64,000 nt of DNA from the NCBI GenBank assembly GCA_903813345.2, contig CAIIXF020000006.1, positions 11,784,348-11,848,347 on the forward strand. The letters are read 5' to 3'. The translations under genes and the position numbers were made by a program. Positions within the stretch are counted from its first letter, which is position 1; every line of letters begins with the position of its first letter. The notes beneath the pieces are model-generated. The model was given only the letters and a program-made list of their open reading frames with translations. It searched no databases and was not told the origin of the DNA. Shown here one piece after another: positions 1-64,000 of the stretch. This DNA is from Owenia fusiformis. Its lineage: Eukaryota > Annelida > Polychaeta > Sabellida > Oweniidae.

Positions 1-206
1 TAAGAACATGAATAATTCCCATTTTCTGAAGCAATTTGACAATACAACAAATAGGTCACAGTTGTAACTAAAATCCCACACTTTTTGTATGGTAACTTCT
101 TCAAATATACCCTATTGCAAGGCCTATCAATGGTATTTATTCTACAGTACTACAAATTAAGTATGAAAATGACTTATGGACAATACTATCTGAGAGTGAT
201 ACATAC

Positions 207-404
207 TTGCACGTAGTTGTTCAGTGGCGCCATTCACTTGGTCAACAAATTTAGGGTCTTCACTGTTTGACTTCTCTTGTTCAGCTACTTGGAGTACACG
301 ATTGGCCCTGCGTGCAATGTTGGCTGTGTTCATACCAACACCATTAGGGTCGACAGCCTTGATGCTAGATTCAGTTCTCTCTGTATCACGTAGAATACCC
401 TGCT
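207..404 (-). CDS. VCL: vinculin coding exon 14 (residues 621-686)
   Basis: Encodes [20 protein letters not shown] and [20 protein letters not shown], then [17 protein letters not shown]. Equivalent to [25 protein letters not shown]. Ends GCAA|GTATGT in phase 1; the next exon is outside the window. Confidence 0.93.
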
Positions 405-3400
405 CTGAAAACAATTCATAGAACATATATGTAAAATGACAGGTTATTTCAATATACTACACCTTCATGTTAGGTTTTAATCAATGTACATGAATTGGAT
501 ATTATTTGAGGAATAGTTTGGGTTTAAAAAGAAAACTTTCCTTTATCAAAGCACACCAAGTTCTATACCATATGAATTAGTTTCATTTCATTTAAAATTG
601 GTTTTCATTTCAGGATCATTCGAAAAACCACATACTGAATTTTGAATATTTAATGACGTAAAGCAAGATTATTTCTACTCGCATCTAGTCTATAGGATAT
701 TATTTGAGGAAAACATTCCTCTATCAAAGCACACTAAGTTCTATTATTAACAAATGAATTAGTTTCATTCCATTGGTTTTTGTTTCAGAATAATCCAAAG
801 ACACACATACCAGTAGCTTTAATAAATGCAGCAGTGTCTGTAGCCTCATCAACGAGACCTCGTAGTTTCTCCATGTTCTCCAACCATTGGTTCTTCAGTA
901 GCTCAAAGTGCTCCATGCTTGCCTGGTTCTGGGGATTCGACAGCAGAATCCTAGCGGCTTTCACAACCTGTGGGGTCAGCTCATTCGACTGGAAAGGAAA
1001 CACATTTGTTACTATCACAAGCAGGGTTAGTTGAGGTTAGATTTCACATTTATATAGTTTCTTTCATACAATACATGATAAGAATTCTTATTTCATGACA
1101 ATAAATTGATTTTGATGATAGCACATGATTTTAACATGTTCATTTGATGTATGGCTCGTGATTGATTGTTACCATGGCAGCAGCTGCATTGATAGCCTCT
1201 ACAGTTCTCTTGTTGGTGCTGCCACCTGCTGCAGCCACCAGTTGAGCAGTCTGGGCAAGTCTACCAGCATGCTGCTCAAAGTTCCCAGCCCTGTCATTGA
1301 AGTTAGCTTCTCTGTTAGGTGTGCCTGGGGATATAGATCAATGTCTTTTTGAAAACTTGCCATAAATAATTTTGTTTCATTGTAAATATAATAATTCATC
1401 TTTTGGTCTCTTTTTTCAAATATGTTAAGTGGCAAATGTGTATGGGAATGGGGAACCAAAGGGGAAAAACATATGATTTGGAAAAAACTATTATAATAAC
1501 CAGTTATATGTAAATAAAGCAAAATAAGTCAAAAAATAACAAAAACTGTTTCAAATTATCTACACTGAATTTCAAGTCACATGCATACTTCTTGATTTAT
1601 TTAGTTATTCTTTTTTTTTCCCTGTCCCCATTTTAAATGGATGAGAAGACAACTCACCTAGAGGCACAACAGAGGCATCTGCCAGCTGTTTCAATGGTGT
1701 GTTGATGTCTATGAAATCTTCTGCTACCTGTAACAGAAGCAAAGAAAATCATTTAAAGATAAACTGATCTTTGAAAAAAAACTGACCTTCTCTTTTTTGG
1801 TCTTGTAAATAAATTTTTGTGTTATTTATATAAATTATGTAGGCGTGCTTCTCTGATATACAGGGTATCCCAGATGTAAAATAAAAAGCCTTAACTTTCA
1901 AATGATTTCATTTTTTCCAAGAGACTCTGTATTTATTTATTTAGAGTGAGTGCATCCTTGAAAATAGTCCCAGAAAAGTAGTGCATGAAATATAATACCA
2001 TGCTTCAGTCAGAGCCATTCTCTAATTGCTTTAACTAAACTTAAACATGAACCTGAACAATAATGGAAAGCGTATAATATATTTAGTCGCTGTAATATTG
2101 AAACAGCATACAAATATGCTTAACATTGAAGAATAGACATTGATATAGATTTGGAAATGGAATTCAAACCACTGGGATACACATAGCATACATAACAGTT
2201 TCTGTGTTGATACATTCACCAGACATTTCGAGCAGCTTTGCACAGTTATACATATATCGGGTCAGCTCAATTGAAAAACATTAACTGAAAAATAATTATG
2301 GGGCATTGATGAAAGTTTGTAATGCAATATGCAAAACAAAATAATCACAAGGCATTAACATGACAAAATGTCACCACCTAGTTGCAATATTATGAGTTCA
2401 AATCTTGAGTTAGATTTGAACTTACAAGAACTTGTAGTAATTAGCTGATCTTGAAAAAAGATCAGTCAATTTGAAACAAGTTGAAAAACATCTTTTTTAC
2501 CTTGAGAAGGTCAAATCTCATATCTAAAGTCAGATTTAAACTTGTGAGAACTTGCAGATTTTGATAAAAAAATTGTCAATTTTAAGCAAGTGGAACAAGT
2601 AGAAAAATTGAAGTCAGTCTAAACAGAACTTGTAAAGTTATTGAAAGTTGTAAGAATTTGTTACAGACGCCGACCACCAGACGCCAAGTGCCAACCGCCG
2701 TCATAAAAAAGTTAGAGACCAAAACAATATGTCACTTTCTTTTGGTGGTGACATAATAACAATGGGATTCAAATTGATGTATGTAATACATGGGTTTAGT
2801 ACCTTTTGGATGCCTTACCATTTTTGAATTCTACAAGAAAATAAGAGTTAAGAAATCTTAGGAATTCTGAAATGAGAAACATGAAACAATGCACACACTA
2901 AATAAATATTTACTACAAAGCTATGTGAGTAAACACTTCTCAAAAGAAGAAATATTTCATACTTCTTAACATGGCTCCAGTTAAAACTGAGACACTGGTG
3001 ACCCACACGTTAGTTTATATTGCATTATTGTACCCTAGTCATCTAGTCTATATGCATATTTACTTACTCTGTCTACAAGGGCCTGTTGAATATTGCCCTG
3101 TAGTTCCCGTAGCTTTCCGGATAATGCCCTAGCTACAGCCTGTGCCTGAGGGGAGTTACCCTGCAATATTTGATGGGAAAACATGAGAATAAATGGGGAA
3201 ACATTTTGAATATATGGGAAAATTGGTGAATGTACACGGAAATATATGAATATATGGGAAAAATGTATATTGTTTGTAATATCATGGGAAAATATGGCTT
3301 ATTTATATCAGAATAATATCATATGAGACATTCTGTAAATACGTAATCCCAAAAATCACTAACTTGGGTCAAAAACTTGAACTCAGTTTCAAGCTGAAGA

Positions 3401-6400
3401 ATATTATATTGTCAATGAGCATGTCTTGCTTTAAGAAATTAATGCAGTAAAACATACCATTCCTCTGCGGCATAAATCTGCAAGCTGATTGGTCAATTGT
3501 TCCACTTCATCACAGTTCCTCAACAAATCATCTCTTTGTTTACCTGTCAATTGTTCAGCAACACGTCTACCCTCTGCCACAACCTGTCGTGCTGCTGCTT
3601 CTCCTAGTTACAAATTAATTTTTAATATGAGGGGAAGCAATAGTATTTGTAAAACCATTATTGTGAGTAAACATCTACACAAGAAAATGTGACTAAAGTC
3701 AATGCTGACAACTAGTGCATCATAAATTTTGACCTGTAGGTTAATACACCATCCAATAAATGTGATCAATTTAAAATATGGACAATGTGATGTTATGGAC
3801 TAAGATGACATTGGTCATTTCCTTTCAACATAGCTCTGTGAGCTGATGGTGAAAATTGAATTGCTCAAGATTTGAATCAATGGATGTAAAAATAATGGGA
3901 TAAAATGTGACAGAGTGTTTGTTGCCTTTATTGAGATATTACCTTTCATTTTAGGAGAAATCATACAAATGCATAGTAATAGCTGACTATGAGTACCCCA
4001 TGATGCATTCTAGCCAATCAGTTTAAATCTTTACCTAATCCTTTGTCATCTACTCCTGGGTTAGCTAGCCACCTCTGTGCCTGCTCTACCTTGCCTGCCA
4101 CTGTATGTGCAGGTCGTTGTATACCACTCTTCTCTGTGTTTGTCACAGCACGATTAACAAGGGTTTGAAGATCTCCCATTTTGTCTTGAATACCTCTAGC
4201 CAGGGACAAAGCCTGGGGACTGTTACCCTATATAACATAAAGACTGAATTTCTTATAAAATCAATTCTGTCATATTTATAATGTTTATAATGGCTTTATT
4301 AAAGAACTTGTTTTGTGTTTTCTAAAATTTAGGAGATTGGTACAAGAGAGATTCTATGAAAATATCTTGCTTACTATGCCTTAATAGCATAGTTTTTCCC
4401 TATGCTCTCAGTTCATATCTCACACCATGTTCTTCATTTGAACCTGGCCTAATGCACTTTGTTCAAACCATGCCCTATGCCCTAAGTATGTATATGTACA
4501 TTGACCCTTGTCCTTTATTTATACCTCGCTCCATGCCCTATATTCAAACCAAATCATTAAGTCCATACCTGGCCCTGTGCCCTTAATTCAGCCAAAGCAT
4601 CCACCATTGAGTTGATATCCCCTACTGCTTTACAGATAGCTTCTCTGTCTTCTGGGTAGACACACCTATCAGCCACCTTCATAGCATTGTCAAGTATTGT
4701 ACGTAGCGATCTCTCCCCAACCCCGCCTACTAGTGCGTTGGGGTCTAACAACCAATCAACAGCCTGCTTCATCAAACTGTCAATTGTGTGCTGGAAAATA
4801 CAAAACCATTCTCATTATAATGTTAACTGAAATGTTTTAAGTTATATTAATATTCTTTGATTCTTTTTATGTACAAATGTTTAGTGTTTAATGTGGAAAC
4901 ACTGACTGAATAAATTCTCTGCATCATTTTTCTTATGTTTTGTATTCAATTTAAATTTAATAGGACTTTTTGCAAAACATTTTCATGTTAATTAAAATTC
5001 ACAAAGATGTGACCCATAAATGTGCTATTGTTTAACCTAATCTTTTACATATACATTGTATTTGTCAATAATGTGACATACCGCTGCTTTCTTCATCACA
5101 GTAATATCATCAGCATCCCATTCATCTTCATCATATGTCGTCAGCTGTAACACTCGGATAATCTCGTGAATTTCATTAGAAACTTTCTGTACAGTGTAAT
5201 CACGGTTGTCCTGAGCATCCTGTACAGCAGGGCCACCTGTGGAGCAAATAGGGAACTAGTACTGAAATTGGCAATCTTAAAATTGGCAAATCAGGCGCAT
5301 ATTCTCAAAGATTCTGAATAGCTGCTCAATGAATCATTCATTAATACAAATAAATTACATAACAAGTTCATGAGAAGCAATTAACTATTCAGTTTGAAGA
5401 AAAAAATATTGGCTTTCTCAGAAGAATACTTCACTTTTGCATACAAAGTTTCAATGAATACTTCAACTAGTCTTTGTACTAAATAAACAAAGCTTGAAGC
5501 TGATACTAGACTTTGATTTCAACCCCAATCAATGATAATTTCATGACTTGCTACATTACTTTTGTCTATTATATGAAAGGTTTGGCATTAAATGAAAATT
5601 GTGCTTTTGTGATGCAATGTGTTCAAGAGTCACCAAATATGTGAAGACCAATAAAGTGAATCATATTCAAAATTATGGTTGAAGAATTCTACAAATGAAA
5701 TGATCATCTGGCAACTTCAAACCTCATTACACAGAATTCAGAAAGAATTAGCAGCTTATCAACACTAAACCAGCACTAACTGCCAAATTTTGAGATAATA
5801 TGCCAAGCAGAAATCTGGATATGTGACAGCTGAAATTCAAAGATGTGTTAACTGTCACATTGGTATTACTACTCTGCCAACAATCACAAGGAGCCAGTAA
5901 TATTAGAGTAACCTATGGCTCTTGGTAAGTCCTTCAAATTGATAATTCTAAAATGGTTTCTGATGAAATTATAATATCTCTGTTTATAATTAGGTTTCAT
6001 TTTTGAATTGGATAAGTCTTGAGTATAAAGATAAATGGTCACAAGTACATGTACTAAAAATGTTTTTGAGGAGAAGATCTATTCTGATATTACATGCCAG
6101 TGATTCCTGTTGTTAATACGATGCTACACTGGAGTAGCTATCAACTGCAGTGCATTTAAACGAGACCCCTACATAACTGCATGATAATTAATATTACAAT
6201 ATATTACCCATTTTGGTCAAAATATCACGACAACCTGTTGAGAACCTGGCTAGACCCTCTTCAAAATTTTTAAAAATTTTAGCAGGGTATAACGCTTGAT
6301 TGTCCAATGCTGGGAGATCACAGATATATGCAACTGACTTATCAGAACAATTGGTGTTACCGTGTAAAAGCATAACCACCTTGTTACTGTGCAAAATAAA

Positions 6401-9400
6401 CATGTTCCCCCTGAAGCACCTGTTATGCACTATACAGTCTAAATAACTGTATTTAGCTACATTTCAGCTTGAGGGAAAAGCATAATTGAATCAGGTGTAT
6501 TATTTTTACAAATTACATATATGTGAACTTTAAGCTGAAAAGTGCATTAGTCAGAGGAGATTTACATATTTCCTATTTCTTGTTTAATGCTTAATATACA
6601 GGTGGGCAATAAAAATGAGACACTGCATCATTTCTAGATATTATGACAAAAATAGCAGTGTTCGTCCAATGGACACTTTTAAACTTGGGTGTAAAATTCA
6701 TATTTTACTGAATTGTAAATCAATGTCTCAAAGGTCAACTGGGTGCAGTGCCTGAACTCTTGCTAGGGAGACCACTGAGTATAGTAAAACAAGTAAAATG
6801 GGCTTATTTTGAGAATCAAATATACAAATGTGGCAAACTTTATAATTTTGCACTCGCTATACCCCCTCGCCCTCCCTTCTCACATCCTACACACAATACC
6901 AAAATGTTAGATTTCACAAGAAAATCTTCACATGTTCTAGGTTTCCTTACCTGCTTGTTTAGATATGACATATATTTTGATACCACTGATGAGAATAGGA
7001 GTGAGCTGTTTAACTTGTTCTAGTGACCTTTGTAACATCTCTCTATGGACTTGATGTGTTAGTTCCTTCTCCCTGCTATCTACTTCCTTAGTCATTCTGG
7101 TAATCACTGGACTAAGATTCTAAAAAAGTACAATAGTATTGAAATTGTGACATACTTTGATAAATGTGGCAGAAATTGTGACACACCTTAACAAATATGA
7201 CTGAAATTGTGACATAATTTGACAATTAATGTGGCATACCTTACAAATAGAACAGATGATAAATGTTGCAGAAATTGTGACATCCCTTTAAGATGTGACT
7301 GAAATTTTGACATACTTTGACAACTATGACTAAAATTGTGACATACCTTTACAAATGTGACTAGATCATCCATGGAGTCGACGACTTCAGTAATTGCGAG
7401 ATATTCTAAGACACTTTTACAAATACGTAAAATTTTTCTAACTTCAGATTCATCAAAGGCTAATAGCAATGCTGATGTCCCTCCCAATATACCTGTAAAG
7501 AAATAGAAATTGTAAACATATTTCTCATTTGGAAGGGCTATGGATCGTGTACTGTATATATTTAAGTGCAAGTTGGGACACATTAAGATAGTAGGTTACA
7601 CATTTTCCAAGAAAAAGAAAACCAAAAATACCTTGTAATTAAAATGTCTGATTTAGTGCTCCTGTAAACTGTTACCAGGTCATACAGAGACTAATATGAT
7701 TGATGCATTGAATTAACTCAAATTCTGTGCCACTTTTAATGAAAACATGCCTCATAGTAACAGAGCTGTCAAGTGTCCCGCGAATGGCGGGATTATCCCG
7801 CGAATTCGATCAAAATTAGGCTAATTCGCGTGTCCCGCAATGTCCCGCGAAGTCCCGCAAATGTGGCTTTCGACCTCTGCGAATTTCCGAAATTGTTGCA
7901 ATCCCCTATATGGTGATTATCTTATCTTATATAAGAAGCTAAGTTTTTGCACTTTTGAGGAGTAAAGTTTACCTAATTTTAAGGACCTAGCATGCTGTTG
8001 TTTGGTATCAAAATAAAGAGGAAGGGTTCAACTTTCATTTTAATTACGACAATAGGGATGTAGGTTTCAACGTTGGCCTTTTTACTATCCGTGTGGCCTT
8101 CATCTCAGAACTGAGCAAATGTTAGCAAACGCGAGTTACAATAAATGGACGCTGATATCTAGAAAGGGTTTGTAGAAAAAACTGGGTACCGGGTAGTAAA
8201 TCCTCCATGCTGGGTTCAAACTTGGTACCCGGTACCCGGTCAAAAAACGGGTCCCCAAAAAACGAAAAATACGAATATACGAGTATAACATAATTAGATT
8301 ATCAGAAAACGTGTAAGATTTGTTTTGAATTTACAAAAATGTATGTAACATCCTTCAAAATTGAGCTAGAAGCTTCAAACAAAAAGCATATTTTAAGGCT
8401 CTTTTCTTCCTCTATCGTCATGACCATATTTCTTCATTGGTTATGTTCACGTACCAACATACGAACTATTGAAAATAGAGTAAAATTGATTTGTCTTGTT
8501 ATTCAAATCATCTTACAATGTCATTGGCGTAGCCAGGAGAGGGTGTGATGGTGCGATCGCACCCCCCTCCCCCTTCATTACCAATGGAAATATGACCATG
8601 ATGATAGAGGAAGAAAAGAGGCTTAAAATGCTTTTTATTTGAAGCTTCTAGCTCAATTTTGAAGGAAGTTACATTTTTGTAAATTCAAAACAAATCTTAC
8701 ACGTTTTCTAATGATCTAATTATGTTGTATATTCGTATATTTCGTTCTTTGGGTACCCGGTTTTTTCGACCGAGTACCAAGTTTGAACCCAGCATGGAGG
8801 ATTTACTACCCGGTACCCGTTTTTTTCTACAAACCCTACCTAGAAAAGTAACCTCATTCCCTATAATTTGATGTAGATTAATCGAACCCCTATATCATGG
8901 GCTTTCAATTGAAAGCCCATGCCTACAGTATGGTAGTAGTTGGTCACGATGCCAGAAGCAGAGAAGTGCAAAGTATTGTTCCAAATTTTTGAATTTCGTG
9001 TTAGATTACGATACTCACACCTGAAGCATGGTTTTTGTTTTTGATAAATTACAATAAAGTTTAATAATATTTCTATGCGTATTTTGTGAAATTATGTTGA
9101 CGTTTATTTAAGTTACAATGTAACGGTGCATTATATTTGATTAATCAGTATCTGAAAGTTTGATTCAAGTACTTTGACACGCGCTTTTACATTAGTCCAA
9201 ATCACGCAAATCCCTTGAAAGTCCCGGGACATCCTGCAAATTTAGGTGGATGTCCCGCGAAATCCCGCAAATTTAGGGCACTTTTTCTTGAAAATCTGTC
9301 CCTCTATGAAGTTTTTGCTGGTAAACCTGTTAACTGTCCCGCAATTAGGGTGTTTGTCCCTCGAATGGTCCCGCGAAATCCCGCGAATTTGATAAAAAAA

Positions 9401-12400
9401 AATTAGCCTATAAGCGCAATCACGCAAATCCCTTAAATGTCCCGCAAAATCCCGCGAATTTAGTAGATGTCCCGCAAAATCCCGCGAATTTTGGGCACTG
9501 GGTCTAAAAAATCTGTCCCGCGAGAAAATCTTTGGGGGTTGACAGTACTGTAGTAAACACTATCTGGATTCTACAGATTGCTTTCAACTTCTATCAGGGT
9601 GCTCTTTGTTTTACTGATATTGAGCTTTCACTGTATTCCTTTATTTCTTGACTCACTACATTTAATTTCAAGAACCGTGTAATATTGCACTGTCTGCAAT
9701 ATTTCTGCAAAATGTTACCAGGTCATACATAACCATGGAATTACCTTGTCACTTTCCTGCTTTGTTTTATAAAACACAGGCATTGATTTTAACAGAATAT
9801 ACCTCTCACTGATATTAAGCATTGGCTGAGTTCTTCGATGCATGCTCATTACATCCAATACACAGCAGGATATACCAAAAATACAAAATAAACTACAGAA
9901 AATCCTATGAGAACAAAAAACATATTCCAAAAGTACCTATTCCCATTGAATAAAATCCATATCCAATAACTCCTCACAAATAACAGGTATACTTCATACC
10001 TCTTGATCCTTCAATCAGTTTCTTCCTGGCAGGTGCTGAGAAAGGGTCGGCCCTGAGCATATCTGAGGCCTGTATAAGATAAAGGGAGGCCTCTTCCACT
10101 CTCTGTAGTGCAGGTGGCATGTCTTGTTTGAGCAGTTGGTCATCACTGTTGTTGATAGTGTCATACCCAACCTAGTGATGTAATGGTAAATACATTAATT
10201 GAAATCATACCACCTTTAACAAGATATATTTTTACTTTGGTACAAGGTGTTCAATGTAAAGTACATGAAGCTTTACTTTGTAATACAGTTATACAACTGT
10301 AGTTTAATATGTGTAACTTGTCCAAAAACCAACAAATTTGACAGGATTTTGTAATTTTATTTTAATATCGGTCATTTACGATCTGTCATCATAACATAAT
10401 GCTCTATAGACTTTCCATAAATAGACTAATCCAATAAATCTTGAAGCAAGAATATGATTAACAAAAGATAGGATTTTCAAAAACGTCTTAATCTTTTCAT
10501 GGCTAACATTGCTGACTGCAAAGTATGAAATCATATATGTAGTCAATAAATCATAGCTTCCTTCATTCACAAAATGGACAATCCATTCATAGTGACTTAC
10601 CTTGACAAGGTTATCAACAGCATTCTTGACAACATGGACCGCATAGGAGAGATCTGGCATAGCATTGCCATCTTCTGCTTCTTCATGGAGGATAACAAGC
10701 TTGGACACCTGCAAATATACAAAATAACATTTCCTTTACATTCTGTTGATTAGAAGAGGCTGAATGATTTTTGAGAATACACATAATCTTAAACCTTATT
10801 TCTATCAAATATATAAGATCTCATTATGCTGCATACAGATGTTTAAAGGGAAGTAATCCACAGGTTAACGATAAAACTGACTTGATGTAATATTACATCA
10901 TGAAGATTATATTCAGAGTCTACAGTGCACATTCTATTTTGGTGGCTATTAAACCTATCTCAATCAAGCCCAAAATTAAGTTGGAGAGTTTTATGCCTGA
11001 TGGAAAAATAGGGTATTTTGAAGGGCTCATATATGTTATGTCTGAAGGGCTTATCTACACCTAATACCAAATACCAGTAGCCCTCCCTCCTCATCCTCCT
11101 AATATAAACACTTTCTGCAAAGCAGCAGTCAGTCTATTGTTTATTAGTCATATGGTATTCTCCGCATAATTTCTAGCTGTCTTGAATGATTTACAATTCC
11201 ACAAACCTATTTGAGTTGATTACTCTTGGATGACTGGCTGAAACAACACCTGTGAGCACTCACAAACGATACGTCATACCCCAACAATTAAACATAACAG
11301 AAGTCATTTGTAATGTAATATTTCATGAAGATTAGTAACATGAGCAAGGAATTCTGTTGATAGGCAACAAGTTAAAAATCTAAATTATATAGAAATCTAA
11401 AAAATCTAGAAATTCATTCAAAATGTCGAGAGAAAAAGAAGAAAATACCAATGACTGAAGTGAGAATATTTGACAGGAAGCATGTTGTTGTAGTCAGGAA
11501 GCCGAACTGCTTAGCAAAGAGAATAAGGAAAAACATACACGTATATTCAAATACAAAAAATGCATGATGATCTGCAAAGTTTCATTCAGGTTAGGAGTTG
11601 AGCGATACATTTTACTAAGTATACAATGAAATGAAAATGAAGTCAGATATGGACATGGCAACCTCAACTTTCTGTAAGATACAAGATAATTGAGAATGAA
11701 GATTCGGGCACAGGTACTACCCACTCCATGAAAAGTGTGCAACTATTTTTCATTTTTATCACACAAGTTTGAAGGTGGAACCCAAGGCTACCATAACTCA
11801 CTCAAAATGCATTTTTCCCCAAGAAATAATTATGCATGAAATTCCCATTTGCTGGTAAGTTAAGGTAAGTGAAGGTAAACACAAGTGCCCTGTATATCTT
11901 AAAACCAGCCTATGTCAAGCGAGATAGAATCATCCATTCACTTTATAAAATATGTCAGCCTGAGTGGGTTTGATATTTTACTATTAATGTTATTTATTGT
12001 GATATCCCAATTAATATGATGGGTGTGTGACTCCCCTCCGATCCACATCTTTATTAAATAGATGTTCATAAAAATCTATTACATTAGGATGTGATTCATC
12101 TCTTAAATATATCCTTTTGGCTTGATAATGGACATAGTTTCTAAAGCCTCCATATCTTTCAGGCAGCAACGGCTAAATAAAGAGGGACTCTGGTAAATCA
12201 GCAGCACAGCACTAACCAATGCATCAAATTGTAAAGATAATTTATTCATATACAATTATATCACTGGTGGATCAGGGGGGGGGGCTTCACCCCACATAAA
12301 TTGGGCATTTTAGGTAGCAAACTGGTATTACCAGGCCTTATTTTTTAATTTTGAGCTGCTTGGCCCAAATTTTCAGATTTGGGTCAAAATTTTACTGTAT

Positions 12401-15400
12401 ATGTATAATAATTTTTGGGCCTCCTCCTCTTTATTTTTTCCAGATCTGGCCATGTGTAAACATAAGGCGATATCCGTATCAGTTGTATTTTCTTGTGGTC
12501 ACAATGCATTGTAGTCGTCGACAGTCAAAAGTTTGAAGGATATGATTTAATTTTGTATTATATGATGAGAATCTATGAGTGATGATGTAATCAACCTTCC
12601 TATACCATGTGGGATATATTAGCTCACAAGTGTTTGAAACATGCATCAGCTGGTATGATATAAGTATGATATAACCACATTACTTACCTATTGAGTACAA
12701 GTAGACAACATGGGAAAACATATATTATATTATATCTAGGGAGGGGCTGGGAAAAGATATATTATATCTAGGGAGGGGATGGGAAAACATATATAAATCT
12801 AGGGAGGGGATCGGAAAACATATATTATATCTAGGGAGGGGATGGGAAAACATATATTATATGAATGGAGGGGATGGGAAAACATATATTATATCTAGGG
12901 AGGGGATGGGAAAACATATATTATATGAATGGAGGGGATGGGAAAACATATATTATATCTAGGGAGGGGATGGGAAAACATATATATTATATGAATGTAG
13001 GGGATGGGAAAACATATATTATATCTAGGGAGGGGATGGGAAAACATATATTATATCTAGGGAGGGGATGGGAAAACATATATTATATATCTAGGGAGGG
13101 GATGGGAAAACACATATTATATCTAGGGAGGGGATGGGAAAACATATATTATATGAATGGAGGGGATGGGAAAACATATATTATATCTAGGGAGGGGATG
13201 GGAAAACATATATTTAGAGAGGGGATGGGAAAACACATATTATATCTAGGGAGGGGATGGGAAAACATATATTATATGAATGGAGGGGATGGGAAAACAT
13301 ATATTATATCTAGGGAGGGGATGGGAAAACATATATTATATCTAGGGAGGGGATGGGAAAACATATATTATATGAATGGAGGGGATGGGAAAACATATAT
13401 TATATCTAGGGAGGGGGTTTGCAAAAAATAGTACAGACCTCCAAGAACCTTTAGTAGGTATGGGATGGGGTACGATTGTATCCTGATATACATTTGCATC
13501 ATTTATTTATCTCTAACTCTGACCATGAAATACCTCAAAACAAAAACCCCAAAACAAAACAGCCTACAATTTGTACTTTCAACACACTTTCATAGACACC
13601 TTCTTTTCAACTGTAAACAACTGGCTAACTTAAATAAAATATTTGGTTAAAGAAGTGAAATTCCGTAAACATGACTAAAGCGGTATGGTACACCCACATT
13701 AGTGTTAACAAAACAGTACGTGAATTGTGAGCTGCTGATGTAAACATATGGCTATCAAACCTGCACTGCAACCTTACCTTAGCATACTACCTAAGTACCT
13801 ATATTATCATTTTTTTAAACTAATGCCTGGGTCATATTTGCTCCGACTCATCGGCCAGTGCCCGGCTGATTGAGTATCCTGTTCACAATTGTATTACCCT
13901 TTGCATTCGTTTGACTTCACTTCTTAAAAGAGAGCTTTCAAACTAAAATAAACCTGTGAACTCACCGCGCCAATCAGTGTTCGTCAGCCAAATTTGACCG
14001 ACGTTCTATATATGGTCATTCCTTCTGACATCATCGGTGAGCCCAGAATTGACCATTGACACGCGCATATTTAATTTAATTTGGCGTATGTTTCTTCAAG
14101 CTCGCTTATTGGTGGAAGAAAGGTCAGCGCGTAGGTCAGAAGTGATTCAATAATTACCCAAACTGTCACCGGTACCCGTCGTGGGGGCGGGGCTACTAAA
14201 CTGTAATATGATCTCTACTAGGCAGAGTGTAGTTTAACTAGACTCTGCAAACAAGGTACAATTGTATTCAGTTTTGAACAGAATACTCAATCGGCAGGGT
14301 GCCGGCCGATGAATCGGAGCAAATGTGACCCAGGCATTTAACAATTTGCCATAAATTCAATCAAACATGGTCAATATGTACTATCTTATGATTGTACTTG
14401 TAATATTCAAGTTGGGTTACTCTCAATTAGGTACTTTAAAGCACTGATACAGTATACTGTTGACTTTTCTTTCTTAATGAGTATGTTTGTATGTTTATGT
14501 TCCAGACTCCAATGTTGACAATATATAGCAAAACCTGAGTACGTCAAACACCTTTGGGCCTCATTAAAACAAAACAAATGTTTCATGTTCGCTGATCACA
14601 TTTCTTTTTCATTTTAGACTATTTAAAGTGAGCCAAGCTTAAAGCTTTCTATTAAGGTAGGCGAATGACCTGACTATTTCACCAGTTGCTCTATAATGTT
14701 CATATCTGCTACTTGGACAGGGCCAATGTGTTCAGTAAAGCAGGTGTTCACATTTCAAGGTTTTCCTAATATGCAAGTCAATGGGATATAACAAAATTGG
14801 CACTGAGAGGTGTTTGGATACACAGGTTTTACTGAGCTTACATACTGTAAAACGGGTATTGTTAGCGAGGGGTAATTGTTAGCGATTGTTAGCGATCGCT
14901 ATAGTTTCGCTAAAATAAACCGGGGTTAAAATAAATCGGGCGCTAAAATTTGCGAATTCCCGGGAAACTACATGAATACTAGTATTTAAGGAGCTTTTCG
15001 TTCAGACCTCGACTTCCGGTTTGTAATCTAAAAAGGAAATATTTTTAAATCGTATGTTTCTTTCAATATCTGAAGGATAAATAGCCATCCATCATGAGAT
15101 TACAGTAGTTTGGACCAATACCATGTGCGTTAGAAGTCTTACATTTTGATAATTCCTCTGTCATGTCCGTTATTCATTCTTCTGCCATAAATGATAAAAT
15201 TTCTAATGCATTTCGCTAATTTGATTTTTTAAAGATTAATCTTCATTTCGCTTAAATTTCCCGCGCTAAAACTCCCTAAAATTGAAAAATCGCTAAAATT
15301 TCCCGGTGTCAAAATTACCCGTTTTACAGTATATACAGGTATGATAACTACTACATTATGCTCAAGGTAGCCTTGCATAAAGCCCCTATGCCCCATTCTC

Positions 15401-18400
15401 TCTCTAACCTGAGATTTTATGCTCATCTAACACATTTACACATGTACCACATATAAAGTTTTTTCGACTATAGGTTGTTATCTAACAGAGCCTTTCTTAG
15501 ATATCCTTTGATGAAAGAAAGACTTAAGAGCATCGGATACCACAATAGGTTTTACAGTGTTGATAAACTTGAGTGGATTCATAGAAGATATGTGGTAAAA
15601 TGCTGATTCTGAAACTATGATATATGTGTAATTTTCAAGTGGTGTACTATACAAGAGCAGTTCACCTTGCACTCTCAGACTGGAATTTCCTGGTAAACCA
15701 TCTTAACTAGTCAGATGTCTGACTTACATAAATAAGGTTTGCAGTCCATAGGTTTCAAATATTTTCAAACATAAGATACAGGTGGAGAAAATGTAAGGCA
15801 GTTGCTACCCTCCTTCTACCCTCGCCCACCACTATCACCCCAATGCCCAACTAAACATACATTTATAAGCTTAAAACAATGTTTTGCAAAAGGGAAATTG
15901 TGGTTCCATTTCCACCTAAAAACCTGAAATAACATTCTTATATGTTTTACATGTGGATAGATGGAGAAAATCAATCTGCCTTTAATCCATTATAATACAA
16001 AAGTACTTTAGAAGAATATATTCATGGGTATAATAGACTCAAAGATACAGTCTTGTTGTTGTTGCCTTGGATACAGGTGGGTCCTTTGGGATCTGCACTG
16101 AACTAGTAAATTTTGAGCAACAGTGTTCTCCTGGAGATGCAACCTGATGAAGTTCATCTGCCAGCATTTTAATGTGAATCACAACTGCAAACTGATCAAT
16201 CAAGGCTTTTCTGTAAAGTCTTCTGAATGAAAAATATCCTCTACAAAAAGTATTTCATCCTTGAACCATGGTTCTTGGATATTTTAGGCCCATGTTTGAA
16301 CACAACATTGGAGGATCTTAACGGCTCCTAAGATAATGACCACAAACCTTTAACATTAGAACATGAAAGCTGAACCTGAAGCATACCATGGCGAGTGAAC
16401 AAAATCTATTTTTGCCAGAGTTACTAATCAACAAGTTGGCTTACCTGTCCAGCACAAGAAAAACCAGTAATCATATCTATATATGCAAAATGTTAAATGT
16501 GAGCATAATTGATACGACAAAGTAATTAACAAGGAATAAGAACTGACTTTAAAGTATCAGATACAAATATAAGGCAAATCAAGGAAGTTTAAGTGATTTT
16601 GACAATGATAATTGAGATGTTGAGAAACTATTTTGCTCAGGTCACTACTATACCCCATCAACCTTATCTGCTACATGTGAATGTAAGAGATGCTAAGATG
16701 GGCTAAGAACAGGATATCTTCCATAGATCCATCTACTCTTACAAGAACTACCAGCACTATGTACCAGCACAAAGAGCTTGAATATAAAGTGATAACCACC
16801 CCCTACCCCTAATGGGATCCTAAAAACAACAGGCGATTCTTCTATAGATCCATCTACTCTTATCAGAACTATGTACCAGCACAAAGAGCTTGAATATAAA
16901 GCGATTACCACCCCCTACCCCTAATGGGATCCTAAAAACAACAGGCGATTCTTCTATAGATCCATCTACTCTTATCAGAACTATGTACCAGCACAAAGAG
17001 CTTGAATATAAAGCGATTACCACCCCCTACCCCTAATGGGATCCTAAAAACAACAGGCGATTCTTCTATAGATCTATCCACTCTTACCAGAACGATGTAC
17101 CAGCACAAAGAGCTTGAATTGCCCTTTAATATAAAGTGAGGACAACCCAGCCCCCCCCCCCCTACCCCTAATGGGATCTTCTATGTTTAAACTGTATTCT
17201 AGCCCTGTCCTATTTGATTAGATACAGGGGTTTCACTAGAATTTCTCACAACAGGCTTAATAAATGAAAACAACAGGAAAAATTAATGGAAATCATAAAT
17301 ATAACATGAAATAGTTGAAAAGTCCTTAAAAACAACAGGCAATTTTGTGAAAACAACTAGGGAAAATCGCCTGTTTATGAAACCCCTGAGACACTTATAA
17401 TGTCCATGTGCAGAAAATATTTCACTCTTTAAAAGTACAGTACTGCATCAACTCTCTTGCTTCCATCCTACCTTCTGCTGAGACTTGATAATAAGCAAAG
17501 TCATCAATCTATCAAATTACTCAAATACTGTACATTAGAAATATGAACCTTATTTCTTGTTGGATCAACAAGTTTATAGATTAGGTACTTATCCAGGGAA
17601 TCAATAATAAAATATAAAAGCGATCAAACGACTAACAAAGGTGAATATCAATCGATAATCGTTGAACATTCAATCTTAGTAGCATGTTGCATGATGTAAA
17701 TATAACTTATAAAAGAAATAGTGGTAGATTTAACTAACACTATTTTACTTTTTTACTTCTTAACCTCTTTTTAATCATGTATTAAGATCCTCTCATTCAT
17801 CCCCTCTGATCCCCAGAAAAAGGAGGGTATGGTGCAGGGCCTTGATGTAAGACTAGCCTCTTCATGGGAGCCAATACAAGAGAGTAAGGCCTAAATATAA
17901 CGAGGTATAATTACAGAATTAATGTTAATCTCGAAGATTACAAATATCTATATTTGGGACATGTGTGAATAGTTGTAAATATACTCATACACAAACTGTA
18001 GATATTGACAGATTGGCTTTAGAACATGGATGGCATGAACTTGGTGTAAGACCACACGAAATTTAGTGTATTATATGTATAATATAATATAATATAAAAG
18101 TATATATTATATATATAGTTATAATATTATTAAATGGCGTATTATATATATAATATAAAATAATATAAAAGTATATGTTATATATAGTTATGTATTATAT
18201 TCTTGCAAATGTGTATATGCATATATTCATTTATATATTTGTCTCCTCTGGTCCCCAGTCCCCAGTCCCCAGTAGTTATATATATATAATATATATATTT
18301 ATATCGGTCTCCAGTCCCTCCTTTATATATGTTTGTGCATATGCATTTACATGTATTTATTTATATATTTGTCTCCTCTGGTCCCCAGTCCCCAGTCCCC

Positions 18401-21400
18401 AGTCCCCAGTAGCTATATATATATTTATATCGGTCTCCAGTCCCTCCTTTATATATGTTTGTGTATATGCATATACATGTACTCATTTATATATCTGTCT
18501 CCTCTGGTCCCCAGTCCCCAGTCCCCAGTAGCTATATATATATTTATATCGGTCTCCAGTCCCTCCTTTATATATGTTTGTGTATATGCATATACATGTA
18601 CTTATTTATATATCTGTCTCCTCTGGTCCCCAGTCCCCAGTCCCCAGTAGCTATATATATATTTATAGCGGTCTCCAGTCCCTCCTTTATATATGTTTGT
18701 GTATATGCATATACATGTACTTATTTATATATCTGTCTCCTCTGGTCCCCAGTCCCCAGTCCCCAGTAGCTATATATATATTTATATCGGTCTCCAGTCC
18801 CTCCTTCATATATGTTTGTGTACATGCATATACATGCATCTATTTATATATTAGTCTCCTCTGGTCCCCAGTCCCCAGTCCCCAGTTACTATATATATAG
18901 GAGAGGTTTTTTTGAAAAACAATTTTGACTTTAAAGCCCTATAATTTTGTTAAACTTTAAGAAACATATCAAATTTTGTTAAATAAAGTTATCAAATTCA
19001 ATTCCCTGCCTAACTCGTATTTTTGCAAGGACTCAGATGGATGGATATTCTGTCATATGACTTGCGGCAAACCTACCATTTCCCATTGGTTAACATGGGA
19101 ATGTCGATTTTAAAAAATTCGTCAAATTTATCATCGATTTTCGACTTATTGTAATTGAGGAAAAAAATTGAGAAAATTTGGTAATCATGGGGGGCTTTAA
19201 AGTCAAAATTGCTTTTCAAAAAAAACCTCTGCTATATATATAGTAACTGGGGACTGGGGACTGGGGACCAGAGGAGACTAATATATAAATAGATGCATGT
19301 TTATGCATATACACAAACATATATGAAGGAGGGACTGGAGACCGATATAAATATATATATAGCTCACTGGGGACTGGGGACTGGGGACCAGAGGAGACTA
19401 ATATATAAATAGATGCGTGTATATGCATATATACAAACATATATAAAGGAGGGACTGGAGACTGATATAAATATATATATAGCTACTGGGGACTGGGGAC
19501 TGGGGACCAGAGGAGACAGATATATAAATAAGTACATGTATATGCATATATACAAACATATATAAAGGAGGGACTGGAGACCGATATGAATATATATATA
19601 GCTACTGGGGACTGGGGACTGGGGACCAGAGGTGACAGATATATAAATAAGTACATGTATATGCATATACACAAACATATATAAAGGAGGGACTGGAGAC
19701 CGATATAAATATATATATAGCTACTGGGGACTGGGGACTGGGGACCAGAGGAGACAAATATATAAATAAATACATGCATATACACATTTACAAGAATATA
19801 ATATATATATTATATATATATATATTATATATATGCACTTATATATATATTTATTTTATATTATATATATAATACGCCATTTAATAATATTATAACTATA
19901 TATATACTTTTATATTATATCATACATATAATACACTAAATTTCGTGTGGTCTTACACCAAGTTCATGCCACATGGATTCCCAGTTTGCGGTTACCAAGT
20001 TCCCTGGTCTTTATAACACACTTGAAAATGTTGAAAACAGCCAAGGTCTTGGAACTGGTTTTCTGTAAAATTATTTTATATGGCTCTGTTTAGCCCGTTG
20101 TAAAACACAACATCTACAGTATTATTCTCTATCTATTACTAAGAGAGCTGTTTTGTTAATTTTTAAATGATCTCATGAAAGAGATCAATGATACTTGATC
20201 TTGTTTTAATACTCATTACCATTACATTTTCTACCAGGTTACCAATGTAATCAAGATATGTTTCAATTGCAAATAAATTGTGAATGAAAATTAACACTGC
20301 AAAATGGCCTTCACTTACAATCGATAAATTAACATTGCTAAATAACAAAACTCAGACTAAAAGAAACCAAAAAAATGTAAAGTTCAGAAAACAGGGACCT
20401 GAAAAATGCAACTTGACCTTATCTCCCTCACAATAAGCAGTCTGTGTACAACCTACAAAACATATGCTAGTAAAGACTAAAATGTCTATGCTTCAAGGTT
20501 TAGGGTTCCTATGGATTGAACCTGTTGTTTATGATCAAGTAGGATAGTCTGTCCTGAGGATAGCCTCATACATACTGCATACACTGCCCTGAGCCCAGAC
20601 TCTTTATGGCATTCAGCCACTTGTTTATTTTTTGCTATTTATCCCCATTACTTGCCACATGTGCTATTTATGAGTTTTGTTCTCCAGGCAATGTTTGCTC
20701 CTGGTTGTACTGTACCGGTGTAGGAGGTGTGCACCTGAGTGGAGAATGCCAGGTAAATAAGTCTGGAGTTTATGAGGTGAAACTAGTCTTCAACCATTCA
20801 CTCTCCAAGAAGAGCTACCACAGCTTGCTGCCTGATAGTAAAGGCACCACCATACACTAGACACCTAGACTTAAAATTGTTAGATATGTATTTGAAAATT
20901 AACTAGCAATAAACTACTCTCTGCCTAATATGCAGTTTAGCAGCCCCACCCCTATGACCAGTGCCCGTGACAGACCAGGTCATAAATCACTTCAAACGTA
21001 TCACACTAACCTTTTTTCAACCAATCAGAGAGCTGGAAGGAACACATGCTAAATATGCGCTCATTAACAAGGCGATGATGTCAGAGGAAATGACCATACA
21101 GAAATTGATCCATATTTTGATGACAAATTCTGTTTGGCTCGGTGAGTTCAAGAGATTTATTGTAAACTGGGGGTGAAGATGAAGCTCTCTTTAAAGAAGT
21201 GAAGTTGAACAAATGCAAAGGGTACTCCTTCTGGTCCTTACCCAATCTACATATGCTACACATTTAAAGTAAAATGTCCCTTTAAACAATACAAATAGCC
21301 TTTACATGTTTATGTTGTTATGCTGTTAGCAGGTTAGGAGATCAGGAACTAACTAAATTCCAGCACATAATTTAAAATGACAGCTTGAGTGGATAGCTTT

Positions 21401-24400
21401 TTACACTATACCATATGAGGTGACATAAATGAGTAACTAATTCAGAATGAAGTAGAATGAAGTGAAATAATGTATAGTGAATTTAGAATCTTATGTTTAT
21501 ACAAATACCAGAATATTTATAGACATGACAGTGAAACAGGTTTTAGATCATACATTTGGAAAACATATTTTTTGAACATCATTTGAATTGCTCTGGTATT
21601 TAATTTAAGTGTGCAATGAACAGAACACCTCTTAAGGGGTGAATAAATTTTACAAAACCTAAAAATCATTATAATGTACATGTATATTGTAATATTTTTA
21701 CACAGGATTCGGTGTAGTTCTTGTTTTTCTTTACACAATTGCTAGTCTAATAAACGATAATTCATTGCTAAAACATGAAAAGTAATTTTTTAAGATATTT
21801 ACAAATGGATAAAAATTGTAATTTTCTTTATCCTTGGTCAAATATTTTTTAGGAAGGTCTAAAAGGTGTCAATTCATCAAAACTGGTATGTGTGACTTGA
21901 CTTTGAAGTTCATTGAATGCTGAAAAATGGCAGGATTATTTATATCTAAACTATTTACATGTAGCTTATGGACTTTTAAATGCAAAACAGATACCCCTAG
22001 GAAACTAAGAAAACACTATGATTTGAGCAGATGATTTTGAAAAAATGCAGTTGAGTAGATTGCCTTCACATACAATATGCATAAATCTATGAAATGAAGA
22101 AATGGTTTTAAATTATCAAAAACAACATTTTTTCTGAAAACAGTGCTTATTTCAAACTCAACATCTTAAAAGTTCTTCTTCAAGCAAAGGTCCTATGCCC
22201 TTGAGGATACCTAATGGTATTGTTTAAAGAAATATTCATTTCCAAATGTTGCTGATTGTTCCTTTTTAAATGTCACCATTTCGCATAAATTCTGAAAAAT
22301 ATTGAAAAAATGTAAAATGTGATAAAATAGTCCTATTAGTCATTCATAACATTTATTACACAAAAAAACATCAAAACGATTGGCATCTTCAGTTTTAGAT
22401 TCCTCAATGTAATTTATTGATGAAATTATGACTGTCATAACCCAAGAAGCATCATATTACCATGTAATACCTAGATTAGACGTGACTCAGTTATTGTAGT
22501 AAAATGACATTAACTTTTCCAGTCAAGGGAATACTAGAAACATGTTGGGAATAATGTAGGATTCTCAGAAATGGCAAATCAAACAGTATTACAAAGAGAT
22601 ATACATAATATGATATAACACAACTAATGACATAACTAACTAATGATACAGTCATCGTGCTCAAAACCATAATGCCCTGTAATAAGCTGTAATGTTTGAA
22701 TATTTCAGTTTTTACTTTTTAGGGATTATTATCTGACTAAGGGACTTCTCCTTCAGGAGATAAAAGAACAGAGTTAATGTGGATAATAAACTTAAGCATC
22801 ATTTGGCCCCATCAAAATGAAACAAGGCATTCATTAACATGCAAAATGTCACCACTTGCCATTTGTCACAGATGCCGAATGACAAACTTAGAACACCAAC
22901 CACCACCACAAAAAAAGTTGGAAACTAAAACAATATGTCACCACTTCTGGTGGTGACATGAAACCAACCAATCCCACGTAGCCTGGATTTTGCTAACATA
23001 CCACCAAAGAATATTACAAAATATCTAAGAATTAAATTGATGCAAAGTACAAAGCATGAATGAATCAAACAGATCTGCTATAAGGTGGCCGTTATGTTAT
23101 AAACCATTCGTTTTTACAATTACTTGGTCAATGTGATCTCCAGACCAGACAGTATAATGTTGATTCATGTCAGTATGTTCTCTTTACAGATATAATGGTT
23201 TAGTTATGTACATTGATGAACCAACATGAGTATTTCTAATAGCTACATAAGCACATGCTCTGCATCAATATTAGTTTAGGATAGTAGTAAGTTCACCCTT
23301 TGCATTCGTTTGACTTCGCTTCTTAAAAGAGAGGTTTGTCTAGACCCAGGGTATAGTAAATTCAACCTAATATGATCTGGGAAAATTCAGGTTATATGGC
23401 TGGCTGACCCAAATATGCCTTTTTAAATTTTTCAGAATACTTAAATCTTCAATATAATGGATCATGTAAGAAATAGTTCCCATTTTATATTGGTTTTATA
23501 ATTACGGTGCCAATATGATTAAAATGGGATTATGCTTTATCTTTCAAATGTTGCCATTTGTGGTTTTTCATTTTCATTTCAGTTTATTTAATCACATCAT
23601 AGTGAAATACATGTATGTTCATAATGTTGACTATGCGTGACATTATTATTTACAACCTCTCGTGTAAGTTGTGACGTTCATATATAACTACACAGTAATT
23701 AGGATGGTAAATTAATTTCTGACATTTCACTTTGGGCACAATATTATATCTAGGTGTACAGTCAGAGCTGAAATGTCATGTGTTATTTCAAATCTATATG
23801 CAACTCAGTCAAGTAATCCAAATGAGAGGATTTACAATTTTTTGGGGTGGATGTCAAGCTAGTCAAAACCTCTGCAAAGTATGGTCACATCATCCATGAC
23901 AGAAACATTCATATAAAAAGCAATATTTTCTATATCCCATGACATGCATAGGACATGAGCATAGGACCCCAGATAATATTAATAAGTTTAACTTCACAAT
24001 GAGTACCATCAACATTATCTCCAGTAGTATCTAAATGGCATTTCTAGCAATGATACGATCAGATTCAATTTGACATAAAACATCATCAAAATGTCACACA
24101 GGCATCTTCCTAATAGTCAATTTTATGGATATATTTGATGCATTTGATTATGTATTAAAAAAATAGACTGATTATTATACGAGGGCTGATCAGAAAGTAA
24201 TGGACCGTTTGCTCTAACTTTGCTCAGTCTTCATTTAAGATTATTTGACACAATATAGCCCATATATTCAGCTAAAAGGTGTGTGAGTTTCATTGCTATA
24301 TGACATTATGCGTTCTTGTCTTGGTTGCCATGGTAACTGGTGTCAGGACAGGGTGGGTATGCTGACCCTGATCCTACCTTAGTGACTAAGGCAACCTATA

Positions 24401-27400
24401 AAATGAAAATGTGATATCATAGAACAATGTACAAGTTATACTGTGTGAAAAAATTACACAGAAAGGGTTAATATTGATAAAATTATAACCAATGGTTCAT
24501 TATTTCTGATCGCCCCTCGCAAATAGATAATTTAGATAGATGACATTAGAAAATACAATACAGTAAATTACTAGTTGGTAGTAGTGTTGTCGCGATGTGC
24601 CATAATCATACATCGGCAATTTTCAGTAGTAAACATCGATGCACATTGCGATGTACATCGAGAAAAAGTCTGAGAAAAGTGCACTGAAATACCGAATGCT
24701 AATGCACTAAAATACCGAACAGAACAAAATAATAAAATACACTGGTACATCCGGGAACCTCTAGTAAAGGTGAAATGAAAGTAAAGTAAATCTTTTTTAG
24801 ATTATGGTTCATTTCGACTACCTAAAACAGTTTTAAAGCGAAGGAATATCAGAAAACATTGGAAAATGAAATAAGACATGAGAAAGGTAAGCGATTTGCG
24901 TCAAAATAAGATAAAAATGGTGATTTTTAGCAAATTAAATTTTTTTAAAAACATCGATGTTTTGTTTCGATGCATCGCCAGAATCAGCTTTGGCGATGTT
25001 TATAGTGATGTATCGATTAATCGCGACAACACTAGTTGGTAGCCCCATTAGTCCCCCAAAATATATATTTGGAACATCCCTAACCTATCTTTGCCTGTTC
25101 ATGTACTCAGTGATGGTGGCAAAGATGACCATAACCAACAACAATAATCCTTCTGGCCAATGGGCCAATACTAACGATAACAATTTCCAAATCGATGAAC
25201 TTGATTACAAGCTGCATTACTTGCTCAATGTCCTACTTGAGTACATAATATTATATGTGCCAAGTATGTTTATGAACATGTGAATAAAAAGTACTTCTTT
25301 GGTCAATAATTGATTTTTGACACCAGTCTTTGGTTAAAGGAACCTGTGATACCAATGCTGACCCACTATTACTAGCTGGCATCAAAAAATCTAAATAATG
25401 GCTGATTTTCAATATGGTATACTGAAAACAGTCAAAGACCATGGGCGTAGCGCCTGGTATGCTGGGTACGCACAGGCATACCAGATGTTTGCAAATTCGC
25501 TCCAAATACAACCAAAATTCAAAATTTTCCTGGGGGAGAACCCCCCAAACCCCTTAAAACGCTTGTATTTTGCTTCGCTCAAATCTTGTTCCCGTGTTGG
25601 CGTACTACTTAGAAAAATAGCGCTACGCCCATGAAGACCTTGGCATCCTACTGACCAAGGTAAGGGCCAAACATACTTCATGATTAATGCAAGTGCCAAT
25701 ATATTCACAACAAGGGATCTGACTCAGTGGAAATAGAAATAGACTCCTACACATTTCCAGAGAATATAACACCAGCTATAAATAGCAATATAGCAGATCT
25801 GTGTTCTGTTGTTCTAATTAAAATAGCTCAGGATTAGATTTCATAGGGCACTGTCTTCTTTTTAAACTAAGGAAGGAATGAATCAATATAAATTAATTAC
25901 ACGGAAATTAGAATTCACATGTTTCAATCCATGTATGGGTTTGCAAAGATATCTCAATGGAATCCATTACTCCTACAATGGTTTAGTTGGGAGATGAAAA
26001 CATGAAAGCTCTGCTAGAGTCCATTTCACTGCTTCATTTCGTCAGTAGAACGGCAAAAATAAGAAATTGGGAGACCATTGTACAATAATATATGGAAAAG
26101 TATATTCATAATATACATGAATGACATTTGTATATTTCAGATTTTTTAGTTTTTTGTGCAATAAGCCTGTGCCGTCTTGAAATTTGAAGAATTTCAGCCA
26201 TGTTAATCTTATTGAAAATAACATGGCAGAGAAACATCCAAATATAAGAGGCCACACACTTTATAAGCCAAACTAGAAGCAATCCAAGATATACAAATGT
26301 CATTCATGTACATTATGAATATACTTTTCCATATATTATTGCACAATGGTCTCCCAATTTCTTATTTTTGCTGTTCTACTGACGAAATGAAGCAGTGAAA
26401 TGGATTCTAGTAGGATCCTGGCCATATTTCTTGTGCCTCATTTTTTGACAACTCAGTGTTGTCAATGGGTTGTGTCTTTTTAAATTGTAGATTTTTAGCA
26501 GCTAATGTCCTACATCAGTATCATCTCACTGTACAAGTATATACTTCTTTTTTGATCAAGACTTGTAAATTGTTCATCGAGTAAATGTTTTTTCGACCCA
26601 ATTCCAATGTGGCGGTTTGCAGTGAGATACACAACTAACAAAATGAATTTTGAGAATGAGTTTGGTTCGGAAAACCTCTGGAGATTTACGATAGTTTCCG
26701 AGCAAAAAACGCCATATTGGAATTGGGCAGAAAAAACATTCACTCGACTAGCAATTACAAGTCTTGGTCAAAAAGGAAGTGCTTCAGCGCTCCAATACTT
26801 GCACGGATGGATTATACTGATGTAGGACACAGTTAGAGAGCAAAAGTAAGGCACATTAATTTAATGTTTTAAAGGTCACTATAATTCAGCTGTCCATTGC
26901 TCAGTGGGAGAGCCATAAGTTACAAAATCTAACTGCTCTCTAAGTGAGTAACACTGGGCTACAGTGCTGATATATAATAATAAAGGGTGCGTTTTCAAAC
27001 TAAACAGAGTGCTCCTACCAAAATGAATTTGCCTACATACCCCTGAAACTCTTATCTGGTGGATAGAATGAACAAATAAAACAAAAGTTTTGCTATTATA
27101 GGTAAAAAGTTCTGTTGAAATTTCGAAGTGATTTTACCTGTTAATTCTGTTCATGGTCCGCCATTTTTGCGGAAGTTACACTGAAACGCAAACTCCATGA
27201 AACGAAACGAAATCACTAGAAAAAAACATGGCACACATTGTGCGCATGTGCAGCAAAGTTTAAACCAATCAGATTATTTGATTATTTTGCGCACATGAAT
27301 TATTTGCTTCTGAGCACTTACAAGCTTTCCACAATAAACAAACCTGGCAGAGACTACCCTTAGCCTACTTCATTTTGGCGAAATTTCAGCTCAAACTCGT

Positions 27401-28039
27401 GACAAATGCATTATGCATACGCTGGTGTGAAGCCTTGGAGACACTCATTTTGGTAAATATGATCAATGGGGTATACTTTTCTGCAGTTTGTGGAAGTTTG
27501 GGACATTAAATGTTAAAATTCAATGAAATATTCCAATTAAACGACTAATCAATTAATATATACCAGCACTGTACAGCACAAGACAATTTTAGGTCTTCAC
27601 AGGTCTCTTGAGGAGTCAACATCTAATGAAAAAGACCTGTCAATATAAACCTAGCTTAAATTTACAGTATTTATTCTGACAAAGCTATTAAACATAATGG
27701 CACTCACATAGCTATAAAATGTAAGTCTCTTTTAGAATTATCAAAAAACACTATCAGTTCAGCAACAGTTTCTTCCTGAAAAAGTTTGAGCTGGGAAGTA
27801 AAGTTTGCCATTTTCATATAGAATACACATAGTAGCTTTTGAAAGTGAGAGTCTACATCATACGACACAAACAAGTGTAGAGGAAATCAAACAAGCCCCA
27901 AAGTGTAATGGTTGTTGTTTTTGTCAAAATGGCAAGACAGTTTTAGATCTAACAAGAAAAAAAGTTAGAAAAAATCACAAACCTGTAAAGCTACCGGCTC
28001 CAAGATCCCCTCGATAGTCTTCGTATGGAACACAGGCAT
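207..28039 (-). CDS. VCL: vinculin gene, 5' part (14 coding exons, 3' end outside window)
   Basis: Vinculin is a cytoplasmic actin-binding protein of focal adhesions and adherens junctions; its head binds talin or alpha-catenin and its tail binds F-actin. Coding exons in transcript order: 28039-27983, 10708-10601, 10171-10000, 7492-7347, 7119-6951, 5236-5082, 4790-4569, 4227-4035, 3603-3458, 3160-3068, 1727-1658, 1324-1173, 988-811 and 404-207. All internal borders are AG/GT and phases agree, giving 2059 coding bases (686 codons plus one base). The start is [15 protein letters not shown], near identical to vertebrate vinculin, and similarity continues through the whole head. Only two of the three internal ~110-residue repeats of vertebrate vinculin can be placed, and the neighbouring introns are too short to hide a third. 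The proline-rich hinge and tail should lie left of base 207. Intron 1 is about 17.3 kb. alpha-catenin is excluded by the start and by higher vinculin similarity throughout. Confidence 0.96.
497..811. repeat. intronic direct duplication with an inserted 52-bp dispersed repeat
   Basis: Two diverged direct copies, about 497-634 and 695-811, share GGATATTATTTGAGGAA, the AAAGCACAC.AAGTTCTAT segment and the stretch running into the exon 13 donor. Between them, at 635-686, sits a 52-bp repeat whose inverted copy is at 28802-28853 in the vinculin/NUP35 intergenic region. The duplication carries a decoy copy of the GTATGT donor into the intron. Confidence 0.7.
811..988 (-). CDS. VCL: vinculin coding exon 13 (residues 562-621)
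   Basis: Encodes [20 protein letters not shown], then [20 protein letters not shown] and GLVDEATDT. Nearly collinear with [20 protein letters not shown] in vertebrates. Phase 1 end at CTG|GTATGT; a diverged copy of the region beyond the donor lies at 497-634. Confidence 0.95.
1173..1324 (-). CDS. VCL: vinculin coding exon 12 (residues 511-561)
   Basis: Encodes [40 protein letters not shown] and [10 protein letters not shown]. Equivalent to the [20 protein letters not shown] region of vertebrate vinculin. Donor is ATG|GTAACA. Confidence 0.92.
1658..1727 (-). CDS. VCL: vinculin coding exon 11 (residues 488-511)
   Basis: Short exon encoding [19 protein letters not shown] and VVPL, equivalent to the VSDVFSDTTTPIKLLAVAA segment. 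Good acceptor (TTACAG) and donor (GTGAGT), phase 1 end. Confidence 0.9.
1728..3067. other. vinculin intron 10 (1.34 kb) with a dispersed repeat
   Basis: No coding signal was seen. About 2350-2755 is a degenerate element bounded by AAAATGTCACCACC on the left and GGTGGTGACAT on the right. Related sequence occurs at 22830-22965 and 43430-43545 in the window. Its interior repeats a phrase about 'AACTTGTAAG', giving a low-complexity look. Confidence 0.5.
3068..3160 (-). CDS. VCL: vinculin coding exon 10 (residues 457-487)
   Basis: 31 codons, starting [20 protein letters not shown] and ending ALVDR before GTAAGT. Corresponds to [20 protein letters not shown] of vertebrate vinculin. Confidence 0.92.
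3458..3603 (-). CDS. VCL: vinculin coding exon 9 (residues 408-456)
   Basis: Encodes [18 protein letters not shown], then [20 protein letters not shown] and LCRRGM. It matches the [20 protein letters not shown] segment. Phase 0 end at ATG|GTATGT. Confidence 0.94.
4035..4227 (-). CDS. VCL: vinculin coding exon 8, second internal repeat (residues 344-408)
   Basis: Contains [27 protein letters not shown] and [19 protein letters not shown], equivalent to vertebrate GDSPEARALAKQV and IEQAQRWIDNPTVDDRGVG. Ends in phase 1. Confidence 0.95.
4569..4790 (-). CDS. VCL: vinculin coding exon 7, first internal repeat (residues 270-343)
   Basis: Encodes a ~74-residue stretch with [20 protein letters not shown], an [12 protein letters not shown] helix and the repeat-end motif [10 protein letters not shown]. 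It corresponds to the LNQAKGWLRDP...VADLRARGQ repeat of vertebrates. The next exon begins with GNSPQA, so one whole vertebrate-type repeat is absent here. Confidence 0.95.
5082..5236 (-). CDS. VCL: vinculin coding exon 6 (residues 218-269)
   Basis: Encodes [20 protein letters not shown] and [20 protein letters not shown], matching [20 protein letters not shown] and the following SWDEDAW region. Phase 0 at its 3' end. Confidence 0.95.
5237..6950. other. vinculin intron 5 (1.7 kb)
   Basis: No exon, RNA gene or clear transposon end was recognised. The open frame at 6194-6430 (minus) has no recognisable motif and ordinary intron composition. Confidence 0.5.
6951..7119 (-). CDS. VCL: vinculin coding exon 5 (residues 162-218)
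   Basis: Contains [20 protein letters not shown] and [17 protein letters not shown], equivalent to MIDERQQELTHQEHRVM and LLPVLISAMKIFVTTK. Ends in phase 1 at GCAG|GTAAGG. Confidence 0.94.
7140..7346. repeat. short tandem array of exon-end/donor-like units beside vinculin exon 4
   Basis: Roughly six degenerate copies of a ~35-bp unit (minus-strand sense about TTTGTAAAGGTATGTCAC...AATTTC) lie directly downstream of exon 4. The unit includes the last bases of the exon and its GT donor, so the array looks like local amplification of the splice junction. The coding frame can read through it into an extra tail from the intron. Confidence 0.65.
7347..7492 (-). CDS. VCL: vinculin coding exon 4 (residues 113-161)
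   Basis: Encodes [20 protein letters not shown] followed by [11 protein letters not shown] and [13 protein letters not shown], matching D1 helices of vertebrate vinculin. The donor AAG|GTATGTCAC is followed in the intron by several degenerate copies of the same exon-end/donor sequence (see the repeat at 7140-7346). Confidence 0.95.
7770..9550. mobile_element. CCCGCGAA-rich repeat element interrupted by a foldback
   Basis: 7770-7870 and 9180-9540 are dense in variants of TGTCCCGCAAAATCCCGCGA and end in short inverted ends, CTGTCAA at left and TTGACAG at right. The two parts are separated by unrelated sequence that contains the foldback at 8165-8837. Lies in vinculin intron 3. No protein-coding capacity was seen, and the TSD is unclear. 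Confidence 0.55.
8165..8837. mobile_element. 673-bp foldback element with ~270-bp arms
   Basis: The left arm starts AGGGTTTGTAGAAAAAACTG and the right arm is its near-perfect reverse complement, ending in CTACAAACCCT. The arms share GGTACCGGGTAGTAAATCC and continue as inverted copies to about 8430 and 8590. The flanks ATCTAGAA (8157-8164) and ACCTAGAA (8838-8845) look like an 8-bp TSD with one mismatch. Non-autonomous; hAT- or P-like by TSD length only. Confidence 0.75.
10000..10171 (-). CDS. VCL: vinculin coding exon 3 (residues 56-113)
   Basis: Contains [17 protein letters not shown] and [15 protein letters not shown], equivalent to vertebrate ILKRDMPPAFIKVENAC and YSVPARDYLIDGSRG. This is part of the talin/alpha-actinin-binding D1 domain. 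Ends in phase 1 at GTATGA. Confidence 0.95.
10601..10708 (-). CDS. VCL: vinculin coding exon 2 (residues 20-55)
   Basis: Reads [20 protein letters not shown] and on to AVDNLVK before GTAAGT. It matches the vertebrate segment containing LVIMHEE and IPDLT in the first helical bundle of the head (D1). Phase 0 at both ends. Confidence 0.95.
12735..13425. repeat. 32-bp minisatellite, about 21 copies, two alternating variants
   Basis: The unit is about GGGATGGGAAAACATATATT followed by either ATATCTAGGGAG or ATATGAATGGAG. The spacing between GATGGG cores is 32 bp. The two variants alternate irregularly, suggesting unequal exchange or slippage. Because 32 is not a multiple of three and no stop arises, a 188-codon frame runs through the array; it is not a gene. 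Confidence 0.9.
13822..14338. mobile_element. ~517-bp terminal-inverted-repeat element (MITE)
   Basis: Ends are inverted over about 60 bp: AATGCCTGGGTCA with TTTGCTCCGA at left, and TCGGAGCAAA with TGACCCAGGCATT at right. An inner piece (CCCTTTGCATTCGTTTGACT and following, from about 13896) recurs at 23297-23335, so the family is dispersed. TSD not resolved; no coding frame. Confidence 0.75.
14845..15329. mobile_element. 485-bp MITE with CTGTAAAACGGGTA ends and TA duplication
   Basis: Perfect 14-bp ends, CTGTAAAACGGGTA and TACCCGTTTTACAG, are flanked by TA at 14843-14844 and 15330-15331, as expected for Tc1/mariner-type insertion. Inside are repeated TTAGCGA/TCGCTAAAAT motifs arranged in opposite senses near the two ends. 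No transposase frame. Confidence 0.85.
16700..17160. repeat. 112-bp tandem repeat, about four copies
   Basis: GCGATTCTTCTATAGAT recurs at 16833, 16945 and 17057 (period 112), with a more diverged copy before it. Each unit holds CCACCCCCTACCCCTAATGG. The open frames on the minus strand here are repeats of the unit, not genes. Confidence 0.88.
18032..19970. mobile_element. 1.94-kb palindromic foldback whose arms are 119-bp tandem arrays
   Basis: Ends GGCATGAACTTGGTGTAAGA and its exact reverse complement are flanked by a perfect 8-bp duplication, ACATGGAT, at 18024-18031 and 19971-19978. The left arm holds about five copies of a 119-bp unit (GGTCTCCAGTCCCTCC ... CCCAGTCCCCAGTCCCCAGT). The right arm holds about four copies in opposite orientation. 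The arms enclose a core at about 18901-19235 with its own ~40-bp inverted ends. Outer parts are AT-rich. Frames of about 100 codons on both strands are array translations. Confidence 0.85.
18901..19235. mobile_element. core element of the 18-20 kb palindrome, related to 62.7-63.0 kb
   Basis: Inverted ends read AGAGGTTTTTTTGAAAAACA at left, with the reverse complement at right ending in AAAAAACCTCT. Interior phrases such as CATTTCCCATTGGTTAACAT, TGACTTGCGGCAAACCTACC and TCTGTCATATGAC recur in inverse orientation at 62735-62985. It is either an insertion that split an array or the ancestral loop of the palindrome. Confidence 0.65.
22830..22970. mobile_element. short element with ATGTCACCAC ends
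   Basis: Bounded by CAAAATGTCACCAC and GTGGTGACATG-type inverted ends with CCAACCACCAC and AAACAATATGTCACCAC inside. Closely resembles 2670-2755 (GAGACCAAAACAATATGTCA) and shares its ends with 43430-43545. Confidence 0.55.
24180..24519. mobile_element. 340-bp mariner-like MITE
   Basis: Left end CGAGGGCTGATCAGAAAGTA and right end (reverse complement) CGAGGGGCGATCAGAAATAA form a ~26-bp imperfect inverted repeat. The 'CGAGGG..GATCAGAAAGTAATG' style end is typical of mariner elements. TA precedes the left end; CA follows the right end, so the duplication is degenerate or mutated. No coding frame. Confidence 0.7.
24582..25034. mobile_element. 453-bp hAT-type MITE with perfect 8-bp TSD
   Basis: Ends TAGTGTTGTCGCGAT and ATCGCGACAACACTA are flanked by GTTGGTAG at 24574-24581 and 25035-25042. 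End sequence and 8-bp TSD both fit the hAT superfamily. Inside are several ATCGATG(T) motifs in opposite orientations. No transposase. Confidence 0.88.
25441..25632. mobile_element. 192-bp MITE with ATGGGCGTAGCGC ends
   Basis: Perfect ends ATGGGCGTAGCGC and GCGCTACGCCCAT are flanked by AAAGACC and GAAGACC (6 of 7 identical). The inside carries a GGGGGAGAACCCCCCAAACCC stretch. The overlapping frames on both strands are not genes. Confidence 0.75.
26014..26410. mobile_element. 397-bp foldback element (unoccupied relative of the 59-61 kb copy)
   Basis: Left arm about 26014-26147 and right arm about 26285-26410 are inverted copies sharing TTGGGAGACCATTG and GAAAAGTATATTCATAATAT. The loop contains GCCATGTTAATCTTATTG and GGCAGAGAAACATCC. 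The same element occurs at 59033-61037, where the corresponding loop site holds a 1.74-kb insertion. Confidence 0.8.
26506..26829. mobile_element. 324-bp foldback with TGTCCTACATCAGTAT ends
   Basis: Left end TGTCCTACATCAGTAT and its reverse complement at the right frame inverted arms of about 110 bp that share CCAATTCCAAT and GAGTAAATGTTTTTTC-like sequence. Flanks CAGCTAA and CAGTTAG are a possible degenerate TSD. Confidence 0.65.
27983..28039 (-). CDS. VCL: vinculin coding exon 1 (residues 1-19)
   Basis: Encodes [19 protein letters not shown] and ends at a CAG|GTTTGT donor. The match to the invariant vinculin N terminus fixes the start codon at 28039-28037. It is 57 bp, phase 0, too short to stand out as an open reading frame and separated from exon 2 by 17 kb. 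Confidence 0.95.
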
Positions 28040-28861
28040 GATGAAAATTGCCCTCTCCCCGTTAAGGAGATATTTTACTTAAGTCCTGTAATGTTGTAAT
28101 CCAGTTCGTATAACGTTTTATCTATAATTTTAACATAAATGTACAGTACAAATTTATCTAGGTCAACATGGAAATCTCTCTTGCACACCCAGCCTCGTTC
28201 TGGCGATGGAGTTTCATGATTTCCATTTATGTGATCAATGTTAAAATCTGCAGGACGAACTGGGTATCTAGAAACCATTTGGATAAAATGATATTGGATA
28301 CTTTCCATAAAAGGTCAATAGATGGAAATCTATGATGAATTCAGCATCAGCAACAATTCAAATTGTATTATCTTGCTTTTGGGAGTAGTTAGCTCTTGTG
28401 AAATAACCAGAGTAGATGAATAGGCCTAGTAAATGGCAGATTGTCTCTGTGGTTCACTTGAGCAAGCCAAAATAATTCAAGCCAAATAACACAAGTGGCA
28501 ATCTGAGCCATTCACTAGCAAATGCAATTTCATAACCCATGTTTTACCAAATTGCCACCAGTGGAACAAAAACATTGTTTTTAATGTTGTTATGCATCCA
28601 AAGCTAAAGAATGATGGAAATAATTGAGAAAAATGTGTGCGAAAAATCGAACCAGAAACACTGAACATGGGCTCTATCCAGAGCCCATGCACTGAACCTC
28701 CAAAATTGTAATTTACAAAAATTTCACGGAGATGAAATTGAGATTATTGAACTCTGCATTTGGATTGTATTGTTCAATATTGTCTTGTTGGCCAATAACC
28801 CAGATGCGAGTAGAAATAATCTTGATTTACGTCATTAAAAATTCAAAATTCTGTCAAAGTA

Positions 28862-29098
28862 TAGTTGGGGACAAAAATAAATGACAGGTCGATTTTCGAT
28901 CACCATTTCCTAATTATGGTGGTCTGAAAGCCCATAATTTCCAATATTGTCTAGATACATGTCCCTTAAAATTTGTATATTTTACATTTTGTATAATCTC
29001 ATCCACTGATTTATGGCCTCTTGAAAATTCTCTTATTTTTAACATGGGAAATCCTCACTTCAGCAAATCCACCTGTCATTTATTTATGTCCCCAACTG
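28862..29098. mobile_element. 237-bp MITE with AGTTGGGGACA ends and TA duplication
   Basis: Left TAGTTGGGGACAAAAATAAA and right TTTATTTATGTCCCCAACTG form inverted ends of about 26 bp, ending in GACAGG/CCTGTC. TA flanks at 28860-28861 and 29099-29100. Tc1/mariner-type by duplication. No coding frame. Confidence 0.75.
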
Positions 29099-29677
29099 TA
29101 ATATCATATTTGAAATCTACATGTAAAATTATATCTAGAAATGTGGTTTTAAAAAGTGTTTATGAACTTTGAAAAATTAATTTTCTTTGAAAATGTGACT
29201 TCTAGCTCGGGGAAATTCCCCATAGACCCCATGCTATAAAATCACAAAAAATGAAATATCTTTTCTTTTAGTGGACAGATAATATTTTGCTTTACTGGAT
29301 ATATTTTCATTAGTATAAGTATCAGACACATAAGGGTTATATGAAAATTGAGCCACTTAAATTGATAATATTCAAGTTTAAGAGAACTTTCTTATATACC
29401 TGCCATGTTAATTGACCCGAATCAAATGAGAAAAGAATTCCAAAAATTGTACTCAAATTTTGAAAATTTGTGGGCAAATTTTTGGTAATTTGGACTAAAA
29501 AGGCCCAAAAAGACCAAGTAATGCCCAAAAAGGCCCCCTTATTGAGGCCAAATAAATAAATATGAAACTTTTCATTTCATATCAAAGTGGAACCATTGTA
29601 TTGTAGATCAGCTTTTGCCTATTTAAATCCCGGGTATCCTTGTAAAGTTCTATACTTTTCGTTCAGTAAATTCGATT

Positions 29678-29689
29678 ACGCATGCGCAT
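29678..29689 (+). promoter_or_regulatory. NRF-1-like site upstream of NUP35
   Basis: ACGCATGCGCAT contains the palindromic GCATGC core of the NRF-1 consensus (YGCGCAYGCGCR). It ends 48 bp before the NUP35 start codon, a usual position for this TATA-less promoter element. This is a motif match only. Confidence 0.4.
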
Positions 29690-29737
29690 TACACACTTCC
29701 GCTAATTTTAAAATTTTGAACGTGAAAGTTTTAATCG

Positions 29738-29765
29738 ATGTTTTCCAATTTAGCTGACAATCACG
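29738..29765 (+). CDS. NUP35: NUP35 exon 1 (residues 1-9)
   Basis: ATG opens MFSNLADNH then G|GTAAGT. It ends in phase 1, exactly what exon 2 (starting GT TTG ACA GAA) needs. It sits just downstream of an NRF-1-like site. The first residues are not conserved in the family, so this exon rests on phase, donor quality and position rather than homology. Confidence 0.72.
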
Positions 29766-32700
29766 GTAAGTTTTGAAGATAATTATTAGTTTAATATTAA
29801 TTTATAAGTCATAATTTCGAAATATGATGCCATTTTAGCGGCACCTGATGTCGTCATCTTATTTTGAAATAAAAAAAGATTTTTTTTCGAAATGAAATTG
29901 AAAATCAAAATGGTTTTGTCAGGGACTAGTTCAACAAGTTAAACCCAATACCACGGCTTTCATTTATTAATCTGAATGTTCTTGTTGCCGTGATTGGGTT
30001 TAACTTCCGTGGTATGCTTTCATTTGTTGCAAATTCTCACTATCAGTTATTAATTAAACGCGCATGAAATTACTTATTAATTGACAACAATATAAAAACA
30101 CATAACATCAAGCGATTCAACACAATATTATTGTATTAAATGGTCATTTATACAAGTAAAATGAGGTTAAACTTACCAATCTCTAAAATGACATTTCCGC
30201 ATGTCCGGCATTGTGTCTGTTCGTCCCGGGTTAAAATTTAAACTATTGAAACGGAATTGTTGTCAAATAGATTGATAATTATCACGCGATTACTCGGGAT
30301 AAAATAACCATTTTTGAGGATAGCAGGTATCTTTGATTGATTTATATAGCGCTTGTATACACACAACATCGTTATTAATTGCAAACCTACTGTTCGTTGA
30401 TGCAGTGTCGCAATGACGGTTAATTCCTGATACGATTTGCAATTTCGATGTTACCGGAGCTGACCGATATTTTCGTAAAATTCCAAACCTGTCTCCAATA
30501 TTTTCGTAATTATGCATCAATATGGTCTAAGGGGGGTACGGGATGGTGTGTATGTATTTATAAGGTATGTATGCATGCTTGAATCACATTCTTTATGTAA
30601 TATTACCATGTTTTCGGAGTTTAATTAGTTCCGCATGTCGAAACCTGCTGAACGATTAAATGATCGCAACAAGGGCAAAATCATCATGGAAGTTAGACCT
30701 AGCCGGGGCCATAAGACATGTCAGATAAGAAACGAGGCCCAGGCTAGGTCTAATGTTGTTGGACTAGTCAGGGACAAGAGTAAATCCCATGCGGGATATG
30801 GTATATTATTGATGTTTGGCCAATCAGATTTCAGCATTTAGTTCAGCCCTTGTCAGAGAAGTATTTTGTGATTGGTCAAACATCAATAATATACCATATG
30901 CCATATGGGATTTACTCTCGTCCGTTTTCTCAATGGAATGAGAAACAACTCCGTGCTATGACCTTAAATCGATGATATTGCTCTGTTTCCCATTTCAGTT
31001 TAAGGTCCCATGGTACTTAACAGGAAATGACAAAACAGGAAGTGACAAAACAATGCTGGATTTCAAACATTTTTTGAACCAAGATAACAGAGTTCTGTTT
31101 TGACCTCCAGTTATTTTAATTAGTTCCACGTGTCATTTACATGACCAGGATCACATTGAACATGGTCAGCCCTCTGAAAATGTGATTGAAAAATAGCTAA
31201 AAGTAGGCGCTTAGGAAAGGTCACTGAACATAATCTTTTGAATTTTTTAGAAAATGTGTCCAATATATTACTCTAAATGATACGGAATTTTAAAATTTGT
31301 GCTGTGCATTGTGGGGAGGTTTGAGGAGGGTATATGGAACACTTTTGATGGAAAATAAATTACCTGTCAAATTGATATTGCTAATTGGTAATGTCTAAAT
31401 GTGTACAGCGCTTTGCTGTACCTTTTTAAGTTGAAATTTTATTTAGTTTTTATGTTTTTATATATTCCCTCAATTTTCACTTTCCACCAATGTGGAGTTA
31501 GCCATTCTGATACCCAATACCAAAACTGAGCATGTCCATGTGTCTGAAGGTAATCAAGGCTGCAGCCAATCTGTGTCAAATGAAAGACAGGTCCCGAGTC
31601 CTAATTTTCAGTATTATTCATACTTTAAGGTTTGACAGAACCAATGACGCTAGGGTCTCCTGTATCCAGCCCCCAGGGACATGCTGCACATACTCCCTCT
31701 ACACCTCAGATACAGCATGGTCAGCCTTACCTACCAGGGTATCTATTAGGAGACCCACAGCCATCTGCATCTGTAAGCTATGTTGTCTTTATTGTTTAAA
31801 TAGTTAATTGTTGATATTACACAGTCATAACTACACAGAGCTAGCTTTAGGGTATTTATTCTACACAGGGTCAGTGTTTATTTATTTTTTTATGATAAAA
31901 TTATTTTCTTCAGTTAAATCTAATTATTTATGAGGTGTAATACAAAGATTATATGATTGGTAACAATTGAATACAGTATTTATATTTAAAAACTGTATTT
32001 GAATGGAAGAAACCCAAGGGAGATGGCTGAATCAAAGTTCATAAACTACTGGCAATATGATCATAAAAACTCCCATAAATAACTTTCCTGTAAATGGATT
32101 ATGTTTCAGCCAAGACTATGGTCATCATCCAGTGGGGGAAGTCCAAACACCAGCAAAATCAACCTAAATCGTAGTGGATCTTGGACATCACCCAATCATG
32201 CAGGGTCACATACACCAATGGGATCACATACACCTAGAACGGAGACAAGACAGAGGTATGTTTGCTGTTTACTCTGGCCTGGAAGGACCATCTTCAGATA
32301 TATGTACCCAAAGTCATCATGATAGACCATGACATCTCAAATCTTGTCAGCCCAGAGATGTTTCAGGTGAAACAGAAAGATGCTACGAGTATCAGAATGA
32401 CCCAGAGTACCTTTAGCTATAATTTGATAAATATATGTATGAACAAACTTTTGTCATAATCAAAGATAAACATTTATAACCAATAAAATACAATTTTTGG
32501 GCAAACAATTGTAATTGTGATTCCATATATCCATTTGTGGATAAAAGTCATATCTCTCATAAATCATAAATCATGAGTTATTTTAATATTTCTTCTTTCA
32601 TGTTTATGGAAGAGAATGATTGAAATATTATATGCTTTATATAAATATTGAAATGTTGATAACTGGAAAGGGAAATATCTGTAGCCAAGCTGGTTGTGAA

Positions 32701-35700
32701 GTTTAAATTTCAATCAAGGATACAATTCAGGATGTGTATTTTTAATGTTAATATACGAATGTAATGTGTAAGTTACATGTTTTCAGGGATCTTCTTGGAC
32801 ATAGAACAAAAGATAAGGTCGGGGCCCCACCAGTGCAAGGTTTGTGGGAACAAACAGCCCCTCCCACACAGAGTCCGTACCCTGGGCCCCCTGGGGCAAC
32901 TCAGGTAGGCTAAATATTTCGAACTATAATTTTATTGAAAATATGAAAAGAAGAAGTAGGCAAAAACTTTTCGTTTTCACTATTAAAACTTATGCTTGTT
33001 CGTATTTTCTAGCTTGAAACATCTGGAATATCCCGATCTATGCTCAATACCCCTGGCCAGTCTACCCAACAGGCCCATGGTAAGTCAAATGCACTCCACT
33101 TAATTTATGCAAGAGGTCCCTGGTATTGTACTATACTAAATACTGCTAGTCAGTCTATGCAACAGACCCTGTCTATGATAAGTCAATAAACAAGCCCTTC
33201 CAAGTACTGCAACATCTGATAGACTATGATATGTTTTCTTTACGTCTACACAAAGGGCTAATGAATACAGAACCTTGCAATGTTTTCATTGTAACACAGT
33301 CCATAATAAAATGGATATGCCAGTTACTCTAGATGAATATGACACAAGTCACATAAAATAATCCCCAAGAAAATGACATTTTTGATTGAAAGAAAACAAC
33401 ATTCAGAGATATTACATGAAAATCAATATCAAATTGACTAACAAATTTTCATATTATTATTTCAGTTTATTCACTCATTATTGTGATATATATACCAGGG
33501 CGTTCACGGAAAAATGCTCTCATTTGAAGGATTTTCGATATTTTCTCATGAAATTTTTAGACAATCTCTCTTTCCCTGTCTACCCAAAAGTCAAGTTACC
33601 ATAGTAACCATTATTTCTGACCAGAGATGTGGATATTTAATGTTTTTACATATTATGTGAAAATTTCATGGGAAAATCTTTGAACTAGAGCATTTTTCCG
33701 AGAACTTATTGAACGAACTGGTATTTGTACATGTTATAATATGTGACACAATCTTTGTTGCAGGTAATGAGAGTATTTTTAGTCCCAATCAGAGTCATAG
33801 TTTTATTCAGCAGTCTGTGGCATCATCTCCACCCCAAGTAGATCCCTTTTACACACAGGGGTATGTATACATGTGGATTAAATATAGATATAGGGGTAAT
33901 GCAGAACTGAAATTCTACAGGATTCTTTGTTTTATTTAAGAAAGTCATAATTTAGTAGAAGTTGTTTATATGGCCTGTGAATTACAACCTATTTTAGTTA
34001 CCATAAGCATGCAAATTATCCAGTAAAATATCTAGTTTCATTTGCTTTTTCGAGTTGTACTTCTAAAGGTTACAATGGTATACTAGAGGGTTCATAAAAT
34101 GACACTTTTTGGGACATTTGGATATTGGATTTAAAGATAAAGAATCTGTTGATTTTGATAAAGGTTCTGGAATGTGTATTAACATTCTAAATATAATGGA
34201 CATTAAATAATTTTCAATTGATATCCAACAAAAATGCTTTTTAAAATGTAATGTAAGAACATTTTTGTTGATTTTATTCCAACCTCTTAAATATTGGATG
34301 ACAATTTACAAATCTGATCATACGATTATGAGGCTCAATTTTGTTGTGTTTTTTCAGAGAGGCAATATCTCCAGATGAAATATTAGATGAAACATGGGTG
34401 ACCATATATGGCTTTCCACCAGCAGCGACATCTTTTGTTATGCAGCAATTTTCCCAGTATGGCAATATATTGAAACATGTGGTAAGTATCTTTGTACTTA
34501 TGTAATTTAAATTTATACCAGCATTATTTTCAGATTAAGTTCTTTGTGATAAGGCCATAGAAAACAAAATCATGTTTCATGAAATTCACTGTTGTTATCC
34601 CATTGAACGAAGTTCAGAGGCAATAACTCAAATACTGTTGGCCCGATTTTGTACATATTTTGTACACACATACCCTATTGGGGTAGAAGTTCTGCTCGAA
34701 AGCCGATTTTCAAAATGGCCGCTCATTTAAAAATGGCGGCCATTTTAGTGCAAATTTGCGGCCTTTACTCGTTATTTTAACCTGCACATCGCTCCAAAAC
34801 GCAATCTTGGGTTGTTTTGGGGGTGACTTTATCATTTTGAGCTTAATGAAAGATTATAGAATGATGAACAAATGGGGCAAATCTTGTGTAGAAATACTTA
34901 CGATAAATGTGTCATTTCAAAGATTTTTCATTGAATTGCTTCGATCGGCGCCGACGATATGATTGTGGAAAGGTTTCTAAATGAAGAACGTGACGTCACT
35001 TCCGAATCATAGCATTCAAAATAAGTAGCTTTTAATTACTTCCACCATTCATAATAAGACGGTGGTGTAGCGGTAGAATTCTCGTTTAGCACGCGGGAGG
35101 CCCGGGTTCGAATCCCGCATTCGCCTTTTTATTTTTTTTAACTAAATGATTGTTCTTTGATATTACGCAGAAAAAACAATTTTTATTTACATAAACTTTA
35201 TATTAACCAAACCCGTCTGGTCCAGTTATCTACTCCCGACGTCGTAGATCTGGGCCAGACTCGATCCAATGCAAAAAATGGGGTATTTACTCCAGAAAAA
35301 ACACTGGTTTTTCAATGTATAATACGTGCTGATAAATGAATAAACTTACGTGTTTGTTCCTTGTATCAAACTTTGTATTTATATTAGGTTTCCATCGCTG
35401 GATGATGGCTAATAAATAAGAACGAAACGTCTAAACGCAGCAAAAAGAAAAATTCTTCTGCAATCTGTTCGTGATCTCGTAGAATATCGAGAAGTCTCGG
35501 CTGCTTATTTCGTTCAGTACTACATTCCGTCAGTTCAACAAATTGAAAAATCGTATTTAATGTCCACCATATTTCTTTCCAGTTTAAATACAACACAGAC
35601 ACGTCTGTTTTATAAAGTAATCTACATTTTCATAACAAATCTGCTGAACAAATCGTAATATTTGGAATGTATTGATTCCCGGGAAATGTATTTTCGTTCC

Positions 35701-38700
35701 ATGAAAGTTTAAAAATTATCGCGTCACACTCGTGTTACGTCACATCACGTAACTTTATTCGGTGCGGAGAACTGATGAAATATTGACGAAATGTTGTGCC
35801 CATTTCAACATCAATATAACAAACAAAACACCACATTTACGCGTAAGTTATGTACTCTTTATTTCAAATAAATACTTGGGTTTACATGGTACCCAATGTT
35901 TTGGTTGGATGGCTAATAGGGAATGAATAATAAGTGATGATTCAGCGACATGTTTTTTCTGGAGTAAATACCCCCTTTTTTGCATTGGACCTTGTCTGGC
36001 CCTAGATCTACGACAATTCAGAATCGGGAGTAGATTACTGGGCCAGACGGGTTTGGTTAACTTTATATTAGAGCTTAAAAATGTAAAAACAATATATGTC
36101 AACATATTGCGTTTTGGAGCGATGTGCAGGTTTTACGATTTTTGCTGTAACTCGAAAAGTAGTGGAGCGATTTTGTTATATTTGGTAGTGGAGCGATTTT
36201 GTTTATATTTGGTATGTGAATACTATAAGCATGGCACACTGTCTAATGACACTTTTGGTAGAAGGCGCCCATTTGCCATTTTAATGTATTTTACTATAAC
36301 TCGAAAAGTAGTGCAGTGATTTTGTTCATATTTGGTATGTGAATACTAGAAGCATGGCACACTGTCTAATGGCACTTTTGGTAGAAGGTGGCCATTTTGA
36401 AAAATGGCTGCCATTTTTGCTATATACTTTGTTTGTAAAAATGCCAGCCATGGCTGTTCAAATAATAGTTCAAATAATTGTCCCAAGACCAACCTTATTT
36501 CCACTGTCTGCTCTTACATGCTTTTCCAATTTGTTATTTCCAGGTAGCCACTGAAGGCAACTGGATGCATCTACACTACCAGTCAAAAATACAAGCTAAG
36601 AAAGCACTGAGCAAAAACGGGAAAATATTTGGCAATAGTATTATGGTGGGGGTGTCTCCATGTATTGATAAGGTGAGTGGGATTGACAGTCTTGATGTGA
36701 GCTGCTTATTGAACTATAGATTTTCAGTATTTAGTGTTTAGGAAACAATGCCTGAGTGGAATGAAGCAGCCAAAAATGCATTGAGTCTTGGGCTTAATTT
36801 CTTTTCACACAAGACAAAATCACGAAAATAACATATTTTCAATGAATTTTTTGCAAGGGTCAGGTTGGCAAAGCATCAGTTTAAATCTCCTCACCATGGC
36901 AACCACATAACAACTGCGTTATTGGTTATATAACAGAATGCAGTTACGTGAAATAGCATGTTCGAATTGGCTGGAATTGGAAACACCTTGCCTAGCCATA
37001 CCTGCCAACCTAAGACCAAAATTTTGCGGTAGATTTTTTTAAAATTGCTGTATTTTTGCGGTAGATTTTTTCAAAATGCGGTAGATTTTACGGTATTTTT
37101 CAACAAAAATCCGGTAGTTTTTGCGGTAGATTTGTAAAAAACGGTAGTTTTTGCGGTAGATTTAGAAAATACGGTAGTTTTTGCGGGAAATTTTTTAAAA
37201 AGCGGTAGTTTTTTGCGGTAGATTTTTAAAAAAGCGGTAGTTTTACAGAGGATTTAGAAAAAATGCGGTAGTTTTACGGTAGATTTTTAAAAATACGGTA
37301 GTTTTTACGGTAGTTTTTTGAAAAATCGGTCGTTTTGCGGAAGATTCTGAAAAAATGCGGTAGTTTTACGGTAGATTTTGAAAAAATGCGGTAGTTTTTA
37401 CGGTGGTTTTTTAAAAACCGGTAGTTTTGTGGAAGATTTTGAAAAAATGCTGTAGTTTTACGGTAGATTTCGAAAAATGCGGTAGTTTTTACGGTAATTT
37501 TTTGAAAAACGGGTACTTTTGCGGAATATATGCAAAAGATGCGTACTTTTACGGTAGATTTTGAAAAAATGCGGTAGTTTTTGCGGTAGATTTTAAAAGA
37601 ACTAGTTTTGCGGAAAAAATTGAAAAAATGCAATAGTTTTGCGTTAGATTTTGAAAAAATGCGGTAGTTTTTGCGGTAGATTTCTAAAAAACTAATGAAT
37701 AAAACAGTATGTTAACCCTGTTATCACACCAAACTAGTTCTCACTACGTTCTTACTAAGAACCCACTAAGAACCGTTTGGGATCTGTTACAAACTTCATG
37801 AAACTACTTGAACGAGTAGGTCCTCCAGAACTTAGAGCATGCTCAAAATTTTCTGGTGATCGTCACGTTCTGCAATCAGCACGAGTGATAACGTACTTAA
37901 GACGACCTGGGCGCACTGGGGACACACTACGAACGGAAGTGTCGTACTTCAAAGCTACTAGGGACGTATTACGACGTTGTGTAGTCAGGCGTAAATTGCA
38001 GCCGTGAGTACCCCAATCTAGTCCGTTTGTAGCTCGTTCATTCTGTTCGTAGACAGACCCAACTCAACCGAAAAAAATAAATGCGTTCTGCACGGATTAG
38101 GGACACGATGTTTACTATTTTAGAACGAGTTCAACCGTATGGAAATTTGGTGGATAATTCAGTAACATATTAGGACGTATTGAGAACGAGGTACAACTAA
38201 TTGTCAACTGGTTTAAACTGATTAAGGACGTAATTGAACTGCTTGGTTACGTTGTGTAGACCAGACGAACGCACAATTTAACCCCATCTAAACTTGATAC
38301 CAACGTACTGCAGACGGAATAAAGACGAGATGAACGTATTAAAAACTGCTTATGAACGAATTAACAAAAATAGCTATCACACCAGAAACAGTTGTCTCTG
38401 CGTTCTGCAAAACGTTGCCGAATCGGTTTTAAACTGTGTGCGAACTGAATGAACGTAGCTACAACGTTCTACGAACTTCATGGACTTTCCCGGACGGGGA
38501 ATGTGATTTAGAATTTTGAATCGATTCAATATCCTGCCGATACCTTATATTCGGTTTGGTAAAGGTTATTACAGGGACAGTACAGAAAGACTTCAATTTT
38601 AAGCATTTCCAAACAAAAACGGGAGATTTTACGGTAGTTTGAACAAAAATACTGTTGATTTTAGCAGAAATACGGTAGATTTTCAAACATTTACGGTAGA

Positions 38701-39569
38701 TTTTCAAAAATTTACGGTAGAATTTACGGCCGTTCTCATGGAAAAAACGAGTTTTTAAAAAAAAAATTTACGGTAGATTTCGGAAAAAATACGGTAGATT
38801 TTTTTACGGGCGTTTTTACGGGAAAAAAATGGCATTTTCTTACGGTATTTTGTCATTTTTTTACGGAAAAACGAAAAATTTACGGTAGATTCCCGTAAAA
38901 ATACGGTAGGTTGGCAGGTATGCTAGCTATGTGTGAATAATGTCTATTTCAGAGCATAATGGAGGCTGTCCCAGCATCCTCAGTAAACACATCACAGCTC
39001 AGTCATCTTAACACGTCACAGTTTCCTGGTGGCCACACCCCACACTTAGCTGACATGAGCTGCGACCAAAGTATGAGACCAACACCAATAAGACCACTCA
39101 CTGCGGCATATAGAGCTGCCAGTAGTGAACATGAGGTATAGACACATTGTGCCTCTTTAGTGTGAACAAAGCTGAATATGGACTCTTTTTATAACCACTT
39201 TTAAATGTTATATTTATCAAAAACATGTAGAACCTATTAGGAGTACAGTAAAACTGTCGAGTAAAACACTCCTATTAGTAGAACACCTTCATGTATGGAA
39301 CACTGTAATCCATCTACTTTAACATGAACCACTAAGCAGAACACCTCCCAACCGAGTAGAACACTTTTAAGAGGTACCAATTCAGAATTTCTTAGGTCCT
39401 AAAATATAAGTTATGTAAATGTATGATGCAAATGATTTGTTTGCTTTATGGTTGACTTTACATTGCATGTTTGCTTTTCATTTGATTTCAGGTCGTACAG
39501 AATGGTAGCACGCCACGTAAAAGCTCAAACATTGTATCTAAGGCAATGGAATACATGTTTGGTTGGTGA
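29738..39569 (+). CDS. NUP35: nucleoporin NUP35 (Nup53 family), complete, 10 exons, 370 aa
   Basis: NUP35 is a scaffold nucleoporin that links the Nup155/Nup93 layer to the pore membrane and its transmembrane nucleoporin NDC1. Exons: 29738-29765, 31630-31772, 32110-32255, 32787-32904, 33013-33079, 33764-33860, 34358-34481, 36544-36672, 38953-39135 and 39492-39569. All introns are GT-AG and phases close to give 1113 bp including TGA. Residues 1-199 are a low-complexity Ser/Pro/Gly-rich N region with the family motifs EPMTLGSP and DPFYTQG. Residues about 200-275 form the RRM_NUP35 domain ([39 protein letters not shown]). The C terminus [10 protein letters not shown] matches vertebrate [10 protein letters not shown] exactly and is the amphipathic membrane-binding helix. 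Vertebrate NUP35 is 326 aa; the extra length is in the linkers. Introns 7 and 8 carry foldback elements. Confidence 0.95.
29766..31629. other. NUP35 intron 1 with three hairpins
   Basis: A hairpin at about 29938-30005 pairs GTTAAACCCAATACCACGGC with GCCGTGATTGGGTTTAAC. Another pairs TTAGACCTAGCC (about 30692) with GGCTAGGTCTAA (about 30742). A third pairs about 30769-30823 with 30869-30925 (GAGTAAATCCCAT / GGGATTTACTC). All may be short foldback remnants. The frames here, including 30635-30841, match no NUP35 exon. Confidence 0.5.
31630..31772 (+). CDS. NUP35: NUP35 exon 2 (residues 10-57)
   Basis: Encodes [15 protein letters not shown] and [16 protein letters not shown], matching vertebrate EPMMLGSPTSP and FLPGFLMGDLP. 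The acceptor TACTTTAAG is weak, but the upstream in-frame TAA at 31627-31629 requires a splice here. Confidence 0.88.
32110..32255 (+). CDS. NUP35: NUP35 exon 3 (residues 58-105)
   Basis: Encodes a Ser/Asn/Gly-rich linker including [15 protein letters not shown] and [17 protein letters not shown]. Good acceptor (TTTCAG) and donor (GTATGT); phase 2 end joins exon 4. Confidence 0.85.
32787..32904 (+). CDS. NUP35: NUP35 exon 4 (residues 106-145)
   Basis: Encodes [20 protein letters not shown] then [19 protein letters not shown]. The KDKxGAPPV motif is conserved with vertebrate HKDKSGAPPV, supporting the reading frame. Confidence 0.92.
33013..33079 (+). CDS. NUP35: NUP35 exon 5 (residues 146-167)
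   Basis: Encodes [20 protein letters not shown] followed by AH, part of the disordered linker. Acceptor TTTCTAG, donor G|GTAAGT, phase 1 end. Confidence 0.85.
33764..33860 (+). CDS. NUP35: NUP35 exon 6 (residues 168-199)
   Basis: Contains [17 protein letters not shown] and [10 protein letters not shown]. The last motif is the family hallmark just before the RRM (LDPFYTQGD in vertebrates). Confidence 0.93.
34358..34481 (+). CDS. NUP35: NUP35 exon 7, first half of RRM (residues 200-241)
   Basis: Encodes [20 protein letters not shown] and [17 protein letters not shown]. Matches vertebrate LDDSWVTVFGFPQ and [12 protein letters not shown]. This is beta1-alpha1-beta2 of the RRM_NUP35 fold, which dimerises rather than binding RNA. 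Confidence 0.96.
35057..35126 (+). repeat. tRNA-derived sequence (pol III A and B boxes), probable SINE head or tRNA pseudogene
   Basis: From GGTGGTGTAGCGGTAGAATT (A box) through CTCGTTTAGCACGCGGG (anticodon arm) to GGTTCGAATCC (perfect B box), followed by a TTTTT terminator at 35126-35130. The body resembles tRNA-Gly, but the loop TTAGCAC would place AGC (Ala) at the anticodon. The outer acceptor strands do not pair, and the T-stem has a mismatch, so a working tRNA is unlikely. A tRNA-derived SINE or relic fits better. Confidence 0.6.
35204..36059. mobile_element. 856-bp foldback element with perfect 9-bp TSD
   Basis: Ends TAACCAAACCCGTCTGG and its reverse complement CCAGACGGGTTTGGTTA are flanked by ACTTTATAT at 35195-35203 and 36060-36068. 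Inverted arms of about 100 bp reach CCAGAAAAAACA (35303) and TGTTTTTTCTGG (35951). No coding frame. A 9-bp TSD fits MULE or Drosophila FB-like insertion, but the family is undetermined. Confidence 0.8.
36544..36672 (+). CDS. NUP35: NUP35 exon 8, second half of RRM (residues 242-284)
   Basis: Encodes [20 protein letters not shown] and [18 protein letters not shown], matching [20 protein letters not shown] and GRIFGESIMIGVKPCIDK. Confidence 0.97.
36997..38922. mobile_element. 1.93-kb foldback element with GGTAGATTTT arrays and 5-bp TSD
   Basis: Ends CATACCTGCCAACCTA and TAGGTTGGCAGGTATG are flanked by CTAGC at 36992-36996 and 38923-38927. The first ~680 bp is a degenerate array of TGCGGTAG(T/A)TTTT-like units, and the last ~300 bp is a similar array. 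The middle (about 37716-38500) is different, richer in ACGTTCT/GAACGT words, with a near-direct repeat of TATCACACCA at 37720 and 38377. It may be a separate nested insertion. Sits in NUP35 intron 8. Confidence 0.75.
38953..39135 (+). CDS. NUP35: NUP35 exon 9 (residues 285-345)
   Basis: Encodes [20 protein letters not shown] and [20 protein letters not shown]. Corresponds to SVMESSD and MRPLATAYKASTSDY of vertebrates. Donor GAG|GTATAG. Confidence 0.93.
39492..39569 (+). CDS. NUP35: NUP35 exon 10, C terminus (residues 346-370)
   Basis: Encodes [20 protein letters not shown] then FGW and TGA. The terminal [10 protein letters not shown] is the invariant amphipathic helix that binds membranes. 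Confidence 0.97.
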   Translation, partial: VVQNGSTPRKSSNIVSKAMEYMFGW

Positions 39570-40191
39570 ACAAAGAACAAAATAGTACAAGGCATTTCAT
39601 ACAGTGTCCTTTGAACATGAGAATTTTATACTTCACAGGAAAGTGATATTATGTTATGTTTTAACCAATCAATGAAATTAAATATGAATCATTGATTAAA
39701 GCTAGAGTCGCAGACTTAATGCCAATGAAGGATTGAAAAGGATATTTCTAGAACCTCTGACGACAGAGAAGACAATAGCTCCTCAGATCAATAGCCAATG
39801 GAATAATTGTAAGCAAATTCTCCTTGTGTAATGCCAATCCAATGACTACTAGTATGATGTATTACTGGAAAAGTGTGTTCAGACTTTACCCTGCACGTAA
39901 TTGCAGAATTGAAAACTTTATTCAGTTTACAATCTTTCCCAAAATCCAAATCTCTGCCACATTAAAATTTCCATAATTTTATGACTTAATGTATGAATCT
40001 ATGTATGAATATGTCTTGGATGTTGTTGACTGAATGTGATTTGTGAATTTTATTTCCTGCCTGGATGGTGCAGTTAATATGTATTTGTTATTAAAACGGA
40101 ACATGTGTCTCTTCTTCTTGACAAAAAAACGACATGTGTATGTAAGAAAATGTTTGTATAAAAATGACAATATATATTTTATTACATAAAC

Positions 40192-40197
40192 TTTATT
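40192..40197 (-). terminator. possible polyadenylation signal of GID8
   Basis: On the minus strand this reads AATAAA (in CAATAAAG), about 1.08 kb downstream of the GID8 stop and in the 1.7 kb tail-to-tail gap with NUP35. Position and orientation are plausible, but other AATAAA/ATTAAA words occur nearby. Confidence 0.3.
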
Positions 40198-41273
40198 GTT
40201 TGTAAATTATTTATTTGTACAGTAATTGAGTTATGTGCCCTTATATGAGCTGCACATATCAGCTATTTACAATGAGAAACTATACTGCAGTTCCATTGGA
40301 AATCATGGTTAAAATTTACCATTTTAAAGTAAATCAAAAATTGGTGAATTTTAAAACTTGGTCAAATCAACGCCTTCACACCAACACAATTCTACAATAC
40401 AAAGACCACTTTGATATATCAATGCTGGATATTTCATATTTAGGGATGGGGCAAATATTACAAATGTTGAATCAATAAATTTGAATATCTTTTCAACTTC
40501 AAGGTTGATGCCTCACCATACCATCAACAACAATAAATGCATGTATCTAAAGAAAGTGTTATACAAACTGATTCGCCAGAATTAATTACAATATACTGAT
40601 ATATATGCTGTTGAAAATCTTGTTTGAAACTGAAATTTATATTATCACTGAAATTCAGTTTTCAGAGTGAATTAAAAAACACCAACCACCCTTTCTCATA
40701 TGCATATTAAGACTAAAATTGACATCTACAGATGTTAAAAAAGATATTGCAATATCATAGGATATAGTATGTGGGGATTGTAATGTGAATCACAGTTTCA
40801 TGACCTTGACATGGGAGTAGCCATGCATGAGGCAGGTGAGAGTCACCAAAATTTTATAGAAAAATAATAATCCACACATTATTTTCAATCGAAAATGTGG
40901 AAATGAACTCTCATGATAGAGTTATTTGATTTCGACTCATTTGCCTCATCAAATTTGAGATCCTGCCTACACCCCTGTCATTATGACCTCTCCTTTAATT
41001 TAATTTGCATATTTAATTTGAGATCCAGCTTTCTCCTGCTGTTTAGTGAATTCAATTCTTGATAATTACTTTGCTTTATGAGTTATCATTTACAAAGTGA
41101 AATGAGCCAATATGTTACTAATGATAAATAAATAGTACAATGATATACAAATTCTGTTTTCCCACCACTTCTCATCAAGTCCAATTTCCATTGACTATAG
41201 TCCAATGTTATTATGTAAGTGACTCCAGGTATCCCTTTACTGTCTCGAGGCCGATATCAACGGCAGATAACCG

Positions 41274-41447
41274 TCATTTCGGATCATCTATCGTTCCTTT
41301 AGCCAGATCGGTCATTTTTGGATATTTCACTTTTTTACTGTCTAACTGGTCCTGTGCCCAGAGTAAAAGTTTTAGTAGGTTTGCAAGTTTAGGTGTAGAG
41401 TCTCTGTTCTCCATCTCTAGGATGGCAGCATTTAGCTCACTGGCGAC
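41274..41447 (-). CDS. GID8: GID8 coding exon 4 (residues 173-229)
   Basis: Encodes [40 protein letters not shown] and [11 protein letters not shown] then TGA. The [10 protein letters not shown] motif is invariant in GID8. Confidence 0.97.
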
Positions 41448-44400
41448 CTGGAGAAAAGAGGATTCAACATGTTGAAGTTGCAGATTTTTCGCCAAACAAA
41501 CGGACTGATGGAGTTTATCATTGCCTTTCCCACTTGTCTGTTCTTAGTCTATCAAAAATAGTGGCATAATTTCAAAACCTCTCTTGATACGATTCCAATT
41601 TAAAGGTATCTTTGCTTATTATCAATCGACAAAAGACACACAATGTTCAAAAATTGTCTAATTTCAAAGGACCATCCTTAAATTTACTGCCCAGAAAATT
41701 TTTGAAGAGCAGCAACGTGTTTTTACTTCAAAATTATAAGAAAAGAGAGGTTTCACAAGTTTTTAGCCCAACATATTTAAATCTATAACACATTCACCAG
41801 ATTTATGCATCGTAGTTAAATTAAAACATGATGCGATAGTGGATACATTTTAGCTATAATCCACTGTGCAAAACCTTTCTAATAACATCATAACCAATAG
41901 GTGGCATTTGTACTGAATTTGTCTATAAGGGCAGAATCAGATCCATAGGGTGTGACAAAATTGGAAGCAACATGTACAATTGACCTTCCAATATATTCCT
42001 TACAATCCCAAATATATTATCTTCCAAAAGATAAATGATTGTTATAAATTGTTGAAGGTATAATAGTCCCTGATCTGGACCCTCTGAAAAAAAGTTTTGT
42101 TGTCCGTTACTTTCCCACATAAAATTATTGTACCGTTTGAAAGAACAGACTTCCCTCTTAAAGAAAACACCTCTTCTATTGATGTAAACAGGGGCAAAAG
42201 GCACCAAAACGGGGTTAGACAAGGTGGCATTCTGAAGTCTCACTTTCTTGTCATCACGATTCCAGGTAAACCATCAGACGGATTTACTTCAAATTTTCAC
42301 ACATGTTACATGGTAAGAAGTTCTAGAGCTGATTAACTTTGCGGCGGCCATCTTGCATTCTGGCGGCCATCTTGGAATTTTTTTCAGATAAATATTGTCA
42401 TCGCGATTCCACAAAAACCACATAACAGATGTACTTCAAATGTTCACACATGTTACATGGTAAAAAGTCCTAGACCTCATTATTTTTTCGGTGGCCATCT
42501 TGCATTCTGGCAGCCATCTTGGAAGTTTTAAGATAAATCTTGTCATCACGATTTCAGGAAATCCAAACGGATTTACTTCAAATTTCCACACATGTTACAT
42601 GGTAAGAAAATATACAGGTGAATAACTTTTCGGCAGCCATCTTGCATTCTGGCGGCCATCTTGGAAATTTGGGATAAATCTTGTCATCGTGATTCCAGGA
42701 AAACAACCTTACAGATTAACTTCAAATTTTCACACATGTTACATGGTATGAAGTTCTAGAGCTGATTAACTTTTCAGTGGCCATCTTGCATTCTGGCAGC
42801 CATTTTGGAAGGTTTATAGATAAATCTTGTAATCATGATTCCAGAAAAACCACTTCACAGTTTTACTTTGAATTTTCACACATGTTACATGGTATGAAGT
42901 TCTAGAGCTGACTAACTTTTCGGTGGCCATGTTGCATTCCGTCGGCCATCTTGGACGTTTTTAGATAAATCTTGTCATCACGATTCCATGAAAACCACGT
43001 AACAGTTTTACTTCAAATTTTCACACATGCTACATGGTAAGAAGTTATAGAGCTGATTAACTTTCCGATATCCATCTTGCATTCTGGTGGCCATCTTGGA
43101 AGTTTGTAGATAAATATATTTTTTTTATGTTTTATTCTATAGTCTTGTTAAGACCACTTTATAAACAGGTTTATTATTACTTTTATGACTATTAAATTAT
43201 ATAGTCTAGTTAACACCACTTTATAAACAGGTTTATTATTACTGGTGTAACTAACACAACGAAAAAAATATAATTAATTTATTTGATTTTATATAACATG
43301 AAATTCTTTTTTCTTTTCGATAAAACATTGCTTATTAGAAATATATTTAGTTGAAAACTTAGAGTAAAAAATCAGTTCTTCTATAACAAAGTTTATTTTG
43401 GTTCAGTAGATTTTTCTATGCATTATTTTTATGTCACCACCACTAGTGATTGGGTGACATGTTGTAATAGCTTCGAACGTTCAGTAGTTAATGTGTACTG
43501 TATACTTAACAAGGTGTGGTGACATTTTGCATGTTTCTGCATCATCACTACTATTGAAAGCTTATGTTGATATTGTAGCAGTGTTTTTTAAGTTCTTTTT
43601 TGTTGGTACAATTAGTTTCCAAACCCTATACTTATATCGATCTGACACACAGTTTTAGTGCAGGTTTAAGTGATTTTTGTTGATTATTAAACGCAAAGAG
43701 CACATGTGTCTCGAACTCGCAACATTGTGGATACAGAGCCCATTCACATAGTTTGACATGCTGGTGCTCTCAACCAGCTCGTTAGTTAATATCTGACTAA
43801 GAGACAGCTTGCTTTCCCGATGAAGAAACGTTATCTGCAGCTTTTATGAGTACTATAGTATCTACAACTATTTTTGATCTTATGAGTATTGGATATCATT
43901 ATTTTCAATTTTTCTTCAACATGTATTTTAATGACTTCAGTATGAATGGAATGTCCCTCGGAGTTGTGGTCGTTGATGAGGAATTGGTCATTGAACGGTG
44001 TGGATGCTGTTTATTCCCATATTAGATTATTGTCTTGGGATATTCAGGTTTGATTTTTGTTTGCCAGTTTTACACTTTACAGTTTGCTTTTCCCACTAGG
44101 TTGCTTTACACTTTTTTCCTTTCTCATTTGTCATTTTTGTTTATATTTAAGGATATGATACGCATGTCTCTCCTTCTGTGTGATCACCTGTCCAGAAGAT
44201 AATTCAACTGCATGAAGAACATTTAGTTGACATGATGCACAGTGAAAGGTTTTCTACACATTTACATTTTCGTTTAAAAGAGCTTTAATTCCGTTATATA
44301 CTCAGATCAAGGCCAATTTAGCATACATTTCGCTCTCAAAAATCGCTGTGCAACAATGGATTTCAAAGAAATGTTTGACGTTTTCAATAATCTTTTTTCT

Positions 44401-46953
44401 TTTTGATGAAATATAGTTATTTATTCTACAAATCAATCGATGTCATCGCAAAATGCATTTAAGTGGTATAAAGTACAGAAGCAGAGTAAAAATATGTATT
44501 TTAGAATATCACCATGTGTTACCCCATTGTAGCGCCTCTGGCCCATGTTTCTATCAATATAAAACATGATATCATTCACCAAATATGCATTTATGTCAAA
44601 TTATGTGGTTTAAAATACAGAAAAATAGATAACATTCTCCTTAGAATACCACCTTGTGTAACCCCACTTTACTGCCTTTTGCCCCTGTTTATATCAATAT
44701 AAAAGGTAGCATGTAACCTTCCTTGTAACATGTGTAAAAGTTTCAAGAAAATCAGTAAAGTGGTTTTCTTGGAATCATAATGACAAGATTTATCCAAAAA
44801 ACTTCCAAGATGGCCGCCAGAAAGCAAGATGGCCACCGAAAGGTTAATTAGCTCTAGAACTTCTTACCATGTAATATGTGTGAAAATTTGAAGTAAATCC
44901 GTTCGGTTTTCCTGAAATCGTGATGACAAGATTTATCTTTAAACTTCCAAGATGGCTGCCAGAATGCAAGATGGCCACCGAAAAAATAATGAGGTCTAGG
45001 ACTTTTTACCATGTTACATGTGTGAACATTTGAAGAACATCTGTTATGTTTTTTTTTCGAATCGCGATGACAATATTTATCTGAAAAAAATTCCAAGATG
45101 GCCGCCGGAATGCAAGATGGCCGCCGCAAAGTTAATCAGCTCTAGAACTTCTTACCATGTAACATGTGTGAAAATTTGAAGTACATCCGTCTAATGGTTT
45201 ACCTGGAATCGTGATGACAAGAAAGTGAAACTTCAGAATGCCACCTTGTCTAACCCCGTTTTGGTGCCTTTTGCCCCTGTTTACATCAATAGAAGAGGTG
45301 TTTTCTTTAGGAGGGAAGTCTGTTCTTTCAAACGGTACAATCATTTTATGTGGGAAAGTACCGGACAACAAAACCCCTTTTCTAGAGCCCTTTTGGAAAT
45401 CAGATCGGGGACTATAAGAACATGATACTGACTACTGTACTTGCTAGATCTGATTCTACCTTTGAATACCGTTCAAATCAAACATGTACATTAAAATACC
45501 TTCTGTCTCTGTGAGGGGTGTAGGAGCTCTCCAAAGGGTGACGCTTCAGGTTCTTCAAATGCTAACAGAGCTAATGTCCGTTCTAACTCAGAAAGGATCT
45601 CAGGGTTTTCCTCTCCCCGTTCTGCCAGATGAGTCTGTGCAAAGTCTAACGCTGCCTCTATGTTTCTGTCTCGTATGAGTTCTATAAGGTGTTGTTGCTG
45701 GAATAAATGACAAAATTTGTACAAATAACAATAAGGCTATACGAATACAATATAAGGGAAATGTGTTATTTTAGCTCATGAGTTGTCAAAAGGTGGTACC
45801 ATTTTTTATTTGACAAAAATCTTTTACAGAAAAATCATGGTATACTTTTCATCAAGAATTTTCTAAACCCCAAAACATATTTATATCAGAAATGCACTAC
45901 AAGAAAATGGTACCAGTGGGTGGGGGAACATGGTGAAGAAAGCTGATTTCTCCAAAACAAGGCAAAAACAAGACCTAGACTAAATTGTACCAGTACGGAC
46001 CCCATAAACTGGATACCAGCATTAGTTCAGTCTTACTTATATTTAAAATTGCAAGTTTCATTGAAAATTGTTGACGAACAAGTGAGCCTATTTGAAAGGC
46101 TCATCATATGAGCCAAAAGTATTTATCAAATGACAGCATTGCTATTACAGAAATATTTCTGGCAAATAAATGAATATGCAGAACACCTTTTTTTCTAATA
46201 CATGTTGCAATATGGGGAAATGGATGTATCGGTACATTGATACACAATGTTTCTGAGATATCTAACATTACATCAACCTTACTTGTAAATGAAAGAAGAG
46301 ATATCTATCATTATCTAATAACTCTGGCTGGAGATTATTAACCAATGAAATTGCTTCTTCTATTTTGCCTCGTTGAATTGCGTCTCTTATTTTGATCCTC
46401 TCATCCAGTGTATCAAGGTCTATATTTGGTTGTATACCAGATTCCATTTTGAACTTTTCTGCAGCTTCTCTGAACCCCTCTGAAATGAAAAAGTAACATA
46501 AGTAATTAATAAGTAAGTTTTTGTTAAGTGAAAAATAATGAAAAGTACGAAATAATCATCATTCAAACATGACCGTGCTCTATTTGAATTTCTAAACCAA
46601 TCAGAATGCAGCATAGCCAATAATGAACATCCATTATTTCTCCATACAGGCACGACCGTGCTCTATTCAATCTGCTTCCAGGAATCTATGTACATGTATT
46701 GTGTTGTATTAGGATTATGACACCTGGGAATGGCGAAAATAACAGCAAGTTTGGTTATTTCATTGACTTAAATCCTTAATTATAAATGAGGAACTGAAGG
46801 GGTGAGTAACATTTTATGCTTTCTACAGTTACCTGTGACAAGGTAGTTCATAATAAGGCTGTTCATATCTGCTCGCGTCACTTGTAACTTCTGTAGTCTC
46901 TCAAACCAATCATCCTTCATCTTATCACCAGATGATTTCTCATTATAATTCAT
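41274..46953 (-). CDS. GID8: GID8 (TWA1), CTLH E3 ligase subunit, complete, 4 exons, 229 aa
   Basis: GID8 is a core scaffold subunit of the GID/CTLH RING ubiquitin ligase, bridging the RanBP9/10-type subunit and the RING module. Exons in transcript order: 46953-46833, 46479-46283, 45697-45500 and 41447-41274 (stop TGA). 690 bp gives 229 residues; human GID8 has 228. The N region [20 protein letters not shown] and NYLVTEGF form the LisH motif (about residues 17-48). [20 protein letters not shown] and [16 protein letters not shown] form CTLH (about 53-110). The remainder, with [18 protein letters not shown] and [20 protein letters not shown], is the CRA region. Similarity to vertebrate GID8 is very high throughout. 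Sequence before the ATG (AATTCTAG|GTAACA) looks like an acceptor, so a non-coding first exon upstream is likely. Intron 3 is 4 kb and holds a large foldback. Confidence 0.97.
43128..43247. repeat. two-copy ~64-bp direct repeat
   Basis: TATAGTCTTGTTAAGACCAC and TATAGTCTAGTTAACACCAC each precede TTTATAAACAGGTTTATTAT. Lies in the unpaired middle of the GID8-intron foldback. Confidence 0.75.
43430..43545. mobile_element. third ATGTCACCAC-type element
   Basis: ATGTCACCACCACTAGTGAT at left and GTGGTGACATTTTGCATG at right are inverted ends shared with 2350-2755 and 22830-22970. Confidence 0.5.
45500..45697 (-). CDS. GID8: GID8 coding exon 3 (residues 107-172)
   Basis: Encodes [40 protein letters not shown] and [13 protein letters not shown], matching [20 protein letters not shown] and PFGDLLHTMQRQK. 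Confidence 0.97.
46283..46479 (-). CDS. GID8: GID8 coding exon 2 (residues 41-106)
   Basis: Completes LisH ([16 protein letters not shown]) and carries most of CTLH ([30 protein letters not shown]). Donor CAA|GTAAGG. Confidence 0.97.
46833..46953 (-). CDS. GID8: GID8 coding exon 1 (residues 1-40)
   Basis: Encodes [20 protein letters not shown] and [20 protein letters not shown], equivalent to vertebrate [20 protein letters not shown]. Donor CAG|GTAACT, phase 1. Confidence 0.95.
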
Positions 46954-47778
46954 TGTTACCTAGAATTATCATATAAGGATGAAATTAATTTATCTGAGAC
47001 TTGGAACAACATGTCTGACATCACAAAAAAATGAATTTCAACTCATCCCTTTACTTTTTAACTGAAACATCAGATTGGTGAGTATTGCTAAAATGCTGCT
47101 GATTCAATAAAAGACTAACAAATGGAATGATTAAAACTACCTAAACAGGACAAATATAGCTGGGGGTTTACTGTAGATAAACCTTGACAGAAGTAGAGAA
47201 ATCATTTATTATGCCTGGTTTATATGTGAAAATGAAATCTAAAAATACATTATCTCTACATTTAGAATATACTTCAGAGTAGGGATACTGGTGGTTACCG
47301 TTGGTTATTTAAAAAAGCCTTTTCTGGCCTATTTTAGCACCATCTAGTGTTTGATAAATGAATCAGGGTTTATTCTCGATAGGGTAAATACGGTACTACT
47401 GTAATCTATCAGGAAACAAGTTTGGTTAGAAACATAATCAAGACATGCAATATATACAAAATAATGGAATACAAAATTTGCGCAACAAGTGAGAATTTAA
47501 GCACATAAGAGAGCACAAAGTGAAGTTACAGTACAAGAGACGAACTGCCGAGGAAACAGCAGCTTATGCAACACAACAACAGCAATAATTTCTAAAGATG
47601 GCGGAGTGATTTTCAAGACTATTTAGAGCATAATAATTTTCAAAAACATGAAACGTTATAGTTCTAATGGTCCTGAATCGAATTTTTAACTGCCAATATC
47701 AATCATAAGCTTAGGCTAGGCTATCACAATTCATTCCACAACCTCACAAAGTACATTCTACTTGAGAGACTATCAGTT

Positions 47779-47918
47779 ATCACACGTTTCAGCATGTGAT
47801 GCAGGAAATATTCCACGAAAGGTAATATTGTATCATCCACGAAAGCGAAGCTTGAGTGGTGATACATTGTTACCCGAGTGGAATATTTCCTGTATCACAT
47901 AAGCTGAAACGTGTGATG
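47779..47918. repeat. ~38-bp inverted repeat (hairpin)
   Basis: ATCACACGTTTCAGCATGTG with GCAGGAAATATTCCAC at left is mirrored by GTGGAATATTTCCTG with CTGAAACGTGTGAT at right, about 60 bp apart. Adjoins the CRE element. Confidence 0.75.
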
Positions 47919-47921
47919 ACG

Positions 47922-48255
47922 ATTTTATCACATGTCTAGGAATTTTGAAGCATTTTGATTTGGTCAGTAATGATTGTGTTCAGAACCCCGTGTACTTCTG
48001 GTAACTATTATAATTTTTGATTTCGCTTTGAAACAATATGACGTCATACCGTTGTATTCGTACTTGTTTGTGAAATAGTATGACGTCATATTGTTTTCCT
48101 TAGCTAGAAGTGATATAATCAGTGACGTCACATCGTTGCTATCGATCATCACTGGTTGCCTCTAGTAACGTGTGAGACGGCCGTGTGAGACGGGAAAACT
48201 CACACGGTTATCAACCAATCAGATTACTGGAATTTTACAGAGCATGTGATAAAAT
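47922..48255. mobile_element. 334-bp inverted-repeat element carrying three CREs
   Basis: Ends ATTTTATCACATG and CATGTGATAAAAT are perfect inverted repeats; similarity continues inwards with TTTGGTCAGTAATG against GATTACTGGAATTTT. Interior holds three TGACGTCA palindromes and CACACGG/CCGTGTGAG motifs. No coding frame; TSD not resolved. Confidence 0.6.
48039..48130. promoter_or_regulatory. three perfect CRE palindromes at exact 42-bp spacing
   Basis: TGACGTCA occurs at 48039-48046, 48081-48088 and 48123-48130. CREs bind CREB/ATF bZIP dimers. They lie about 1.1 kb 5' of the GID8 start codon (minus strand) inside a transposon-like element. Regulation of GID8 is inference only. Confidence 0.55.
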
Positions 48256-49277
48256 AAATTACCACATGAAAATGACACAATTATTATTTTATTTTTAATG
48301 TCTTTATTATTAGACATTTCATGATTTATTTATTTGTTTATGAAAGTAATCACCAACATAATATACACACTTAAAATAACAACTTAAAATACAAAACTTA
48401 AAATTACAAAAATAAAATAACTCTTATTCTAATAACATAATAAAATAAAATAAAAATTTGGCGCTAGCTGTGATGCTCGTACACAATAGGTTACTGATGT
48501 TGAATAATTGTGAAACTGAAATACCCAGCAGGGACATATTCCCTTAGCATGGAAAAGTAAAAGGTGTGAAACACCCATATCCTATGGTGTACAAGCTTCA
48601 ATTTAACCGCTAATGCGGAAATAATATTCCTAACTTTAACTTATAACAATTTAAATGAGGAAAACTGGTGTGGGTGTGGTGGGTGAATCATTTCTGTAAA
48701 AAACGAATAGGTGTGAACACCTTGATGTTTGCTTACGTACTCGTATCAAACAAAATTCTTATTATACATAAATTGACATTCCGAAATAATGAAATTTCTT
48801 TTTGGAAGGAAATTCAATAAGTTTTACATCCATGTCTGAAGCAAGAAAATATATATTCGTACATTTTTAAATTACGTTCGTATTTGATATAAAGGGAAGT
48901 AGACGATTGAAATTCACTCTATTTGGTTACAAAAGAAAGATACAAAATTTCAAATTACTTTACCTGTAAAAAATGAATAGGTGTGAACACCTTGATGTTT
49001 GCTTACGTACTGAAGATAAAAAGAAAACCCGCCAAAGGAAGAAAATTTTGGCAGGAATTGATTTGATTGGCTGTTATAGAATTAAGCCATTTTAACCTTG
49101 GGTAAAAATAGCCACAATGAAAAAGATTGGAAAAATAAATAAAAAATTACACAAAATTTGACACAGTCGTTTCTTTTGATTTCGGGGAGATTGAAGTTAA
49201 GTTTTCCATTTCAAATTAATAACATATATAACAAGTATAAAATACTGTAAAATATGTGAGGTTTGATACCTACTTAC

Positions 49278-49335
49278 AGCGATAAGGCGAAATATTTGAA
49301 GAAGTGTTTTTTTTAGATTTTCTTGAACCGGAAAT
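49278..49335 (-). promoter_or_regulatory. candidate GID8 non-coding first exon and ETS-like promoter motif
   Basis: On the minus strand, ATTTCCGGT (complement of ACCGGAAAT at 49327-49335, an ETS-type core) is followed about 50 bp later by CGCT|GTAAGT, a strong donor at 49278. It could splice to the apparent acceptor just before the GID8 ATG. Unsupported by transcripts. Confidence 0.25.
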
Positions 49336-49402
49336 GAATGAGAAAGGGTCGATGGCAAACACTGACAGAACCCGGGTTTCCTAAACCCGTGCTGATGGTT
49401 TT

Positions 49403-49600
49403 CGAAGCACGTACTGAAATAGTCTCGCAACCAGTGCTATTTACTGAACGAAACGACACGAAAATCCCGGGACAGCGTCCTATCAGAGTATATATGGATA
49501 CGAAACACGTACTAAAATAGTCTCGCAACCAGTGCTATTTACTGAACGAAACGACACAAAAACCCCGGGACAGCGTCCTATCAGAGTATTTATGGATTTA
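49403..49600. repeat. two-copy 98-bp tandem repeat plus a diverged third copy at 49922-50036
   Basis: AGTCTCGCAACCAGTGCTAT occurs at 49421 and 49519. Both are followed by GAACGAAACGACAC and GACAGCGTCCTATCAGAGTA. A third, more diverged copy begins AGTCTCGAAACCAGTGCTAT at about 49929. Confidence 0.85.
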
Positions 49601-52600
49601 AGGATAGGACCCCCGTATGATCGACCATGCTATCAGTTTGAATCTATCATTAACAAACTTATGTAACAGGCCCGTAGCCAGGACCTTCTACCATTGCCAA
49701 AAATGCTTTCAAAACCATGCAGCTGAGCACTTTTTCAAGGGTTTTGGTCATTTTTTGGCCATTTCAAAAGTGAATCCCTTGGATTTTTATAAAAATGACC
49801 CCCCCCCCCCCCGTCAAATCCCGGCTACAGCCCAGATTTTAACTTAAAACAATAAAATGCTGTATAAAACCCAGGAGATATATCATCCTCCGACTCATTT
49901 ATCCTGCATCCCTTGACCCGTATTTAAATAGTCTCGAAACCAGTGCTATTTTAACTTTTGCCAGTGAGAGGCGCCATAAACTGAACGAAATGCAAAACAC
50001 TCTAAACCCGGGATGTAGCATCCTTTGGTATTCATGAATTGGATTAATTGCCCGACCTTTTACCTTTCTGTCAGTTTGAATTCATGCCGATATAGGCTCT
50101 CAAATAGAATAAAATTTGTTCTCGAAGATGAATTGGCTATAGCAATTAGGAGTTGGAATCCTTATGTGTTCAAGTTTACGTGTTCAAAGGTATTTGGGAT
50201 TAGATGAGGTTTTAATTAATGTTATAATTTCTGATAATAGCTGGCCTTGAACTACATTGAAGTATTTGGAGTTGATGCTGTATTCAAGTCTGGACCAAAT
50301 AAACTAATAAAGAAAGTTTGATGTACGGATTTATTTATTTCTATTGCAAATAACTATTTACACATGCCATTTCAAGGTCAACCCATGTGACTATTCATTT
50401 TATCAAGCGATTTATAAAGTTTTATAATTATGCATATACCTGTTGACTCACTTCAATCCTGAACATAAACATTAATTTTGTCTCCATTTTTGGATGTGGC
50501 TAATTCCTATTGCCCCTACTGTGGACTAGTGACAATATATATTTTGCAAAAGCCAAAAATGTATGCATTCAGTATTGAAACATCAAGTCCATTGTACATC
50601 GATCACAAATAAAGGCACATTTACATATATTCCAATAAATTCAAATACTGTAAAACCTGTAAATAGTGACCACCTATTGAGCCACAAAAAGTGTTCACGG
50701 TAGGTATTTTCTAACTAGATGGGATTATATACAGGAGTCGATGTGAAATCTATCTAAAGTGGTGATAACTAGAGAGAGGTGTGCACTAAAACAGGTTCTA
50801 CTGTTGTATATAAGATATAAAAAATGTAATACATATACCTGTAATATTATCTCTAATGAGCGCACAATTCCAATGAGTGCAAATGTGACTTTTTTATTGA
50901 ATTTTGTCTCAATATTAACACATTGATTTTGATTAACAGAACTGATTGATATATTATAGTGAGTGATGATTTTCAACATGTTTAATGCAAATAAAAATAG
51001 TAGCTGTAGAGTATGAAAACCTAAGTGATCACAGCTAAAAGGATCATAATCGATATTTTTCTCAATATCATACCCTTGAGTTGGCAATAACACAACAGAA
51101 AATGCACCGATTCAGGTATGTCCACATAAACTAAAATGCCTACATAATGAATAATGCAATTACTGGTTAAATTTGACAAGAAAAAACAATTTCCATAACC
51201 CCATGATTAAATGTCAATGGAAGCCCTCAAAAACTCAAAAATACAATAAACAAAAGAACCGCTTAATGCTACTTCAATTTTTGAATTTTTAGAAGAAATC
51301 CAATGTTTACCAACAACAGACGCCTTGTTATTCTCAGAGGCAAACTGTGTAAGAACCACTAATTGAATATCTTTAAGATCTTCCAAATGTAATGAGCTAA
51401 CCAATCTCCAATTTTTTTGCATGATATATCCTGTATTGAAATAACAGTGTTCATATTTATTCGCCAAGTAGAAATCTTATACTCTCCACTTATTGGGGCA
51501 CCACAATTCATCCATTTAAGATTTCTCTTATTAAATGACTACATGTACTTTACAAAGTTATTGCAAATGAATATCTTTACATAAAGTTAACAAGGCATTT
51601 CAACAAAAGATGGTTTGCACACATTCATTGTAACCTTGAAACAAACACCGATTTCCATCTAAATAACACCCTGAGACTATAAAAATGTATTAGCTATCGA
51701 GAGTCTGTGATATTTTTCACGAAATATATGTTTTCGTAGGTACTATAAATTCAAATACTTCTGATCAATTTACTTAAAGTCCCCGTCTAAAGTTTGAAAA
51801 TATTTTTTTATAATTCATTTACTATTTGTTAGGACTTAAAAAGTGATTTTAGAGATTTTTGAACAAAAAAAAAATTTTGAAAAAAAAGTTGTGAGCATTT
51901 CATTTCTCAAATATTCAAATTTCCCGCCATATTTTTTAAAAGGTTGAAATTTCTTAATCATTAAATATTTCTTAATGCATTTCAAAAAAGATTATCTTTT
52001 TAACACCAATGCAAAGATTGAACATAAGACACACTATTTCAATAATAAAATGTCATATTTAATGGGCCACTTCAATGTTTTAGCTTATCACAAATATTTT
52101 GAAACATTAGTGATGTCACTAAGGTAACAAAAACTTTTTGAAAAAAATTGAATTTTTTTTTTCAATGTCAATCTTTTCTAAATATGCTAGACTTTCATAA
52201 AAAACAATGTTGATTGTCTAACCAGGTTAAAAGGAAGAATAAATTATGTTTTAGATATCATTGTACCATTGGTTTCTATGAGAACTAAAATTTTGAAATG
52301 CATTTTTCTCAGAACCATTTTCATGCACTGATAAGTTCATTTCTCGCTTGTTTATCAACAGATTTTCTTAATTTTTTCGGCAAAACACATGGGAGGATGA
52401 ATGCTATGCATTGGTATGAATTGTGGCTAATTAGAAGATATGAGTGACCTCTAAAAGTTGGTTTTAAATAAATTCACAAATTTTGGAACAAAAAGTCTAT
52501 CAAAAACCACTTTTTGAAATTTAAAAAAAAAGTTTCACATATCACACTTTGATAACATTGGGTAAGACTACAATATAAGCCAAAGTGGTTTAAACTTTAC

Positions 52601-52667
52601 ACGGGGCCTTTAATAAATTCTATTAATCACTACTTCATCAATATTTCGTTAGCTTGCAAACAACCAA

Positions 52668-53180
52668 ACAACTCATGTTGTAGAACCTGATGATGTTCTG
52701 ACTCGGGTTGTTGTAGAACCTGATGATGTTCTGACGCATTTTGTTGTAGAACCTTGGTATGTTCTGACTCATGTTGTTGTAGAACCTGGTGATGTTCTGA
52801 CTCCTGTTGTTGTAGAACCTGGGGATGTTCTGACTCATGTTGTTGTAGAACTTGGTGATGGATATTCTGACTCATGTTGTTGCAGAACCTGGGGATGTTC
52901 TGACTCATGTTGTTGTAGAACCTTGGGATGTTCTGACTCATGTTGTTGTAGAACCTTGGGATGTTCTGACTCATGTTGTTGTAGAACCTTGGGATGTTCT
53001 GACTCATGTTGTTGTAGAACCTTGGGATGTTCTGACTCATGTTGTAGAACCTGGTGATGTTCTGACTCATGTTGTAGAACCTGGTGATAGATGTTCTGAC
53101 TCATGTTGTAGCACCTTGGGATGTTCTGAATCATGTTGTTGTAGAACCTGGGGATGTTCTGACTCATGTTGTAGAACCTA
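52668..53180. repeat. 33-bp minisatellite, about 16 copies
   Basis: Unit about GTTCTGACTCATGTTGTTGT followed by AGAACCTTGGGAT; copies vary by loss of GTT. Because 33 is a multiple of three, long frames exist on both strands (an 11-residue SQNIPRFYNNM-type repeat on minus). No start context, splice sites or domain support a gene. Confidence 0.9.
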
Positions 53181-53710
53181 CAATTCACAATTTACAACTA
53201 GAAATTGGCAACTCCAAGGTGTAGGGAATCCCAACGAACATATATAAATCATGAATTGTACAGTCACAATGTAATATTTACCATCGCACTCTTCCCTTCA
53301 ATAAATAGATCATTGTAGTATAATATCTCTAAGTTATGGCCTATTCCAGCCATTTTTAATTTTCTGAGAAAAGAATCAGAAAAACAATACCATAATTGTG
53401 ATCTACTCTAAAATCCCTTCAGTTTTAGTATAATATATAGCCATACTTCTAAGATGAAGAAAATTGAAAAGGTTTAATGGTGATAAATATGATCTTAAAC
53501 AATGCTGAATGACTTAGTTTTTAACATTTGTTTAGAATAACATTTTTGGCTCACCCTGTGCCTTAATTGTTTCTTATTTCAAGTCATATGAAGAGATAGT
53601 TTAAAAATTGCATAAATTGTTGGACTCTGAAAAAAATCTTCAGTGTTTTTCCTCAAAATCAGTGCAAGCATCATTTCCCAACTTTTTGGAATAAAGGTAC
53701 TCATTCTCAC

Positions 53711-53929
53711 CTGATCTGTGCGGTCACCATACTGTGACAACTCCAGGAGACAGCTCTCTAATGTGCCCTTGGTATCTGCGAGTCGTTTTGTCAAAGTTTC
53801 ATAATCGTAGTGAAGGTTTTGCCGGATGGTGTCTCGACCCAATACCAAGAAATTTGTCAGAGTTTTCTCTCCCCGTGTCTGCATGGTATGAAGCAGGCTC
53901 TGACCATCCTCTATTTGTACAGGAATATC
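53711..53929 (-). pseudogene. spectrin-like exon e (intact, last recognised)
   Basis: Encodes DIPVQIEDGQSLLHTMQTRG, GRDTIRQNLHYDYETLTKRL and LADTKGTLESCLLELSQYGD, then RTDQ|GTGAGA. 73 codons, phase 0. No continuation was found between here and 47 kb. Confidence 0.7.
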
Positions 53930-54323
53930 CTTTTTGGAGAAATTATACTTTCATTTACTTACAGTCACTTTGTTTGCTTTTAGTTTTAGCTTTGAGCTTT
54001 AATAATCTGAGCAATTACGCATGATAATTTTAAATGAGTTGCATTTTTCATTCTCCGTTGGCATTGAACTTGTAATATTTTGAATGTAAAATATATTAGA
54101 GAAATACATTTGTACTGTATAACTACGAGAGGGTTTTTAATAGCAAATAAGAAGACCTTCACTCGTACATATGAGAGAGAAATGTAACTTTGGATAATCT
54201 CTACAATTTCTTTTGAGACATCTGTTTATAAGGGTTGAGGGTTCAAGTATGTGGGAATACAATTTTTATGGAACACCCTGTGTATAATTTCGGCTTCATT
54301 CTGTAAAATATCCCAAAATTTAC

Positions 54324-54465
54324 CTTGAGTAATTGAGCTTGTGTGGTGTGCCTATCCCCCTCCAGGTTATTCAGTGGTTTCTCCATCTATTCATTCTGTG
54401 ACATGGTCCAGTGCCTCTTGGTATATGTGGTTTGACAATACATTGTCACATTCCCTTAATAAATC
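54324..54465 (-). pseudogene. spectrin-like exon d with 4-nt frameshift
   Basis: First part reads DLLRECDNVLSNHIYQEALD and HVTE; after GAATGAATAGATGG the frame changes to MEKPLNNLEGDRHTTQAQLL. The 142-bp exon is one codon-multiple (138) plus 4. The break falls at the expected helix-A tryptophan. Confidence 0.65.
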
Positions 54466-54559
54466 CTTAAAGAGAGATCAGATTAAAGAAATGAGATCAA
54501 ATGGATATCCATTTGCAAGAACAAACACCCTGATTTACATATACATTTGTACACGATAG

Positions 54560-54700
54560 ATTGCAGGGTCAATTAGTCCCCATGACAACTGATTTCCAAG
54601 ACAACTGGTTGCCAAGAACCAACTCATCCCAAAGTCAATTGATCCCCAAGACAACTCATCCCTAAGACAATTGATCCTATAATCAACTCATCCTCAATGT
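54560..54700. repeat. degenerate ~20-bp tandem repeat
   Basis: Variants of CCAAGACAACTGATCCCAA repeat six to eight times within the intron between exons c and d of the spectrin-like locus. Confidence 0.6.
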
Positions 54701-54779
54701 TGGAAGTTTATTTTTGTACCAGTAATATTAAAATTACTCAATGTAACAGTGCATCATATAAAGTATCTGTAGATCATAC

Positions 54780-54923
54780 CTCCACTTTGTCGAGAAGCAT
54801 GTGGTATCTCTCAACAACAAGGTTCTTCTCTCAGGTAAAATGAGGGTCACCACTCTGTGTCAGCAACTCTGAGAATTTCTCCCTCCTTCTGTCTACCAAA
54901 CTTTTCTCACTCATAAGTGTCAG
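54780..54923 (-). pseudogene. spectrin-like exon c with in-frame TGA
   Basis: Reads LTLMSEKSLVDRRREKFSEL, LTQSGDPHFT, stop, EKNLVVERYHMLLDKVE. The TGA at 54833-54831 is one base from GGA. 144 bp, phase 0 both ends. Confidence 0.65.
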
Positions 54924-55309
54924 CTTCAAAAGATATATGCGAATTACTTGTGTTCTGTGAAAACATGATTCATAAAATTTTAGATTTGCATATTGATAAA
55001 GCTAGAGTAGCTTCCAAAATTCAAACGGTAATATGACTCTAAAATGCTATTCTTAACTGTCAAATAAGCCCTGCCCCCCCCCCCCCCCCCTCTACAGCCA
55101 AAATCAAAATAGATGGTATCAAGTTTAATATATCAATGGAAAGATCGACCAAACTTACATAATTATCATATATCTGATTCCTATAAATCAATGTCACAAA
55201 TTGCTACATTGAATCAATTGAAGTGACTATAAAACTAGAAACATGGCAATTTGCCATATTTTCAGGATTTTAATTATCAGGCACCAGATAAGGCATTTTT
55301 AATCAAGTT

Positions 55310-55490
55310 GGTGCAAAATTCTCATTTCACAATTCAGACCAAAACTGGTAAAACTATGCCCATTTTTCATTATTTTTCTCATTTTTAAGTGGGTGCAAAT
55401 GAATTTTTAGGAAGATGAAATAAAGCTGGTTTTAAAATTCTCAGGTGGGTGCTATGCCTTCTTGCTTTAATGCTGAGCAGATAACTGTAT
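55310..55490. repeat. dispersed repeat, direct copy at 57400-57570
   Basis: Both stretches share GGTGCAAAA, TCTCATTT.CACAATT.AGAC, GTGGGTGCAAA and a CTTGCTTTA.TGCTG end. The second copy lies beyond the spectrin-like exons. Confidence 0.6.
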
Positions 55491-55721
55491 GCATTGTATA
55501 TGGCAGTGACTTGAACAAATATGTGGATAATGTCAGTGAGATGTGTATAAAATATGAGACTTTGTGATTTAATGTAACTTTGGGTGATTTAGCTCTAAGA
55601 TTATGATTTTCTTCTTCCTTGTAGGACAGTAAGTTCTGAAATGAATACATAACAAAATATTTGGAAATTAAATATTAAAATTATTCATTGAAATAAAGAT
55701 CCAGACTTTCATTGAACATAC

Positions 55722-55914
55722 CTGGACATTCTGTAATTTAGCATGCACATGTGATCTGTCCCCCTGTGTGAATGTATTGCTTCTAAGTTTGGCCTCGAGG
55801 TCATCTAGGCTCTGTTACAAAGCCTTGTATAGTCTTCCATAGCCCTCATGTTCAATCACAGCCTTTTCCTGTTTCATACACTGTTTCTTACAGCTACTAA
55901 CTAGTGCATGGTAC
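55722..55914 (-). pseudogene. spectrin-like exon b with in-frame TAA
   Basis: Reads YHALVSSCKKQCMKQEKAV, EGYGRLYKAL, stop, QSLDDLEAKLRSNTFTQGD and HAKLQNVQ. The TAA (55817-55815) differs by one base from CAA (Gln). Both flanks are strong spectrin helix sequence. Confidence 0.65.
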
Positions 55915-56138
55915 CTACAGATAGGACAATTAAGTGTTACTCATTGTGTTTGAGGAATGACATGTTTTTATGATGACTAAGACCCAGTTGCATGTAGTTT
56001 TGTGAGGGTTTGAAGCTAGTTGTCTTTAAATGCACTCCATATTCATCAAAAAAGTGAGAATATAAAACAAGAATAATGTAGTAATATTGTGTTAATATTG
56101 CAATTTTACACATTTTTATATCCAAAATATTAATAACA

Positions 56139-56627
56139 CACTGGTGATCCACTCGATTACGATGGTTACCGAAAAGGTTCGTTTCGGTAACAAAATGTTG
56201 GAACGTCGAAGGTATGATATTTCTTTTTTCCTAATTTCATGCGTTGTAGGCAGAATCCCCACGACATTTTTTCACACAAACGTGTATCATGTTTTAGAAA
56301 AGGTACATGTTTGTGAAAAAATAGCTCGGAAGACAACAGAATCGTCGATTTAATTCCTCACTTTAGTTACAGCAATGATATTCGTTAAAAGTGCACATCT
56401 TAACTGTTTTTCAAAATATTGTTTCTGTAACTTAAGTGAGGAATTAAAATGACGATTCAGTTGTCTTCTGAACTACTTGTTCGCAAATATGTACATTTTC
56501 TTAAACATATGTGATAGATATATGTTGTCGGTTTGTGATAAAAATGTTGTGGTAATTCTGCCTATAATGTGTGAAATAAGGAAAAAAGAAAAATCGTACC
56601 TTGGACATTCGGAGTGGGTTACCAGTG
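56139..56627. mobile_element. 489-bp foldback with CACTGGT ends
   Basis: Left end CACTGGTGATCCACTCG and right end CGGAGTGGGTTACCAGTG are inverted; long arms share GTGAGGAATTAAA and GAAGACAAC-type sequence. Flanked by ATAACA at 56133-56138 and 56628-56633. Lies in an intron of the spectrin-like pseudogene. No coding role for the frame at 56144-56353. Confidence 0.72.
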
Positions 56628-56649
56628 ATAACAGATCTTTGTAAAATAC

Positions 56650-56774
56650 CTGGAAATTATCTGTGAGGCAAGGTTGGCTACTCTGGTGTTAGATGTGCTT
56701 ACTGATAGGCTCCACCCATTCTCACTCAAAGAGTCAAGCTCTGATCCATACACTATCATCTTTCTTGATGCAGT
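56650..56774 (-). pseudogene. spectrin-like exon a (intact)
   Basis: Encodes TASRKMIVYGSELDSLSENG, then WSLSVSTSNTRVANLASQ and IIS. Acceptor TTCCAG, donor AG|GTATTT, phase 2 end joining exon b to give an RYHAL sequence. No lesion. Confidence 0.65.
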
Positions 56775-59032
56775 CTGGAAATAAAACATTATACATCTTG
56801 TTTGGACCTCTAATGAAAAAAATAATTGATCCTAATTGAACAACAAGTGTTTAAAGCTTTGGTAAAGACTAGTTAAGTGTTTCAGGATGATGTCATAACA
56901 TGTCATGTCAGGGATTATTTTGACAAAACTTATATTATCACAAAAAGAATGTCATTGCTGGCTAATTAAAGTAATTCTAATATAAACTACAATCAAAATT
57001 GAACAGAGGGGGGGGGTGAATGGATGGGGGAGTAATATGTCTAAACCTAAACCAGAAAACTGTGCTCATTGTGAAAATATCATTGCTCATTGTGAAAGTG
57101 AAGCTACTTTTGTTCTGATATTTCTTACATCAAATGGCAGCTATCTTGTTTTTCCCCCTTCAAATTAAACTGGCGGGAAATTCAAAATTTGAAAAATAAT
57201 TAAATATACTTATCACATACATTTAACTGAGGGACCAAAAGGGCATATATCCAGACTCATCCTTTCCACAAATTTGTGAGTTGATAATTAAACTCAGTAA
57301 CTCAGGAACACTTGATAACCCCCCCCCCCCGCTTGAAAAATAATGCTGGGGAGATCACTGAATGCCTTAGAGTATATTTGCATAATTAATCTCAGTGGGT
57401 GGCACTCAGGTGGGTGCAAAAACTCTCATTTTCACAATTTAGACAAAAATTGGTGAGATATGCCAATGATTTTTTTCATTTTTATGTGGGTGCAAACTGA
57501 TTTTCAGGTGGGTGCAAGCATATTTTCAGGTGGTTGCTGCGCCCATCTTGCTTTATGCTGGGGAGATCACTGCCAGTTGCATCTAATTAAATGAACCTAT
57601 TGACATATTGATTGTGATTTAACATTAAAATTGTGACACTTAAAAGAGTAAATGAATTTTTAATCTTTAAAGGTTTTTCAACATTGTGTAAATGGGGATT
57701 TAGCTTGAGCTTTTTCAGATGATTTAATTGAAGCTAGCTATATTGATAGAAAATAACATATAGAATTCAAAGAACTTATAACTGATACTATTCGTTATTA
57801 ATGAGTGGAATTAAGTAATTTGCAACTTTACTCTGTTACTGTTTGTAATAGCCGATTTTTTTAAGGCACTTTTTTATTTAATTTTGCACCACTGTAATAA
57901 TACTGTCACCACCCATTAATTTTCATTCAAAATTTTACCGCTCACTTTTGAAAAATTAGGGAGAACACTGAATATGCTATTAAATAGAAGAAACTGTGGT
58001 CTTTAATTAATGGTTACAAATGCAGATCAATTAAAAACATGACTTAAAATAACATGACTTTATGGAAACCATCTGATTTATAAAAAAATCAACATCACAT
58101 TTAACAGCTCTCTCCATTTTTTAGTTTTAAAAGATGTACTGAATAGTGTTGAGTTGCCAAGCTGAGAACATCTTCCCAAAAATCTCTGCAACCTTATGCA
58201 GTCATCATTTCCATATCATCATTGCACACAAATATCTTTCTAACAATACATTCAAAAGAAAGGTGGACACATCAAGGACTAAGGCACACCCAAAGAGTAC
58301 ATTAAATCAACATAAAGGTTGTGATTATTAAGAATCATGGCTTATGAAAACTCTTGGAAATGTTGGAAAATTCAGAATGAATATATATTTTTAATACTCA
58401 CATAATAGTACATTTTCTCTTCTTAAACACCAGGACATCGCATCTCAGACATACATTCATCTTCTGAAAGTACAAAATGGGGTTCATAATTTAGATCTAA
58501 AACATTTGAGCAGCTCTTGCTAAGTTTGAGTATGTATGCTTGGTATTTTGATGCAATCCTCAATGGATTCACATGTTTCTCTCTATTAATCCATTCATTT
58601 GTTGAAATTAACAGATCTCTAAAAAACTCAAATTATTATACTAGATTCCTCTTTTAAACTCAAAAAGTAGAAAACAGCAATTGTGAATAATTCCAAATGA
58701 AGTAGGATTATTTCAATCAATATTCCAACATATGAACTCTCACATAGAGAGACTGATTGAGAGAGTGAATGAGTTACTGAACTTCTGATTGAGAGTGAGA
58801 TAATGACTAAGGAAGTAAGTGACTTACTAAGTGACTGAGTAAGTGGCTTGCTGGCTGGCTTGCTGGGTGGCTGGATGGCTGGCTGGCTGATCAACTCCAC
58901 ATTATGGAGATAAGCTTAAACATAAGTTAAGACATAAGTTAAGACAAGAGATCTCTTAGGGAACTCGACAATACTGATTCTGATTGACATTTTTACTTGA
59001 ATTTTTGGACAGCCCGTCCGTGGTCCCGTCCC
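56775..59032. other. region without recognisable gene
   Basis: Contains C-runs, the second copy of a dispersed repeat at 57400-57570 and a GGCTGGCT/GAGTGA simple-sequence stretch at 58745-58890. No exon continuing the spectrin-like locus could be supported. Confidence 0.5.
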
Positions 59033-59216
59033 CAAAAATAAGAAATCAGGAGACCATTGTGCAATAATATTTGGAAAAGTATATTGATATTGTATGAATG
59101 ACATTTGGATATTTCAGATTATTTAGTTTTTTTTGTGCAATAACCCTGTGCCCTCTTATAATGAATTTCAGCCATGTTACAATGTATCCTTTTGAAAATA
59201 CTATGGCAGAGAAGCA

Positions 59217-60954
59217 CACATGCTATCTATTGCAAGACTTATGCCTAGCACAACTGTCACCATGTTATTAAGTGTTCTTAAGTTTCGCAAGGATCTTGCC
59301 ATGGTCGTGGTGGTATTATCGTGAAAGCCTGGTATAACCGTGACAATGCTATATTATATTGCAAGGCCTGTCATGACTGTGGTAATGTTTAAGCCTGATA
59401 TGACAGTCGCAATGGTTGCAAGGCCTGTCACGACCGTGGTAATGTTAAAGCACAATATGACTGTGACAATGGTTATATTAAATAGCATTTAGTAGCATTG
59501 CAAATTTCATAGAATGATTAACTACCTTAAATATGTGAATCTAGACTTCTATACATGAACATGGTACTCACGCACATCGATACATAAAATTTTAGAATCA
59601 TTTAACTCATAATTCATTTCCGAACACTATAATTTTAATCTCATTCAAGAACGAGAAACATTGTCACAGTCATATCAGGCCTTATTTATAATAAAGCACT
59701 GTCGCGGTCATATCAGGGTTTAACATTACCACGGTCATGACACTGGCCTTGCAATATAATATTACATTGTCAAGGTTATACCAGGCTTTCACGATAACAC
59801 TACCACGGTCATGGCAGGATCATTGTGCAAGTTTGTGGAAATGAATTATGAGTTAAAGTAGTAGTAGTATCCTAGATTTACATATTTAAGGTAGATAAAT
59901 GATGACGTTTTCGATTACAGTATTCTCATGCTACTAAATGTCACTAATATAACCATTGTCACGGTCATATTGTGCTTTAACATTACCACAGTCATGACAG
60001 GCCTTGCAACCATTGTCATGGTCATATCAGGTTATCCCGTTCCCGGACTATAGTCCTGCACTGAGAGCATTCATTTGCCTGTACGATTACAACTTGGGAG
60101 AATTTTTTACTGATCTTACACTTCAGATACCTACTTCAATAGATTCCTTGGTAATTTAGCATTCTTTTCGTGTAGTTGAATCCACAATTGTCTGGGTTTA
60201 TCGGCAGAACGAAGACATTTCCGTTTTTGATCGCAATATTTGCGTGTAACATTTAACTTATTTCAACCGTCAAATTCCTCCATATTGGTACTTCCGGGCT
60301 ACATCCGGGACAGCCAAACGGGGGATTCCCCTTTTAAATCCAACCGCCATTTTGAAAAGTGATGGAATCTCTCTCGATGAAAAAGAGAAAATGTTCCCGT
60401 TCTGCCGATATACCCAGACAATCGGCGGTTCCAATATATTAGAAGTTACATCTTGAGTTCTATAATGCATTGAGGTAGGTATCTTAAGTGTAAGGGGCGT
60501 AGATAATTCTCCCAAGTTGTAATCGTACAGGCAAATGAATGCTCTCAGTGCAGGACTATAGTCCGGGAACGGGATAAATATCAGGCTTTAACATTATGAT
60601 GGTCATGACAGGCCTTGTAACCATTGTCACCGTCATATCAGGCTTTAACATTACCACGGTCATGTCAGGCCTTGCAATATAGTATAGTATTGTCACGGTC
60701 ATATCAGGCTTTAACATTACCACGGTCATGACAGACCATGCGATATAATATAGCATTGTCACTGTTATACCAGGCTATCACGATAACACTTCCACGGTCA
60801 TGGCAGGATCCTTGCGAAACTTAAAATTACTTAATAACATGGTGACGGTTGTGCCAGGCATAGGTCTTGCAACAGATAGGGTCTCCATAAAAATACTTGA
60901 TAACATGGTGACGATTGTGCCAGTCATACATGTAAGTCTTGTAGATAGGGTCTC
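59217..60954. mobile_element. 1.74-kb tandem-armed foldback with 8-bp TSD GAGAAGCA
   Basis: Flanked by GAGAAGCA at 59209-59216 and 60955-60962. Ends are imperfectly inverted (CTATCTATTGCAAGAC at left against GTCTTGTAGATAG at right). Both arms are arrays of GTCATGACAGGCCTTGCAA / TTACCACGGTCATG-type units in opposite orientation. A further element is inserted near the middle. No coding frame. Confidence 0.8.
60032..60577. mobile_element. 546-bp foldback with TTATCCCGTTCCCGG ends and perfect 8-bp TSD
   Basis: Ends TTATCCCGTTCCCGGACTAT and its reverse complement are flanked by ATATCAGG at 60024-60031 and 60578-60585. Arms match almost to the centre, including GTACGATTACAACTTGGGAG and TCGGCAGAACG. 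The TSD sequence is part of the host array (GTCATATCAGG), confirming insertion into it. Confidence 0.87.
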
Positions 60955-61356
60955 GAGAAGCATCAACATATAAGAGGTCACACACTTTATTAGCCAAACT
61001 AGAACTAATTCAAGATAAACGAAAGTCATTTATGTACAATAGGAATATGGCAGTGAAATTTTTTGAAAATCAAAATCAATGGGCGATAATTCATCATACT
61101 CACTTTACGGGAAAATTACAAGTTTTATGTTGAATTTATCAGAAAAAATCATTACCCTGTTTGATCCTCGCTTAGTCTTGTTCACTTTGAGCAACTTCTT
61201 ACCTTCAGATCGGCTATATTGATTACAAACTAACGGTACAAAACTTCCAGAAAGATATTTCGGCAAAATAGCACGGTTTAAGAGCGCTCTGATTGGTTGG
61301 ATTTGTGGCACGGGTTAGGAGCGCCTCTATCGGTTGGACTTCGAACTACATTCCAG

Positions 61357-63683
61357 CACGGGTGTGAAAGCCCAACTGTTCTGGGCTACCCAAGTGTTCT
61401 GTCTCTTGCCCAACTGTTCTGACAACCTAAGTGTTCCGAGTTCACATATATTTTATAATATCTTAAAATTCACAAGAGAGGGTGCCAAAAGTTAAAAGTG
61501 CCACACGATTAAGAAAGAGAGCCAGAAAATGTCAAAAAATTGTCCATTATTAGAAATACGCACCCATTTTTTTCAAAAGGACAATTTTCCTGAACAAGTT
61601 GATACATACTTAGTATTCCTGAAACTGAGACCCAGTTAGCCTTGCCCAAGTCGGTCTCTTTTACTATCTTAATTTCTATTATGACCGCCTTGTACCAAAG
61701 AGAAAGCCACGTGCTTTACCGACTCAATGTTTATGTCGGTAAAATTTGACCAATCAACGACGGCCCTGCAGCGTTAGCTCATTATTATGCGCGGTCAAAA
61801 ACAAGTACACTTTTTAGTTTTCGCCGGGACTTTTCACGAACAAATCCTGCATGAATTCATCATCAAAATACAAATATTATATCAGATAAATATCAATCAG
61901 AGTTTAGTGGATGCATCGATCGGTAACCGGAGGTGAGAAGATTTCAACAATAAACGTTGAAACGATCGCTGAATTCAAATGAACATGTACATGTGATGTA
62001 GGCTGAGATTCCATCACTGATCGAAGACTACATGACCCGCTACATTGGACTAGGTCTTGCATTTTCATCGCAAAATCAGTTTTAAATCTATTGCATGATT
62101 TAATTTATATTAATGACTTACATTCCCTATGTACATTTAATTACATAATATATTGTAACTCTAAAGAAACGATCGATCAGATCATTGAATTTCAAGTCGT
62201 AGACGGGAAGATTGCTTTGCTTATGCATGCGGGTCAACGATTGGTCAATTAGCCTGAAGTCACACGTCGTGTCCACGCGTATATCTGTCAATATATAAGG
62301 TTTCGCGATACCCCTGATAGCGTAGGTATTATGGAAATCTCGAAACCGTTGAATATCTTAGCATAATATCAGCAGCGATGTATTGGATTGTACAAGGCGG
62401 TAATAATTCAAGATCAGGTAAGTAAAAAAAATACCGACTTGGGCAAGGCTAAGACCCAGTCTACATATATCGATATATTCTGTCCAAATATCCTATTGCT
62501 CAGGAGTGTTCCATGGTGCAAAGGTCGAACACCCGGGGATTTGACACTCCTCAATGGGTGCCCTGTTACACTCCCCTCCATAAGTTAGGCAACATTAGCT
62601 CCCCCATTGAACTACGTGTTAAAAGCCTCTTTACCTTTGAATTTTTATTTACTTAACCTACCATGAAAATACTTATACTATTAACGGAAACGTAATTTGA
62701 CTTTATTTCCAATACCTCAACATTTTCTCAATTTTTCCCCTCAATTACAATAAGTTGAAAATTGATGATAAATTTGATGAATTTTGAAAATCGACATTCC
62801 CATGTTAACCAATGGGAAATGATAGGTTTGCCGCAAGTCATATGACAGAATATCCATCCATCCGAGTCCTTGCAAAAAAATACGAATAAGGCAGGCAATT
62901 GAATTAGTGTTAACTTTATTTAACAAAAAATTGATGTTTCTTCAGGTTCAACAAAGTTATAGGGCTTTAAAGTCAAAATAGTTTTTCAAAAAACCTTTCC
63001 CATTGAAATAACTCAGGAGGCGAAAAATTATTTTCAAAAATGACTTTGAAGCGCTGTAACTTTAGTATTCATCAAATAAACTAAACACTTAGTGTACAAA
63101 AAAGTTAGACAATTCAATTTTCTATAATTTTTTTTGCTGAATCTTTTACTGAAAATATATCCTGATTTCTGATTTGCCCGAACCCTCCATTTCCCATTGA
63201 ATTACATGGGAATGACGATTTTCAAAAATTCATTAAATTTATCATCAATTTTCGACCTATTCTAATTGAGGAAAAAATTGAGAAATTTTGGAGGTATTGA
63301 AAATAAGGTCAAGTTACGTTTCCATTAATATTATAAGTTATCTCATCGCCGGTTAAGTAAATAAAAATTCAAACCTAAAGAGGCTTTAACACGTAGTTCA
63401 ATGGGGGAGCTAAGGTTGCCAAACTTATAGAGGGGAGTGTAGTTATATATAAAAAAAGGAAAATCTTTTGTACATGAGACAGCCACATTATAAGTGATTT
63501 GATTAACTTAATTTCAACAGTCATCTCTGTAGAAATCTAAAATTGGATTAGAAATTGAAAAATCACCATATCGAGTGTATTTGCTAAAATAAGTAAACCC
63601 AGAATACTTGGGTCAATTCAGAATATTTCGGCAGGAGTCGGAATACTTGGGTAGCCCGGAACACTTGGAGCTTCACACACGGG
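61357..63683. repeat. outer inverted repeat enclosing two further foldbacks
   Basis: CTGGGCTACCCAAGTGTTCT (about 61381) and its relative CGGAATACTTGGGTAGCCC (about 63639) are inverted, with flanking GTGTGAAAGC / GCTTCACACAC also inverted. Within lie an inverted pair at 61636-61695 and 62390-62450 (CCTTGCCCAAGTCGGT / ACCGACTTGGGCAAGG) and the element at 62569-63439. Confidence 0.65.
62569..63439. mobile_element. 871-bp foldback MITE with TA duplication
   Basis: Ends CACTCCCCTC and GAGGGGAGTG are flanked by TA at 62567-62568 and 63440-63441. Arms of about 265 bp share AACTACGTGTTAAAAGCCTC and AACGGAAACGTAA in inverse sense. The left inner part is the reverse complement of the core at 18901-19235. 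No coding frame. Confidence 0.8.
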
Positions 63684-63733
63684 TTTGATCTGAGGCCCAG
63701 GGTTTGATCGAACCTCAAACATGGCTAAATTCT

Positions 63734-63830
63734 AGCACGGGTTTGATCAACCTCAAACACGTGCTAAACTTAAGCACGGGTTTGATCAATCTCAAACACG
63801 TGCTAAACTTTAGCACGTGTTTGATGTGTA
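63734..63830. repeat. 39-bp tandem repeat with CACGTG motifs
   Basis: AGCACGGGTTTGATCAACCT with CAAACACGTGCTAAACTTA repeats with starts at 63734, 63773 and 63812. Each unit is itself partly palindromic (AGCACG...CGTGCT). Confidence 0.8.
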
Positions 63831-64000
63831 TCCGGCATCGAGTGCTTCTGAAATGAATGGAGTGCGCAGCTGCAATAACCTCAAACCAAAACAATTAAAA
63901 CTTTATTGTTAATTGCAATAAGTAAAGCTATATTCAGCCAAATAAAACTCATTGTAATTATACCTTATATTAAAGTGATCTTATATCAACTCAAGCCTAA

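What the first reader, a model, noticed from the sequence alone, without database searches (positions are those of the whole stretch)
59033..61037. Three transposons nested with readable target duplications and an unoccupied relative in the same window
Seen directly: a copy of the 26.0-kb foldback is split at GAGAAGCA by a 1.74-kb tandem-armed foldback, and that element is split at ATATCAGG by a 546-bp foldback. Both 8-bp duplications are perfect. The 26-kb copy has the matching site (GAGAAACA) empty. This gives an explicit order of events and exact element borders, which is rare in raw sequence.
Basis: seen in the sequence. Interest (0 to 1): 0.75.

Follow-up and report, generated by a model that had tools for sequence, protein, structure and literature searches.

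The report
Nested transposons inside a 14.5-kb transposon
Three nested repeats read correctly from raw sequence turn out to sit inside a fourth, 14.5-kb mobile element that has carried most of the nest to many places in an animal genome, so only the innermost insertion happened at this spot; the parts are of known kinds.

Summary
The sequence reading is right. An A-type foldback (relative of the one at 26.0 kb) is split at GAGAAGCA by a tandem-armed foldback B, and B is split at ATATCAGG by a 546-bp element C. Both 8-bp duplications are exact, and the 26.0-kb relative has the site unoccupied.

C is an independent unit: 19 of 20 fetched copies have exact duplications of their own (17 of 8 bp, 2 of 9 bp). 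B was not inserted here: 20 of 20 fetched near-identical B copies have the same A-like left flank. Of 16 D-family copies tested, 15 have an exact 8-bp duplication and one has 7 of 8.

So B entered A in an ancestor of D and travelled as cargo; D then landed here; C landed last (B is uninterrupted in 20 of 20 other copies). B is still a real unit: some older B relatives elsewhere end at the same borders with their own duplications.

No transposase was recognised in D (12 of 52 open stretches scanned), and its best open frame shows no sign of selection, so D is probably moved by a protein encoded elsewhere. Superfamily unresolved.

The parts
49340..63850 (+). Element D, the outer 14,511-bp mobile unit; ends GAGAAAGGGTCGATGGC... 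and ...GGCATCGAGTGCTTCTG
   Evidence: Borders set by where genome copies begin and end; exact 8-bp duplications in 10 of 10 D1 copies tested, window included; D2 4 of 5 exact and one 7 of 8, E 1 of 1
49332..49339 (.). Target duplication AAATGAAT, left of D
63851..63858 (.). Target duplication AAATGAAT, right of D
59033..59216 (+). Left part of the A-type foldback remnant inside D
   Evidence: 26054-26233 aligns to 59033-59213 at 83%; no gap at the joined site
60955..61048 (+). Right part of the A-type remnant, right arm truncated (end approximate)
59209..59216 (.). GAGAAGCA, left duplication flanking B
   Evidence: same in 20 of 20 fetched near-identical copies
60955..60962 (.). GAGAAGCA, right duplication flanking B
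   Evidence: exact in 17 of 20 fetched copies, GAAAAGCA in one (L017); in L020 the match breaks off before the border and in L024 the border was not located
59217..60031 (+). B, tandem-armed foldback, left part (starts CACATGCTATCT)
60586..60954 (+). B, right part (ends AGATAGGGTCTC; its reverse complement starts GAGACCCTATCT)
60032..60577 (.). C, 546-bp inverted-repeat element
   Evidence: 40 of 40 scored places (best of 1176 candidates) matched over the full length; of 20 fetched, 17 have an exact 8-bp, 2 an exact 9-bp and 1 a 7-of-8 duplication
60024..60031 (.). ATATCAGG, left duplication flanking C
60578..60585 (.). ATATCAGG, right duplication flanking C
   Evidence: the joined site is spanned and C is absent in 20 of 20 other B copies
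61637..62451 (.). G, a further nested 815-bp element in D, inverted ends TAGCCTTGCCCAAGTCGGT, 9-bp duplication AGACCCAGT at 61628-61636 and 62452-62460
   Evidence: present in the window, L065 and L068; unoccupied in L066, L067, L070, L071, L072; undecided in L069
26011..26413 (.).
   Evidence: 40 of 40 scored places (best of 1770 candidates) 98-100%

Best explanation
The region is an apparently non-coding DNA transposon, D (14.5 kb), that carries older transposons as cargo. Order of events: (1) an A-type foldback entered the ancestor of the D family; (2) foldback B entered that A at GAGAAGCA, before subfamilies D1, D2 and E separated; (3) the D lineage lost the outer A ends and some copies gained element G; (4) D spread as one unit, each copy making an 8-bp target duplication, and one landed here at AAATGAAT; (5) element C landed last, in this copy, at ATATCAGG. 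Shown: borders, duplications, unoccupied sites, shared junctions. Inferred: movement is cut-and-paste by a transposase supplied in trans that recognises the short imperfect ends; and, more weakly, that B and D are moved by related transposases, since each has one end starting GAGA and one starting CA with weakly similar inner bases.
For: D duplications: 10 of 10 D1 exact, D2 4 of 5 exact plus one 7 of 8, E 1 of 1 exact. Fetched near-identical B copies have the same left junction in 20 of 20 and the same right junction in 18 of 20 (17 exact, one with one base changed); in the eight extended by about 3 kb the flanks match the window for kilobases at 97-99.8%. An E-type relative (L110) holds B in a nearly complete A. 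20 fetched A copies lack B. B relatives outside near-identical D copies: of 17 fetched, 8 show both ends; exact 8-bp duplication in L093, L095 and L109 (read), 7 of 8 in L099. C absent and joined site spanned in 20 of 20 other B copies. G occupied in 3, unoccupied in 5, undecided in 1 of 9 D copies. No Pfam family at its cut-off in 11 stretches of D scanned; the best frame has pN about equal to or above pS against four relatives.
Against: No transposase was found for D, B or C, so mobilisation in trans is not shown; only 12 of the 52 open stretches listed were scanned. Of the 8 two-ended B relatives, L094 and L103 have 6 of 8 bases alike and L097 and L107 have no duplication; 9 of 17 have only one recognisable end. 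The two ends of D agree at only 11 of 17 bases. The B-D end similarity is modest (9 and 10 of 17; reached by 0.54% and 0.17% of shuffles), was noticed before it was tested, and crossed pairs do nearly as well (8 of 17; 0.7% and 3.6%). D2 copies average 90-93% in 53200-58900 but 97-99% at the right end, so recombination between subfamilies complicates dating.
Confidence: 0.9

Rival explanations
1. One reading: three independent insertions that happened one after another at this locus (A, then B, then C).
For: Both 8-bp duplications are perfect and A at 26 kb is unoccupied.
Against: 20 of 20 fetched near-identical B copies have the same A flank, inside a unit whose outer borders carry a different duplication at each locus tested.
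Confidence: 0.05
2. D is not a transposon but a segmental duplication or recombination-spread repeat whose ends coincide.
For: Copies are long, without recognised genes, and uneven in identity along their length.
Against: All 16 copies tested have an 8-bp duplication at the same element ends (15 exact, one 7 of 8), each a different sequence; segmental duplication does not do this.
Confidence: 0.02
3. D is autonomous: it encodes a transposase in short exons that family models do not recognise.
For: A 123-codon frame at 53582-53950 (-) is stop-free in 9 of the 10 best full-length matches and recurs at 43 places; 40 of the 52 open stretches were not scanned.
Against: pN and pS against four relatives: 0.027/0.028, 0.038/0.026, 0.035/0.013, 0.035/0.013, from few changes, the last two relatives being near-identical to each other; stops or frame breaks in many D2 and E copies; no Pfam match for it.
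Confidence: 0.07

Closest known systems
Tetris foldback transposon of Drosophila virilis (PMC4079207; passages seen)
   Same: Long inverted arms with internal tandem repeats, no conserved open frame, duplications of 8-10 bp, autonomous partner not found; resembles B
   Different: B units are about 27-66 bp rather than about 220 bp; B's two outermost ends differ in their first bases; sequences not compared
Tm1 Mutator/Foldback family of root-knot nematodes (PMC3169594; passages seen)
   Same: Composite repeated arms, asymmetric outermost 7-bp motifs, duplications of 8-10 bp, and a published nest of one inverted-repeat element inside another
   Different: Tm1 duplications are mostly 9 bp and one Tm1 group encodes a putative transposase; none found here; sequences not compared
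Galileo, P superfamily, Drosophila (PMC3573991; passages seen)
   Same: Arms that lengthen and shorten by tandem units, and chimeric copies; like B arm-length variation and the uneven identity of D2
   Different: 7-bp duplications and a known transposase; D and B make 8-bp duplications
TU elements of sea urchin (features recalled; the paper is only cited inside PMC4079207)
   Same: As recalled, foldback arms with tandem repeats and 8-bp duplications
   Different: not compared

Membership tests
Foldback (FB/TU/Tetris/Tm1-like) for B | long inverted arms made of tandem repeats | tested here: met
Foldback (FB/TU/Tetris/Tm1-like) for B | target duplications of 7-10 bp at independent insertions | tested here: met
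   exact 8 bp in L093, L095, L109 and 7 of 8 in L099, out of 17 fetched relatives of which 8 show both ends; L094 and L103 6 of 8, L097 and L107 none
Foldback (FB/TU/Tetris/Tm1-like) for B | arm length varies between copies | tested here: met
   18 of 20 fetched copies show both borders; lengths 1097-2149 bp, the longest possibly holding a further insert
Mutator superfamily (for B or D) | MULE transposase; duplications mostly 9 bp (recalled) | tested here: inconclusive
   duplications are 8 bp; no transposase match in the stretches scanned
hAT or P superfamily (for B, C or D) | transposase of that family with 8-bp duplication (recalled) | tested here: inconclusive
   8-bp duplication met; no transposase found; no position of the C or D duplications is invariant
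Short non-autonomous inverted-repeat element (MITE) for C | short, high copy number, uniform length, inverted ends, own duplications, no known domain | tested here: met
   one frame of C scanned, no Pfam match
Tc1/mariner-like MITE for A | TA target duplication (recalled) | tested here: inconclusive
   most of 20 fetched A copies have TA at both borders, but TA cannot be told from the last bases of the inverted ends

The most novel reading that the evidence does not exclude
D, B and smaller relatives found by end patterns (L136 1697 bp, L137 2626 bp, L138 2052 bp, L130 937 bp, L140 313 bp) form one clade of elements, from a few hundred bases to over 14 kb, that typically have unlike ends (one starting GAGA, the other CA; exceptions L130 and L136), moved in trans by a single transposase that known family models do not recognise.
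Probability: 0.2. Interest if true: 0.55.

Novelty: new member of a known kind. Interest (0 to 1): 0.38.

Why it matters
The nest is a layered record with readable borders: outer element, cargo elements and last insertion, with occupied and unoccupied versions at other loci. Because one B insertion has been carried to 22 near-identical places counting the window, it is a natural experiment on how fast foldback arms gain and lose repeat units (1097-2149 bp in 18 copies) relative to base changes (D1 copies 98-100% alike). It is also a warning: perfect duplications around a nested element do not show that the nesting happened at that locus.

Tried and rejected
Rejected: A as a 26-kb element (about 400 bp at 26.0 kb). 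Rejected: B as a fresh local insertion. No known transposase or captured domain in D: Pfam on 11 stretches of D (two, nine; three of these lie in G and one straddles its left border) and one of C, 12 of the 52 listed; best match E 0.18, below that family's cut-off. One frame against solved structures: two matches, E 0.6 and 0.7. The frame 53582-53950 (-) sought genome-wide: 70 matches at 43 places; set beside they lie in D-family copies except one (contig C247) that I could not place; no host gene source seen.

Autonomous partner of D sought by its ends: C-end pattern 49 matches against 1 in the reversed control, G-end pattern 136 against 1, of which the first 100 were listed. Three 10-kb stretches and 16 further stretches, 14 of them examined, were fetched; they gave short two-ended relatives (L136 and L137 exact 8-bp duplications, L138 and L130 7 of 8, L140 6 of 8) and no recognised transposase, but the frames listed were only read by eye, not scanned. 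L143 and L144 were not used. A 51-bp stretch with both D ends (L139) has no clean duplication. Rfam at gathering threshold: nothing in the window. Organism not identified: a paper search on one guess gave no useful listing. Papers on foldbacks and nests: listings; passages of three papers. Whether these families are already named was not tested, as no repeat library is held.

Full report
What was checked. GAGAAGCA is at 59209-59216 and 60955-60962, ATATCAGG at 60024-60031 and 60578-60585. C (60032-60577) is an inverted-repeat element with perfect outer ends. B (59217-60031 plus 60586-60954, 1184 bp without C and its second duplication) has inverted arms with tandem units. With B and one duplication left out, the A flanks align to 26054-26322 with no gap at the junction, and that relative reads GAGAAACA there. 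The '26.0-kb foldback' is about 400 bp long and lies at 26.0 kb. The A copy at 59 kb lacks about 40 outer bases on the left and most of its right arm.

C is an independent unit. All 40 scored genome places, the best of 1176 candidates and the window among them, match over the full length. I fetched 20 of the 39 others: 17 have an exact 8-bp duplication, 2 an exact 9-bp one, 1 has 7 of 8. The genome has 859 matches to the C end with up to 2 mismatches against 0 for the reversed pattern, which suggests some 400 copies. The window copy differs from the majority of 20 equal-length copies at 9 of 546 bases, the others at 2-11. In 20 of 20 other B copies the ATATCAGG site is spanned and C is absent (small gaps in 4 of them), so C arrived in this copy of D.

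B is not a local insertion. Near-identical B places number 22 with the window. I fetched 20 of the 21 others; C98 was left out because its match starts inside B. All 20 have the left flank CTATGGCAGAGAAGCA; 17 have GAGAAGCA on the right, one has GAAAAGCA, one breaks off before the border and in one the border was not located. Eight of them, extended by about 3 kb, match the window for kilobases on both sides at about 97-99.8%, with gaps where elements differ.

The outer element. Genome matches begin at window 49340: 20 places start at the first base, ten at 98-100% (window included) and ten at 87-92%. They end at 63850: 20 places at 97-100% reach the last base, the window and the short contig C132 included. 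The window has AAATGAAT on both sides. In the window and nine other D1 copies the flanks are exact 8-bp duplications, all different (10 of 10). In subfamily D2 4 of 5 are exact and one is 7 of 8; one E-type copy is exact. D is therefore a mobile unit, 14,511 bp here; the ten D1 copies span 12.9 to 27.2 kb between ends (coordinates; lengths). What fills the longest copies was not examined.

Order of A and B. In the E-type relative L110, B lies in a nearly complete A (26014-26237 on the left of B, 26229-26401 on the right); L111 and L112 show the same left junction, but their right sides are interrupted by another A copy or do not align to the end. E-type copies match D at about 87-96% by segment outside the 33-bp minisatellite. 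A more distant D-type copy on C12 has B, 81% identical, at the same place (L103: GAGAGGCA / AAGAAGCA). So B entered A before these branches split. B as a unit of its own is supported by relatives elsewhere: of 17 fetched, 8 show both ends (L107 and L109 with an altered right end). Three have exact 8-bp duplications (L093, L095, and L109 read), one has 7 of 8 (L099), two have 6 of 8 (L094, and L103 in its D context), two have none (L097, L107). The other 9 have one recognisable end.

A further layer. G (61637-62451, 815 bp) has inverted ends and a 9-bp duplication AGACCCAGT. It is present in the window, L065 (left border seen) and L068, unoccupied in five copies, undecided in L069. Being shared by copies at different loci, it too was carried in.

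Coding. Of 52 open stretches of 60 or more codons listed from window 49000 on, 12 were scanned: 11 in D, three of them within G and one straddling its border, and one in C. None matched a Pfam family at its cut-off; the best had E 0.18. The longest non-repetitive frame outside C, or nearly so (53582-53950, minus), has pN about equal to or above pS against four relatives, from 8 to 13 changes each, two of the relatives being near-identical to each other. It is found at 43 places, all but one placed in D-family copies (one search set beside). I read D as non-autonomous. No autonomous partner was identified in the stretches fetched, whose frames were only read by eye.

Ends. D has one end GAGAAAGGGTCGATGGC and the other CAGAAGCACTCGATGCC; B has GAGACCCTATCTGTTGC and CACATGCTATCTATTGC. 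D and B agree at 9 of 17 (GAGA ends) and 10 of 17 (CA ends), reached by 0.54% and 0.17% of shuffles; crossed pairs reach 8 of 17 (0.7% and 3.6%). The likeness was noticed before it was tested. A third group has GAGAAAGAGTCGAAGGC at one end and, in L137 and L138, CAGAAGTACTCGAAGGC at the other; L136 and L130 differ in the first bases of the latter. Read from the flanks printed, duplications are exact in L136 and L137 and 7 of 8 in L138 and L130. A shared transposase is plausible, not shown.

Comparison. B is built like Tetris and Tm1 foldbacks (passages); Galileo shows the same kind of arm-length change and chimeras. An inverted-repeat element nested in another with duplications is described for Tm1, so this nest is not new in kind. 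Whether D, B and C are already named was not tested.

Verdict. Observation confirmed; interpretation partly supported. The main addition is the outer element D and the demonstration that most of the nest was transported here ready-made.

Noticed in passing
18032-19970: Another foldback with 119-bp tandem units in inverted arms, ends GGCATGAACTTGGTGTAAGA, exact 8-bp duplication ACATGGAT; its middle (18900-19180) matches 62718-63000 inside D inverted at 90%.
   Followed up: partly
42064-45416: Foldback with tandem arms of about 145 bp; many genome matches begin or end near these bases; ends TAGTCCC...GGGACTA, TAA next to both.
   Followed up: partly
61637-62451: Element G with a 9-bp duplication, present in some D copies and unoccupied in others: a marker for a D sublineage.
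   Followed up: yes
53200-58900 and 63450-63850: Several D copies average 90-93% identity to the window in the first stretch but 97-99% in the second and 97-99.7% in most tiles from 56200 on, suggesting recombination between D subfamilies.
   Followed up: partly
52676-53172: 33-bp minisatellite inside D, longer in E copies (about 2.5 kb in L114).
   Followed up: no
7191-10735: Minus-strand frames with vinculin-family matches (E 3.9e-14, above the cut-off, and 1.9e-8, below it): probably a host gene to the left of D.
   Followed up: no
L139:61-111 (G000:C5:31182991-31183041): A 51-bp stretch made of the two D ends almost back to back, without a clean duplication.
   Followed up: partly
L137:42-2667 and L136:36-1732: Relatives with D-like ends and exact 8-bp duplications, L137 with repeated inner units, from a group with dozens of end matches.
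   Followed up: partly
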